A DNA stretch of 64,000 nucleotides from Citrus sinensis (lineage: Eukaryota; Streptophyta; Magnoliopsida; Sapindales; Rutaceae): assembly GCF_022201045.2 (NCBI RefSeq), contig NC_068559.1:19463501-19527500 (forward strand). Reading direction: 5' to 3'. The notes beneath the pieces are model-generated. The model saw only the letters and a program-made list of their open reading frames with translations. It was not told the DNA's origin and ran no database searches. Made by a program: the position numbers and the translations under genes. Positions 1 to 64,000 of this stretch are shown here, in pieces. Each line of letters starts with the position of its first letter. Position 1 is the stretch's first letter.

Positions 1-968
1 TGCCCAAAAATCGTGATTCCAGTTTTTAAAGACAGAGGAAATATTTAAATTTCATTATAAAATCCTAACATGGCATGTAATATTCATAAACTAGCCCAAC
101 TGTTACACGTTCAGCTTCTGCAATTCTGGAAAACAGTTTCTAGATTTGCAGCAGCCATATGTTACGATTTTTAATAATTCAACCATAAAGAATAAAACTA
201 CGAAATTAAACATGCAAGCATAGGAGACATAGATCTGTTGACAAAAAAATCGTCATAATTTTTAAGGATGTGTAACCTTATAGAAAAATTTCCAGAATTG
301 AGAATCGCTGCTGAAAATCGGAATTTTCCAGCACCAGTAACCCAACTTCGAAAACCCATAGCAATTTGCATACTCAGACGATTCCAACACAAAACCTATC
401 AATGGAAAGCTTAGGATGTCTAGTTGCATGATATGTAAGCATATACGTGATTCTAAATAAAGAAAACGATTTTCAAGCAAGGAATAGAGAGTGTTCATAT
501 CATCACAACATTACAAACACACATATATTACTTAAATCATACTACAAGTAATTAAAGGTAGACAATTTATAAAAATAAATCATATAAGTCTAAGAAATAC
601 TTAATACCTTAAGGCAAACACTAAGAAAAGAAGTGATAACACTTTCTTTTCCTTCTCCAAAAACTTATGTTTCTTTCTTTTCTTTCTAGGGTTTGTAACG
701 GTGTAGAAAATAAAAGACGGCTTCTTAAAAAGATGGCTTCCTCTTAAATACTTGGTAATTAATAATATTTTTTAAAAAAAACTAATAACTTACGTAACTT
801 ATTTAAACCAATTTGATAAATTTTACTCACACACAAACACTCAATGATAACTATCATATTCAATTTAATAAGGGTAAAAGAGGAAAAAATAAATAAATAA
901 AAGTGGGCATTACAATTTAGATGCTTGGGAGCTACTTTATGGAGACATGGAATTATGTTCTACGGGGC
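1..968. other. Intergenic DNA, no gene seen
   Basis: AT-rich DNA. The short open frames at about 200-500 on the minus strand have no recognisable domain and no coding character. I see no RNA gene or terminal repeat here. Confidence 0.5.
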
Positions 969-1826
969 CTCTTAGTTAGAGATCGGTATTGGTTGGGTTG
1001 AATAGATTCAACCTATTATTGAATGGATTAAGATAAAATTAACATAACCTAATTAAATAAATATGTTTAATCCAATCCAACTCAATTCTTTAATTATTGA
1101 GTTGTATTGGGTTGATCGGGTTGAAGGTCAAATCAAAATTAAATATTAAAAAAAATATGGAACTTGAAATAAAAGTCAAATATAACTATATAAATTTATT
1201 ATGACATAAAAATTTTATTCACTTTCTAGTGTTTGATAAAGAAAGCTAAACAATCAACTATCTTAAAATTAAGAAAGTTTCAACTATGACCTTGTAGACT
1301 TTATTCCTAACTTCTCCCATCTTTTTTCTGAATTTCACATTTAGAACTTTTAGATAATTAGCTAGCATCATGTATAATAATAAAATGAAAGTGATATATA
1401 ATTATGTACAACTAAGTGTTTACTAAAAAAATAAAGAGAAATTGAAACCAACTTGCTTTCAAAATTAAACTTATAAGATAATAAATTCAGTAATATGAGA
1501 GAGTGATTTTAATTTTGGAATTATATAGTTTACAGTAGTAGATGTGAGAATGAAATGATACCTTCTATTAGAAAAAAAGGATTAAAAATTGGGTTAGACG
1601 TTTAGGTCTTGATAATTTTACAATTAAGGATTAATATATCATTATTATTATTATTATTATTATTCATGTGGGTTGAGTTACGTTAGATGGGTTCATAATA
1701 ATCAATTTAACCCAACCCAATTATTATTTGGGTTAGAAAAAATTAACCCAATTAACCCACAATAATGATATTAGATTGGATCAGATAAATTAGATTGAAT
1801 TGGATTTGCCCACATCTACTCTCAGT
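969..1826. mobile_element. Non-autonomous hAT-like element with 8-bp target duplication
   Basis: The element proper is about 977-1818 (842 bp). It is flanked by CTCTTAGT (969-976) and CTCTCAGT (1819-1826), which match at 7 of 8 bases, the size expected for hAT target duplications. Its ends begin TAGAGATCGGTA and, read inward from the right, TAGATGTGGGCA: an imperfect terminal inverted repeat. Subterminal tracts rich in GGTTGGGTTG and its complement lie near both ends, as in the coding hAT element at 37715. A (TTA)n microsatellite at 1641-1664 is inside. There is no transposase, so it would depend on a partner. The divergence of the duplication suggests an old insertion. Confidence 0.6.
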
Positions 1827-3204
1827 GGTCCATATGTGAGGTGATGGATATTAGCCACTTCCTATGACATGTTAATTCCCTCTAGATTTTAGATTGTATT
1901 CCCCTATTACGTCGATGGCGGGTCTGCTTGTGGCTTTAGTAGTTGCTGTATATAAAACAGAAAGTGGATGGTATGTGTCTTATCATCATTTGGGTTTAAC
2001 TTGGAAGCATCATCTGAGCAAGTCCTAATTTGTAGGGATTGAGTCTTCCCTTGACTTTGACTATGCTAGAGTCGTTTTACTGCCTTAATTAGTCTAACTC
2101 TCTAAGCTGGTCAAGCTTTCTGAGACGGTCTCGACGGAGGCTGGTCTTATGTGGCCAAACTACAGGAACTAGTTGTTCGGAAAAATTCCCTATCAATGAA
2201 TACTATATTCAACAGCAAAATTGTCCACCTATTGATAAAGTAGAAAACTGATGATGGCACACGTGGTGGGGAGAAACTTAATTTAATTATCAGTATTTGC
2301 TATGCTTATAATATAAAAAATAATTATTAAAAAAAAAGAAGAAAGAAAAGAAGAAGAAGAGAAGTAAAGTATCATTCTCATGCGCATACACTATAAAAAA
2401 TTATTTTTAGTCAAGTTAACTAGGATGCTCCGTATCAGAGATATAACTTTTTAAGCCATACTTGATTCGACAAGCAAGTTTGGAATGTGCAATATGTTAT
2501 GATTTTGGCTTAAAAAAGAAAAATCGGTTCTTTTTTTTTTTAATATATCATTTTTTGTATATATGGTTTATATCACAATTATTTAATTTCAGATTCTAAC
2601 ATCTGCAAAAAGAAAAGGGGAAAAGAGAGGGATTTAAAAGCAAAAAAATGGTTTAACCTCCTCTACAAGGCAAATGGTGCCATTTTTTCCCCCCTTCCGT
2701 TTGTCTATTCATTTTATTTTTAAAAACATCCTCTTCCTCTTCCTACTCTCCAGTCTCTTAATTTCCGCAAGCAGCAACGACTATGATTCTCCCAAGTATG
2801 TATTTACTTCTTAATATGCAATTTATTTTTCTATCGCTTCTTCATTTCAACCATTTACGGTAATAAATTAATTATATATGTTGCATTGTTATATGTTGAT
2901 GGGCAGCTTTCAAAATCGATTATCAAAGCTGTGAAATATGTACTAAATCAGCTCCAACTGATAAAATAATGGCAGTTATATACACACACACAAATATTTA
3001 TATATACATATATATGGTCTTGCAGGCGCATCCTTTTACAATGTTGTAAATGTAATTTAAATTGTTTACAATGTGCTGGACGAACATTTTCTTAAAAGTA
3101 GTGCATGTTTCAGTTACCTGGTCTAAATTTTGGGCATCAATTCTGTTTCTATTGTGTGACAATTAAAATAAGTCATGAGCAGCAGGTTGATGATTGGGAA
3201 AGAA
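1827..3204 (+). promoter_or_regulatory. Upstream region and probable 5' UTR of the DUF4220 gene
   Basis: No coding sequence is visible. From about 2690 the DNA becomes CT-rich. A short leader near 2760-2800 is followed by a candidate 5' UTR intron ending at one of several pyrimidine-AG sites (about 3025 or 3113), which would place the leader just upstream of the start at 3205. The TSS and the intron are inferred, not shown. Confidence 0.35.
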
Positions 3205-5322
3205 ATGAAGGTAATCCCTCCGGGGTTTCGGAAACTGTGGAAGGAATGGGATCTGAGAGTGATGGTTCTACTCAGCCTAGCCCTCCAAATAATACTCATC
3301 GTTTTGGGTCGTCGCAGAAGGTTTGATTCCAGGCTTTGGATCAGAATTGTTGCGTGGTCCGCATACTTGGCTGCAGACTCTGTGGCGACTTTTGCTCTTG
3401 GTATTCTTTCAGGCAACCTCACCGATTTGTTTGATGAACACGCCAAAGCTCTCGGCGCAAACACGGAATTAGAAGCATTCTGGGCTCCATTTCTGCTTTT
3501 GCACCTGGGTGGTCCGGATACTACAACCGCTTATGCCTTCGAAGATAATGAGCTCTGGTTGAGGCACTTTCTTAAACTTATTGTCCAGACAATAATTGCT
3601 TTTTATGTCTTTCTCATGGCTTGGACAGGTGGTTCCCGCCTTTCAATGCTGTCCATTCCAATGTTTCTTGTTGGGCTTATCAAGTATGGAGAACGAACGT
3701 GGGTGCTCTGGTCAGCAAGCTACGAGAAGCTTAGACAGTCCTTGTTCAGTAGCACTCGTCCTCATCCTTATGATGACATTGAATTTTTCACCAAAGAATA
3801 TTATTTAAAGATTACTCATGGGTATGTTACAAGACCAACACTGGTTTCCGAGGTCCAGCTTCGCACGGAAAAATTGCTGAGAGCGCACGGGTGTCTGCGA
3901 CTAACTAAGGGCCTTTTCTTGGATGCTGCACTCCGCTCCAGAGACAGAGACAGTAGCAAATCTGTTTTCAGAAATCTTTCTTTCGAGGATGCATTCAAAG
4001 TTATTGAAATGGAGCTCGGAATGGTATATGATTTGCTTTACACCAAGGCACCCCTACTGTATACTCTCTGGGGGCTGCCCTTTCGCCTGCTTACTTTCTT
4101 TGTCACCGGTTGTGCGTTGGTGCTCTTCACTTTTCTTCAGCGAAGCCAAAAACAAAAGTACTCAAAAGTTGATCTTTTCGTGACATTCTCATTGCTAATT
4201 GTTGCAATTATCCTAGAGATATATTCGGCAGTGTTTATGTTGATCCCTTCAGATCAATTTCTTATTTGGTTAACTAGGAGGTGTATCAATAGTAAAGTTG
4301 TTAATGCTTGGAAATTTATACCTAAGAGCCCTAGGTGGTCACGTAAAATGTGTCAGCTCAGTTTGCTAAGCTTCATCGTAGTTGAACATGAACCCAAACC
4401 CCTGCCTTGCCGCAAAATCCTTAAGCTCTTAGGCATTGAGAAAAAGCTAGAAAAGCAATGGTGGGTAGCTTATGAAGAAGTGCCTGAAGATCTTAAAGAA
4501 GTGATCTTCCGGTTCTTCGAGGAGAAAGCTAGAGAAACGAAGCCATGGGAAAGCAATAGCAAATCTTCCTTTATCATGGTGCCTCGTGCCCAAGGAAATG
4601 TAGATGATGATGACAAACTGATTACTGAGGCTGCTCCAAACTTTGAAGATGACCTTGGGAAAAGCATTCTCTTCTGGCACATTATTACGGAAGTTTTCTA
4701 TTGCTTAGATGAGCAGATCTTTGAAGCAGACATTGCTAAACACTGTGAGTCAATCAAACAAATCTCAAGATATATGTTCTATCTGTTATTGGTGCATCCT
4801 TCCATGTTCTCAATTGGGGTACTGGACCTGAGTAGCTTTGAATATACGGTTCATCGTTTTAGGGATGAAATACAAGAAGTAGTTCCTAACTATCATAGCA
4901 AGTACGCGGCGTGTCGAGATCTGGTTAAAGAAGTGTACTATAGTAAGTTTCGCAGCTCGGACAGACTTCTATACGATGCATCGCGTGCAGCTGCTAGTCT
5001 GAGGAAGAACCTCGGAGAACAGGTTGAAATTAATTAAAACCATAATCCTGCTTATTTATCAGAGGTACTTTCAATTAACAACGAATAATTATTTGATTCT
5101 ATTGATTATGATCGATAGGCACAGGCTCAGGGACAGGGTCTAGCTCTAGCTGAGAAATGGAATGAATTGGGGGGTACTTGGTTGAAAATTCTAGCATTTG
5201 CAGCACGCAAGAGCAAAGGAAACCAGCATGGTCAACAACTGCGACGTGGTGGTGAATTGCTCACTCATGTTTGGCTTCTCATGGCTCATTTTGGTTTAAC
5301 CGATCACTTCCCGATGTCATAA
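3205..5322 (+). CDS. DUF4220 / DUF594 plant membrane protein, two exons
   Basis: Exons 3205-5022 and 5119-5322 join in phase 0 across a 96-bp GT-AG intron, giving about 673 residues. I prefer the ATG at 3205 because the protein then starts with MKVIPPGFRKLWKEWDLR, the usual N-terminus of the family; an in-frame ATG at 3175 would add ten residues. Six hydrophobic segments are visible: residues about 14-31, just after 45, 130-150, 155-170, and two near 295-345. The central DUF4220 region precedes a soluble half. Reading past the first exon gives a stop after four codons, but the second exon supplies the C-terminal DUF594 block (GGELLTHVWLLMAHFGLTDH), so splicing is clearly correct. The biochemical role of the family is unknown. 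The frame is intact and this is probably a functional gene. Confidence 0.9.
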
Positions 5323-6231
5323 TCCCAATTAATAAAAAAACTTCCATATATATTTATAATCATTTTTTAAATACGGATTTTTTTTAATGCGGATATATTA
5401 TTAAGCGGTAAAAAATGAAGGAACATAATGTTTGGCTCATTTTCACTTTTTTTTGTCTATTAAACTACATAATTTATTAGCGTATTCTCACGAAAAAAAT
5501 AAAGGGACGTGTGTGTATATATATAATTAGAAAATGAGTATATATGTAACATTAATTTGAGTGTATGTCGTCATGTCTTATTGCTTACTCTGGTTCTTCT
5601 AATTACTTCCACAAAATGGGTCATTATATAATTTCCCTCTGTTGTCTCAATATGACGCAATAAATGTTCAGGTTTGAGGCCTGTTTTACATATTTGCCAT
5701 AAAAGGCTTTCATACAATTTTTTTATATAAATAACTTCCAGCAAATATGATCCACATCATATTAATTAATTAATTAAATAAAATAGATAACTTATAATTA
5801 TTAGTTATCATCCATTTTGTGGGATAGTGTTATTATGGCATAAATTAAAGTAAATAATTTTTTTACCTCTTTGATGAAAAGAAGAAAGTGAGTTTTAAAT
5901 AATATGTTAAAGGCTAATTATAAAAAGGATCTCTAATTTAGTTAAAATATATACTTACTAATGCAATTCCTTAGAAGATATTTTATATCAATGAAATTGA
6001 GTGGGGGTAAAATTATCTTCCCATAATTTAAGATAAAAAAATAAATTTTTTTAATAGTATGTGAGGATAGAAATTCAGACTGTGTTGTATAAAATTATGA
6101 AAGATAATTTTGATAAATTTATAATTTTAAATATCAGTGGAATTCTTACCCTCATATATTTGTGTGCGTGTGTGCATGTACAGCACTTAAAACTTGATCA
6201 ACTGTTACCGAAGGTAGAATCTTAAATTGTT
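5323..6231. other. Intergenic DNA downstream of the DUF4220 gene
   Basis: AT-rich sequence holding the 3' UTR of the preceding gene in its first few hundred bases. No further gene, repeat boundary or RNA was recognised. Confidence 0.5.
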
Positions 6232-6500
6232 TTACACACGGAGCATCAATGTAAGCTTTTGCTGATATTCCGATAATGCAGCCGGGGTTGCCAATGACCA
6301 AAAATTTATTAGAGAAGATGGTAAAGCAGTGCAAGTAAACGAGCTAATGAAGGCCATGACTGTAGCAGTTTCAAACTGTACATAATGAATCTGGGAACAA
6401 CTTTGAAGATCACGGACAATAAGAACTGTGATGCCAGCTGAAGCACTTGCTGCAGCCAATGTAAGAGTGGATGTTATCTGCAAGAAAAGACACATCATCC
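6232..6500 (-). pseudogene. CASP-like (CASPL5-type) last-exon fragment
   Basis: The minus strand encodes a CASP-like membrane domain fragment: [17 protein letters not shown], then [12 protein letters not shown] and INFWSLA, the two last transmembrane segments of the CASP-like/DUF588 family. It opens at a splice acceptor-like CAG near 6482 and runs to a stop at 6232. The exons coding for the first two membrane segments are absent; the adjacent DNA is instead an HD-ZIP III pseudogene in opposite orientation. A diverged copy of this segment and its flank is at 26050-26310. CASP-like proteins are four-helix plasma membrane proteins related to Casparian strip scaffolds. This copy cannot be functional as it stands. 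Confidence 0.75.
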
Positions 6501-6625
6501 GTTAGCCATAAATTTGAAACAAAAGTTTTCATGATCACTAAGCTCACAAGTCAGAACATATCAGCTGGTGTAAAATGCGGGATCGGAATATGTAGCATAG
6601 GAGATGGTAGTTTTTGTCTATTCAT

Positions 6626-7255
6626 GGCTTAAATTTTGTCTATGTGGAGTGCCCCAAGCCTTGTTCTTTGCGTAGGCAGCAACTGATCTGTGAGTGCCCC
6701 ATTCTTTCCAATATAGATCCTGAACAGATCAAAGTCTGATTTCAAAATCGGAGGAGTTTTCATTTTTTCTTAGCTTTCAATTTATTTTGCTTTTATTTAG
6801 TTGAGATTTCAGATTTGTATCATATGAATTGCGTTAGAAGTGCATCAATGTGTGAATTTTTGTTGCCAAAATTGTGAATGTGGGTAAAAGGTTGGATTTT
6901 TTGAATTGGGTTTGGAATAAGTTTTAGCTGTTGTTTTGATTAGTATGTGAATAGATTTGTACTGGGTTTGGTCCTTTTTCGGATTCAAAGGTTTGTATTT
7001 GGCTGTGCAGGTGTCATGAGAAGCAGAGAAAACAGGCTAAGCTGTTGGTGGAAGAGAATGATCGGTTGCAGAAACATGTATCACAGCTGGTCTGTGAAAA
7101 TGGGTACATGAAGCAGCAATTGCGTACGGTAAGTGTATGCTCTTCTCTCTCTAACCCGTCGTTTACATGTTTTGTGGTATTGTGTTGATTCTTTGGTGCT
7201 TGTTGTCTAAGTATCTACATTTCACAGTTGGTTCTGCGGTGATACAACATTACTA
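6626..7255 (+). pseudogene. HD-ZIP III (REVOLUTA-type) pseudogene, 5' half: homeodomain and leucine zipper
   Basis: The exon at about 6637-6752 encodes the homeodomain end (ECPKPCSLRRQQLI, CPILSNIDPEQIK). An exon at 7011-7128 encodes HEKQRKQ then LLVEENDRLQKHVSQLV and ENGYMKQQLRT, the zipper typical of class III HD-ZIP factors and closest to REVOLUTA from memory. Breaks: the invariant Trp of the recognition helix (VWFQNRR) is TGA at 6737-6739, and about 16 codons are missing between the basic region and the zipper. A third exon starts near 7228 but merges into retrotransposon sequence at about 7255. The START domain, which carries the miR165/166 site in this family, is gone. The same gene appears to resume at 15280. 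Confidence 0.85.
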
Positions 7256-7261
7256 ATCACT

Positions 7262-10200
7262 TTGGAAGATCAGTCTTCAGATCAAGTACCTGTAGAGGAG
7301 CTGGAGACAGTAAGCATGGGACCAGAGAATCCGGGAAAAACGATCAGAATCGGGTCGAGACTTAAGGAAGAGCAGAAGCAGGAGTTGGTGCAATGCTTAC
7401 AGGCTCATACAGATGTGTTTGCTTGGGCACATGAAGACATGCCAGGGATTGATCCTGAGGTAACATGTCATAAGCTGGCAATAAAGAAAGGTGCTCGGGC
7501 AGTAAGGCAGAAAAGGAGGTGCTTCAACCAGGAGAGGTATGAGGCTATAAATGGCGAGGTGGAAAAGCTCTTGAGAGCATGGTTCATTCGGGAAGTCAAT
7601 TATCCTGAGTGGATATCGAATGTGGTGTTGGTGAAGAAAGCAAATGGCAAGTGGAGGATGTGTGTAGATTTCACAAATCTCAACAAGGCGTGCCCAAAAG
7701 ACAGCTTTCCTTTACCAAAGATCGACCAGCTAGTAGATTCAATAGCTGGACACGGCCTGCTTAACTTCATGGACGCGTTTTCGGGATACAACCAAATCCC
7801 CATGTACGAGCAGGATGAGGAAAGCACGACTTTTATTACTAACCAGGGTTTGTTCTGTTACAGGGTAATGTCATTTGGTCTTAAAAATGCTGGGGCCACG
7901 TACTAGAGGCTGGTGAATAAAGTCTTTAAGCCATTGATTGGGAGAACCATGGAGGTGTACGTGGACGACATGATAACCAAGTCGAAAATCCCGAAGGAAC
8001 ATGTCGGACACCTCGAGGAGACATTCAGGCTTTTGAGGAAGTATAAGATGAAGCTCAACCCGGAAAAGTGTGCTTTTGGGGTCGAGTCAGGGAAATTCCT
8101 TGGATTCATGGTGAGTCATAGGGGGATCGAAGTAAATCCCGAGAAAATCCAGGCAATCGTGCAGATGAGGTCTCCTCGTAGCCTGAAGGAGATGTAGAGC
8201 CTTACGGGGAGGTTGGCGGCATTGAGCTGATTCATATCCAAGGCTACAGATAAGTGTCAGCCATTTTTTCAAGTGATAAGGAGGGGAAAGAAAACAGAAT
8301 GAACCCCAGAATGTGAAGAAGCCTTCCAAAACTTGAAGCAGTACTTGCAACAAGCACCTCTGCTGTCCACACCGAGGGATGGGGACAAGTTATTTTTGTA
8401 TTTGGCGACATCAGATCGGGCCACAAGTTCTGTTCTAGTGAGAGAGGAAGAAGTAGTTCAGTACCCGATATACTACACTAGCAAGGCCCTGCTCGACGCT
8501 GAGACCAGATACCCACCGTTGGAGAAATGGGCACTTGCCCTTGTGGTTGCTGCTCAGAAGCTGAGGCCATACTTTCAAGCATTCCTAGTCTCGGTAATAA
8601 CAAACCAGCCATTGCGTCAAACTTTACACAAGCCAGATGCTTCTGGTCGACTCGTCAAGTGGGCTATAGAGCTGAGCGAGTTCGACATTGATTACAAACC
8701 CCGAGTAGCGATAAAGGCGCAAGCAATGGCCGATTTCGTAGCAGAGTTCGCAGAGCCTGAAATATGTTTGGACCAGCTGGATATTGCCACAGACAGTAAC
8801 GAAGCCTGAGTATGGCAGATGTCTGTAGATGGGTCATCAGGGGAGCAGGGATCAGGAGCAGGAATTGTCTTGGAAGACCCAGAGGGGGATGAGATCTCTT
8901 ATGCTGTAAAGTTAGAATTCGCAGCCACAAATAACCAGGCAGAGTACGAAGCCTTGATAGCAGGTCTGGAATTGGCTAAGGCCGTGAAAGCAGATAGAGT
9001 GAAGATCAGAACTGATTCCCAGCTGGTTGCGAATCACTTCAGTGAAAGATTTCAACCGAGAGAGGAGAAGATGGAGCAGTACCTGAAGATAGTCAGGTAG
9101 ATGATGGGGAAATTTGAAGCGGTAGAGGTGATACAAATCCCCAGGGAGCAGAATAGTCAAGCAGATATTTTGGTCAGAATGGCAGCGGTAGCAGACCCAA
9201 AAATGCCAAAGTCGATCCCTCTGGAGGTGAAGTCCAGCCCGAGTATCGAGCAAAATCTGGAGGTGCTGCGTATAGAACAAAAATGCTCATGGATGGATCC
9301 GATAATTTCATACCTTAGAGACGGGGTATTACCACCAGATAAGCTACGAGCTCAGAAGATCAGAGCCTAAGCCTCGAGGTACACCATGATTGATGGAGTA
9401 CTATATCGGCGAGGGTATACGCTACCGTTCCTTCGGTGTTTGGAAGAGGACGACGCGGACTACGTACTGAGAGAAGTACATGAAGGAATTTGCGGAAACC
9501 ATTCTGGTGGGAGGTCACTAGCCCACAAGGTTCGAAGGCATGGATATTTCTGGCCGACAATGCACCAGGATGCGCAGGAGAAGACCAGGAGTTTTGTAAG
9601 TTGCCAGAGTTTTGCGAGTTTCTCCAACCAACCACCAGAGAAGCTCACCTCTATGGCCTCCCCTTGGCCATTTGCTCAATGGAAAATTGATCTGATCGGC
9701 CCGTTGCCAAAGGGACGAGGAGCAGCAACACATGCAATAGTTGCGATAGATTACTTCACGAAGTGGATAGAGGTAGAAGCCCTTAGCAGAATAACAGAGA
9801 AGAAAACAACAAACTTTGTGTGGAGAAACCTAGTCTGTCGGTACGGGATCCCTTATGCCTTGGTAACAGATAATGGCAGGCAGTTCAATAATCACAGCTT
9901 CAAGAATTTCTGCCAGAACCACGGGATAGAGTTGAAGTATTGCTCGCCTGCTCACCCTCAATCTAATGGACAAGTAGAAGCAGCCAACAAGACGATCAAG
10001 AGGCTTCTGAAAACCAGGCTTGGAGCAAAAAATGGTGCATGGGTTGAAGAGCTATCAGGTGTTTTATGGGCATACAGGACAACCCACAAAACAACAACTG
10101 GAGAAACACCATTCGCCTTGGCCTTCGGACATGAAGCGGTCGTACCAGCCGAGATAGGAACGACCACGCACCGGACAGATCATTTCGATGAGCAGGAGAA

Positions 10201-10525
10201 CAACGAGCAGATGTGCCTGAATCTGGATTTGCTAACCGAGAAGAGGGACCAGGCATCGAAGCGATCAACCATTTACCAGCAGAGGGTAGCTCGGTATTAT
10301 AACCAGAAGGTAAATGTACGGTAGTTCAGGGTCGGAGATTGGGTGCTGAGGAGAGTGAATCAGAACACCAAAGACCCGACCCAAGGAGCGCTTGGACCAA
10401 ATTGGGAGGGGCTATATAGAGTCAAGTAGATGGTGGGACCCGGAGCGTACAAGCTGGTTCGCACGGACGGCCACGAGGTGAAACGCCCATGGAACGCAGC
10501 ACGCCTCAGGAAATATTTCCAGTAA
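7262..10525 (+). pseudogene. Ty3/Tat pol remnant (RT, RNase H, aRNase H, integrase) with nine in-frame stops
   Basis: All recognisable domains lie in one reading frame from 7262 to a terminal TAA at 10523-10525 (1087 codons), interrupted only by nonsense codons and no frameshift. Stops start at 7904, 8195, 8228, 8300, 8807, 9098, 9368, 10322 and 10427 (five TAG, three TGA, one TAA). Domains: reverse transcriptase with KWRMCVDFTNLNKACPKDS and the YVDDM catalytic box near 7957; RNase H about 8333-8760; a second, archaeal-type RNase H from about 8822 (VDGSS, AEYEALIAGLELA, TDSQL); integrase with an altered HHCC finger and DLIGP, TDNGRQFN and QSNGQVEAAN around its acidic residues. No chromodomain is visible. 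Inactive. Confidence 0.92.
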
Positions 10526-10668
10526 GACTTGTTCATGTTTTAAAGTTATTTCTGTTCGTGCTCGTTGTCTTTTATTTTTTATGTCAAAGTAATCTCATGT
10601 AAGCCGAATTAAGCAACAAATGAATTAATGAGGAATTTCAGTCAACTGTACTGTTGAAAAAATTTTGA

Positions 10669-11960
10669 AGGCATGCAAAGACTCACTAAGTCTCAAAGTC
10701 TGTCTATGGCGAGACCAGAAGCCAAGCGTGCAAGGATCTGCTCGACCATGTGAAGGCGAGCAGAATCCCCAAGCATCGAAATGTTTTCTAAGGCACGAAA
10801 AGGCTCACCAAGTCTCAAAGCCTGTCTATGGCGAGACCAGAAGTCAAGCATGCCAGGATCTGCTCGACCACGTGAAGGCGAGCAGAATCCCCAAGCATCG
10901 AAATATTTTCTAAGGCACGCAAAGACTCACCAAGTCTCAAAGCATGTCTATGGTGAGACCAGAAGCCAAGCGTGCCAGGATCTGCTCGACCACGCGAAGG
11001 CGAGCAGAATCCCCAAGCATCGAAATGTTTTTTAAGGCACGAAAAGGCTCACCAAGTCTCAAAACCTGTCTATGGCGAGACTAGAAGTCAAGCGTGCCAG
11101 GATCTGCTCAACCACGCGAAGGCGAGCAGAATCCCCAAGCATCGAAATATTTTCTAAGGCACGCAAAGACTCACCAAGTCTCAAAGCATGTCTATGGCGA
11201 GACCAGAAGCCAAGCGTGCCAGGATCTGCACGACCACGCGAAGGCGAGCAGAATCCCCAAGCATCGAAATGTTTTCTAAGGCACAAAAAGGCTCACCAAG
11301 TCTCAAAGCCTGTCTATGGCAAGACCAGAAGCCGAGCGTGCCAGGATCTGCTCGACCACGTGAAGGCGAGCAGAATCCCCAAGCATCGAAATATTTTCTA
11401 AGGCACGCAAAGACTCACCAAGTCTCAAAGCATGTCTATGGCGAGACCAGAAGCCAAGCGTGCCAGGATCTGCTCGACCACGCGAAGGCGAGCAGAATCC
11501 CCAAGCATCGAAATATTTTCTAAGGCACGCAAAGGCTCACCAAGTCTCAAAGCCTGTTTATGGCGAGACCAGAAGCCAAGCGTGCCAGGATCTGCTCGAC
11601 CACGCGAAGGCGAGCAGAATCCCCAAGCATCGAAATATTTTCTAAGGCACGCAAAGGTCCACCAAGTCTCAAAGCCTGTCTATGGCGAGACCATAAGCCA
11701 AGCATGCCAGGATCTGCTCGACCATGTGAAGGCGAGCAGAATCCCCAAGCATCGAAATGTTTTCTAAGGCATGTAAAGGCTCACCAAATCTCAAAGCCTG
11801 CTTATGGCGAGACTAGAAGTCAAGCATGCCAGGATCTGCTCGACCGAGCGAAGGCGAGTAGAATCCCAAGACATGCAAAAAACTAAGTCTGAAAGCCAGT
11901 CATGTGGCAAGACCACATGCCAAGCCAGAGCCTGCTCGACCAAGCGAAGGCGAGCAGACT
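10669..11960 (+). repeat. 122-bp tandem array, ten units plus a degenerate tail, in the retroelement 3' region
   Basis: Units begin at 10669, 10791, 10913, 11035, 11157, 11279, 11401, 11523, 11645 and 11767: the spacing is exactly 122 bp throughout, and a decayed partial unit runs to about 11960. Units 1-7 alternate between two subtypes (AAAGACTCA...AAGCATG versus AAAAGGCTCA...AAGCCTG), giving a 244-bp higher-order period. Units 8-10 are all of the second kind. Each unit carries a perfect 8-bp inverted repeat, TCTGCTCG / CGAGCAGA, around a 12-nt loop (for example 10859-10866 and 10879-10886). Because 122 is not a multiple of three, the open frames crossing the array are by-products and not genes. 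It matches the hypervariable 3' UTR arrays known in Tat elements. Confidence 0.95.
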
Positions 11961-12140
11961 CTCAAACGAAAAAATAACTCGTAAATACAACACAAGAAAG
12001 TAATTAAAAACATTTTTGTTAATTTGTTAATAACTAACAAAGCTGGTAATCTTCACACACATTGTTCATTACAATAAAAGAAACATGTTCAAGAAGACGG
12101 CGGGTCAGTAAGCCGAGTAGCATCAGTTGTCTGGATCACC

Positions 12141-14116
12141 TCAGGTACAGGGGGTATCACCAGTTGCGTCCGAGGGGGTGCTCGCCTCACCAACATCAGC
12201 AGGAATTGCACGAGGAGGAGAGTTTTCCTCCTCAACCACGATTGGCTCCACCCATTCGACATCTTCCTTTGCCGCATCCTCGTCCATGTGTTGAGCAACA
12301 CCAGCTGCAAGGTCATCCATCTTCAGATCAGGATGCTGTTTCCCAAGAACGGCCATGATGCAACGATAGGAATGCCGAAGTCCCTGGTCGTACTGGTTGT
12401 CGGCTTTCTTCTCTAAGTTCTCGACCTGAACTCGGTGGGAATCGCGAAGAGATTCAAGCTGAGCCTCGTACATAACCTTCTGCCTTTGCAGCTCCTCCTC
12501 GAGAGTAATGGCCTTCGCTTGAGCAAGAGATTCTTGCTCTATCAGCTTTAAATTCTCGAGATTCAAGTCTCCTGCTTTCTTCTCGGCAGCATCGGCTTTG
12601 GTCATCGCCGATTGAATGTCCTCCTTCATCTTCCGGTCGTAACGGCCAACCTTGGCCTTATAGTAAGTGGTCATGCAGCTGAGGTGGAAAGCGCTATACT
12701 GCATGGCCCCCACCAGCTTGCCCAAGGTGCAGCCATCAAAATCCTCCAGGTCCTTCTTGCTCACGAGTTTAGATAGCTCGTTGAGATAAGTGACCAAGTG
12801 CTCTGCTCGGTTGTTAGATAAACGAGATCGAGACCCGACCGGAGGAAAAGAGGAAGCGGGATCAATGGCTGCTCCACTAGTTTCTCTGACTTTAGCAGGA
12901 AGAGGAGGTAGAGTCTTCAAGGGAGGAACCTCATGCACAATGTTCACCCGCTTCGCAGTGGGAGCGTCCTTGTTCTGGTCCCTCTTTGCAGTTTGAGGTC
13001 GAGGACGTTTCCGAGTCAAAGCCCCAATCACAGCATCCTCCATCTTATGGCCGGGGGGCACCAAACAAGACTCGAGCAGGTTATAAGTAGTTATTAGCTC
13101 TCGACTCCAGCAGAAGTTGGCCAGTACAGCCTCGACCCGTTTGAGCTGGTTAGGTTTGAGTGGGAAGTGAACACCCCAAGAACCTACAATACAAACAGAC
13201 ATTTGGTTAGAGACAAACCAGTAAAGTGAGAACAACTAGAGAGACAAGACATCTGAAACGAGCAGGTAACCTGGGACCACAAAACAGGGTGGGACGCGAA
13301 AATCTTCCCATCAACCTGTGCAACTTGACCCCAGGGACCCCCAGCGAAAAAGAACTTCTTCTTCCAATTCCCACCACCACCAGTAGGAAGGTCGGTTATG
13401 GGTTTCCTGGTCTTAGTACTTGATTGGAAGTAATACCAGTCGGTATCTTTGGGGCTGCTTTTCAGCTGGTACAGGTGCTTCACCTCGTCAACCGTGGGCT
13501 CGCTTTGGCAACATCTGTCCCACAATATGAACAGACCAGAGAGCACTCTCCACCCATTGGGGTTTAGCTGACCAAGAGAGAGATTTAGCCCGTTAAGTAT
13601 CCGGGCAAAGTAGGGTTGCAAAGGGCACCTCAGCCCATTCTTAAAACTCTACAGGAATAGGGTAACATATCCTCTAGGAGGTCGGCTAGGAGTATCCTTC
13701 TTTTCTAGGACTTTTAGAAGTATTTCACTAGGAATACTATACCTAAGCCGGAGGTCATCGAGCTCGTCAAACATGGTCGTGCACGTCATGTAATCAATGG
13801 CATAATCCCGTGATAGGGCTCTACCTCCTACTGTACTCCGCTCTTCTGGTCGTGATGTTCTTGATGGGGATACCTCACCAGAATCACCTCCTCCATCCTC
13901 ACTCAGGGTGTTTTCCGACCCGGAAGATCCCTGCTCACCGCTATTTCCGCTCGAGGAGGTTATTTGAGGGGACATCCTCCTAGCGCTAGTACCAACACTA
14001 GATCTAATGGGTTCTAAGGGGATCCCAGGGTTAAAGGCAGGATCGGTGAGCAGACTAGGCAGGAAGTCTAACTTATCGTCATCAACCTCAACGATTTTCT
14101 CTTTACCCTTTGACAT
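12141..14116 (-). pseudogene. Antisense ORF of the Tat element (gypsy-type transposon domain plus coiled coil)
   Basis: Read on the minus strand, the protein starts at 14116 (MSKGKEKIVEVDDDKLDF) with an acidic, Ser-rich N-terminus. It passes a TAG at about 13649 and continues in the same frame with PYFARILNGLNL, GWRVLSGLFILWDRC and GGGGNWKKKFFFAGG, the pattern of the plant 'putative gypsy type transposon' domain. A candidate GT-AG intron of about 87 bp (13184-13270) leads to a basic segment and a long coiled coil rich in Ala, Glu, Lys and Gln (about 12300-12640), ending at 12141. The phases across that intron do not join cleanly, so either the intron is misplaced or there is an indel. Antisense genes between pol and the 3' LTR are typical of Tat elements; their function is unknown. 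Confidence 0.75.
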
Positions 14117-14119
14117 TCT

Positions 14120-14761
14120 CTAAGCTATAACGAGAGCAACACCACCAAATACTACCCAAGCAAAACAGAAAGAAATGATATTATCTATAACTATCCGAGA
14201 CCGAGGAGATAAAAGTAATACCTGAAGAAATGACTTAGTCGGGGAGAGACAAGGATAGAGGCTTTTGTTCCGGAGCTTCTTTACCAGAGAGACAGAGACA
14301 GAGATGGAGTAAATGACGAATTTCTCTTTTGAAAGGATCTCTGGTTTTCTAATGAAGTACAAACTCTTGGGCTGCCAGCATTTAACGGCACAAATCCCAA
14401 GAGTCACGTAGCCGTCGGTTTGATATTCAAACAGAGGGGGAGATTTCTGCCACATCACCTCGTCCGCAATTAAATGCGACACGACTCTTGGCAGCCTTTT
14501 CCTATCCCGCGCGAGCAAGAACTGTTGAGTTTCTATTGTCAGCTCACTACGTTGCCCAACACCAAAAACTGGGGGACCGGTGTTTGTGGGATATGCTTCG
14601 ACGAAGACCAGCAGTGATGAGCAGACATCTGGTAGCAGGGTTCCTCGAACAGGTATATCTTGTAAGAGTCTGGTAGCCGGGGAAGCAGAAGCAGGAATGT
14701 CCTGCTCGTCCACGAGTACGTCATCCACGAGGCCAGTCTCCTGTTGGAAGTGTAAAGCCAT
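14120..14761 (-). other. Second antisense ORF of the Tat element, unrecognised
   Basis: A 213-residue minus-strand frame (MALHFQQETGLVDDVLVDEQ...) in the same frame as the antisense gene below it and ending four bases before its ATG. The first 150 residues look coding in composition; the last 40 are hydrophobic and look like intron read-through after a candidate donor near 14220. It may be an upstream exon of the antisense gene. I do not recognise a domain. Confidence 0.4.
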
Positions 14762-14939
14762 TCCTGCTATATTCCTGCTAAAGGTTGAGTCGAGGAGACC
14801 CGGTCAACGACAGTTGGCGAGACGTGCTCTCCAGTCCCAGAATCAAGGCACGAAGGCCACGCAACCACCCACGACTATGGAAATGGAGCATCCACTTTCG
14901 AGAGGTGGGAGGATGACGAGCGCAGAGGGAGGAAAGGCC

Positions 14940-15279
14940 TGAGTTCAGAAGTGGCCTATAAAAAGATAGCCAACGAAGGTAAAATGGTTAGAATTTTTGA
15001 TATTATAACTAAGAAGAGAAAGGTCTGAAGAACGGGTCCTAGAGAAAAGCCATGAGATTAGTGGCTAGTGTTCCCAAGAGCGCAAAAAAAAACCTTCATA
15101 TCTGACTTGAGCGTCGGAGGGTTTACGCAGGGGAAACAACCGGCGTACTCTGACCTACTTCTATGTACGCAGGAACTTCTAGAGAAGAAGTCTTACGAGG
15201 AGAGGTCCTGATCGTAGTAGAGTTGATCGAGCAGAGATCCTGGTCGTGTAAGGAGGGTAACCAGAATCTCGCATCAACA
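14940..15279 (+). repeat. 3' LTR region of the Tat element
   Basis: The right end is well placed: ...CGCATCAACA at 15279 is followed directly by HD-ZIP III coding sequence. A TATA-like CTATAAAAAG lies at about 14956, followed by the GC-rich block common in such LTRs. The left edge is uncertain: a purine-rich stretch at 14924-14937 precedes a TG at 14940, but that would leave almost no U3, so the LTR could begin earlier, for example at the TG at 14742. No 5' LTR is present for comparison. Confidence 0.45.
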
Positions 15280-17935
15280 GGTTTAATAATGATGGTTGAT
15301 TGTTGACAACCTCTTATGGTGATGAAGATGTGATAATTGCAGTTAATTCAACTAAGAGTTTGAGCACTGCATCTAATCCTTATAATTCCCTCGCATTTCT
15401 TGGAGGTATTCTCTGCTCAAAGGTCTCCATGCTGCTCCAAGTAAGTTTTAAATCTTTATTTACAAGTTCAATACGATCTTCTAATTCTTATTTATGTTGT
15501 AATGTGTTCTTATTGCCTACTTCATGGACATTTCAGCATGATTGGGATATGTTATACTGCAAGAAAATTTCTAAGCCTATATCTATTTTAGCCTTTATAT
15601 TAAAAGGATTGGGTTCCCTTGACTTAATTTTTAATGCATTGGATCTATTCAATTCAATGGTAGATGGGTGTGGATATAAATGCTAATTTTTAACTTTAAC
15701 TTCGCATCATTAGATTGACTAGATCCAATGGATGGAAAATTAAATCGTGATTTTAAGTAAGATTGAAGTCAAGGGAACCCAATCCTTTTCATAAAGGCCA
15801 AATAGATGTATAGGCTTTAGAAATTTAGCAGGGCATTTATTATTTTTTTCATCTTCCCTCTTGTGGATTATCAACCTTAAAAATAATATGTTTTGCGTAG
15901 TAGTTAATGGACAATGTGTTGTATTTTACGTTAATGCTGATGTGCCGAATTGAACACGTGATTCTCCAATCACATTGGGATATTTGATGAACTGTTAATT
16001 GTGAACCTAGGTTTCCGTCAGGCTTGTCTCTTTAAGTTGATGTTCTTTATCATGTCTTCGGCTGTGAAAATGACAGAATTGTGTGTATGTCCTTCCTCCT
16101 GCCAGAATGTTTCTCCTTCAGGGCCTGTCCGCTTCATACGAGACCACCACTCAGAGTGGGCTGATTTCAATGTTGATGCCTATTCTGCCGCATCATTGAA
16201 AGCTGGTTCTTATGCTTATCCAGGAATGAGGCCTACCAGCTTTGCTGGGATTCAAATTATCATGCTGTTTGGCCACACAATTGGGCATGAAGGGGTCTGT
16301 CATTGAATAGTCTTCTGCCCTTCCCTCTTTAAGTATTATTATAATGACGAAAATTTGACAGTTGCATGCTGTTCATATCAAATGTGTATTTTACAGCATA
16401 ATTATTCTAAGCTGTTCTATTACTTCTATTTCGGATGTTTTCAGTTGCTTGAAGTTATTCGACTTGAAGGGCATTCTCTTGAACAAGAAGATGCTTTTGA
16501 ACCAAGAGACGTTCATCTACTGCAGGTGATTTTTGTCTTGTTATGTTTCTGTCAATTTCTCTGTTGCTCTTTTTGAAAAAAATAAAATAAAATGAGGTAG
16601 AAAGGCCCTAATTCATTTACTATTCTGTAATTGCTTTTTATTTTGGCCAGGTATGCGGGGGTTGATGAAAATGCTTTGGGAGCATGTTCAGAATTTGTCT
16701 TTGCTCCAATTGATAATATGTTTCCAGATGATGGTCCATTGCTACCTTTTGGTTTCTGCATTATCCCATTGGATTCAAAAACAGTATGGTTTAACTTCAC
16801 TTCACTTAACCTTTCATATCTTTTTGCAGTATTGGTGTAAGTATTAATAAGCTTGGCATATTCCTGAAGAATGAAAACTATCTGCTTTAGTTAAACTTTT
16901 GGCTTCCTTGGTTTACCCTAGTGAACTTCATTTTGTTAGAATTGCTAATGTGCATTTACATCAGTTTGAGGAGTTGTGGCAGAAAGAGATTTTCTCATTT
17001 GACTCGTAAACATTAGTTTAATAAATGAAATTGGTTAACACCTGGATAAAAATTTATGGTTGTAGACTGTCTTGCTTGATTTCATACTGTTGTCATCTAC
17101 TTCAACATGGTAATGCTGTTATTATACAGCCTGATTCACAGGATATGTTGACTACTCATAGAACCCTAGATCTGACATCCAGTCTTGAAGTTGGGCCAGC
17201 AACAAACCCTGTTGCAGGAGATTCTTCATCATGCCGTAACACATGATCAGTAGGGACCATCGCTTTCCAGTTTCCTTTTGAGAGCAATCTACAAGATAAT
17301 GTAGCAACCATGGCTCATTGGTATGTCCATAGGTGGAACTTCATCTGTTCAACGGGTTGCCATGGCCATCTGTCCATCAGGATTGACCCCAACTTTGGGA
17401 CTAAAGCTTTCACCAGGCTCTCCGGAAGTGGTTACACTAGCTCACTGAATCTGTCAGAGCTATAGGCATGTACTGAATTTTTTTTTTTTTTTACTATTTC
17501 ATGATAAATATTTTTACGAATTAGATGCTTGTAATTGACTGCTATAGTCTGGACAAGCTCAATTTCCGCCACTAGAAAAGAGTTCAATATTGCATTCATA
17601 ATCTTGATTTAGACATGGTCAAGCTATTTTCTGTCAGGCCGTAACAAGATACTTTCAAGTGAAATATGTTCCAACAGTCATACTAGTGTCTAGTTTTCAA
17701 GTGAACATCTTCTATCAAAGCCGAATTGATAAGCTGTCAAGTGAATAACGTTCTTGGTGGGTTAATGAAACCCCTCAACTAGCATTCTTGTGCGAGTTGC
17801 TAATATTTCCTTCCTTTTTCATCTTCTGCTGTTATAGTTTAGGGGCAGAATTGTTGAGATCTGATTCTGTTAGTGGTGACTCTGTGTTGAAAAATCTTTG
17901 GCAGCATTCAGATGCTATATTGTGTTGTCAAATTA
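15280..17935 (+). pseudogene. HD-ZIP III (REVOLUTA-type) pseudogene, 3' half: end of START-associated region and MEKHLA start
   Basis: Exons: about 15280-15440 (DEDVIIAVNSTKSLSTASNP, LAFLGGILCSKVSMLLQ); 16106-16294 (SEWADFNVDAYSAASLKAG); 16445-16525 (LLEVIRLEGHSLEQEDAF); 16651-16793 (GVDENALGACSEFVFAPIDN); about 17130-17470 (THRTLDLTSSLEVGPATN, FQFPFESNLQDNVATMA); about 17841-17932 (AELLRSDSVSGDSVLKNLWQ). Order and phases follow class III HD-ZIP genes. Breaks: an indel plus stop right after the LTR, a frameshift at the start of the fourth exon, a stop after SCRNT, a frameshift after MAHWYVH, and loss of the rest of MEKHLA after ILCC. Same strand as the 5' half at 6626, so most likely one locus split by the retroelement. 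Confidence 0.88.
15562..15829. repeat. MITE-like element with about 60-bp terminal inverted repeats
   Basis: The arm at 15562-15625 (from ...AATTTCTAAGCCTATATCT to GGGTTCCCTTGACT) is repeated in inverse at 15767-15829 with few differences, around a core of about 140 bp. It lies in the intron after the first 3'-half exon of the HD-ZIP III pseudogene. I could not fix the target duplication, so the superfamily is unassigned. Confidence 0.65.
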
Positions 17936-20633
17936 ACGGTATATCGTGTATAAAAGTGTTTCTGAAAATTCTCCAGTAATATTAAGGTGTGCAATATATA
18001 TATATATATATATATTAGAAATATTCCAATACACTATTATACTATATGGCTTAACAATTTTCTCTGCGCTTTAAATGTGGGAACTCATTAAATAATGATT
18101 ATGTATATATATATATGAGTGCTCATCTGATTCAGTATCCTATCTATCTATCTATTTATCCATCTATCTATCTATATATATATATAAAACGAAGTAAGGA
18201 TGTCCTCATTACATAAGAACTCTATCAAGCCGTTGCATGCAAAGTTCTTCCTCCCGGAGAGAACACTATCCACTGTCTTGTTTTCTCTTTCATCATCTAG
18301 TCTTTTGTGTGAACATTTTAATTTATTTGTATGTCATTTTCCCAATATAAATATGAAAATGCAAAAAAGTTAAAAAAAGTTTTGTGCTATTAAATCCCAG
18401 TCTGAGGTTTACATTATATTAATTTAATTGAATTGTTGTTTAGTTGGCCTTGGTGGATCTCAAGCTCCATTAGAGAAAATAATTTAAAAAAAATAAAGAG
18501 AAAATTATTTAAGTTAATAATTAGCTCCCATTAAATTTTTTAAAGTAGTTGCCATTAAAATTATAAAAATAATCATATAAACTCGTAAAACCATAAAATT
18601 CAAATACTCATAAAGTTTATACTTTAATTTTGAGAATTATAAAAGTCCAAACTTTAATTAAAAAAAAAATTCATAGGAACTCTTATGGTGATTTTACTAT
18701 TATTTAATTTGGTCTTCACTAAATCTATTTAAATAACTTCTATAAAATTATAAACACATAAATTTTAATTTATATATATATTTTTTATCATTAGTATAAA
18801 AGAGCTCACGAAGAGTTAAGGCAACACTAATCGGGAGTGTGCAATCCCATAAGCATCATTACAAAGTAAGCCAACAATAACAGGAGGAGGAGAATGAAGA
18901 GCATGCAAGCCTAAAGGAGTAGTTAAACTATAGGAAGCAAATTGTGATGCTGATTTCCTTGCTTCCAAATAAATCATTTTAATAGCAGCACAATTTTAAT
19001 TTTTATATTTTGTTGTTATGCAATTTAGTTCGGATAAATCATTTTTTGGGTACATCATATGTAATTTAGTTCAGATAAATCATTTTATTTTAGGATATGT
19101 AACTGCTCCGTACTTTCTTTTTGTAATTTAGTTCCTTTTTCTACTTGGGATTTAGAAAGTTGAAAGTTGAAACTGATACCTTATTTAACTAGTCTTAGTT
19201 ATCACTTCCAGACAAGATTTAGCATCACGGGCTCATTATTATTTTGCTGCTTTGCAAAACCACTTCCTTATCAAGCTAATATGTTAAGTATTTAATGCAT
19301 TAGTATGGCCACCGTAGCTTGCTTATGGACATTTTTACGGTACGTGTGTGAATTTGAAATTGTTGAGGCGGAGGCCTCAAAAATTCGGCATTGTTACAAT
19401 GCTGCTGCATTGTTTATGAGCTCAGAAATCAGCCAATAGTCCTGGCTCCTCTGGGATTGTTTCATTATTGATGTATGAATATTTAAAAGTTCGAAAGTTT
19501 TGGGTCCAGGGTTTTGAATTTTGAGGAGATGCATTGTTCAGTGTGCATTTAAGCAGTCTTGAAAGCTACATTAATGGATGTAGCTGTACATTTTCTGTTA
19601 AGGCTGAACAAGTGTTGATTATTTTATTTATGAAAAGTATCAATGCACATTCCAATCTTGCTACTAGAATTAAGTGTAGCTTAAGTAATTAATATGCTCC
19701 TTTATTAGCAAGTATGGAATGCGCTTTGGAATGTTCATCGGGCTTGAAAATCTAGAACATATTAGAGGTATTTTTCTTAGGTTGTACTCTACTAATATAG
19801 GGGCATCTTAATTACTTAGGCTATACTTGCTTCTACTTGTACGTTTGGAATGTGCATTCATTCTTTTCGGCTAACCAAAAAAAGAAAAAGGTTTACTCTT
19901 TTACAGTTGGACCTACTTTGAATGAAAGTATTGATTAAGTGAAAACACAAAAATAAATGTATTAATGAAGGAGAAATGGTATTTGGACACTATGAGGATA
20001 AAATGGAAACAGACACAATGAAAATTATGTGTTTTTCATATAAAGAGATCTAGTTTGTGTCTCCATTGGTCGTTGAAGTAACAAAATATCACTTATCTTA
20101 ATAAAAATAAATAACATTGGCATGTCCATGCAATAATCCTACAATGATTCACATCAATTTGTGACATATAAGAGTTTTAAATAATAGTATAATAATGCAT
20201 ATTGAGCTGTGAAAATAATATTAGAGATTCAAAGAATTTACAAATTTTGCGAATGTTTTAATGAAATTTTTAAAATTCTCAGTTTTACTTTTGTTGAGTT
20301 GTATCCTACATCAATGAGTGAAAAGAAGCTAATTGAATTTATAAATAAAAATAAGTTCTTCCACTATGGAATAGTCTTTTACCCGTTCCAAACAACCTTA
20401 AGGGAGATAATCCCATTTCCCTCGTGCTGTAAGTAAACAGTTGAGTTGATAATTATCCAATTCCTCGCGTGAACAAATACACATTCAAGAACATGAGATT
20501 ACACCCTTGGCATACGATCTGAGAGACGAAAATATAATTGAGATTCCATCAGTTGGGTTGTCCTATCTCAAATTAAACTCTATCTTCTTAATTGCTCTGT
20601 CCCTTTCAAGCGTAACTTGCCCATTCCCTTTCC
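17936..20633. other. Intergenic DNA with microsatellites
   Basis: No gene was recognised. It contains (TA)n near 17996-18014, a TATC/TA microsatellite at about 18138-18186, and a short direct repeat around 'AATTTAGTTC(A/G)GATAAATCATTTT' near 19024 and 19067. The last few hundred bases form the presumed promoter of the NLR gene. A 75-codon frame at 20209-20436 has no recognisable content. Confidence 0.5.
18138..18186. repeat. TATC / TA compound microsatellite
   Basis: Repeated TATC units, with one TTTATC and one CATC interruption, run into a (TA)n tract. Simple repeat only. Confidence 0.85.
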
Positions 20634-23600
20634 ATGGGTGCAAAAAATATTGTCGACCATTTGATTCGGAAATTAGAAAATCCGGTCTTTGACGAAGCAA
20701 AAAGTAGCAACCCCAAATTTGAAAAACAAGTGCAGGATATCAAATCGTTGAAAGAATCTCTGAAAGATGAAGATCAAGACTATGTTGACTTAGGCTTAGC
20801 ATCTGCCCGCCTCCTGGAAGCAGTTTACTCAGTAGAGGATGTTACTGACACTCTACTTATCCGAAAAGAATTTCCGGATATCAAAATAAGAGAAAATCTG
20901 TTCAAGAAATTTTGTTCCCCTTTAATGTGCTTCACGCCTTCTTCTTCAAGTATCCAGATTGATTATTTAACCGATGAGATGACGAAATTCATGAATCAGA
21001 TCAGGGACTTGTCCACTGATCACTCGGTAAACAAGAACGAAGCAGCGACGACTATCTTGAATCTTGATGATGTTGTTGGTGGCATTGCCAAGGAGACGAT
21101 GACAATGAGCTTTCACAATAAGCAGCAGCAGCAACGATGGCAAAGAATTTCCGGTCTTCATTTTGAAGAAGAAATGAACATCATGGTTGGTAATGAAGAA
21201 CGAATAAAGGAGCTGGCATCTCTGATAATCCCAGAAAACAATCTTGAAGAACAAATAAAGGAGCTGGTATCTCGACTATTCCCGGCATACAATCACGATG
21301 AGAATGATGATAATGATCAGCCTAATAATCAAGCCATCATTACGGAGTTCCTTCTGCAAGATCCTGATCTTGACCGTCATCATTCTGCTCATCAAGTCAT
21401 TGCAATCGTTGGTGAAGAAGGCTCCGGAAAAACAATTCTAGCAAGAACTGTGTACGATAGAGTTGATGTGAAGCGGCATTTTGCAAAACGAGCCTGGGTT
21501 TGTGTTCGTGGTGAGGCCAAAGTAAGGGATGTCCTGATTGACATTTTACAACAGGTTGACGATGAGACGGTGGCGGATGCATCAGCTCCGGAAGGAGAAT
21601 TGGCGTCAAGTCTGTCCACACTCTTAGAAGAGACCAGCTATCTAATTGTCGTGGAAGATGTCGAGACACCTCAAGTATGGAAAGGTCTCCGAGATGCTCT
21701 GTATTGCAATTCCTCATCTGGCAAAATAATTTTAACTACTCGCAATGCAGAGAATATACCACCGGAGGCTGAGGCCGCGGGCGCAACTCTACATTTAAGC
21801 CGATTAAACAAAGAGGAGAGCTGGAAACTATTGTTGAAAAAGGTACCATTACCAAGAGTAGCTGAATCTGATGATGGCTTGAATAATAGTTCAGAGTCTA
21901 TCAACACACTTAAGGAGCGAATCCTGAAAATATGTGGCGGTTTACCTTTACGAATAGGCTTGCTAGGAGGTTTGCTGTCTACCAAAGAAGCAAACTACCA
22001 AAAGTGGTCAAAAGTGATTGAAAGTGTAGAAAATGTAGAAGATAACAGCGGAAGCGGGACAAGGAATCTTGTAGATTTAAGCTATCAAGAACTACCTTCA
22101 CAGTTACAGCAATTGTTTCGCTGCATCCGACTTTTTCCTAGAGCATTTTCGATCCCTGTAAGGGGTTTGATTTGTCTATGGTGCGCTATGGCCACGATTG
22201 ATACTGATCTGGCTGAAATCTACTTTGAAGAATTAGTCATTAGAAACCTGATCTATGTAACAAAATGGAGGCGAGATGGAACCCCGAAAACGTGTCGTAT
22301 GCCTGGTGCTGTATATGATGCCGTCTCTCGAGAGGCAGAAAATGCAAGACTATTTCACCATCCATCCGAAGAACATCAACCGCAGCAGCAGGAGGAGCAG
22401 CAGCGGCGGCGATGGCAAAGAATTTCTGATCTTTATTTTAAAGAAGAAATGAGCATCGTTGGTCTTGCAGACCAAATGAAGGAGCTGGTATCTATACTAA
22501 TCCCGGAACAGAATCACAATCCCAATGACGATCATGATCGTGACCGTTGTCACTCTACTCATCAAATCATTGCAATTCTTGGTGAAAGGGGCTCCGGGAA
22601 AACAACTCTGGCAAGAACTGTATATGATAGAGTTGATGTGAAGCGGCATTTTGCAAAACGAGCCTGGATTCGTGTTCGTGGTGACGCCAAATTTAGGGAT
22701 GTTCTGATTGATATTTTACAACAGATTGACGATGAGACATTGGTGGAAGCATCATCTCCAGAAGCAGAATTGGCGTCAAGTCTCACCACACTTCTAAAAG
22801 AGATCAGCTATCTTATTGTAGTGGAAGATGTTGAGACACCACAAGTTTGGCAAGTTCTACGAGACGCTCTGTACGCCTCATCCAAGGATAGCAAAATAAT
22901 TTTAACTACTAGCAATGCAAATAATATACCACCGGAGGCTGAAGCTGCTGGTCCAACTCTACATTTAAGCCGATTAAACAAAGAGGAGAGCTGGAAACTG
23001 TTGTTAAAAAAGGTGCCAGTAGCAACAGCAGCTGAATCTGATGATGACTTGAATAATAATTCAGAGTCGATCAACACATTCAAGGAGCGAATCCTAGAAA
23101 TATGTGGCGGTTTACCTTTACATATAAGCTTGCTTGGAGGTTTGCTATCTACCAAAGGAGCAAAATATTGGTCAAAAGTGATTGAGCATGCTGATAACAG
23201 CAGAAGTGGAAGCGGCACCGGAAGTGGGGTAAGTCTCTTAGCTTTAAGTTATAAAGAGCTACCTTCCCAGTTAAAGCCATTTTTTCTCTACGTGGGGATT
23301 TTTCCTAGAGGATTTGAGATCCCTGTGAGGAGATTGATTCATCTATGGTGCGCAGAGGGATTTGCGGCACCCATTGACACTGATCTGGCTGAAATGTATT
23401 TTGAAGAATTAGTCATTAGAAACCTGATCCAAGTAACAAAATGGAGACTAGATGGAACCCCGAAAATGTGTCGTATGCCCAGTGCTGTCTACAGCGTCTT
23501 CTCTGAAGAGGCAGAGAAGGCAGGATTTTTTCACCATCAGTTCACAGAGCAACAACAATCTCCGTTTGCAGTACGTCGTCTGGCAGCCTACTTGTCCGGC

Positions 23601-24839
23601 GGCGTCAACACCAAGCTTATTCGCTCTTCATTTCTTGACCGGAGCTGGCACCTGCGTACTTACGTTGCTTTCGACAATCGTATTTATTGCTCACCTGCTA
23701 TCGAAATATCTATGTTTCTTGATAAGATTATCTCTAACAGAGGGTTAGTGTTGCTTACGGTGCTTGATCTTGAGGGCGTATATAAGCCTAAGTTATCTGA
23801 TCATGTAATAGGAAAACTGTTGCACTTGAGCTATCTAGGCTTAAGATCAACTTTCATAGATTCTCTTCCAAATTCTGTGGGCAATCTGCGATATTTGGAG
23901 ACTTTGGATGTGAAGCACACCAAACTGCGTTATTTGCCTGATTCCATATGGAAAGCAAAGAAGCTGCAACATCTCTATTTGAACTGGATTCATTCTGCCA
24001 TAAGCTGGCTAAACTTCTCTTCGCTAAACAATTTGCAAACTTTGTGGGGTCTCTCCATGGGAGATGATTCTCTTTTCAATCAAACATTTGACTTTACAAA
24101 ATTGGCTAGCCTCAGAAAGCTGGGTGTGAAATGCTATTCACAGCGAGTAATAGATTCCATCGCAGAATTGGTTTCTAGATCGACCAGGCTTCAATCCTTA
24201 AAGTTGGTATATGCATGGAGGGACGACTACAGCGACATACCGTTCAAGGCACAAGCCAACCTGCAGGAACTGTATCTGCGAGGAGCTCTGCGTATGTTTT
24301 CTGCTAAAACCAGCTCTTTCCCTCGTAACTTAAAAATAGTGACTCTGTCAATGTCAAGACTATATTGGGATCCAATGGAAGCGCTGGAGAAACTCTGTCA
24401 CCTGAACATACTCAGGATCATCGGGGAAGCCTACGAAGGTAAAAAAATGACATGCCAAGCCGGAGGATTTCCACAACTGCGTGTCTTGAAACTCTGGAAT
24501 TTGTCTAGTTTGGAAGAGTGGACAGTGCAGGAAGCGGCAATGCCTCGCCTCAGAGAATTAGAAATCAGAAGCTGTAACAAACTCAAGCCACCTGAAGGAC
24601 TACGAAACCTGGCCGCTACTTTGAAAGATTTCGTATTAACGAATATGCCATCGACTTTTGGGGAAGAGGCTCAACGAATGCTGCAGGGTACGGATGTATA
24701 CATTCAGAAGAATCAATGGCCGCCTTTCCTATCTCTGGTCAGTCCTCTCATTTGCATTTGCCCCTGTGCAGTAGCCCCCGCATTATTTCAACACTTTTCT
24801 TTTTATTTTTCTTCCCGAATTTTCACATTCACATACTGA
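20634..24839 (+). CDS. CC-NB-ARC-NB-ARC-LRR immune receptor-like protein with duplicated nucleotide-binding module
   Basis: One uninterrupted frame of 1401 codons. Residues 1 to about 130 are an Rx-like coiled-coil domain with an EDVID-like VEDVTD near residue 67. Two NB-ARC modules follow: P-loops GEEGSGKT at 260-267 and GERGSGKT at 650-657, kinase-2 YLIVVEDVETPQVW in both, and CGGLPL at about 434 and 824. The modules are 390 residues apart and very alike, including the preceding WQRISxLxF(K/E)EEM block, so this is an internal tandem duplication. A canonical MHD is lacking; the equivalent site reads CRMP(G/S)AVY. LRRs run from about 1036 to 1370. Such proteins detect pathogen effectors in the cytoplasm. 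The last 36 residues look like intron read-through (candidate donor GTCAGT at 24738), so the true C-terminus is unsettled. Confidence 0.88.
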   Translation: MGAKNIVDHLIRKLENPVFDEAKSSNPKFEKQVQDIKSLKESLKDEDQDYVDLGLASARLLEAVYSVEDVTDTLLIRKEFPDIKIRENLFKKFCSPLMCFTPSSSSIQIDYLTDEMTKFMNQIRDLSTDHSVNKNEAATTILNLDDVVGGIAKETMTMSFHNKQQQQRWQRISGLHFEEEMNIMVGNEERIKELASLIIPENNLEEQIKELVSRLFPAYNHDENDDNDQPNNQAIITEFLLQDPDLDRHHSAHQVIAIVGEEGSGKTILARTVYDRVDVKRHFAKRAWVCVRGEAKVRDVLIDILQQVDDETVADASAPEGELASSLSTLLEETSYLIVVEDVETPQVWKGLRDALYCNSSSGKIILTTRNAENIPPEAEAAGATLHLSRLNKEESWKLLLKKVPLPRVAESDDGLNNSSESINTLKERILKICGGLPLRIGLLGGLLSTKEANYQKWSKVIESVENVEDNSGSGTRNLVDLSYQELPSQLQQLFRCIRLFPRAFSIPVRGLICLWCAMATIDTDLAEIYFEELVIRNLIYVTKWRRDGTPKTCRMPGAVYDAVSREAENARLFHHPSEEHQPQQQEEQQRRRWQRISDLYFKEEMSIVGLADQMKELVSILIPEQNHNPNDDHDRDRCHSTHQIIAILGERGSGKTTLARTVYDRVDVKRHFAKRAWIRVRGDAKFRDVLIDILQQIDDETLVEASSPEAELASSLTTLLKEISYLIVVEDVETPQVWQVLRDALYASSKDSKIILTTSNANNIPPEAEAAGPTLHLSRLNKEESWKLLLKKVPVATAAESDDDLNNNSESINTFKERILEICGGLPLHISLLGGLLSTKGAKYWSKVIEHADNSRSGSGTGSGVSLLALSYKELPSQLKPFFLYVGIFPRGFEIPVRRLIHLWCAEGFAAPIDTDLAEMYFEELVIRNLIQVTKWRLDGTPKMCRMPSAVYSVFSEEAEKAGFFHHQFTEQQQSPFAVRRLAAYLSGGVNTKLIRSSFLDRSWHLRTYVAFDNRIYCSPAIEISMFLDKIISNRGLVLLTVLDLEGVYKPKLSDHVIGKLLHLSYLGLRSTFIDSLPNSVGNLRYLETLDVKHTKLRYLPDSIWKAKKLQHLYLNWIHSAISWLNFSSLNNLQTLWGLSMGDDSLFNQTFDFTKLASLRKLGVKCYSQRVIDSIAELVSRSTRLQSLKLVYAWRDDYSDIPFKAQANLQELYLRGALRMFSAKTSSFPRNLKIVTLSMSRLYWDPMEALEKLCHLNILRIIGEAYEGKKMTCQAGGFPQLRVLKLWNLSSLEEWTVQEAAMPRLRELEIRSCNKLKPPEGLRNLAATLKDFVLTNMPSTFGEEAQRMLQGTDVYIQKNQWPPFLSLVSPLICICPCAVAPALFQHFSFYFSSRIFTFTY

Positions 24840-26039
24840 CATTTAAAAAAAAAACATATAATTCATTTTAATATCCATATCATATCTTCATAATGGCATT
24901 TTAATTTTCTTTTGACGATAATGCGTTGTGTGCGTATATAGTCTATCTTCTAATGGAAAGAAATCATTTTATTAAAGTTAGAGAGCCTAATTAAAAGATA
25001 AGAAAAAAAAACATTTTTCAAGACAATATTATTTTTATCTTTTAATTTGATCCTTATATTTATTAAAATAATGATTTCATCAACCATCTCAGTTTGGATT
25101 TTGAGGAAGATAGAAAATAAAATGAAAAAAAAAATCAATTCGAGTCCAATCCTCTCCTTTCTTTATTAATGTTAAACCTTCAGCTGCAAGTCTTTTTAGA
25201 TTTCTCATTGTTATCTTATTTTTCATATAATAATTCTGAAACCAGGGATAAGCACTTACACGGAAAAGCACGAGACTGGCAAAAAGATGCAGTGTTCTGG
25301 ACCGTAGACTACGATCGCCAGATTAAAATTGTCATATTCATTCTACTACATTTGGCAGTAGCATTTGTTGCTGCCTTCCGTTTTTTTTTTTCTCCCCCGC
25401 CCGGTCTTATTCTTCACCGAATAATGAATGTCTAGCCTGTATAGAAGAAGTGCATATGTTTGTTTGTGTGTACAAAATATCTGTAAATATGTACAGTGTT
25501 CGTATTTTATAATTTGTAATTTTTGTTTTTATCTAGTTAGAGCACAGTATGTACCGTACCACTGTTGCAATCAGTTATTGAATCTATAGTTGTACAATTG
25601 TATTAACTAGATCTAATGGTTGAAAGCAACAGTAGTACGGTACCACTGTTGCAACATAGCTGGACCCTTTCGTTTTCTAGACATAATTTTTTTTTTTTAT
25701 GGAGTTTTCTAGACAGATTTGGATTCAATGCATATATGAGTTTTATGTTTTTTTTTTTTTACAAGGATGCGATTACTAGTTATTAGATGATAATTTGTTG
25801 TGATCTGAGTAGCACAAACACGCGATGGATGAATGAATTAAAATGTCATGTTCAAATTCCATAGGATCGCTTTTAATTACACTAAGAATTAAAATTCAAT
25901 CAATTGAATATCCCAGTCAAAATGATATTCACCCATCCATAATCACCACTCCAAGTATTCATTCTGCAGCCTGATTTCAAATCTATACACACAACAACAA
26001 AATCAAAGTTCAATTTTTGGGCATCTTGGAACAAAAATG
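24840..26039. other. NLR downstream region; possible last exon at 25238-25435
   Basis: At 25238-25435 on the plus strand, after an AG acceptor, an open stretch reads DKHLHGKARDWQKDAVFW and then a hydrophobic helix (IVIFILLHLAVAFVAAF) before a stop. It could be a C-terminal exon of the NLR adding a membrane segment, but the donor at 24738 (phase 0) does not join it in frame, so I do not extend the gene. The remainder is AT-rich and non-coding except for the small palindromic repeat at 25551. Confidence 0.3.
25551..25645. repeat. Short MITE-like inverted repeat
   Basis: GTACCGTACCACTGTTGCAA at the left end is mirrored by its near-perfect complement about 75 bp later (AGCAACAGTAGTACGGTAC). Total length is about 95 bp. 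The right arm is followed by another ACTGTTGC, so its edge is ambiguous. No coding content; superfamily unassigned. Confidence 0.5.
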
Positions 26040-26780
26040 GCAAGAGAGAGATCACACAGCATCAATATAAGGCTTTGCTGATATTCAAATAATGCCAAAG
26101 TGATTCTGGGAACATCTTTGAAGATCATTGTCAACCAGAACTTTGATGCCAGCTGAAGCACATGCTGCAGCAAATGTAAGAGTGGTGTTATATATCTGCA
26201 AGAAGAGACACATCATCAGTTAGCCATAAAGTTGAAACCGAAGTTGTCGTAATCAATAAGCTCACAAGTCAGAACAGATGTCTTCAGCTGGTGTAAAATG
26301 CAGCACGTCGCCAGGCAGCATTCAATTCATTGTCTATAACAAGATTCTGTGATTTAAAACTGCACCTTCAGTTCTTAAACAAACTTAGTAAATGGAAGGA
26401 AAAATGAAAAGGATAACTTTTAACTTACATTTTTCATTTTGAAAGGAAAAAAAAAAAGGAACAAATCTCTCTGAAAAGCATCATGACTAAAATCAAGCAG
26501 CTCAAAATATGTCCATCTATTGGGTGCCAAATTTAACCCAGGAAGGTCCCATACGGCAGACGTAAATGCTAACTGCGTCAGTCAGATAAATGCAAGGAAA
26601 CAATTGTTTTGAGAATTGGTGGTGCCAACAGTGAACAAGCTGACAATTCTGTAGTTCTGCAAGGATCGCATCACCGAAAGGGTATAAATATCTACAACTG
26701 CCAGGGAAAGGCTCCACAAACTCGGCAAGCCAGCAGCCGTAACAAAGAAGCTGATGAAGCAAATATCAGAAAAGTTTTAT
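26040..26780 (-). pseudogene. CASP-like (CASPL5-type) pseudogene, two decayed exons
   Basis: Minus strand. The exon at about 26620-26780 encodes VTAAGLPSLWSLSLAVVDIY and SVMRSLQNYRIVSLFTVG, the second and third membrane-segment region of CASP-like family 5. The exon at about 26100-26205 encodes NTTLTFAAACASAGIKVL and VDNDLQRCSQNH, after which the middle of the last exon is deleted and a stop follows. The deletion joint and flanks align with the fragment at 6232-6590, so the two are duplicates of one ancestor. The N-terminal exon is not found. Not functional. Confidence 0.72.
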
Positions 26781-27567
26781 CCCATCACATGAATCAGAAA
26801 ATTCAAGGATTAACGTGATATACAGACTCATAAAATTGAAAATCCATCAGTTGGTTAATCACATACTTATTCAAAGTCAGAAAAATGCCATTCAAAAAGA
26901 AAAAAATGTCGGAAAAATGATTAATTGCAAAAGCTTTTAAAGTAGGAAAAGTTTTCCAGCAGGCGAAACACAAGAGACAGCATATGAGGAAGAAAGTATA
27001 ACAGGATATTCTGCAGATCATTTGCCCCAGAAAACCCACCAAACTGCCAAGAAAGAAGAATGCAAAGCACGTTACCACCAAAAAGCAGCAGTGAATTAAA
27101 TCATTTCACCATTTGCCAACATTTTCAATTTATCAACTTGCACATGCCCGTAGTAAAAGCCAGTTTAATGTTCAAACCCAACAGTTTCAGCACGTGCCAA
27201 CCATGTTTTCCGAATAACATACCCCAAATCAAAACCCTGATTAGTAATAATAATAATTTATTTAAAGTTAATAATTTTATTTCTTTAATTATATATATAT
27301 GTACACACACACAATTGTATTAAATATAAAATTGATTCTTAAAATCAAATTTTTAAAAAATTATTCTTTTCTTATTTTTTAAAAGCTATTGTAAGATGGA
27401 GTACCATTGCCAAAATTAATTTTTAAAAAAATTTATTGAACACTAAAACTAAATTGAAAAGATAATGGATTATGGGATTTATTGTGCTCCTAAACTTTCT
27501 TTTTGGGACGTCATTTGAAGCAAATGAGTAAACGGTAAAATAATTATTGTTTCACCTAAAGAACATC
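26781..27567. other. Intergenic DNA upstream of tRNA-Phe
   Basis: AT-rich. Open frames here (for example 26803-27081 minus, 27060-27323 plus) show no domain. No repeat boundary was recognised. Confidence 0.5.
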
Positions 27568-27572
27568 GCGGG

Positions 27573-27615
<43 letters not shown>

Positions 27616-27640
27616 ACGTGTTCGATCCACGTTCACCGCA
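27568..27640 (+). tRNA. tRNA-Phe (GAA)
   Basis: A 73-nt cloverleaf: acceptor GCGGGGA pairs with TCACCGC, with the G5-A68 mismatch that plant tRNA-Phe normally has; D arm GCTC/GAGC; anticodon stem TCAGA/TCTGA with loop CTGAAGA and anticodon GAA at 27601-27603; T arm ACGTG-TTCGATC-CACGT; discriminator A. No intron. Internal box A and box B are intact. A pair change (A49-T65 instead of the usual G-C) keeps the T stem paired. Followed by a T-run terminator. Cytosolic nuclear type; probably functional. Confidence 0.95.
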
Positions 27641-27645
27641 AAGAT

Positions 27646-27660
27646 TTTTTTTTTTTTTTT
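27646..27660 (+). terminator. RNA polymerase III terminator of tRNA-Phe
   Basis: A run of at least fifteen T residues begins about five bases after the tRNA 3' end. Confidence 0.85.
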
Positions 27661-29014
27661 AGCACTTTTAATTTCTTGTCTAATTTTCGCTTTTTCAGAA
27701 CAAAAACGATCATATAAAGCAATTCAATTATGTGCAACAATCGTAGCCCTTTAATGGGATTACAGTAATTTTAACTATATAGATTTAATAGAATAGAACT
27801 TCTACTTGTCCTAGAAAATCTAATTTCCCAAATATTTTTCCGATGCTATGGTTTTTTTGACAATAGTTTGCATAGAACGTCATCATAATTAAGCATAACA
27901 ATAATAGAGATGATTATGTTGGTCGTTAATATTATTATTATTATTATCCAGATAATTATTGATTGTGCAAGGTAATGGCATGGTTGTGGCAGGAAAAGTA
28001 CTAAAACAAACTGATATTATAATAATGATGATTCTCTAAACACCCAATAAAATAAAGGAAGCATCTCATTGGACTGTTATGGAGACACAAAGAAACCAAC
28101 AGAATTGCTTGCGACTACAAGTTGTCCATGTTTCCATCAATTTGGGTTTATTCATATGATGCTTTTAATTGGGAATGTAAGAAAAGTATATAAAAACTAG
28201 CAAGTAGCAACTGAAAACTCATCCATAGCTAGCATTATAGAGCTAATTAATAAGCAATGCAGATATGGTATGAAAATTTGTCCACTTTAAAAAATAATAA
28301 TAATGAGGCTGTGTTTGAACCAAAACACTTTAAAATAAAAAAAAAGCAAATTTATATTTGTGACATTTGACTGAAGAAACTTGAAAACACTTCAAATTTT
28401 TGTGAAGACACTTGGGGGCAAAAAAATAATACTCTTTAGATTTGTTTGTTAATAATGGGAGTGTGAAGTGCAAGGTGGAGACAGGACATAATTGAACATT
28501 CCACACTATGCGTATAATTTAATAAAATATAAATGTGTGTGTGTCACCTAGCATATACAACTTGATCTTTTAATTAAAACTATACCTCCCCCACCACAAA
28601 TCTAATGAATCACTGTCATGATTATAGACCACCAAGTATTACCAAAAAGAGATTTTGTGTCTGCCTAATTTAAAGCCGTTTATTCTTTATTTATTCGTTA
28701 TTTATTATGTAAAATTGAGAAGCAATGATAAAATACAAAAATAAAAACGAATGAATGAGTAGTAATTACTTTGTGTCCCTTGAAATTTTCACTAGGAAGC
28801 AAAGCATGAGTCAAAGATGTAGTTTCTCAATTATAGTTGATGTTTTAGCAGAGATCATTAGCTGATTAAAACAGTAAAAAAAAATAATAATAAATTTTTT
28901 GAGATATTGCAAATGATATAAGGTCTAAATTCTGCTTGCATTATAATAATGGTTGTGTATTTTTTTAATAATATAAATGTGTATTTTATTAAAACAGAAA
29001 AAAAGAAGAAGCAG
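27661..29014. other. Intergenic DNA, no gene seen
   Basis: AT-rich with short ATT and AAT runs. No open frame with coding character, RNA or element end was recognised. Confidence 0.5.
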
Positions 29015-29234
29015 AAAGTTAGGCTCCAACAACAAGCTCGTATATCAGCTGGTATGAGGTTGTTCTAACTTAACCAAGGTTCTCGGTTCAAAGTTTGGGA
29101 ATGCAACTGCATCAAATATTTGTTGGGAGAGCTTTACCGCCCTAGTGATCCTACAGGACTCAAATCTAGATTAGTCGATGTTTAATATGGTCTTTATATA
29201 CCAGATAGTTTAATATACCAAAAAAAAAGTTAGG
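29015..29234 (+). mobile_element. tRNA-derived SINE with 9-bp target duplication
   Basis: A body of about 200 bp (29024-29225) is flanked by AAAGTTAGG at 29015-29023 and 29226-29234. A degenerate pol III box A (around ATCAGCTGGTATGAGG, 29045-29060) and a box B (GGTTCAAAGTT, 29085-29095) are near the 5' end, and a poly(A) tail closes the 3' end. Size, promoter, tail and duplication all fit a plant SINE. Confidence 0.75.
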
Positions 29235-31850
29235 ATCTCTTACCTTAAATACATTTAAAGCTAAGTTTTGTTAGTTATTGACTTGTGACACTCTAGATTT
29301 AATTAGAATATTGATACAACCGATAAGTGCATATGCTCTCTGTAATAGACAAGTAAAAAAGATCGAATTAAAATACACTAAAAATTCATTAACAATGATT
29401 ATATCAAATTCCAATCTCAAAAGTTGTTTTAATTTGGATTTAATATTTTTAAGATTTTATAGTAACTTGTTGAGGAAATCTGTTTGAGTTCGAATAGCAG
29501 TTCTTTCTTGTTTTTATAAAATATTTAAATAGAGATAAATTTTCCTCTAACGCTAAAAAAAATAAATTAAACACTCTAATTTAAATACTCAAATAAGATT
29601 TAAAAAAAATTCTAACACAAAACTTGAAAACGTTGTGTAATTATGAATATTATAAAAATACGTTAACCCTTTTAGTGATGGTAAAATCATTTAGCATCTT
29701 TTTTTTTTTTTTTTTTGCCCTTTTACCTCTTTGAAGAAATGAATATTGTCATTTTTCCTTTTTAGGGTTGGAGAAAAATATTCCCAATAATTAAGAAACA
29801 GATAATCCCCTTCTTCTTGGCATCAGAGCTTTCTCTTCAATCTAGCTCGGCAGTTTAGCAATTCAAGATGTTTTTGATGTTTGTGTTAGTTGTACATTTA
29901 TTATATTTTTATTCATATTTCATAATTTCAAGGAAAAAAAAATTACACATTGAGACATTCCCTCTCCATATTGTGTAATGAAACATCATCTTTTGATTTT
30001 TTTTTAATTTTCGTAATTAATTAATTAATTGATTGATTATCTAGAAAATAATAGAGAGAGAGAGAAAAAAAAAAAGGTAGAGAAGCAGCCTTACACGCGA
30101 CATGCACGTGATGCACGTGCAAGTTTTGGGTCCTGTAAAAGCTGCTGACCGTGATCTATTATATACCCCCGTAAGATCACATGGTTTATTATGATCAGAA
30201 GGTGACAATTCACTATTGGCCCTTTTAAGTCAAAGATCGTGGGACCCAGAGCGGGACCCCCACTGCCGCGTTTCAAACGAAACAGCACATCTTTGTTTCG
30301 AACTTTATTTTATTTTATTTTTTATTTTTACAATTTAATGTAAATCTGGGAAAAAGCTAAAAAAAGAAAAAACAAATAATTTGAGTCATACTTTAATAAA
30401 AAAGGTATGCTTCTAATCAAAGCCTTCAATTCGATGCATACTTTATTTGCTCCCAATCAATGATGATATTCAACAAAAGGCCTTTTTTTTTTAATTTAAA
30501 AATCCTTTTTTTTTAATTCTATTTTGAGTATTTAAACATTAGGCTTAGTCAAATACATCAAATACAATGACATAATTAGTCTTAACAACCGTTGGCGTTA
30601 AATTTAAAATTTTGTTGGCTTGGTCAAAGCATTTTGGTTATTTATCAATTAAAAGAGTACGCAAGTATAACAGCATAATTTACATTAACACATTATTATG
30701 TTTATCATTGGTGGCTAGGGTTAATTAAACTAATTAAAAAAATTATCAACATGCATGCCACTTGATTACCATAAAGATTTTTTAAATTACCATGTATGGA
30801 GAACACCTAGAGAGAGAGAACACCATAATGTAAAATAATGATTAATTATTTGTTATTTTGTTGAATATTTTAAGTGAACTTCTCCATTTATCAATTCTTA
30901 AAACATATGTAAAAGAAGTATTAAAGAATTTAAGCTGATAAATTAAATCTCCCTAAGAGATGTATAATGGTTCTCTATATAATTATAACGTTTTAGTTAT
31001 AAGAGAGGGATCCCGGGGTTTAATTTGTTTTTCACTCATTTTAAACATAACTATAATTGAATTTTTTTTTTTTTATCTACCGTTTTCAATTTGATGGACA
31101 TTATAATATATGGCAGGTGTATCTCGTTTTTCCTACATTAATGGTCACTTTTTTATTAACAAAAAATACCAAATACAATTTACTATTATTTTTTCCAAAA
31201 AGGAGCATTGATTAAGGCTTCATTTGTGGCTCTATGTCTTTGTGAATGATAAAACTCTCAATCACAAGTCACACAATGTAACCCAAAATAACACTGTCCA
31301 TTGCTTGTCAAAGCATAATACGATTAAATTGCCATCAAAGAAAGTATATATATATAACACAAAAGAATGAAAATAAGCATGAACTTAAATAATAGAAGCA
31401 AATAAAGTATTTGATTTCACAAAAATTGTTGGTATTTTGATATTTGATAATAAGGCATAGGTGAAAGTTGTGCATACCAAATACAAAATGTAATTATAAA
31501 TACATTAAAGCTGTATGGACAAGTGAGACAAATCATGTTTTGTTAGATAATGATGGATAATCTTCAATTTTTACTCATTTCTCATAATTAAATTTATTTT
31601 TAATATTTTTAAAATAATTTATTTAATAAAAAGTTAATACTGAATTAATATTCAAATTAGAACCGAATCGAACCGAATCAAATATAAATTAAATTTTTAG
31701 CCCCTAAATCTTTTGAGGCATTAATACGATAAATAACTTTAAGGGCAAAATTAAGATTTGCACTTTCTTCTCTTTAAGTTGACTAAAAATAATCTCAATT
31801 CACAATCATTTCCTTTGTTCAACTTTAAAGAGAGAGTTGTGTTTTTCATT
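29235..31850. other. Intergenic DNA with a GC-richer, G-box-containing block
   Basis: Mostly AT-rich and empty. The block at about 30090-30290 differs: two CACGTG G-boxes within 15 bp (around 30105-30120), a TATATA tract, and GTGGGACCC / GCGGGACCCCCAC motifs resembling TCP sites. It lies about 1.5 kb upstream of the receptor-kinase leader and might be regulatory, but I have no direct proof. Confidence 0.35.
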
Positions 31851-33139
31851 ATTTTTCTTGGTTGGCTATAAATGCCACCTCTCAATTCTCTTCATTTTTT
31901 TTTTGCTTTTCCTTTACTGTTTCTCTTTCTGCGGTTTCCTCCATTGCAAACCAAGCTTCCCTTTCCAGCTTTCTCTCTTTGATTTGAGGTCCCTCTCTCT
32001 CTCTCTCTTCCCTCAACTCTCAAAGACCCACCAACCATTTCACCCACTTCTAAATATTTCACATTTTCCTCTTCAATTTTTTTTTTTTTTTTGGGGGTCT
32101 GGTCTTCACTTTGCTTCCCATTTTCTTTTTATCATTCTCTGAGTTTCTTTTTTTGGGTGGCCCACTTGAGGCCACAAGCAAAGCAATTAAGCAAAGCCTC
32201 CTCTACTTGTAAACTACTCATCTGAAAATTCGCAAAGACTGCCTTTTTTGTTCTGGGGTTTTGTTGGGATTGTGTTATTTGATCTCTACATTGGCTATCT
32301 ATCTATGCTTATTGTGTCTTTGCTGGTTACAAAGGAAGCAGCTCTTTCATTGCTTCTGTGTTTGCTCAAGGCAGAAGATCAAGGGGGTTAGTTTTTCTTC
32401 TTTTTTTTTTTTTAGATCAATACCCCACTTGAGTGAAAATGCTTTCTTCTTCTTCTTCTTCTTTTACCTTTTTCTGAGCATTTACATTTCTCTTTTGCTG
32501 GCAATTGCTTGGATCATAAGTGATGCTTTCTCATAAATATATTCATTTTGCTCTTTTTTTTTTTTTTTTTTGCTTGTGTTGGCAATCAATCGAATGGTTT
32601 GAATTTATAGAGTTATTATCATTATCGTTGTTTTTATAATTATATTTCATTTAGGATTAGTCAAAAGCCTCCAATAGCATTTGGATTTGCTTCTTGAATC
32701 ACTGTTTACTAATGAAACAATAAAAAAAATGTAACTGAGCCACATTATATTTGGTATCAGATTCTCTTTTTCTTTTCTTTTCTTTTCTTTTTCTCTTTTT
32801 CGTTCTATTTAATAGGTGCAATGTAAAGCCAAGAATCTTGTTCAATTCATTCAGATTGAATTAATGTATTTCCCTTACTCTTTTCCTACATGAGATTTGA
32901 GTGTTGGATTAGGATAAGGATGCTTTAAATGCGTTGTGTTACTTCTTGTTGTTTATACTTGTGCTTATTCTGAATCGGATTTCTTCAAAGTTGAAATTTC
33001 ATCTTACAATTTTGTGACGTGTTTACTCTGTATAAGGTTTCATGACATATTTCTTATATTCAGGAGGGAATGTGCTAATTTGTTGGTGCCAAAAGAGGGC
33101 TCGCATATATTTTGAGTACTAATATCTGAAAAATCAGAG
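31851..33139 (+). promoter_or_regulatory. CT-rich leader and probable 5' UTR intron of the receptor-like kinase gene
   Basis: A CT-rich leader, including a (CT)n run near 31990-32007, resembles a plant 5' UTR. A candidate GT-AG intron from about 32385 to the AG at 33063 would join it to the sequence before the ATG at 33140. F- and S-rich open frames in this stretch (31837-32142, 32261-32536) are products of pyrimidine-rich sequence and not genes. Confidence 0.5.
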
Positions 33140-36021
33140 ATGTCCTCTGAGGGTTCTTTGAATACGGAATTATCGAAGAAGACGTCATTTTTGGGTCTTA
33201 AACTATGGGTTTTGATTGGTATATCAGTTGGTGCTTTTATAGTTTTGATTCTTTGTATCTTATCTGTATGGGTCTCATTTAGGAGGAAATCTAGAAAATC
33301 ATTGGATAAGTTCTCCCTAACCCAAATTCCAAATGTCTCTAAAGACATCAAGGTTGACAGAATTGTGGGCCAGAATTTCAATGATCACCCTGAAAGTGTG
33401 TTTCTCTCAGTCCACGATAAATCAAGTGACAAGAATTCAGAAAAAATGCACGTTCATTTGGGGATGAGTAAATCGAGTGATCCTGACAATATCAGTCAAT
33501 GCAGCTCTGTTCATCATCACGAAAGAGCATGTAGTTCACAATCAGGGGAAGAAGGAAGCTCTGGCGCCGGTCATAAGCATTCTTCACTGTCTTATGGAGG
33601 ATTGGTGACAGCCTCTCCCTTAATTGGTTTGCCAGAAATTTCACATCTTGGTTGGGGCCACTGGTTTACTCTTAGGGATCTTGAAATTGCAACAAATCGT
33701 TTCTCAGCAGAGAATGTGCTTGGGGAGGGTGGATATGGAGTTGTTTACAAGGGTAGATTGATCAATGGATCCGAGGTAGCAGTGAAGAAGCTTCTTAATA
33801 ACCTGTAAGGATACTTTAAAAGCACCTTATCTGGCTTTTCTTATGCTTTATTTGATGTCATTGGTAATAGTGTACTGAATTGGGATTTAGGGGACAAGCA
33901 GAGAAAGAATTCAGGGTTGAAGTGGAAGCCATTGGTCACGTTCGACATAAGAATCTGGTGCGACTTTTGGGCTATTGCATAGAAGGAGTTCACAGGTGTG
34001 ATTCAGCTGCTGTTTATTGATTACTTATTTGTTCTGTCCCATGAGTATGTTAGCATGTTGCTATGTTAATATTGCAAAATTAATTTCTATTGCTCATTGA
34101 ACTGTCTTTAATTGCTTGAGTTGTAGCCTTGAGAACAAAAAGGATGATCACATTTGCATTTAATGATGCAGGATGCTGGTGTATGAATATGTGAACAATG
34201 GCAATTTAGAACAATGGTTACATGGGGCTATGCGTAACCAAGGTAACCTCACTTGGGAGGCCCGAATGAAGGTTATTATTGGTACTGCCAAGGCGTAAGT
34301 TCATTTTCCGGCTCAAAGCAGTTTCATATGATAATTCAAAGTCCCAACTTAATTTTTGATACTACATTTTATGTTTAATTTTAGTTTGGGCTAGTTTTAT
34401 TATGTTTTTTGTTGGAGTCTGAAAAAACCAAAGAAAATTAAATGATCTTGGGTTGCATAAATGATCTTGGGTTGCAGTCTTGCTTATTTGCATGAAGCAA
34501 TAGAGCCAAAAGTAGTTCACCGGGACATAAAATCAAGCAACATCTTGATAGATGATGAGTTTAATGCCAAGGTATCTGATTTTGGCTTGGCAAAGCTCTT
34601 GGATTCAGGAGAGAGTCACATCACGACCAGAGTCATGGGAACATTTGGGTAAGAGTTGTTTCCTATTCTCCTAATTAATTAATAATCCTTTAATTGCTAA
34701 GTATTTGCTGATTGGAAATTTCTCTTAACTCTCAGTTATGTGGCACCTGAATATGCTAATACTGGCATGTTAAATGAAAAGAGTGACATTTACAGCTTTG
34801 GAGTCCTACTTCTCGAAGTAGTTACTGGAAGGGACCCCGTGGACTATGGCCGACCTGCTAATGAGGTGAGAAAATCTCCGGTTTGTTGACTAAAGATACT
34901 AAAATCACATTTTTGTTCGTAGTTTCTTTCTCTTTTTCTACAATATGGAGTGCTTTCCTTATGAAGTTTGTAACTGGACATTTTTTTAGTAAGAATGTCT
35001 ATTAAGCACTCCATATGCTCATGGCAGGTCAATCTTGTTGAGTGGCTGAAGATGATGGTGGGGACAAGGAGAGCTGAGGAAGTTGTGGATCCAAATCTTG
35101 AAGTCAAACCTGCAACGCGAGCATTAAAACGTTCACTTCTAGTTGCACTCAGGTGTGTGGATCCTGATTCAGAGAAGAGACCCAAAATGAGTCAAGTTGT
35201 ACGGATGCTTGAAGCTGATGACTACCCATTCCGTGAGGTATGAGTTTTGTATTTCCCAGAATTGATCATAAGTGTTTACTTGTCCAAACCTCCATCTGCA
35301 TTTTTTCCTTGAATTCCTCTGCAAGTTTGATTGAGTTCATGGATCTTCTTTTTGGTGATCTGCATTTTGACACATAAGCTGAACATTGATAAGATTATAA
35401 TTTGGTTTGCTTGAGAATCACATATAAAACCTAAATATCTAATAACTTTGATACGGCATTATTTTTCAAGTGGAAGGTTCATGTGGCAGCTATTGACGCT
35501 GAAGTATGAAGTGTTCATAACCAGACTGTTAGATCATGGTTGGTATGGTCTGACTCCACTCTCGAAGAGAACTCTCTGTGTATTGTGTGCATAAATAGTA
35601 ACCACAACATATCTGACATGATAAATTTCGGATTTATGGTGTTGAACACCACCCGAACCATGAAATTCCTAAATTATTATGGGTTGAAATTGAAATCCTG
35701 TTTAACTTTGGCTTGCATGGCTATGCCTTTGAATGTTTTAATTTTCAATCAAAATAGTTGAGGTGCTTCCTATAATTATGAAAATTGATTCAATCGTTTG
35801 ATGAAGGATATCATAATTCTGTCTGGTACCATGCCTATCATACTTAAAATTTCTGTTGTAAAGCAAATGGTTATGATACTTGTCAAATCTATTTCCAGGA
35901 TCGAAGGAACAGGAAGAGCCGCACAACAAGTATGGAAATTGAATCCTTAAAGGAATCAACGGAAATTGAAAGCAAAGTAGAAGATTCAGAGGGCCGTATA
36001 TCCGAGAAAACTCATGGATAG
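33140..36021 (+). CDS. Receptor-like protein kinase with short extracellular part (At5g18500/At2g42960-like), seven exons
   Basis: Exons 33140-33804, 33891-33995, 34172-34294, 34478-34648, 34736-34865, 35028-35237 and 35899-36021. All junctions are GT-AG and phases agree, giving 508 residues. The N-terminus is short (about 20 residues), followed by one transmembrane helix (about 22-47), a basic stop-transfer patch, a Ser/His-rich linker, and a Ser/Thr kinase domain: glycine loop GEGGYG at 195, Lys 216 (VAVKK), HRDIKSSN at 312, DFG at 332, [20 protein letters not shown]. All catalytic residues are present. The extracellular part is too small for a typical ligand domain. Family members sit at the plasma membrane; substrates are not evident from sequence. 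Intact. Confidence 0.95.
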
Positions 36022-37296
36022 GACTGACAAGCAAATGACCTTCCTGGGTGATTTATTACCTTTAAAGCTTTTGATAACCATAATACAAAACATTCTGGAA
36101 TTTTGTTTCCTGGAGGATCTCCTACGAGCACGAACGGAATTGAATTAACAGTAGCCCCATTTGGGAACACTGAAGCCCTATCACTGTTGTCTTCTTTTGC
36201 ACATGGCAATGCAGGATGAACAAGAGGTGCCTAATATATGAGAACTGAGGAAGGTGAAGGAAGAGAGGGAGAGAGTTTGTTGTTGTACAGATCTGTCTTG
36301 AGGAGGGATGGCTGTTGTACCTTCCATGCATAATTATTATTTTATTATTTCCAATTTTGGTGTTTAAACTTGATTATTCCTGTTCTTGAAACTTTTATTT
36401 AGTTTCATATTTTCTTTCTCCTACCTTTTGCCTCCCACTTTTTTTTTTAATTTTAATTTTTAATTATTAACTCACGCATCATCATTGAAGTTCAATACTT
36501 ACCAGTGGAGCTAGACTTTAGTTTCAAACTCATTCTTCTCCAAATTTATAAAAAAAATATCATTACAAATTTTTCTTTCTTTATGACATCTAACTATGAG
36601 AAAACTTAATATGGATGGCGATGGTCTCCCATCTAAAAGACTAAGAGCTACTAGGGTTTTAATTACATAGAGCCAGGCAGAAGAGAAATAATGTGGTAAA
36701 ATGAATTAAAATCCCCCCCATTCATAAATGGGAGGGTTTGAAGTGGTTCAAGTGTGGACCACAAGCACAATGCTCCGATCCTATGGCATCAATTTTCGTT
36801 GTTATGTGAGGCAGGGCAGGGCCGGGCCTGGAATCCCGGTAAAGGACATGTTATGTTGGCCGCTAAGTTTGAATGATCATATATATATATTTGGGAAGTT
36901 CAGAGTTGTCGCAGTATAATTCAGTGTTGTTGCAGTATTATTTTTTTTCTATTTGACTTTATTCTCCGAGATTTTGCATGTCTGAGTTGCAACGGTCGTA
37001 TTCTAATCTTTTTATTACATCAAAATTGTATTTATTTTTTGAGTTTGCGAGTTGGCTCATGCTCAGGCGCTCTGCTGTAGCGCACTTAGCAGCTTGAGGT
37101 CACGCTTTGCTTATGGAATCAAATAATTATTCTTTTCTTGCTGAATGCTGATCCTTTGGTCAGCTATGCCTGTGGCTATGACTTTAGCGGGACTTTTTGA
37201 AGGTAACGAGGGGTGTTACGTCATCTTATATCGGTTTCATGAAACTCTTAAATCTTTATAAAATGAAAATAAAATTAAATCTAACAAACAAATCAA
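36022..37296. other. 3' UTR of the kinase gene and intergenic DNA
   Basis: The first few hundred bases are the kinase 3' UTR. After about 36360 the DNA is AT-rich. A GC-richer stretch at 37050-37110 contains several GCGC and GAGG words but has no recognised identity. Confidence 0.5.
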
Positions 37297-37304
37297 ATTT
37301 TATT

Positions 37305-37400
37305 GAGAAATTTATAAAAATAGCCTAAAATTTTTAGGTATTTTCACAAATAGCCACCTTAGGTTTTTCTATCATTAGTAGCCAATTAAATTTTTTTTGA
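37305..37400 (+). repeat. MULE left terminal inverted repeat
   Basis: Begins GAGAAATTTATAAAAATAG and pairs, inverted, with 45725-45819 over about 90 bp with scattered mismatches. Confidence 0.85.
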
Positions 37401-37724
37401 ACCAAACAACCCTCACCTTTGAAAGTAGCAACTCACTCTCTCTTTTCTCTCAAAACCGTTGGCGGCTTGATCATCCTCCACTGTCAGCACTTTTCCAGCA
37501 AGATCGACGGCGAATCGATGGGCTTTTGATGGTAGCATCAATTTCGGTGAGACGTGAGTATATTTCCAGCGATTGGACTGTGATTTTCCATAACATTAAA
37601 CGTTATTTCGACAAGACATGCTTTTGACGGCTACATCTCAAGATTTTGAAATCAAAACAAGGTATTTTTTTTCTTTTCCATAACATTAAATCATCAATTG
37701 GATGTAGTTTGGTGTAGGGGTGGG

Positions 37725-37905
37725 CACCAACCCGCCCAACCCGTGAACCCGACCCAACCCGTATGAATTTTTGCGGGTTGGGTTGGGTTGATAAAATTTA
37801 CGGGTCGGGTTGGGTTGTTAAATTTTCAACCCGCACTGTTTGCGGGTTGGGTCGGGTTGTAAATTTTTAACCCAACCCGACCCGTCAACCCGTATATATG
37901 AATAT
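37725..37905 (+). repeat. hAT left subterminal GGGTTGGGT repeats
   Basis: Several copies of CGGGTTGGGTTGGGTTG-like words in both orientations. In hAT elements subterminal repeats of this kind bind the transposase. The G-runs could also form quadruplexes (inference). Confidence 0.75.
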
Positions 37906-38549
37906 ATATTTAGCAACTTCTCTGAACCCTAAACTCAAATTTTCTTGTTTAAAGAACAGCTGCAGCTGCTCATCTGCTCGCGCATAGAACACAACAACAT
38001 CACAACTCAACGTTTCTTGAAAAGCTGCTCAAATTGCTCAAACTACACATCGTCACATGCTTAGGTTCTTTCTTCTTTCTATTTTACTAATTTATTATTA
38101 TTTTGAAACAAGTTGGTCATTTGATTTCATGATTTGGTGCTTTATAATATTTTTTTATTGATAAAAGTTGGTCAAATTTTGGTTGTTATGATGGTGTCAA
38201 GCTTAATCAACAATCGGATTAACATAAATAAAATAATTGTTATTATTACAATCTTAGGGAAAAAGCTTTTCGACAAACATCTCCTGGGCATTGTTCTGCA
38301 GAAATATATTCAGTATTACTATTAACTAGTCATGCTCTCAAATTCACATATGTATTCTATCTCCGATGGATTTTTTTTTCATAAAATTATTTTAATCATA
38401 TTTATTTATTGTAGTATCCAAACATGGTTAAATGTATTAATAAAAGAGCTTTAAGCTTGCTGTGACCACTATTTGTTATTTTTTTGATTATTTGTTAATT
38501 ATTAATAGGATAATAACAATATTCTTGGCCTGGAATTTTTTCCTTGTAG

Positions 38550-40781
38550 ATGGAAGCAAATTCATCCAGTAATCCAGGAGTTAATATCTCTACACCTTCA
38601 ACAACTCAAAGTACAACTGATAGTGCTATTAATACAAATGCAGGCAATGGAAAAGGTGGAAAAGCGTCAAAAGTATGGGAACATTACACAAAATTAGAGA
38701 ATGATACAAAATGTAAGTGTAACTACTGTTCTAAAGTGTATGCGTATCATTCTAGATTTATTGGGACCCGTACTTTATGGAATCACTTGGCAGCATGCAC
38801 AGCCTATGCTGATAGGAAAGTTGATTTAAAACAAAAAACCTTGGTGTTTGAGGATAACACAACTGGTGGTGGCAGTAATCTTGTGGCAATATCTTGTAGC
38901 AAAGAGGACATTAGAAAAGCATGCATTGAGATGATAATTATTGATGAATTGCCCTTTAGTTTTGTTGAAAAAGAAGGGTTTCGGAAATTTATGAGCAAAG
39001 CTTGTCCAAAACTTGATCGTTTTTCTAGGAGAACTGTTGCTAGAGATGTGTATCAGTTGTACTTAAATGAGAAGAATAATTTGAAAAAAGTGTTTGCTCG
39101 TAATAAGTATAGGGTTTGTATAACAACTGATTGTTGGACTTCAATACAAAATTTGAATTACATGGTTATTACAGCCCATTTTATTGATGATGAGTGGCAA
39201 CTTCATAAAAGGATATTAAACTTTTGCCAGATCGATGATCATAAAGGAGATACAATTGGAAAATTGATTGAGTTTTGCTTGCTTGAATGGGGTATTGATA
39301 GAGTGTTTACAATTACTGTTGATAATGCAAGTTCGAATGATTTGGTCATTTCTTATTTAAAAAAGAAGCTAAATAATTGGGGTGGGCTTGTGTTGAATGG
39401 TGATTACCTTCATGTTAGATGTTGTGCACATATTATAAATTTGATTGTGACTGAGGGGTTGAAAGAGATGAATAATTATGTTTCTAGCATTCGCAATGCT
39501 GTGAAATATGTAAGATCATCACCGGCTAGATTAGTAAGGTTTAGAAAATGTGTTGAGCATGAAAAACTTGATTCTAAACGTATTGTTGTGATGGATGTTC
39601 CTACTAGGTGGAATTCCACCTATTTGATGTTAGAGAGTGCTCTTGTATATCAAAAAGCTTTTGAACGATTGAAGGATGATGATGGATTTATAGATCCTAT
39701 TTTGAAGAGAAAGAGGGTGGAAAAAAAAGGATTGGGCCACCGGAACATATAGATTGGGTGAATGCAAGTGTGTTGAATAATTTTTTGGAGAATTTCTATG
39801 AAATTACAAAAAAATTTAGTGCTTCTTTGTCTGTTACATCACATTTGTATTTTCATGAGATGCATTCTATAGAGTCAAATTTAAAAGGATTGATAGTAAG
39901 TGATGATTCTTATTTCAGTGCAATGGCCAAGAAGATGAAAGAGAAGTATGACAAATATTGGGGTTCCCTCAACACTCTAAATAAGTTGTTAATTGTTGCT
40001 GTTGTGCTTGATCCGCGTTATAAATTGAGTTTTGTGAAATTTTGTTTTGAGGAGTTGTATGATGAAAATGTTGTGTGAGCTCATAAAAGTGATTAAGGGC
40101 TTATTATCTTCTTTGTATGATTTTTACACAAATAATAACTCTAGATGTGATAGTGGTAGCCAAAACCAATCTGTTAATGCTGTCATTTGTCCATCCGAGT
40201 TAGAGAAAAAAAGTGATATTATTGATTCTAGACTAGCCAAGGTAGCAAAACTTTCAAAATGGAAAAAGAAGCAGCTGGAAGAGGATGGTGTAGAGTTGAA
40301 AAATGAAGTGGACAAATATTTATTAGATGATTGTGAAAATTGCTTTGATGATTCATTTGATTTGTTGAACTGGTGGAAGGTAAATGGTGGGAAGTATAAA
40401 GTTTTGTCTAATATAGCCAAAGACATTCTTTCAATCCCAATATCTACAGTTGCTTCTGAGTCTGCATTCAGTACAGGAGGACGCATTCTTGATCCATTTC
40501 GAGCTTCTTTGAGTCCTAAAATGGTAGAGAGCTTAATATGTGGGCAAAATTGGCTTTGTTCTTCTCGTATTGCCGTAGAAGAGGATACATCTTCGGTTGA
40601 AGATATGGCATTTTATGAATCAATTACATCAGGTAAATATTTATATTATGATTTTTATTTTTATTCTATTTATATTTTCCTTGTATTTATTTGTTATATC
40701 ATATATGCCTAATATTTTTATTTTTATTGTTATATAGATTCAAGATTGGCATCAGATTTTGATGTCATTAATTTGGATTGA
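38550..40781 (+). pseudogene. hAT transposase (BED finger, RICESLEEPER-like) with two compensating frameshifts
   Basis: The ATG at 38550 directly follows a splice-acceptor-like TTGTAG. Order: BED zinc finger (KCNYCSKVY ... TLWNHLAAC), RNase-H-like catalytic core (ITTDCWTS and TVDNASSND give two acidic residues), then the C-terminal dimerisation region (PISTVASESAFSTGGRILD). A final short exon at 40738-40781 (DSRLASDFDVINLD) joins in phase after a donor at 40633. Frame is lost at the A8 run 39721-39728 and regained near 40060-40078, so only about 330 bases are out of frame. One of these may be a base-call error; otherwise the element was silenced recently. It could be nearly autonomous. Confidence 0.9.
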
Positions 40782-41079
40782 TCTGGATTTTGATGTCATT
40801 GGACTGATCTTCATTACACTCCTATTGGTTGGTGTAGCAATGGTTTCGGGAAAACTCTCTTCCTATGTATGGAAGACTTATAATTTCACTCTTTGGACTT
40901 TAATGTTTTGTATTAAACAAGATTTTAAATTTATGTACTTTTTTTTCATTAGTTATGTACTAATAATTTGATTGCTAAATTTTGAAATATTGGATTTGTT
41001 GTAAGAATTTTAGTATTTGTGTTTCTTTTAATTTTTTTTAATTATTTTTTTATTTTTACTTAGACAATAAAAATGGGTT

Positions 41080-41245
41080 TTTTCAAAAGCCCAACCCAAT
41101 CAACCCAACCCGACCCAACCCGCAGAGTTGCGGGTTGGGTCGGGTTGGGTTGAAAAATGTAATGGGTTGGGTTGGGTTGAATTTTTTCAACCCGTTCTAT
41201 ATGCGGGTTGGGTCGGGTTGGCTATCAACCCGACCCGTGCCCACC
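41080..41245 (+). repeat. hAT right subterminal GGGTTGGGT repeats
   Basis: Mirror counterpart of the left cluster, with the same CGGGTTGGGT words in both orientations next to the right terminal inverted repeat. Confidence 0.75.
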
Positions 41246-41719
41246 CCTAGTTTGGTGTATATTTGTGTATATTTCATGATAAATGAGCATTTGAGGAATA
41301 TTGTTTTGTGTTAAGTTTTTCTATTACTAATAGCACGTTAGGTGTTTGGTAAAATGCCTTTTAGACTTTATTTATCTCATTTTTTATAGATTAAGGTATT
41401 ATGGGTTGATGGTGGCTTTGGGGAATTGTTGCATTGCAATTGTTTCCGAAAACACTTGGTGCGTTACCGTGCAAGGCTCAAGTTGCTAGAATTAGCCTGT
41501 CACCCAGGTGATAAGTGCCCGTTGCCCAAACAAGATTGCTTGATTTGTTGTTCGAACTTTGGGCGACGGGTGAGAAGAAACGTTGTTGCTAGAATTTTGG
41601 GCGACAAGCACTCTATTATCTAGCAACTACATGTTTATAATTTTGTGCAACAAGTGTTTGTTTTCCTTGCGACTACCGAATGTTATAACAAATAAAATTA
41701 GAATTTTCGTGCAGATAAA

Positions 41720-42600
41720 ATGGCCAAGAAGCCACAGGCAAAGCGTAATCCGCCCGGTCCAAAGAGGGAACTAGGTACAATGAAAATTTCTGTATCCGAG
41801 CATTTCCTTGAGCGTATTACGAATTTTTCAAAGTTTGGAAATGTAATAGAAGTTATCAAAACGAAGTTAACAAGACGACAATTAAAATTATTCAAGGATG
41901 ATGTATTTGGACATTTCGTAAAGATGGATACGTATGTGCTTAGTGGCGTGATCATGCACAACGCGCTGCTGAGGCAAGTAGCGCATGATAAAAGTGATGA
42001 TGATCAGTTGTAGTTTGAATTTAGTGGCCAATTAGCGTGATTATCGATCAGTGAGTGGTTCTTAATTACAAGACTTTGCTATAGTGTGTATTACTACACT
42101 ATTCAATGTAGTGTATTTTATATTTAAAGATTATAGATATAATAATGTTGGATAATTTCACTTTTTACCATATCCAGGTTTTCATTTCAATTAACTTACA
42201 AAACAATCATTGGGTTGTAGCCCGAGTACACTTTCGTCATAAACAGATCGCTATCTATGACTCAATGAGGGAACTTCACAACAACAAAACTTATATTCAG
42301 CTATTCAAGCCACTTCAAGTTATCTTTCCTTGATGGCTACAAGATGTTGGATTTTACAACATCCAACCGAACTTGCAGAGTGTAAAGCATTGGAAACTTA
42401 TATTAGTTAAGGATGTGCCACAATAAGAGCCTGGAGGTGGTGACTGTGGGATGTTTATTTTAATGTTTACGATGTATTTAATGTTCAAGTTACGATTTGA
42501 TTTTAATAGTACTCATGGCCAAGATTTTAATAGTACTCATGGCCAATATTTTAGGAGGAAGATTATCGTTGACATATTTAATGGGGACATTAGGCTGTAA
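41720..42600 (+). pseudogene. DUF1985 / Ulp1 (C48) protease-like gene of the MULE, broken
   Basis: The first part (41720 on) encodes KPQAKRNPPGPKRELG, then FKDDVFGHFVKMD and MHNALLRQ, the pattern of the DUF1985 domain found ahead of Ulp1 proteases in plant transposons. A stop (TAG at about 42011, in the position of a Trp) interrupts it. The second part (42145 on) encodes the C48 cysteine protease core with NHWV (His), YDSM (Asp) and, after further stops, GGGDCGMF (Cys). A 25-bp direct duplication near 42507-42556 adds damage. Such captured deSUMOylase-like genes are typical of Kaonashi-type MULEs; their role there is unproven. Confidence 0.8.
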
Positions 42601-42815
42601 ATGACATATTTAAACAGTTACTAAATGAATTAACTCCTCTTATGTTGGGCTTCACAATTCTCAAACACTTGTTATGACAACTAATTTGAATTGTTGAATG
42701 TAAAAATATAAGAGTTCAAAAATTAGCTTGTCGTTAATTTGAATTATGGAATACATAAATATAAAAGTTCAAAACATTAATTAGCCGCTAATTTGGATTC
42801 GACGCAATAAGATTC

Positions 42816-44896
42816 TTACATTTGTTTTTTATTATGACCACGTTCTTTGCATCGAGAACACATCACAGTTCTCTGTGATACATCCTCTCCAGCCGATGAT
42901 ATTCTCAGCTCCAAACAACGACCAGGAGGTGGTTTTTCAATTGGTGGGTTGACCTTGAATCGTTGGATGTGAGGTGGAACTTCCAAAGAACCAATGTTGC
43001 CAACCAGATTGATTGGTACTGCATATGCCTTCAATAATGATTCCTTGGGGTAAAAGTAAGAATAGAGATTTATGTAATCCACTTGAGCATGTAGACACAC
43101 TGCTATTGCATGAGTTCAAACAAGTTGATCAAGTTGAAATATTCTACAACTACAAGTCCTACACCGTATGTCAACTAACCACTTCTTCACACCGCTACCC
43201 CAAACTTGGAATTTATGCTCAGACACTAGACGAACATTCATTCTTTCAGCTTGATCTTTTCTTTCAGATACTATTCTATCTGCCCACGTTATCAAAGGGG
43301 TGCTTATCGATTCTGCCACATTTTTCCTATCATAAAACCATTGTTGTAATATTTTTCTGAAGTGGTAAACTAAATGAGTTATGAGAAATTTTCGCGGTTC
43401 TCTCATAAAAGAATTCATGCTCTTTGCAATGTTGGTGGTTAGAATGCTCTGCCTCCCACCATCGAATTGAGATCGTGCCCAACTACACGTGCCCACGTTG
43501 TTCTCTAAGTAATCAGCTGCTCTTGAATGCATTCCCCAGAACCCCTCAAGTTATGTTCTAAACTCTTCGCATCTATACGCTTTTGATGCGTTCACAAATG
43601 CCAGCTCAAACTTATCCCAAAGAGTTTATGACATCCTAAATTTCAACTTCACGTTACCTTGACATGGTAAAAACAAATGCCATAGATGACACTATGAAAT
43701 GTTTTTATAACAACTCTCTGAATGAAAGTGTATCGATCGGAGATAATTACTAAATCTGGTACGTCACCAATTGCTTCATGCAAATTCTTCATAAACCATT
43801 CCCATGAGTAATTGTTTTTGGAATCCCCAATCCCAATAGCTAGCAAATACAACTGATTATTTACATCCAAGCATGTTGCCACAAATATTGTTCCTCGATA
43901 TAACCCACAAATATTGTAGAAAACCATTAATACAAGATCCAATAGCCACAAAATAATACAAAAAATTATTATTTCCATCCGACTTTAGATAAGTTACTGT
44001 ACCCTCATTTTCCTTTTTCAATACATGAAAGTACTTGGGGAGTAAACTATACAACTCTGATGGACTTCCTTGTATCACCTCAAGAGCAAATTCTCTAGCC
44101 TGATATGCTTGTTGATATGATAAGCGAATATTGTACTATTGTTGTATGTCTACTATAATGTCATTTGGAGTGTATATCTGCTTCTCCTAAATAAATTTGT
44201 CTGCAATGATATGGCCGATAACCCGACTTCTTGCCTAACGATGCCCTTTAGGCTCATTACGACGAGTGTGTGTGTCGTCACATCTCATCACTATCCAACG
44301 TACATTTTCTTGATTTGATGCTTTTTTTGCTTGAAGTTGTAATTTATATGACATTGAAGTACAATGCGCCTCAAAACGTGTCGAAGTGGACCTTGCAACC
44401 TTGAAATCAAACTTATCCCTAAAGGAAACTTTGCGCAATTCCAATATCAAATTATATTTGGAATCAAACAATTTGCCCACACAAATATCATTGGACCCAA
44501 TATTTCTAATAAAATTTAGAGTAATCAAGTTTAAAGGCAAAATTGGTGCATACTTATAAGGGGGTCAACTGTTACACCATTCGAATGGGGCCTTGGAATG
44601 ACAAGACAACTTCAGGGTAGTTGTTGCTCATTCTGAAAGTCGGGCAACTCTTCCCTATCGTCGACTAGACCTTTATCATGCACACCGTTCTCATCATCAT
44701 AAGTATTATCTAGATGACCATCATTACCATTATCAACACAAGCATTGAAAAGATCATTGTCCTCATCATCAATCAGGCTATGGTATGATTCAACATTAAT
44801 GTTGTCTGCTAATGTATTATTTGTGTCATCAATGAGATTATTATTGTATTGAAAAGAAGAGTAACTTTGTTGCGGTAATGTCATTAGCAGGAGCAC
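42816..44896 (-). pseudogene. MULE (MuDR-type) transposase remnant
   Basis: Minus strand, N- to C-terminus: an acidic Asn/Asp-rich N-terminus (44612-44896); MuDR DNA-binding domain (44235-44540: CVGKLFDSKYNLILELR, KVARSTSTRFEAHC); DDE core (43650-44080: YRGTIFVATCLD, WEWFMKNLHEAIGDVPDL, VIISDRYTF); a SWIM finger (CRTCSC, then QLV-stop-THAI where the next Cys is TGA); and a CCHC knuckle (CSRCKERGHNKK) near 42830. The first catalytic Asp region is replaced by unrelated residues, and several frameshifts and stops separate the blocks. Inactive. Confidence 0.85.
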
Positions 44897-45724
44897 CTCT
44901 TCTTCAACAACCGCTAGTGTAACGTCGTTCTCTTCTTCAACATGTTCTTAATTTGTTATTTTAGGAGATTTGGTAACAAAAATAGGGATGCACCCCTCAT
45001 TCACCGAATTAGAGCTCATATGTAACAGAACTCTTATTATTTCGTCATCTTGTACATCCATAGATAGTGCGCATACATGTTAGGTAGAACATCTTGACTG
45101 TAAAGTTGTCTTTAATGTGATGCTATAATCATTCGAATTTATTTGCAAAAATTTATATACTCTTGCAAGAAATACAGCAAACAGACAGTTTTTCGGAACC
45201 AAAAAAGCTCTATTTCTTTTGTTTTTATACTCAAAACGACCATTTGTCAATTCCTCCCATAATCCATCAAAACACATTTGAAGAACAACTAACTTCCATT
45301 AAGCTTGAATAATTAAGGAAAGATAAACAAAAATATCAATACTTAAGGGAAAAAAAGCCAAAGCACGTGGGACGGGCGTGGGATAGGCACCTGCCCCATG
45401 TGGGATAGGCGCTTGTCCCACGTGCGGCATGCTTTTTTGTGCGACAGACACCTCAATGTGCAACAAGTGCCTGTCGTACGTTTTCTGGGTTCGTCCCTAA
45501 CTCATTTTTACTCAAAATACATGCATAAATTTCAAATAATCCAAATATAAAAATACTTATTATGTAAAAATAAATACTAACTTTAACTTCTTACTTTACA
45601 ATTGATGATTTGATGAGTAGAGAATAGTTAGTTTGGGTGAGGAGAGAGTGGTGATTTTTTGTGAAATTGGTTTTGATGAGATTTATTAGGCTTTTTGTTA
45701 ATAGGTCTGAGGATATTTAGGTCT

Positions 45725-45819
45725 ATAAATTACATATATGGCTAGATATGATAGAAAAACCTAAGATGACTATTTGTGAAAATACTCAAAACTTTTAGAC
45801 TATTTTTGTAAATTTTCCG
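45725..45819 (-). repeat. MULE right terminal inverted repeat
   Basis: The reverse complement begins CGGAAAATTTACAAAAATAG and matches the left end. The inner edge is approximate. Confidence 0.85.
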
Positions 45820-45844
45820 ATTTTATTTATAAGACAAATAAGCA

Positions 45845-45905
45845 TGGGCTGAATCCAGTCCCCAACTATGGGCCAGGCTAAAAATATTTGATGGGCCAAA
45901 GCCCA
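45845..45905 (+). promoter_or_regulatory. Cluster of four site II (TGGGCY) elements upstream of NDUFS5
   Basis: TGGGCT at 45845-45850, TGGGCC at 45869-45874, TGGGCC at 45892-45897 and AGCCCA (reverse of TGGGCT) at 45900-45905. Site II elements are the characteristic promoter motif of plant nuclear genes for mitochondrial respiratory proteins. They lie 120-185 bp before the ATG at 46028 and begin only 26 bp after the MULE end. Confidence 0.75.
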
Positions 45906-46027
45906 TTTCTTTCTTTTGGCAGAGTGTTTGCCACTAGGCTGAGGCTGCGGCTGAGTCTAAACATTCTGAAAGAGGATCGTTCAGTCGAAAGCATCAGTCG
46001 ATCATCGGCAGAGATCGAAGAAAGTAA

Positions 46028-47812
46028 ATGGCATCGGGATGGGGAATCAACGGCAACAAGGGGAGGTGTTACGATTTCTGGATTGACTTCAGCGAATGCA
46101 TGTCGCGCTGCAGAGAGCCCAAGGACTGCTCTCTCCTTCGTGAGGATTACCTCGAGTGCCTCCACCACTCCAAAGAGGTCCCTCCCTCCCTCCCTCTCTC
46201 TCTCTCTTTCTTTCTCTGTATTAGCCGATTTACATAATTTATTATTATAAAAGTTTCATATTTGATTCAAAAGATTGCCGAATGCTGTATGTATGTATGT
46301 TGCCACTTATTGTGCTTCAAAACCCTAAATCTCTTTTTACATTTTAGTTTTACTCATTGTTACGCAGTTGAATTTGGATTGATAGCACTTTTTTTGTACG
46401 CTATGTGATGATTAGATAAAAAATTTGAATTTTTTTATTGTCATGTATCTTTGTGGGTTCTTTCTGTGAAAATGGCTAGTGTTTGTGGGGCTGGAAATTA
46501 TCCATATTTTCATATTGAAGGTGAAAGAGAACAATACATTGGTTCTTCCCCCGGTCCGTTGCTTATGCTGCTGAGAGTGCAAATTATGTTTGACCATCCG
46601 AAATTGGTGAACAGTTGTACCATACCAGGAACTGAAATACATGTTCATACCCCTATCTTTTTGTACTTAGATGCCAGTTAAACTACTCAACCATGGTGAT
46701 AACTGCCAACCCTGATGCAAATTAGAGTTGTCATTGTTGCTGCATCATTAGCTTGTCAACTGTTATTGGTACTCCTCCAGCTAGCATAGAATAGGGTCAT
46801 TACTCAGTGTCGGACCTCCTGCTATAACAAGCTTCTAGGGGGGCTATTTTAGATGCAATCATGCTAGTTGGCCTGACGTTCTTTTGCATTAAGTGTGCAC
46901 GCCCAATCTTCTAGTGATGACCCTTTAATCTCAAGTCTGTTTATCGTCTTTTCTCTTCTCCTTCCTTTTTGATATCATTAACATTACTCTCGTTAGCTTC
47001 TACCAATCTGCAAATATCAGAAATTGAGATTGAGCAAGTTCTTTCCTTGTTTTAGTCTGGCTGTGTAGCTTCTATGACTATATGAATCACTTTAAGGGTA
47101 GTTGGTTTGATGATTGGATCAATTCCTTGGTAACTGTATGCTGCACAGTACACTTTAATGACTATTAGCCATGAACATTATATGAAATGACCGTTTGATC
47201 GAAATTCAGTATGAAAGATCCAATGTAGCTTAGGGGTGTCTTTAGGAAAGGTTTGTGAAATCCTGGAGTTCTAAGTCAAAATTAAAAACTGTACATGTTT
47301 CCATGGCTTCTTCTTAATCTTCAAGATCATCAGATGCAATGGTTGGTTTAAAATAAATTGCCTTTCTGAAAAGGCTTGTTATCAACTCTTTTGAGTTCTA
47401 CATGAACATTATTATGTGTTTGACATGTTTGGGAAATTGATGTAATTTCCTGCACCTGTATCATTCAGAAATAAAATTAAATCCAACAGGCCTATTCAAA
47501 ATGCATGTCATTATTGCACTTCACTCATGGCTGTGTCTAGATGATTTAAGTTTTTTGGCCTGTGGATTCTCTCAAATAGCAGGACTGTTTCACTTACAAA
47601 TAGTTAGTGATGTGGTTCATATCTATCCGTATACAATCCCTTGGCATCTTGGTTTCCATTATTCATGTTGGATTGACTCATTTTGTGGTTATTCTGCATG
47701 CTTGCTGCAGTTCCAGCGGAGAAATCGAATTTACAAGGAGGAGCAGCGTAAAATAAGGGCAGCTGCAAGAAAGGCCAAGGGTGAAGATGTCATTGATAAT
47801 CATCATGCGTAG
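46028..47812 (+). CDS. NDUFS5: NADH dehydrogenase (ubiquinone) iron-sulfur protein 5, complex I 15-kDa subunit
   Basis: Exons 46028-46177 and 47711-47812 join in phase 0 across a 1.5-kb GT-AG intron, giving 83 residues, the usual plant length. The protein starts MASGWGINGNKGRCYDFW and shows the twin CX9C motif: CYDFWIDFSEC and CSLLREDYLEC. Such proteins are imported into the intermembrane space and oxidatively folded by Mia40; this one is an accessory subunit of complex I despite its name (it binds no iron-sulfur cluster itself). The basic, helical C-terminus (RRNRIYKEEQRKIRAAARK) matches the family. Intact. The promoter carries site II elements. Confidence 0.96.
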
Positions 47813-50800
47813 CCAGAATTTAATCAATAATCATTTGAATTTCAAGAGTAAACCATGTGGAGCTGCCGTTGTTTTGTCGCTTATTTGTTCAAAGTCACCT
47901 GGTTTCTTTGTTTTCCCTTGAATAGACATGCACTTTTCTTTTGTTGTATGTAATAAAGTCAACGTTCTTACCTTTATTTGCGATTAGATTGATATCACCT
48001 TATTTCCTTTGTGATATTGGAAAGTTGAAGCCTTGTTCTTGCTGATCCTCTTTTGACTTCTTTTTTTGGATTCGTCTGGACTGATTTCCTATGCATCGAC
48101 CTGGTGTTGGACATTGTGTTTCATTTCTTGGATCTGTTGTTAATAAAAGGTTGTATCCATTAGTTTTTATCATTGGTGTTTATCTAGGTTTAAAACTATT
48201 TGCACAGTTTAATTAGGGAATGAAAATTTAATGTGATGTTGGCTGCAATATTATTTATTTATTTATTTTGAAGTTAAGCAATTACACACATTGTGGCTTT
48301 TATCAACCAAACAACAATTATGCAATTACAATAAAAGGGTTGATGACTTTGTCTGAATTATCTCTCTTCAAATGGAGGAAAGACTTCACAGCTTAAGATC
48401 ATGTATGCTTCAAGAGAGCCCTGAGATAGGGTTTCAAATTGGAGTACTGTGAATGAGCCAAATGCACTTGCAACGTTAGGTTATGACTGATTAATGATTA
48501 TTCTATCTTCGAGACTTCTATCTCTAGGTTCTCTTTGTTGTTAGTTATTTATTTAATTATTTGTTTCTTTACTAATTTATCTTTTTCTTTCTTTATTTCT
48601 CATGTTAATAAATAAATGGGAGATTGCCGCCTGCTTCGTTAAAAAATTGTCTTTAATTATTTGTCCTTGATGTTATTTCATATCTCATTACTCTCTTGCC
48701 GTTAATTTTTTTTTTTTTTTGGGTGTTTGGGATGAATATTTTATGCTAAAATTTCTCCACTTTTTGATGAACCTATAGCGATGACATTTCTCCACTTTTT
48801 GATGAACTAACTGATTTGCAAATTTTGATTTGATGTTATTGACTGCGTAAATGAAACCTATGAGACAAGTCATTTGTTTCTACAATCAATCTTTACAAGA
48901 AATCAAACCATTTAATAAAATTTTAGATTCTTAAGAGAAAAAGGCTTGAAAAATACATAATTATGACATAAGTTCACGGAAGATGCAATTGAAGAGAAAT
49001 AGGCTTTTTCCTAGAAAGTGATAAATAACAGTTTATGGCCCTAGAATTACTTAAAAGTTATTTTGATTAAAAATAGATGTAACTTAAATGTTTAAATTAT
49101 GCTTGTGACATCATCATTTTTTTAATGGAAGTTAACAATTTGGTGAATGAAAGATTTAGCTTAAAAATGCATGTAAAATAATTCTTTAGTTGATTTAGTT
49201 AACATTTTCGAGGGTTCAAGTCTTTTTTTGGTGTCAGAGTTTATTTTATTTGGTTTCATATTTTTAGGTTGAATTTCAACTTCCATATTTCATGATAGGT
49301 CTTGATAAATATTAGACTCCGTTGCAACAAATATATTGAGCTTTATTTATCATTGTTTGTACTAGTCTCTTGTTTTCTTTTGGTCTGTCTATGTGGGTTC
49401 TTTCAAACCAAAATAAGACAGTGGTACCCAGTACAAAATAGTCGGAAGCATAAGATGATGTTTACAAGGTTTATGCTGTTTGAAATTGTTTTTGAGAGAC
49501 TTAGAAAATAATTTTAAAAACAATCTCAACTTTAATTATTTATATTCATACAATAATTTAATAATAATAATTATTAAGTACATAAAATTATTTTTAAAAT
49601 ATATAATACGTTTAAATAATTCTATTTATAACTGATTATTTTTACAACACAACTAATAATAATTATTTTAAAACCTACAATATTATCAACCTGACATTAT
49701 AGACTTGCCAATATCCAGTTTCCAATCCCGTGCTCTTTATTCGAAATCTTTGAAATCTCTTCATTTTTGTCATTCCATCAACCACAAAAAGTCGCCTGTA
49801 AAAGTGAACCCCACATGGTTGAAATTGAAACCCATGCCCATTCTCCACTTCCATTTTATTTCCTTACCGAAAATCTTTAATCTCCTGCTTACGTGCTTTG
49901 CAATTATTTATTTGTGTGATCCCATTTTTGGCTTTCTTCAACACATATAGATTGTATAACAAACAAAACTGATGCAAATTAAGAATCTATATTATACTAA
50001 GATTAATTTGTTTATTAACTAAGGTTTAGGACTTTTAATTTCCTTCCCAATTTAGAACTTTATTTTTCTTTTACTTAATGATTTAGGGTAATTACTACTA
50101 CTATAAATAGCTCACAGATTTGATTTCAATAATATTTTTTATTTTTAAATCTCCACGTGAGTATTTGAGTTAGTTAATTCTCAGTATTTTACAAAATCAA
50201 TAAGTCTTAACTCTTAAATTTGCGGAATTCTTTTAAGTTGATGCACAAAAGTTTAAAGTTTGAAATGTTCCGTTGATTCAAGCAAATACTGGAATAAGGA
50301 ACAAGCTAAATTCACGTTGATTCTATTACATAAAAATTTTTATTATCCCCAAATTGCCCTCAATCAACTCTTGTCATTTTTACATTTTGGTCCCTACAAA
50401 ATTTATGAAAATACCAAAAAGTTTATATTATTTGCAAATAGGTCCTTTATTATTTTTAATAATAATAGTAATAATGAAATTAATAATAATAATAATAAAG
50501 ATAATTATTTTAAATAAAATTAATATAATAATAATGAAATTAAATAATAATAATTATTATTATTATTAAATTTTATTAATTTTATTATTTCAATTGTTAT
50601 TATTACGGTCATTAAGGACATTAATATTAATATTATTTAAAATTTATTAATTATTATTATTTATTATTAGTATTGTCAATAATGTTGTTGTTGTTATTAT
50701 TATTATTATTTAATTAAAATATACTTAATTATTATTATTATTTTTAATAATAAATCATTATTATTATTTTAATAATATTTTATTAAAATTTATTTATTTT

Positions 50801-51148
50801 ATTATTTTATTTATTAGACTCTGACATTGTGTAATGAAAACTTGTTAATGCCATGATAAACTTCTTTCTAATGGTTTTATCTATTTTCATGGGATGTAAT
50901 TTTTGTTCTTTATTCATAGCCCGAACCAAATCAAACCAAACTCATTGAATTGGGCCGAAACCAAACCAAAACAGTTTGGCTTGAAATTCAGTGTCAAAAG
51001 TTTTAAAACAATCTGTGTCAGTTTGGATTTTGAAAAACGATCCAAAAACAATAAAAAATTGAAGACAAGAAAATTCAGGCATTTGAATATGTCACTGGGG
51101 ACAGTCCAAGTGCATGGCTCGAGTTACGAGGTTATGAGCTTGCCAATA
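47813..51148. other. NDUFS5 3' UTR and AT-rich intergenic DNA
   Basis: The first 200 bases are a likely 3' UTR. The rest is AT-rich with no recognised gene. A 22-bp direct repeat (ATTTCTCCACTTTTTGATGA...) is at about 48751 and 48786. An (AAT/ATT)-rich stretch covers 50440-50820. Confidence 0.5.
50440..50820. repeat. AAT/ATT-rich low-complexity tract
   Basis: Nearly all bases are A or T, arranged as runs of AAT, ATT and TTATTA. Open frames here are compositional artefacts. Confidence 0.85.
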
Positions 51149-51822
51149 TTTTTTAAAGGGGTAATTTTTAAAAACCTCCCCTGAGGTTCGAGACTTTTAC
51201 AAATAGATGGCCAAAATCGTTTTATTTGTAAAAGACTCCCTATATTTTTGTTCCGTTTGGTTGCCGTTTGGCTAGTCAGGGGCGTTATTGACATTTTGCA
51301 AAACACAGAGGAAGTGGTCCGACGGACTCGCTGCAATCGTTGACCATTTTCAAGTAGCGGATAAAAGTAATATCCGCATCTTCTTCAACTGGTTCCTTAT
51401 TCCTATGGACTGCGATTAATTAGTATTGCGCTTATTGTTTTAAGAATCAAAGAATAGAAGTTGTTTTACGATTCTTTTTTATTTTTGTATTATTAAAAAT
51501 AGATTATTAATAAAACCAACTAAACAGACTAAAATGTTACGAAAAAAGAAGGAAGTAAGTGGAGATTTAGAAGCAGCGACTCTGAAAGAAGCGAAGCGCG
51601 ACTACAAACGTGTCAAAATCTAAATAATGAAAATGTGCTATATCTGAAAGAAGTGGCACGCAGCTGATCACTTCCGCGATTCTGAATCTGATCAATTGAT
51701 AAAGATGTCAACAGATACTCGTTAATTCAATATTACAATCAATGAATAAGAGCCAATTGAAAACAAGAAATGCACAAGTGGAAAAATGAAAAACGGAAAA
51801 TAAATTCCAGAGTTGTTGTTGA

Positions 51823-52435
51823 TCACACATTCTTGGTAGCATTGCTTCCTTTGTGCATTTCCACGTTTCCACCGGGGATAAAATCATCTTCACCGACATA
51901 ACGAGACCAGAACCAATGAGTCTTCCACACTCTACCCATTTCTTCAATCGGAATTCCCTTGGTCTCCGGCAAGAAGAATTAGATGAAGAATGCCATCACC
52001 AGCACGAAGAACGCGAAGAAAAGGAACAAGCCAAACTTGAGGTGGCACAACATGTTCAAGAACACTTGCGCAACCAAGAATGTGAACAACATGTTGACAG
52101 AAACATTCACACTTTGTGCCGTTGATCTTATTTCGAGAGGGAAGATTTCACTAGGCACCAACCATCCAAGAGGACCCCAAGACCAGGCAAATCCAGCAAC
52201 TGAGCAACGTATATGCAGATGAAAAGCACTACAACAATTGCATACCACTTCGGCAGCTCCCCAGGATTCCCATCAATTCCAAATTTAGCACCAATGCAAG
52301 CAGCAACAACAGCCTTCGCAAACAGATAATGAGTTAGCGTCACATGAACAAAAGTAACAAGAGCTAGTGGGTCAGAAACAGAATGACTATAACTTCGAAG
52401 AAAATCAAGTACCTGGCATATTAACATTTCAATCT
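51823..52435 (-). pseudogene. STP-type hexose/H+ symporter 3' fragment inside the Pack-MULE
   Basis: Minus strand. A short stretch ending EMLICQ (52413) is followed by a GT-AG intron (52314-52412) and the last exon from 52313: [40 protein letters not shown], then membrane helices, [33 protein letters not shown] and a stop at 51823. This covers roughly the last four membrane helices and the C-terminal tail of a sugar transport protein (MFS). Breaks: an 8-bp tandem duplication (CAGTTGCT) after ...CIYVA shifts the frame, and a Tyr codon before FFLPE is TAA. It cannot make a transporter. Confidence 0.88.
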
Positions 52436-52699
52436 CCAAGCAGAGGACGCATCTGATTCCCATATTCTTAGCTGTAGCAAAATCATCGGAAAAGGCAGAG
52501 ACATGAAATGTGGAGCCGGCAATCTCGAGTTGAGCTCCTGTTCAGCCTTTCGTTTAGTTTCCATGTTGCGGCTGATCTCCCCAGCACCAAACGTTGTCTC
52601 GTAGAACTGAACAGAGACAGTAGCCTTCGATGCTTCCACAAGCAATTGCGGCTTCATCCCCATGAAGTTGGTCGAGGTAGCAGGAGCAACCATTTTCAC
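52436..52699 (-). pseudogene. VOC/glyoxalase-superfamily (At5g48480-like) 5' fragment inside the Pack-MULE
   Basis: Minus strand from an ATG near 52693: [43 protein letters not shown]. After a frameshift the other frame continues the family ([29 protein letters not shown]) up to about 52440, where it runs into the sugar-carrier fragment. From memory this resembles the uncharacterised plant protein At5g48480 of the glyoxalase/bleomycin-resistance fold. Identification rests on recalled family sequence; the two-gene fusion itself is clear. Confidence 0.7.
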
Positions 52700-53181
52700 T
52701 AGTGTAGTTCAGAACACCAGCCATTGAGAGAGTTTGGGGGTCTAGACAAAGGGAAAGAACTTGAACTTAGGAGAGAGAAGAAATAAAACGAGATAAAAAA
52801 GGAACTTGACCCATTCAAAATGATAAGTTACTGTGCTAAAGGCAATAAAACGACAAGTCTCTGATGACATTGCAAAATGTCAATAACGCCCCTAACTAGC
52901 CAAACGGCAACCAAATGGAACAAAAACGTAGGGGGTCTTTTACAAATAAAAAGATTTTAGCCATCTACTTGCAACAGCCTCAAACCTCAGGTTTTAAAAA
53001 TTACCCTTTTTTAAAGTGCAATAACTTTTTGTAATAGGTCATATATGTGTTTTTTTTGTAATAGGTTGTATATGTTTCGGTGTTTTGATAAGTGTTCTTA
53101 CTATTAGTTTGTCTATGAATAAATGGACAATTTATTTTCTCATTTAATGTTTTGACTAGTAATTTGAGCGTGAGCTTGTAG

Positions 53182-53466
53182 ATGCCAGTCTTTACAATTG
53201 CGTCTGTTGCTGGATTTGACGGTTCAGTTGTTGTCGAAAAGTTTCTGAAGCAGGAGAATCCTGATCTCGGATACGATCCAACTAAAGGTTGGTTTCTGAA
53301 ATAAAGAAAGGCAATACGTATACATATATATGCTTGATTTTTTGTAATTAGTTGGACATGAATGTTATCATCTTTTGTTTACACCAGGTGAATATGTTGA
53401 CATGATAGCATCTGGAATTGTTGATCCATTGAAATTTACAAACCTTGAATTAGAATATCTTCTGAG
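53182..53466 (+). pseudogene. CPN60 (mitochondrial type) fragment, two exons, inverted relative to the main copy
   Basis: Exon 53182-53287 encodes MPVFTIASVAG, DGSVVVEKFLKQENPDLGYD. A GT-AG intron (53288-53387) leads to exon 53388-53466 encoding GEYVDMIASGIVDPLKF. The second exon is 79 nt, exactly the size of the matching exon (54930-55008) in the minus-strand copy. No other exons lie on this strand. The fragment starts 170 bp after the Pack-MULE. It is better conserved than the same exons of the larger copy. Confidence 0.85.
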
Positions 53467-54303
53467 GTAATTGTTTCATCTCTTAAATATCTTAATTAAT
53501 CCTAGTTATTTGGCATTCCCTGTTATTAGATCTGCATCATCTTCCTTAATTAAATGCGAAAGCTTTAACCTTATGTTAATTCTCGAGGGTCAAATGGTGG
53601 GATTTGACATTTTTTTCCCCCTTTTGTCTCATCTCAAGCTTATTTCTTGCTGGGTTCAATTTCTATTCCCCAAATGGAGTGATTATGAATATGACAAATG
53701 TATAATGATTTGAGAATTTCATATTTGGTTGTCGAATGATAAAGTAAAAATGTTTTGTAAATTGAATTATTATTTTTTAAATAGTATGTTATTTCAATAG
53801 TTATAAAATAAATTTTTTTTGATGTAATTATTTAATTAATTTTTACAAATGTATAATTCGATGATTTATAATACAAAATTTTAAGTTCACAATAAATAAA
53901 ATGCATATATTTTCTAAAAAATTTAAGATGCATACTTATAAAATTAAAAATAATTAATTAATAATCAAAACACCGTTGACAAACACTAGAGATTTTTTAA
54001 GCTTATACCGGGGTTCAACGATAGCATTTTATGCATGAAAATTGATTTAGGCTTTCTATTAAGATGAGGTGGGGTGTTATCAAAATGGTTATAATTTATT
54101 TTATGTTTTAATGGAGTTAATTAAGAAAATGAATTTCAAGAGTTTCTGAGGGGTACTAATAGCATTGTGCAGCCGAAACGAGTTGACCCAACCCGAGTAT
54201 AACTAATCTCATCCAATTTGGTTTGAGCGTGGGTTGAGTTAATAGATTTTTATTTTTTTCCACGCTAACCGATCTATTAAGACAAAGACTACGAAGAATT
54301 ATT
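53467..54303. other. Intergenic DNA, no gene seen
   Basis: AT-rich. The stretch at 54165-54250 contains GACCCAACCCGAG/GGTTGAG words resembling hAT subterminal repeats, but no element ends were found. Confidence 0.45.
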
Positions 54304-54547
54304 AAAATAAAATCCTGTTGAGTAACCAACAAAGTGTTAGTTCCATTAAGGGGCTTGACTGGGTTTGCTCCCCAGTTCGAGTCGCAGGGAAGTCGCATTT
54401 ATTAGGAGAACTTGTGCCTCTCGGTTCGAGCGAGAATTTCTAGTCTGAGTTGTGGTACGGGCTTAAAGGTGCCTCCCAAAGTTAGGGCTCTTCCCAAGAT
54501 ACCTCGTGGTCAAAACTAAAAAATAAAATAAAATCCTGATGAGTGAC
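54304..54547 (+). mobile_element. tRNA-related SINE with long target duplication
   Basis: A body of about 200 bp (54328-54524) is flanked by AAAATAAAATCCTG at 54304-54317 and 54525-54538. The similarity continues TTGAGTAAC versus ATGAGTGAC, giving about 21 of 23 matches. A box B-like AGTTCGAGTC lies near 54376 and another GGTTCGAGC near 54421. The 3' end is A-rich. Confidence 0.65.
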
Positions 54548-55099
54548 TTGACAAAATCGGTCACCGTGTAGTATTCAACTATTCATATCGAGTCAATTTC
54601 TAGTTGACAGAATTACTGAAAAATGCTTAAAATACAAAACAAACGTCAGGCCACCATGCCCTTCGTTGAAAGGTTTACTACATAAAAATGTTGTGCGAAC
54701 AAGTTTGGATTACAAAATCACTATTAGTACCACATCCCCAATGCATGGCTCCAGAAATTTACAAAATCATTTTTCCTGTGCTGCTTTTCCTTCCACGGCT
54801 GGAACTCCCCTCAAGCTCGGTCACTGATGCGCAACTCCTTTAAAACCAGGCTACACAATAAACATAAATTAAAGAATGAATTAAAATTATCCTCGTAGAG
54901 ATAAGATTTTAAATAGTTCAACCAGTTACCTTGCTGCCTCCAGAAATGCTGTTGATATGACTTTCAATGGTTCCACAATTCCAGAATTAATCATATCCAC
55001 ATATTCACCTGATACTCGATGCATTCCCTTAAAACTCAATTCAACAACAGAAACTACACTAAAAGTTACTCTTAGTTTTTATATTTCTGTAGGAACATG

Positions 55100-55102
55100 T
55101 TT

Positions 55103-55133
<31 letters not shown>

Positions 55134-55148
55134 GGAAAAAAAAAAAAA
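55100..55148. repeat. Homopolymer block T13-G23-A13
   Basis: Thirteen T (55100-55112), twenty-three G (55113-55135) and thirteen A (55136-55148) in direct succession, where the end of a CPN60 exon should be. It could be real low-complexity DNA able to form a G-quadruplex, or an assembly or sequencing artefact. Confidence 0.9.
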
Positions 55149-58100
55149 CTTCAGTAGTAGCATCACATGCACGGTCATGATTCTCCTGCGCTAGTAGCTT
55201 GCCGACAAATGAGCCCGCAACTCCAGCACTTGAAGCAATAGCGTGCACAGGCATCTGCAAATGCAGACCAGATTAGTAGCTGGAAGGCTTGTGATTATGA
55301 TGTATACAACCTAAACCAAAAACTCATTGCATCAGTATGTTCATATACGTACACACATACGGATATATACATTCTAAGTGGATTGCATCAACAATTCTAA
55401 GAAAGCATAGATAAGGCTAATGCCTCATAACTAAAGTAATGCAGCTAGTCTACAACTAAGCCAGATATGAATTCTCAATTGATAGTGATTATAATTTGAG
55501 CACATAAGAAAAGAAAATGCCTACCAAATTAAGATTATATAAAACCATTAGTAATGAGGTCTTTCATCATGTTGAAAAAAACAAAATGCATCCCAATTTT
55601 TCCATCACTAGTAATGTGACATTCATCTGACGATAACCTTTTTCAACTTCAAAGATAGCTTGTTATGCCACCAACCAATTTGGAGAATGCACGGTACATG
55701 ATATGAAAACTTAGACAAACACTTGGGATGGATAGTATTATGCATTCCCAACTGCTAGTGGTGAACTTTAGGTCAAATCATAACTCATAAAAAAAATACC
55801 AAATAGAACAAAAAGTATCGTGTAAAAAAAAAAAACGGACGGATAGAGAGACTTATATATATGTATATATATTTCTTTTATTGCAAAAGCACCAGCCAAT
55901 ACTGAAGTCCAAAAAAGTAACATCTAAATAATTGTCTTTTTTTTTTTAAATACTTTCAAGTTAAGGTAATTGTGTTTGCAGACCCAGATAATAGTAAAAT
56001 ATACCAGGGAAAGAGCAGCGGCACAAGGGCTTAGAGAACAATTTGGGATGCAGTGAAAACAGCATAAGGGCTTAAAGAATATAAATTGGGGTGCAGTTAA
56101 AATTGTCAATAGATGGAAAGAGTCGGTGAAATTAACCACAACTAGTACTTCTAAATTCAAAGATTGCATTGACAAGGAACAAACACCTTAAGAGCATTTA
56201 GGATAATCTGAACACCAATCTTTTGACTGGAGTTAGTAATTTCCAATTTATCTAGCTCCTTTGAGGCATGTAGCAGCGAAATACCACCACCGCCTGTAAA
56301 TACATCCAGACAAAAAAGAAAAATGTGAGTCATCAATCCAAACAAGATGGACCCAAAACAGATTCTAATATACAAGGCTTACCAGGTAAAATTCCTTCGT
56401 CCATTGCTGCCTTGGCAGCATTTAGGGCATTCGTAACTATTTTCTTCTTTCTACGCACATCTGCTTTACTAGATCCTCCAACCTTGCAATAGAAAAAACG
56501 CCATCAATACATGATTTTATTCAAAGGATGGACCGTATACATGGCTAAAAAATGACGAAAAATACAACTGCAAAACTAAATTGCAATTCCAAATAACCAA
56601 ACCTTTAAAACAGCAAATAACCAATCTTTGTCTGGAATGCACTGAAATGTGCTTCTCAACTGTAACATCAGTCATGCGCATGCCCATTTTAGTTACATTT
56701 TATTGTATTGAGAAGAAAAAGAAACAAAAGAGACGGGCATTAATGAAACAAATTAACAAAAGGATGAACGTGTTGTAAAAATACTATAGAGAAGAAACTG
56801 ATGTAAAGAAAAAACAAAAAACATATACAGAGCATATAAACTGAACATAGCATGCACATCCTTATAAACAAAATCCAAAATGTAATCACTTGCTGCAAAA
56901 TCATGTGATAAAAACCTGTCCAGATCTTTCTTCTTCAATTTCTTGCATGGAAAGACGACGTCCAAGGACAATGGTTTCGTTCTTTGAGACTATAACCTAC
57001 AACGAAAGAGAGGGCTAAGATACATTTGTTTGAACAAAACCTGCTCATGATGTGCTCTAGGTCAAAGTCTGGGATTTTACACCAAAGGGTGGGCATGGGT
57101 CGGTTTAGATTGACCTTAAACCCAACCCTAATCAAACCAAAAAAGTTTGGTTGGTTTGAGATTGGGTTTAAATGACTTTGGCAAACTCACCCATCATATA
57201 ACATAATTTAAATAAATTCTGAGTTACATTTTAGATAACGAATACATTTTAAAACTATTTTTAAATAAAAAAAAACCCAGCAAATTGCTACTAGTGCATG
57301 CTACCTTCAATGAGCAATTTTTTTTTTTTAAAGGAAAAAACCAGCGGAGATGACTGGTTAAATTGGTTGGACCCCACCCAAAACAATTTTCAATCCAGGC
57401 TACCTATTCTGGTTTGAGTTTGGGAGGGGTTAAGATATATGGGTCATGGGAGATACGACAAGAATTTTACATATTTAGATTGACAAAAATTGACATGATT
57501 AATAATCGTGTCATGTCATGTCGTGTCAACTCACTTACTAATAGTGCCATATACATGTGGACTACCTCAACATTTTTACCAATTTATATAATTGTATAAT
57601 TGTGTTGTGCCCCCGCTTTATCTATTTTATGATCTGTTTATTAATTTGTCGTATCATAATCATGTCATATCCTGTTAATCAAGTCATATTCTATTAATCG
57701 TGTTGTTGCGCTGCCGTGTGAATCAGGTAATTGTGTCATGTTGATCCATTTACAAAATGGATCGCATTTGTGTTCAAGGATTTTAACATGATTATTATAT
57801 TGGCCGTATCCGTGTTTGCTTAAATTTGACTGAACACAAGTATGACACAATTAAAAAAATTGCCGCCTCTAGTTATGGGTTGTAGGGTTTTTGGCTATCC
57901 CTAGACAATCATGTATATCTATATCATAAATCACTGATTTATCTCACCTTGTAGCAATGGCCAAGCACAGATTGAAATGGATGATTGGGGTGGAAGATTA
58001 TTGATGGATGTTTAATCTTTAGATAATCCTTCTCAGTTACGACCTAAAAAATCGAAACATAGGCATATTGATTTGTCATCACATCATAATGCAAAGCTAT

Positions 58101-58352
58101 TAGCGGAATTTGCCAAATCAACCTACTTTGCCAGTCGTGCGAAAGGCTAATTCCTGCATGTAAGCATTCCTACTTTCTCCAAATTCGGAGCTTTGATGGC
58201 ACAAACCTGTAAATAAGTTGGAAACCCACCAACTATAAATGACATATGAGAGAGCACAATTCAAAATAAACTAATAATTGAATGACACATGAAATAGGTT
58301 ATTGTCTTTTAATTACTTCAAGAATTGCAAAATATCAAATGCCTCTAAGAAG

Positions 58353-58873
58353 TATTGATGTCTACCATTTTACTATAATATCTTTATGTCATCTATCATT
58401 TTATTACACTTTTGTTAGCAACCTTTGTTGACCAGTTGGTTAAATAGTAAAATATCAATTTCACCCTTTAATGAAAATCTTTTGTCACCAAAAAAAAAAA
58501 AAATACAAAGCAATACAATATTGGAAATTCATAAAATATAATCTAGCTCAAAATAATCCCTAAAAGCCTATGGATTTAATATTTGACACCTCTATCTATG
58601 TAATTTTCTTTTTAGGGAAAAATTGGTATTTTAGGAGACAATTAACCAGTCAATTAACAGTGTTAACAAAAATGTAGTAAAACGAAAGGTTTTATAAATA
58701 TATAATAGTAAAATGATACAACAATATATGATACACCTCTATCTATGTAATTTTCTTTCAAGTGAAAAATTGGTATTTTAGGAGACAATTAACCAGTCAA
58801 TTAACAGTGTTAACAAAAATGTAGTAAAACGAAAGGTTTTATAAATATATAGTAGTAAAATGATACAACAATA
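58353..58873. repeat. Fold-back repeat with a tandemly duplicated right arm
   Basis: The left arm (about 58353-58500) is the diverged inverse of two tandem right-arm copies of about 147 bp (about 58587-58733 and 58734-58873), which are nearly identical to each other. Shared words include AGACAATTAACCAGTCAATT and GTGTTAACAAAAATGTAG. It lies in an intron of the CPN60 pseudogene. MITE or fold-back type; superfamily unknown. Confidence 0.7.
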
Positions 58874-60131
58874 ATTCTTGTAATCATTTGATATTATGTC
58901 AAATCATAATAACCTTACCTTCTTTGCATACCTAAAAACTGTAAAGTACTCACAACTCATTGCAGTGTGGACAAGATTACCTTCATTCCGTCGGACAATT
59001 TGCGTGCGAATAGAGTTGATAGGACATCATCTTCAACACCATCAGCTACAATTAGTACAGGTTTTCGTCCCTAAGGAAATTCAACAAATGTAAGTATTTA
59101 AAGTAATCTTTTTAGAAAATAATAATTTTTCAGCATGCGAACCTCTTACCTTTGTAGCCACCGCCAATAGATTCATGAGAATATTAAAGTCCGATAGTTT
59201 TTTTTCATGGAGTAAAATCAAGGGATTTTCTAAAACCTGGAAAAAATTAAACTAGTTCAGTAACGTCAATGATAATCAAGCACTATATCTTCGAGGCAAA
59301 CTTTTGCATTTATAATTAACTCATTACCCGTGTACCTAATAAAGAACCACCAAAAGACAAAAATAAACACCCAATAATTCATTGATATATTCAAACAAAC
59401 ACACATATTGTTTTTCTTACACATATTTGTTTCTTCGTATTTGTGATGAAGTAGGAAGACATATAGGCCCGATTTAGCTTCATTCCTGAGAAAAACTCCA
59501 ATTCAACACATGGTGTTTTACCATCCTGTAAGAGTTTTGAGGAAGAAAAAGATCAAACATTACTAGATACCTGAATGAGACAATAAATTTTATGCGAATT
59601 AAAATTCGTGATCATAATAGAAACAGAGTTGAAATATAATGGAACCAAAAGAAAAACCTGAGGGGCTAACCCAAAAAAAAAAAAAAATAGTGAATAAAGC
59701 CTTTAGGAAAAGCTACATCCTGCATAATTTATTATTTAAACATAAGAATAAAAAATATTACGAAGACAAGAAATACCAACAATGATAAAGAGCCGGACAG
59801 AAATGAAGGAGGGATAACAAAACAATCAACTTACAAAGATCATAATAGGACCATCTTTTCCAACCTCCTTTATGGCCTTGGCTATGAGATCACCAATCTC
59901 TTTGTCCCCATTTGCTGCTATAGTTCCAACCTTTATGGAAAACAAGATTATACCTCACAAACACGTCAAATTAATCACTTGTCTATCTTTACTGTAATCC
60001 TCTAAAATTATAAATTAAGCAAAACTCAGACGGTGAACCTGTGCAATTTCTTCATTTGTTCCAACCATCCGTGCTCTGCTTCTTAAGTTTTCTGACACCA
60101 ACCTAGTTGTCATCTCAATCCCTGCTCTCAA

Positions 60132-61307
60132 CTCCTTGGCAGTGGCGGACCTACACGTGGGCTAGACCGGCCTGTAGCCCGGTCTAGTCCAGACAAAATC
60201 GTTTATACCCCTTAATTTTTCATCAATTTAGTAAAATAGTAGAGTTTTAATTGTATTTTCATATATGTCTCTAACTCAATTACCCTTATATTTTTATCAA
60301 TTTAGTATAACAATAGAGTTTTTATTTTATATTCAAATATGTCCCTAACCCAATTACCCTTATGTTTTCATTAATTTTATATAACAATAGAGTTTTTATT
60401 TTATTTACAAATATGTCCCTTGTTCAATTATATTATTTTCAATTGAAATTAGTGAATTATTTTATAAAATGATTAAATCATATATTTGTTGAATAGATTG
60501 AAAACATTAGGGAGCTAAAATTTTATTACTACTTTAATTTATTTTAAAAAACTTCTAATTGAAAAAAAATATGTCAATGTAATATAACATTGTCACTAGT
60601 ATTAAAAGTACTTATCGAAACAACATGCAATAACAATTATTAATATTTTATAAAATTTTTATGTGAATTTTCAGATTTTATTTATTAGTTATATAAACTA
60701 AGAGGGCAAGTTAGAAAATAAAATTTGAGTATATTTAAGGAGCTTTTGATAAAAGGATTATCAACATCTAGTTTTTCAAAGAGAGCTAGAGCGCCTGACA
60801 AAGAAACAACTGCACCCAAATACATTTTTGCTGAATTGAGTTTAGTTTATTATTGAAACTTTTGACTAATAATACCTTTACAATTTGAAAGGATGAATAA
60901 ATTTTAATTGTTTAATTTATTAAGTTTGATAATTTAGTACTTCACTTCAAACATAAAAGTTTTACTTGTAATTTTAATTGATTGTAATTACATGTCTTGA
61001 TCTATTTTAATTTGAAATTCTTAATTGATTTTTTAATCCTTATATAATTACATATTATTATAGGCTGCAATGTCAGATTCTATAATTGAAAAATAGTGTT
61101 TTCATATTCGAGTTGCCCTTTGTTTTTTACTCTTTTTCTATAATTATTTTTGTTTATAGTTCATATTTAGAAAAATAAAATTTTTGGTATTCCTCCTTAT
61201 TTAATATACTTATTTTTATATATAAATTTTTATGTTCGCTTTAAAATATAAATATTAAAATTTAGTCTGAGGTAATATTAAGTCCTGGGTCCGCCCCTGC
61301 TCCTTGG
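60132..61307. mobile_element. Non-autonomous hAT element inserted in a CPN60 exon
   Basis: The exact 8-bp target duplication CTCCTTGG is at 60132-60139 and 61300-61307. The element is 60140-61299 (1160 bp) with a 12-bp terminal inverted repeat, CAGTGGCGGACC / GGTCCGCCCCTG (11 of 12 pair). AT-rich core; no transposase recognised. The target is coding: the minus-strand reading ...GADAKE breaks at the insertion and resumes LRAGIEM after it. Confidence 0.93.
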
Positions 61308-61818
61308 CATCCGCTCCTGCAGCCAAGGCCTTGTGTCCATTATAAATTGCTCTGGCCAGGACCGATTTATATTTGATGCCTGCAGACAGATATATAGAAA
61401 TTCATATGAATAATTATGCTCAGATTCTACGAGAAAAATTAAAGAGTAACTAAAACAGTTCTGCAATTGAGAACTTTTCCTAATTCAATGTCATCTTTGG
61501 CAGCGTAGCTTCTGCTCCAACTCAATCTACTGCCATTCTGATTTAAGGAAAAAAGATACAAAACTTTCCATTAAATCGGTCAACAAAATATCAAATTAAA
61601 AGGCAAAACAAAAATAGAGAGATTCTACATCTCACCGTCAGGAAACTGTTCTTTGCCAAACTAATTAAATTGACATGAAAGAAATAAAATAGCCAAATAA
61701 GTCAAAAAAAGTTAAAAAGAAAAAAGAAAAAATGGGACTTTTGGAAACTATCAGCAGAGTAAAATTCAGAAAGCGCATACCAGACTTTGGAGGCGAGGCA
61801 AGAGGCAAATCGGAACAT

Positions 61819-62033
61819 GGTTATGTGGCTACGCAACTTTTCAGCTTTGTAAGCTTATGCCATAGGTGTTTTATGTCGTTGGCGTTTCCGGCGGGTTTAA
61901 CCCAACTTCACAGACCCCTGCATTTTGAGGGATTTGTCACTGGGTAGTCCCTAAAAATTACCTATTGTTCTACTCCTGGACCCTTTTATAGACACAGTGG
62001 GCTTTACAACCCAAACTCAACATCGAGGAAGCA
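61819..62033. other. Upstream flank of the CPN60 pseudogene
   Basis: Short stretch before the start codon on the minus strand, presumably the old promoter. It contains GGGCTT/ACCC words near 61995 and no gene. Confidence 0.4.
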
Positions 62034-62915
62034 GGTAAGCCGTATGAATGGAAAAGCAAGATACGGTCTGAGCCTGTCTGCCAAATTTGCAAACAAGGAA
62101 TGGAAAGCACATCTCATGCTTTGGTATACTGTAAAGCTGCCAAAAAGATATGGATTCATGCCCCTTTTGAAACATGTTTTCCAGATGCTATTAACCTTGA
62201 CATGTTGGATATTATGCAGGCAATGGCTAAGAAGTTGAACAAGTCAGATATTGAAATCTTTGTGGCTTTTTGCTGGGCTATCTGGTATAGTAGGAATAAC
62301 CAGCTTTTGAGGGAAAAAGTTGGATCCGTTTCTAACTGAGACAAGAGCAGAGGCTGTGGTGGAGGCTTACAAAAGAGTGAAACAGAAGGGGCAAGGACCA
62401 GGGGCAAAGCACAATGTTGATGCTGCTGTTAACTTTGGAAAACAATTAGCAGGATTGGGGGCAGTGATCAGAGACTCCAATAGCAAAGTTATAGTGGCTG
62501 CTGTCAAATCCACGCAATTCACAGGAGATGTAAATATTGTAGAAGCGGAAGCTGTAGAATGGGGCTTAGTTGTGGCAAAGAGCGCATCCCTTCACTATCT
62601 AATGGTGGAGTCCGATTGTTAAGATATGGTGAAGTTGGTAAACAACAAAGAGGGTAGCAAAACAGAGACTATGTGGGTGATTTCAGAAACCCAAAAGCAA
62701 AGCAAGGACTTCCAGAATGTTAGTTTCCATTACACCCTTAAATCTTGTAACGCTTATGCCTATTCCTTAACTAAATTAGCATTGAGGAGTAATAAAACTG
62801 TTGTATGGCTGGAACCGCTGCCAGCTAAAATTTAATCTGTATTCTCAAATTTGAGTTAATGAAATTGTCACTTTCCTTCTCAAAATAATAAAAAAAAAGG
62901 GTAAGCCGTATGAAT
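62034..62915 (+). mobile_element. 5'-truncated LINE (L1-like) with perfect 16-bp target duplication
   Basis: GGTAAGCCGTATGAAT is exact at 62034-62049 and 62900-62915. The insert (62050-62899, 850 bp) ends in an A-rich tail. It encodes the ORF2 C-terminus: a zinc-binding RT-associated motif (PVCQICKQGMESTSHALVYC) and IFVAFCWAIWYSRN, then after a frameshift near 62310 an RNase H-like domain (LGAVIRDSNSKVI, VEAEAVEWGLVVAKS, VESDC). A TAA at about 62620 interrupts it and reading resumes to 62835. The RT itself is absent, as expected from truncated target-primed reverse transcription. Inactive. Confidence 0.93.
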
Positions 62916-64000
62916 TTGGGCACGTCAACAATTGACCAGCCACTCGAATTTTGAATTAGAAGATCAATATCTTGCCACAACATGGACTACATGGTAAATT
63001 GGCAATAGATTACTGCTATAAAGCCGTGACGTGAGTCCAGGCCGGTGCCCGGGTGCAGATTTCCAATGATGGAAGACAATAATAACAGTGGGTTCCTCCG
63101 TGATGCTGTTAATGATTTAATTATGTACTATTAGATTTAATTAATAGTACCTTATATTTATATTAAAAAATAAATAATTTAAAAATAATTATATTCGGTT
63201 TGTTAACATTTAAAGGGGTGGAGAAGCTTTGTAAAACAAATGTGACCGCTTTTAGAGTTTGAAATAATTTCACTTGAATAACATATTTTATTTAAAAATT
63301 ATTTTTTATCTCTCTTTTAAATTTATAATGTGATAATGTTTTTAAATAAATGTTTCAAAATCTATTACTATTAAGTATAAGACATAATATCTAGTAGTTA
63401 TCTAACACAAATCAAATAAATGATGGCAATTGTAAAATTTATATATAATATAACACCAATAGATAATATAACTAAGTACATATATTTAATCAAATGTCAC
63501 ATCAATAAAATCATAGGTGAGATGACTTGTAACCTAAAAGATACTTACGTTGGTCACCGTGTTTTAATAAAATTTAATATCATATATTAAAATATTCGTT
63601 ATTTATATATTATTAAGGACTATTATATAGTTGATCATGAATTATATATTATTTTTTACACCTATTTAGCACATCTATTCCATGAATTTATTTTTTATAT
63701 TACAATTAATATTCTTAAATGCTAGTAAATTTAAGTTTTACAATCATATATGTTTTCATTTTATTTTCAAATATTACCTTGTTAATTTCATAAAAGTTGA
63801 ATCTAATATATATTCATAATTTAGGGATGACAAAAGTCTCCACATGGATGGGGGCCCTTACGGATTCTCCCTATTCGGGGATGGTACATAGATGATTTTA
63901 TATCTAATTTTTTATTCGGGGAAGGGACTAAGATGATTTTTTACCCAATTTCTTATTTGGGAAAGAGATATGGATCAAGTGGAATCTCCATCTCCTTCCC
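62916..64000. other. AT-rich DNA; possible transposon end at the window edge
   Basis: No gene seen. From about 63822 the sequence turns into GGGGATGG / TCCCC-rich words (ATTCGGGGATGG, TTATTCGGGGAAGGG) resembling the subterminal region of a hAT-type element that would continue beyond the window. This cannot be verified without the other end. Confidence 0.4.

What the first reader, a model, noticed from the sequence alone, without database searches (positions are those of the whole stretch)
20634..24839. NLR with two complete NB-ARC modules in one frame
P-loop, kinase-2 and GLPL motifs occur twice at a constant 390-residue offset inside a single 1401-codon frame with no stop. Normal CC-NLRs carry one NB-ARC. 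Both copies keep the P-loop Lys and the acidic kinase-2 pair, so both could bind nucleotide, and the protein could act as an in-built dimer of switch modules. This may be a new receptor layout or a recent unequal duplication.
Basis: partly seen in the sequence, partly recalled or inferred. Interest (0 to 1): 0.78.

Follow-up and report, generated by a model that had tools for sequence, protein, structure and literature searches.

The report
Citrus immune receptor with doubled switch
A citrus gene for a plant immune receptor carries its nucleotide-binding switch module twice in one reading frame; the doubling is real and of a known kind, but the two copies look unequal, because the front copy has worn away part of the region that moves in a working switch.

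Summary
One frame (20634-24839, 1401 codons) encodes two NB-ARC plus winged-helix modules before one LRR. The likely protein is 1369 aa, as the last 32 codons are probably intron. It is not a misassembly: a Citrus sinensis protein has the same layout (95% identity over 100%), and each module pairs with its counterpart there.

The two modules arose inside this gene, after it split from single-NB citrus paralogues. Similar doublings arose separately in Betulaceae and Castanea; a single origin of the first modules is rejected.

The 'in-built dimer of switches' is not favoured. Module 2 is constrained (omega 0.39, differs from 1, p=0.001). Module 1 is not distinguishable from neutral (0.85, p=0.56), but the direct contrast is borderline (p=0.054). 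Module 1 keeps P-loop, kinase-2 and GLPL, while 6 of its 8 own changes at conserved sites lie in the winged helix (p=0.002, post hoc). Front modules of relatives lean the same way.

NLRs with two NB-ARC domains are in print (rice Pib; CNNL classes), so this is a new member of a known kind. A lime protein with one fused module leaves a deletion allele or module skipping open. No transcript evidence was available.

The parts
20634..24737 (+). Exon 1 of the NLR gene (1368 codons)
   Evidence: ORF; donor chosen because the resulting C-terminus ...FLSLG equals that of lime protein P0002. No transcript.
25246..25251 (+). Coding part of exon 2 (Gly, stop), giving 1369 aa; the C. sinensis model instead fits a donor after 24687
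   Evidence: inferred
20634..21113 (+). N-terminal region (residues 1-160), no Pfam domain found
   Evidence: matches the C8 paralogue at 45%
21121..22380 (+). Module 1: linker, NB, ARC1, winged helix
   Evidence: direct repeats; Pfam and HMM stretch residues 251-584
21411..21440 (+). P-loop of module 1 (GEEGSGKTIL)
21639..21665 (+). Kinase-2 of module 1 (YLIVVEDVE)
21933..21950 (+). GLPL of module 1
22107..22196 (+). RNBS-D stretch of the winged helix of module 1, with lost conserved residues and a 3-residue deletion
   Evidence: the motif name is recalled
22396..23556 (+). Module 2: linker, NB, ARC1, winged helix; joined to the LRR
   Evidence: direct repeats; HMM stretch residues 641-974
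22581..22610 (+). P-loop of module 2 (GERGSGKTTL)
22809..22835 (+). Kinase-2 of module 2
23103..23120 (+). GLPL of module 2
21121..21138 (+). CAG/CAA tract (poly-Gln) at the start of module 1
   Evidence: read from the sequence
22381..22412 (+). CAG-rich tract at the junction of the two modules
23547..23558 (+). GAG/CAA tract at the end of module 2
23748..24608 (+). LRR region (residues 1039-1325)
   Evidence: Pfam LRR_14
21555..22724 (+). Candidate 1170-nt in-frame GT-AG stretch at matching places of the two modules; the donor is weak beyond GT (judged by eye)
   Evidence: hypothesis only

Best explanation
This is one plant NLR gene of a citrus genome whose NB-ARC/winged-helix unit was duplicated in frame, probably by unequal exchange near CAG-rich (poly-Gln) tracts at the ends of the unit. 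The modules are unequal. Module 2, joined to the LRR, is the working ADP/ATP switch. Module 1 keeps a nucleotide-binding core, but its winged helix, the part that moves in a switching NLR, has decayed; it most likely acts as an extra non-switching NB body between the N-terminal region and the true switch, where it could hold the receptor off or space protomers. Shown: the layout, the internal origin, the shared layout in C. sinensis, the motif states and the winged-helix changes. Supported but not settled: unequal constraint. Inferred: the exchange points, that the frame is one mRNA, and the role of module 1.
Against: Equality of omega over the whole module is not rejected at 0.05 (p=0.054), nor in the NB part (p=0.24). 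A relative-rate count is only mildly uneven (38 against 24 own changes of 313 sites). Between the window and C. sinensis the modules differ alike (21 of 428, 23 of 396). The RNBS-D test was framed after seeing the changes. Tests of conserved against variable columns per module were not significant (Fisher p 0.23-1.0). No transcript, protein or function data.
Confidence: 0.55

Rival explanations
1. In-built dimer: both modules are working switches that bind and exchange nucleotide and pair within one chain.
For: Both keep P-loop Lys, kinase-2 acids, RNBS-B and GLPL; module 1 is modelled as a closed-type NB-ARC; equal divergence of the modules between the window and C. sinensis.
Against: Winged-helix lesions confined to module 1 among the tested columns of RNBS-D; no measurable constraint on module 1 as a whole; the tandem model was too poor to show pairing (pLDDT 56.6).
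Confidence: 0.15
2. Relic: module 1 has no role and is kept open only because the LRR lies downstream in the same frame.
For: omega 0.85, not different from 1; single-NB paralogues exist.
Against: NB motifs unbroken; point estimates in the NB part are below 1 (0.55, but p=0.18); the layout is kept in two citrus genomes.
Confidence: 0.2
3. The working product has one module: either some alleles have lost a unit by crossing-over, or a 1170-nt in-frame stretch (21555-22724) is removed as an intron.
For: Lime P0002 (979 aa) changes once from module-1 to module-2 residues, is exactly 390 residues shorter, and agrees at 297 of 307 and 655 of 672 residues on the two sides; GT and AG stand at matching places.
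Against: The C. sinensis model keeps both modules and has Ile, hence probably no GT, at the donor codon of module 1; the donor is weak by eye; an annotation artefact between near repeats fits too.
Confidence: 0.08
4. Assembly artefact joining two neighbouring genes or copying a module.
For: None found here; NLR regions are hard to assemble (general knowledge).
Against: No N in the window; same layout with module-wise pairing in C. sinensis; the junction is an in-frame poly-Gln linker; one full-length DNA match in the assembly.
Confidence: 0.02

Closest known systems
Citrus sinensis P0001, 'putative disease resistance protein'
   Same: Same two-module layout, 95% identity over 100%; same winged-helix changes in module 1.
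   Different: Predicted C-terminus uses another splice donor.
Rice Pib and PibH8 (CC, two NB-ARC, LRR)
   Same: Two NB-ARC domains in one NLR; the passages seen name kinase 1a, 2 and 3a in both domains but place the GLPL motif in NB-ARC2 (PMC4917536, passages; PibH8: PMC12533315, passages).
   Different: Introns lie inside the NB-ARC domains of Pib; here both modules are in one exon-like frame. No sequence comparison with Pib was made.
CNNL and NNL classes in grape, poplar and Eucalyptus
   Same: Two NB-ARC domains before an LRR (PMC3782705, PMC4709456, passages).
   Different: Listed as classes; the passages seen give no module-by-module evolution.
Multi-NB NLRs of Betulaceae (P0011-P0013, P0121-P0124), Juglandaceae (P0125, P0126, P0129), Castanea (P0042) and Malvales (for example P0041, P0053, P0203)
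   Same: Same broad clade of NLRs, extra NB modules in front, LRR-side module complete or nearly so.
   Different: Separate duplications for Betulaceae and Castanea; 18 of 26 tabulated proteins have no winged helix in the extra modules.
Single-NB citrus paralogues (P0003-P0005; C8 locus L010)
   Same: Same clade and overall plan; the C8 protein differs from P0003 at 2 of 915 residues; a DUF4220 gene nearby.
   Different: One NB-ARC module.

Membership tests
Plant NLR (NB-ARC-LRR receptor) | NB-ARC domain | tested here: met
   Pfam NB-ARC 243.4 bits, cut-off 23.5, two stretches
Plant NLR (NB-ARC-LRR receptor) | C-terminal LRR | tested here: met
   LRR_14 132.6 bits, cut-off 40
Plant NLR (NB-ARC-LRR receptor) | MHD motif (usual, not strictly defining) | tested here: not met
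   MPG and MPS at the aligned place; His in 7 of 188 readable of 208 other rows, so a trait of the clade. The motif's place is from recall.
CNNL class (CC-NB-ARC-NB-ARC-LRR) | Two NB-ARC domains in one protein | tested here: met
   as one mRNA not shown
CNNL class (CC-NB-ARC-NB-ARC-LRR) | N-terminal coiled coil | tested here: inconclusive
   No Rx_N match at E 0.001; Pfam can miss diverged CC domains; Alnus P0011 does match Rx_N
CNNL class (CC-NB-ARC-NB-ARC-LRR) | Expressed as one transcript | not testable with these tools
   No RNA data held
Tandem pair of working switches | Intact nucleotide-binding motifs in both modules | tested here: met
Tandem pair of working switches | Intact winged helix in both modules | tested here: not met
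   Module 1 matches 29 of 38 covered conserved columns with 3 of 41 deleted, module 2 matches 34 of 41
Tandem pair of working switches | Nucleotide exchange in both modules | not testable with these tools
   needs protein

The most novel reading that the evidence does not exclude
In this NLR clade, NB-ARC doubling has arisen several times and follows one course: the LRR-side module stays a switch while front modules lose the winged helix and end as bare NB domains, as in the multi-NB proteins of Malvales. Front NB domains would then be a convergent regulatory part of a distinct receptor type, and the citrus gene an early stage of that course.
Probability: 0.27. Interest if true: 0.62.

Novelty: new member of a known kind. 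Interest (0 to 1): 0.42.

Why it matters
If front NB modules regularly lose the moving part but keep the nucleotide pocket, they are a natural test of what nucleotide binding does in an NLR apart from switching. The citrus gene is useful because module 1 still has all parts in outline, a single-NB paralogue lies in the same genome, and a lime form with one fused module may exist as a natural control.

Tried and rejected
Misassembly: rejected. Recent duplication: rejected, dS about 0.3-0.35 and shared with C. sinensis. One origin of the doubled modules: rejected by AU test for the first modules of Citrus + Betulaceae + Castanea (p=2e-52) and of Citrus + Castanea (p=3e-32); Betulaceae with Juglandaceae first modules also rejected (p=3e-4). 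These groups were named after the tree had been seen, so the p values are optimistic; in the 35-row tree the Betulaceae first modules do not form a clean clade.

AlphaFold of the tandem (8 rows) was poor, pLDDT 56.6, and not used. Conserved-against-variable column tests per module gave nothing significant (Fisher p 0.23-1.0). The stop-codon simulation (P(0 stops) 0.003-0.017) is not used as evidence of function, since the LRR downstream keeps the frame open anyway. The third allowed protein search was not used. Both protein searches listed only the best 120 of 180 and 962 matches, among about 8000 scored candidates each, so relatives are a sample.

Literature searches: 'two NB-ARC domains' + NLR (6 papers), 'CNNL' + NB-ARC (7), 'duplicated NB-ARC' (1), 'NBS-NBS-LRR' + citrus (0), 'tandem NB-ARC' + 'NB-ARC domains' (0), 'multiple NB-ARC domains' (1), a six-term citrus NBS query (3), 'double NB-ARC' (0). 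I opened nine papers, by 'find' passages only; none was read whole; the others were seen in listings. The passages shown from the two citrus papers (PMC4374887, PMC13119830) describe no two-module gene. PMC10027608 mentions a wheat NLR candidate with two NB-ARC domains at the Rwt4 locus (passage).
Full report
What is there. The frame 20634-24839 on the + strand has 1401 codons. Pfam finds NB-ARC twice, the winged-helix family WH_DRP twice and one LRR region. The repeat unit runs from about 21121 to 22380 and again from 22396 to 23556; the paired blocks are 79-90% identical in DNA, 81.7% over 388 aligned codons, and the proteins are 65% identical over 423 positions. Both copies keep the P-loop Lys, the acidic kinase-2 pair, RNBS-B and GLPL. 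The motif called MHD in other NLRs reads MPG and MPS here; this is not special to the gene, since His stands at that position in only 7 of 188 readable of 208 other rows. The reading end is probably off by 32 codons: a donor after 24737 and an acceptor ending at 25245 give a 1369-aa protein whose end equals that of a lime protein, while the C. sinensis model fits a donor after 24687.

Where it comes from. The closest named proteins are from Citrus. The window lies in a 300-Mb assembly, contig C4 at 19463501-19527500. A 915-aa single-NB paralogue on contig C8 differs from P0003 of Citrus clementina at 2 of 915 residues, so a mandarin-like citrus is likely; the species is my inference.

Is it real. 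P0001 from C. sinensis is 1370 aa and 95% identical over 100% of the query; its cluster holds 15 sequences. In a tree of 87 module rows, module 1 of the window is sister to module 1 of C. sinensis (100/99*), module 2 to module 2 (100/97*), and the five citrus rows of this gene, the lime protein included, form one clade (100/95*) next to the single-NB proteins P0003-P0005. So the unit was doubled inside this gene, after the split from those paralogues and before the split of the two citrus genomes. The rows come from 58 proteins that I picked out of 221; two of these (P0181, P0190) gave no row.

How often it happened. An HMM made here and run over 221 proteins gave more than one stretch in 41, the window included. 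I tabulated 26 of these as multi-NB and left out 15; most of the 15 are one domain split in two or carry a short piece, but P0089 and P0209 do carry an extra NB stretch without a winged helix, in line with the pattern below. Castanea P0042 has two sister modules (100/100*), Betulaceae have their own pair, and several Malvales proteins have three NB stretches. One clade for the first modules of Citrus, Betulaceae and Castanea is rejected (AU p=2e-52; groups named after the first tree). Gene-model errors in those proteins cannot be excluded.

Are the modules equal. With the C8 paralogue as outgroup (366 codons), a three-branch codon model that I wrote gives omega 0.85 for module 1, 0.39 for module 2 and 0.45 for the outgroup. 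Module 2 differs from 1 (p=0.001), module 1 does not (p=0.56), and equality of the two is borderline (p=0.054). By part: NB 0.55 against 0.25 (equality p=0.24), winged helix 1.07 against 0.28 (p=0.034). Simple counting gave 0.77 against 0.30, with module 1 above module 2 in 99% of 300 bootstraps and module 1 below 1 in 81%. Against this, own amino-acid changes are only mildly uneven (38 against 24 of 313 sites), and the window and C. sinensis differ by similar amounts in both modules (21 of 428, 23 of 396).

How it may have arisen. CAG/CAA-rich tracts stand at the start of module 1, at the junction and at the end of module 2. Exchange near such tracts would keep the frame; this is an inference. 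A 4.47-kb piece of the locus, 99.2% identical, stands on contig C1 and stops inside module 1; it differs within the CAG tract.

A single-module form in lime. P0002 (Citrus x aurantiifolia, 979 aa) carries module-1 residues up to one point and module-2 residues after it. It is 390 residues shorter than the window's model, and 297 of 307 residues before and 655 of 672 after the junction agree with it. The window has GT at 21555 and AG just before 22725, 1170 nt apart at matching places of the two modules. A deletion allele by crossing-over, removal of that stretch as an intron, and an annotation artefact all fit; I cannot tell them apart.

How it probably works. Established knowledge of NLRs is that the NB and ARC parts hold ADP at rest and that exchange for ATP moves the winged helix and opens the protein. 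Module 2 has what that needs, apart from the clade-wide change at MHD. Module 1 has the pocket but a worn winged helix. I infer that it is an extra NB body in front of the switch. Whether it restrains the receptor, spaces protomers or does nothing is open.

What is known. Rice Pib has two NB-ARC domains (PMC4917536, passages), as does PibH8 (PMC12533315, passages). CNNL and related classes are listed in grape and poplar (PMC3782705, passage) and in Eucalyptus (PMC4709456, passages). The passage in PMC3782705 also says that tandem assemblies recall homotypic dimerisation, so the dimer idea is not new. A complete NB-ARC preceded by a truncated one is noted in coffee, with wheat cited (PMC9301388, passage), and RefPlantNLR has entries with multiple NB-ARC domains (PMC8559963, passages). 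The gene is therefore a new member of a known kind; the unequal wear of the modules and the repeated origins in one clade are what I would add. I saw no passage that states them, within the searches named in Tried and rejected.

Noticed in passing
3175-5037; L010 3-224 with L013 8204-9899; L011 8389-8925; L012 1388-3298: A DUF4220 gene lies near this NLR clade at three places of the genome (C4, C8, C7), with a second copy left of the window; two predicted proteins, Dipteronia P0047 and Corchorus P0095, have an NLR followed by DUF4220 in one model. A kept linkage of the two genes is possible.
   Followed up: partly
L009 1013-5478 (contig C1), matching window 17333-21801: A 4.47-kb copy of the gene's upstream region, N-terminus and part of module 1, 99.2% identical, cut off inside module 1; its frame is broken in the CAG tract.
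   Followed up: partly
L010 7601-8932 (contig C8): A second, fragmentary NLR copy beside the intact single-NB paralogue.
   Followed up: no
7262-10324: Reverse transcriptase and integrase ORFs of a retroelement, in pieces.
   Followed up: no
38550-40712: BED zinc finger and hAT dimerisation ORFs of a hAT-type transposon, in two pieces.
   Followed up: no
33140-33808: ORF that reads like the start of a receptor-like kinase; no Pfam match at 0.001, so the name is by eye.
   Followed up: no
25551-25643: Inverted repeat with 36-nt arms, 78% complementary, 21 nt apart, downstream of the gene.
   Followed up: no
both modules; clade-wide: The MHD histidine is absent in nearly all rows of this NLR clade (7 of 188 readable of 208 have it), with Pro or Leu the commonest; how such NLRs sense nucleotide is open.
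   Followed up: partly
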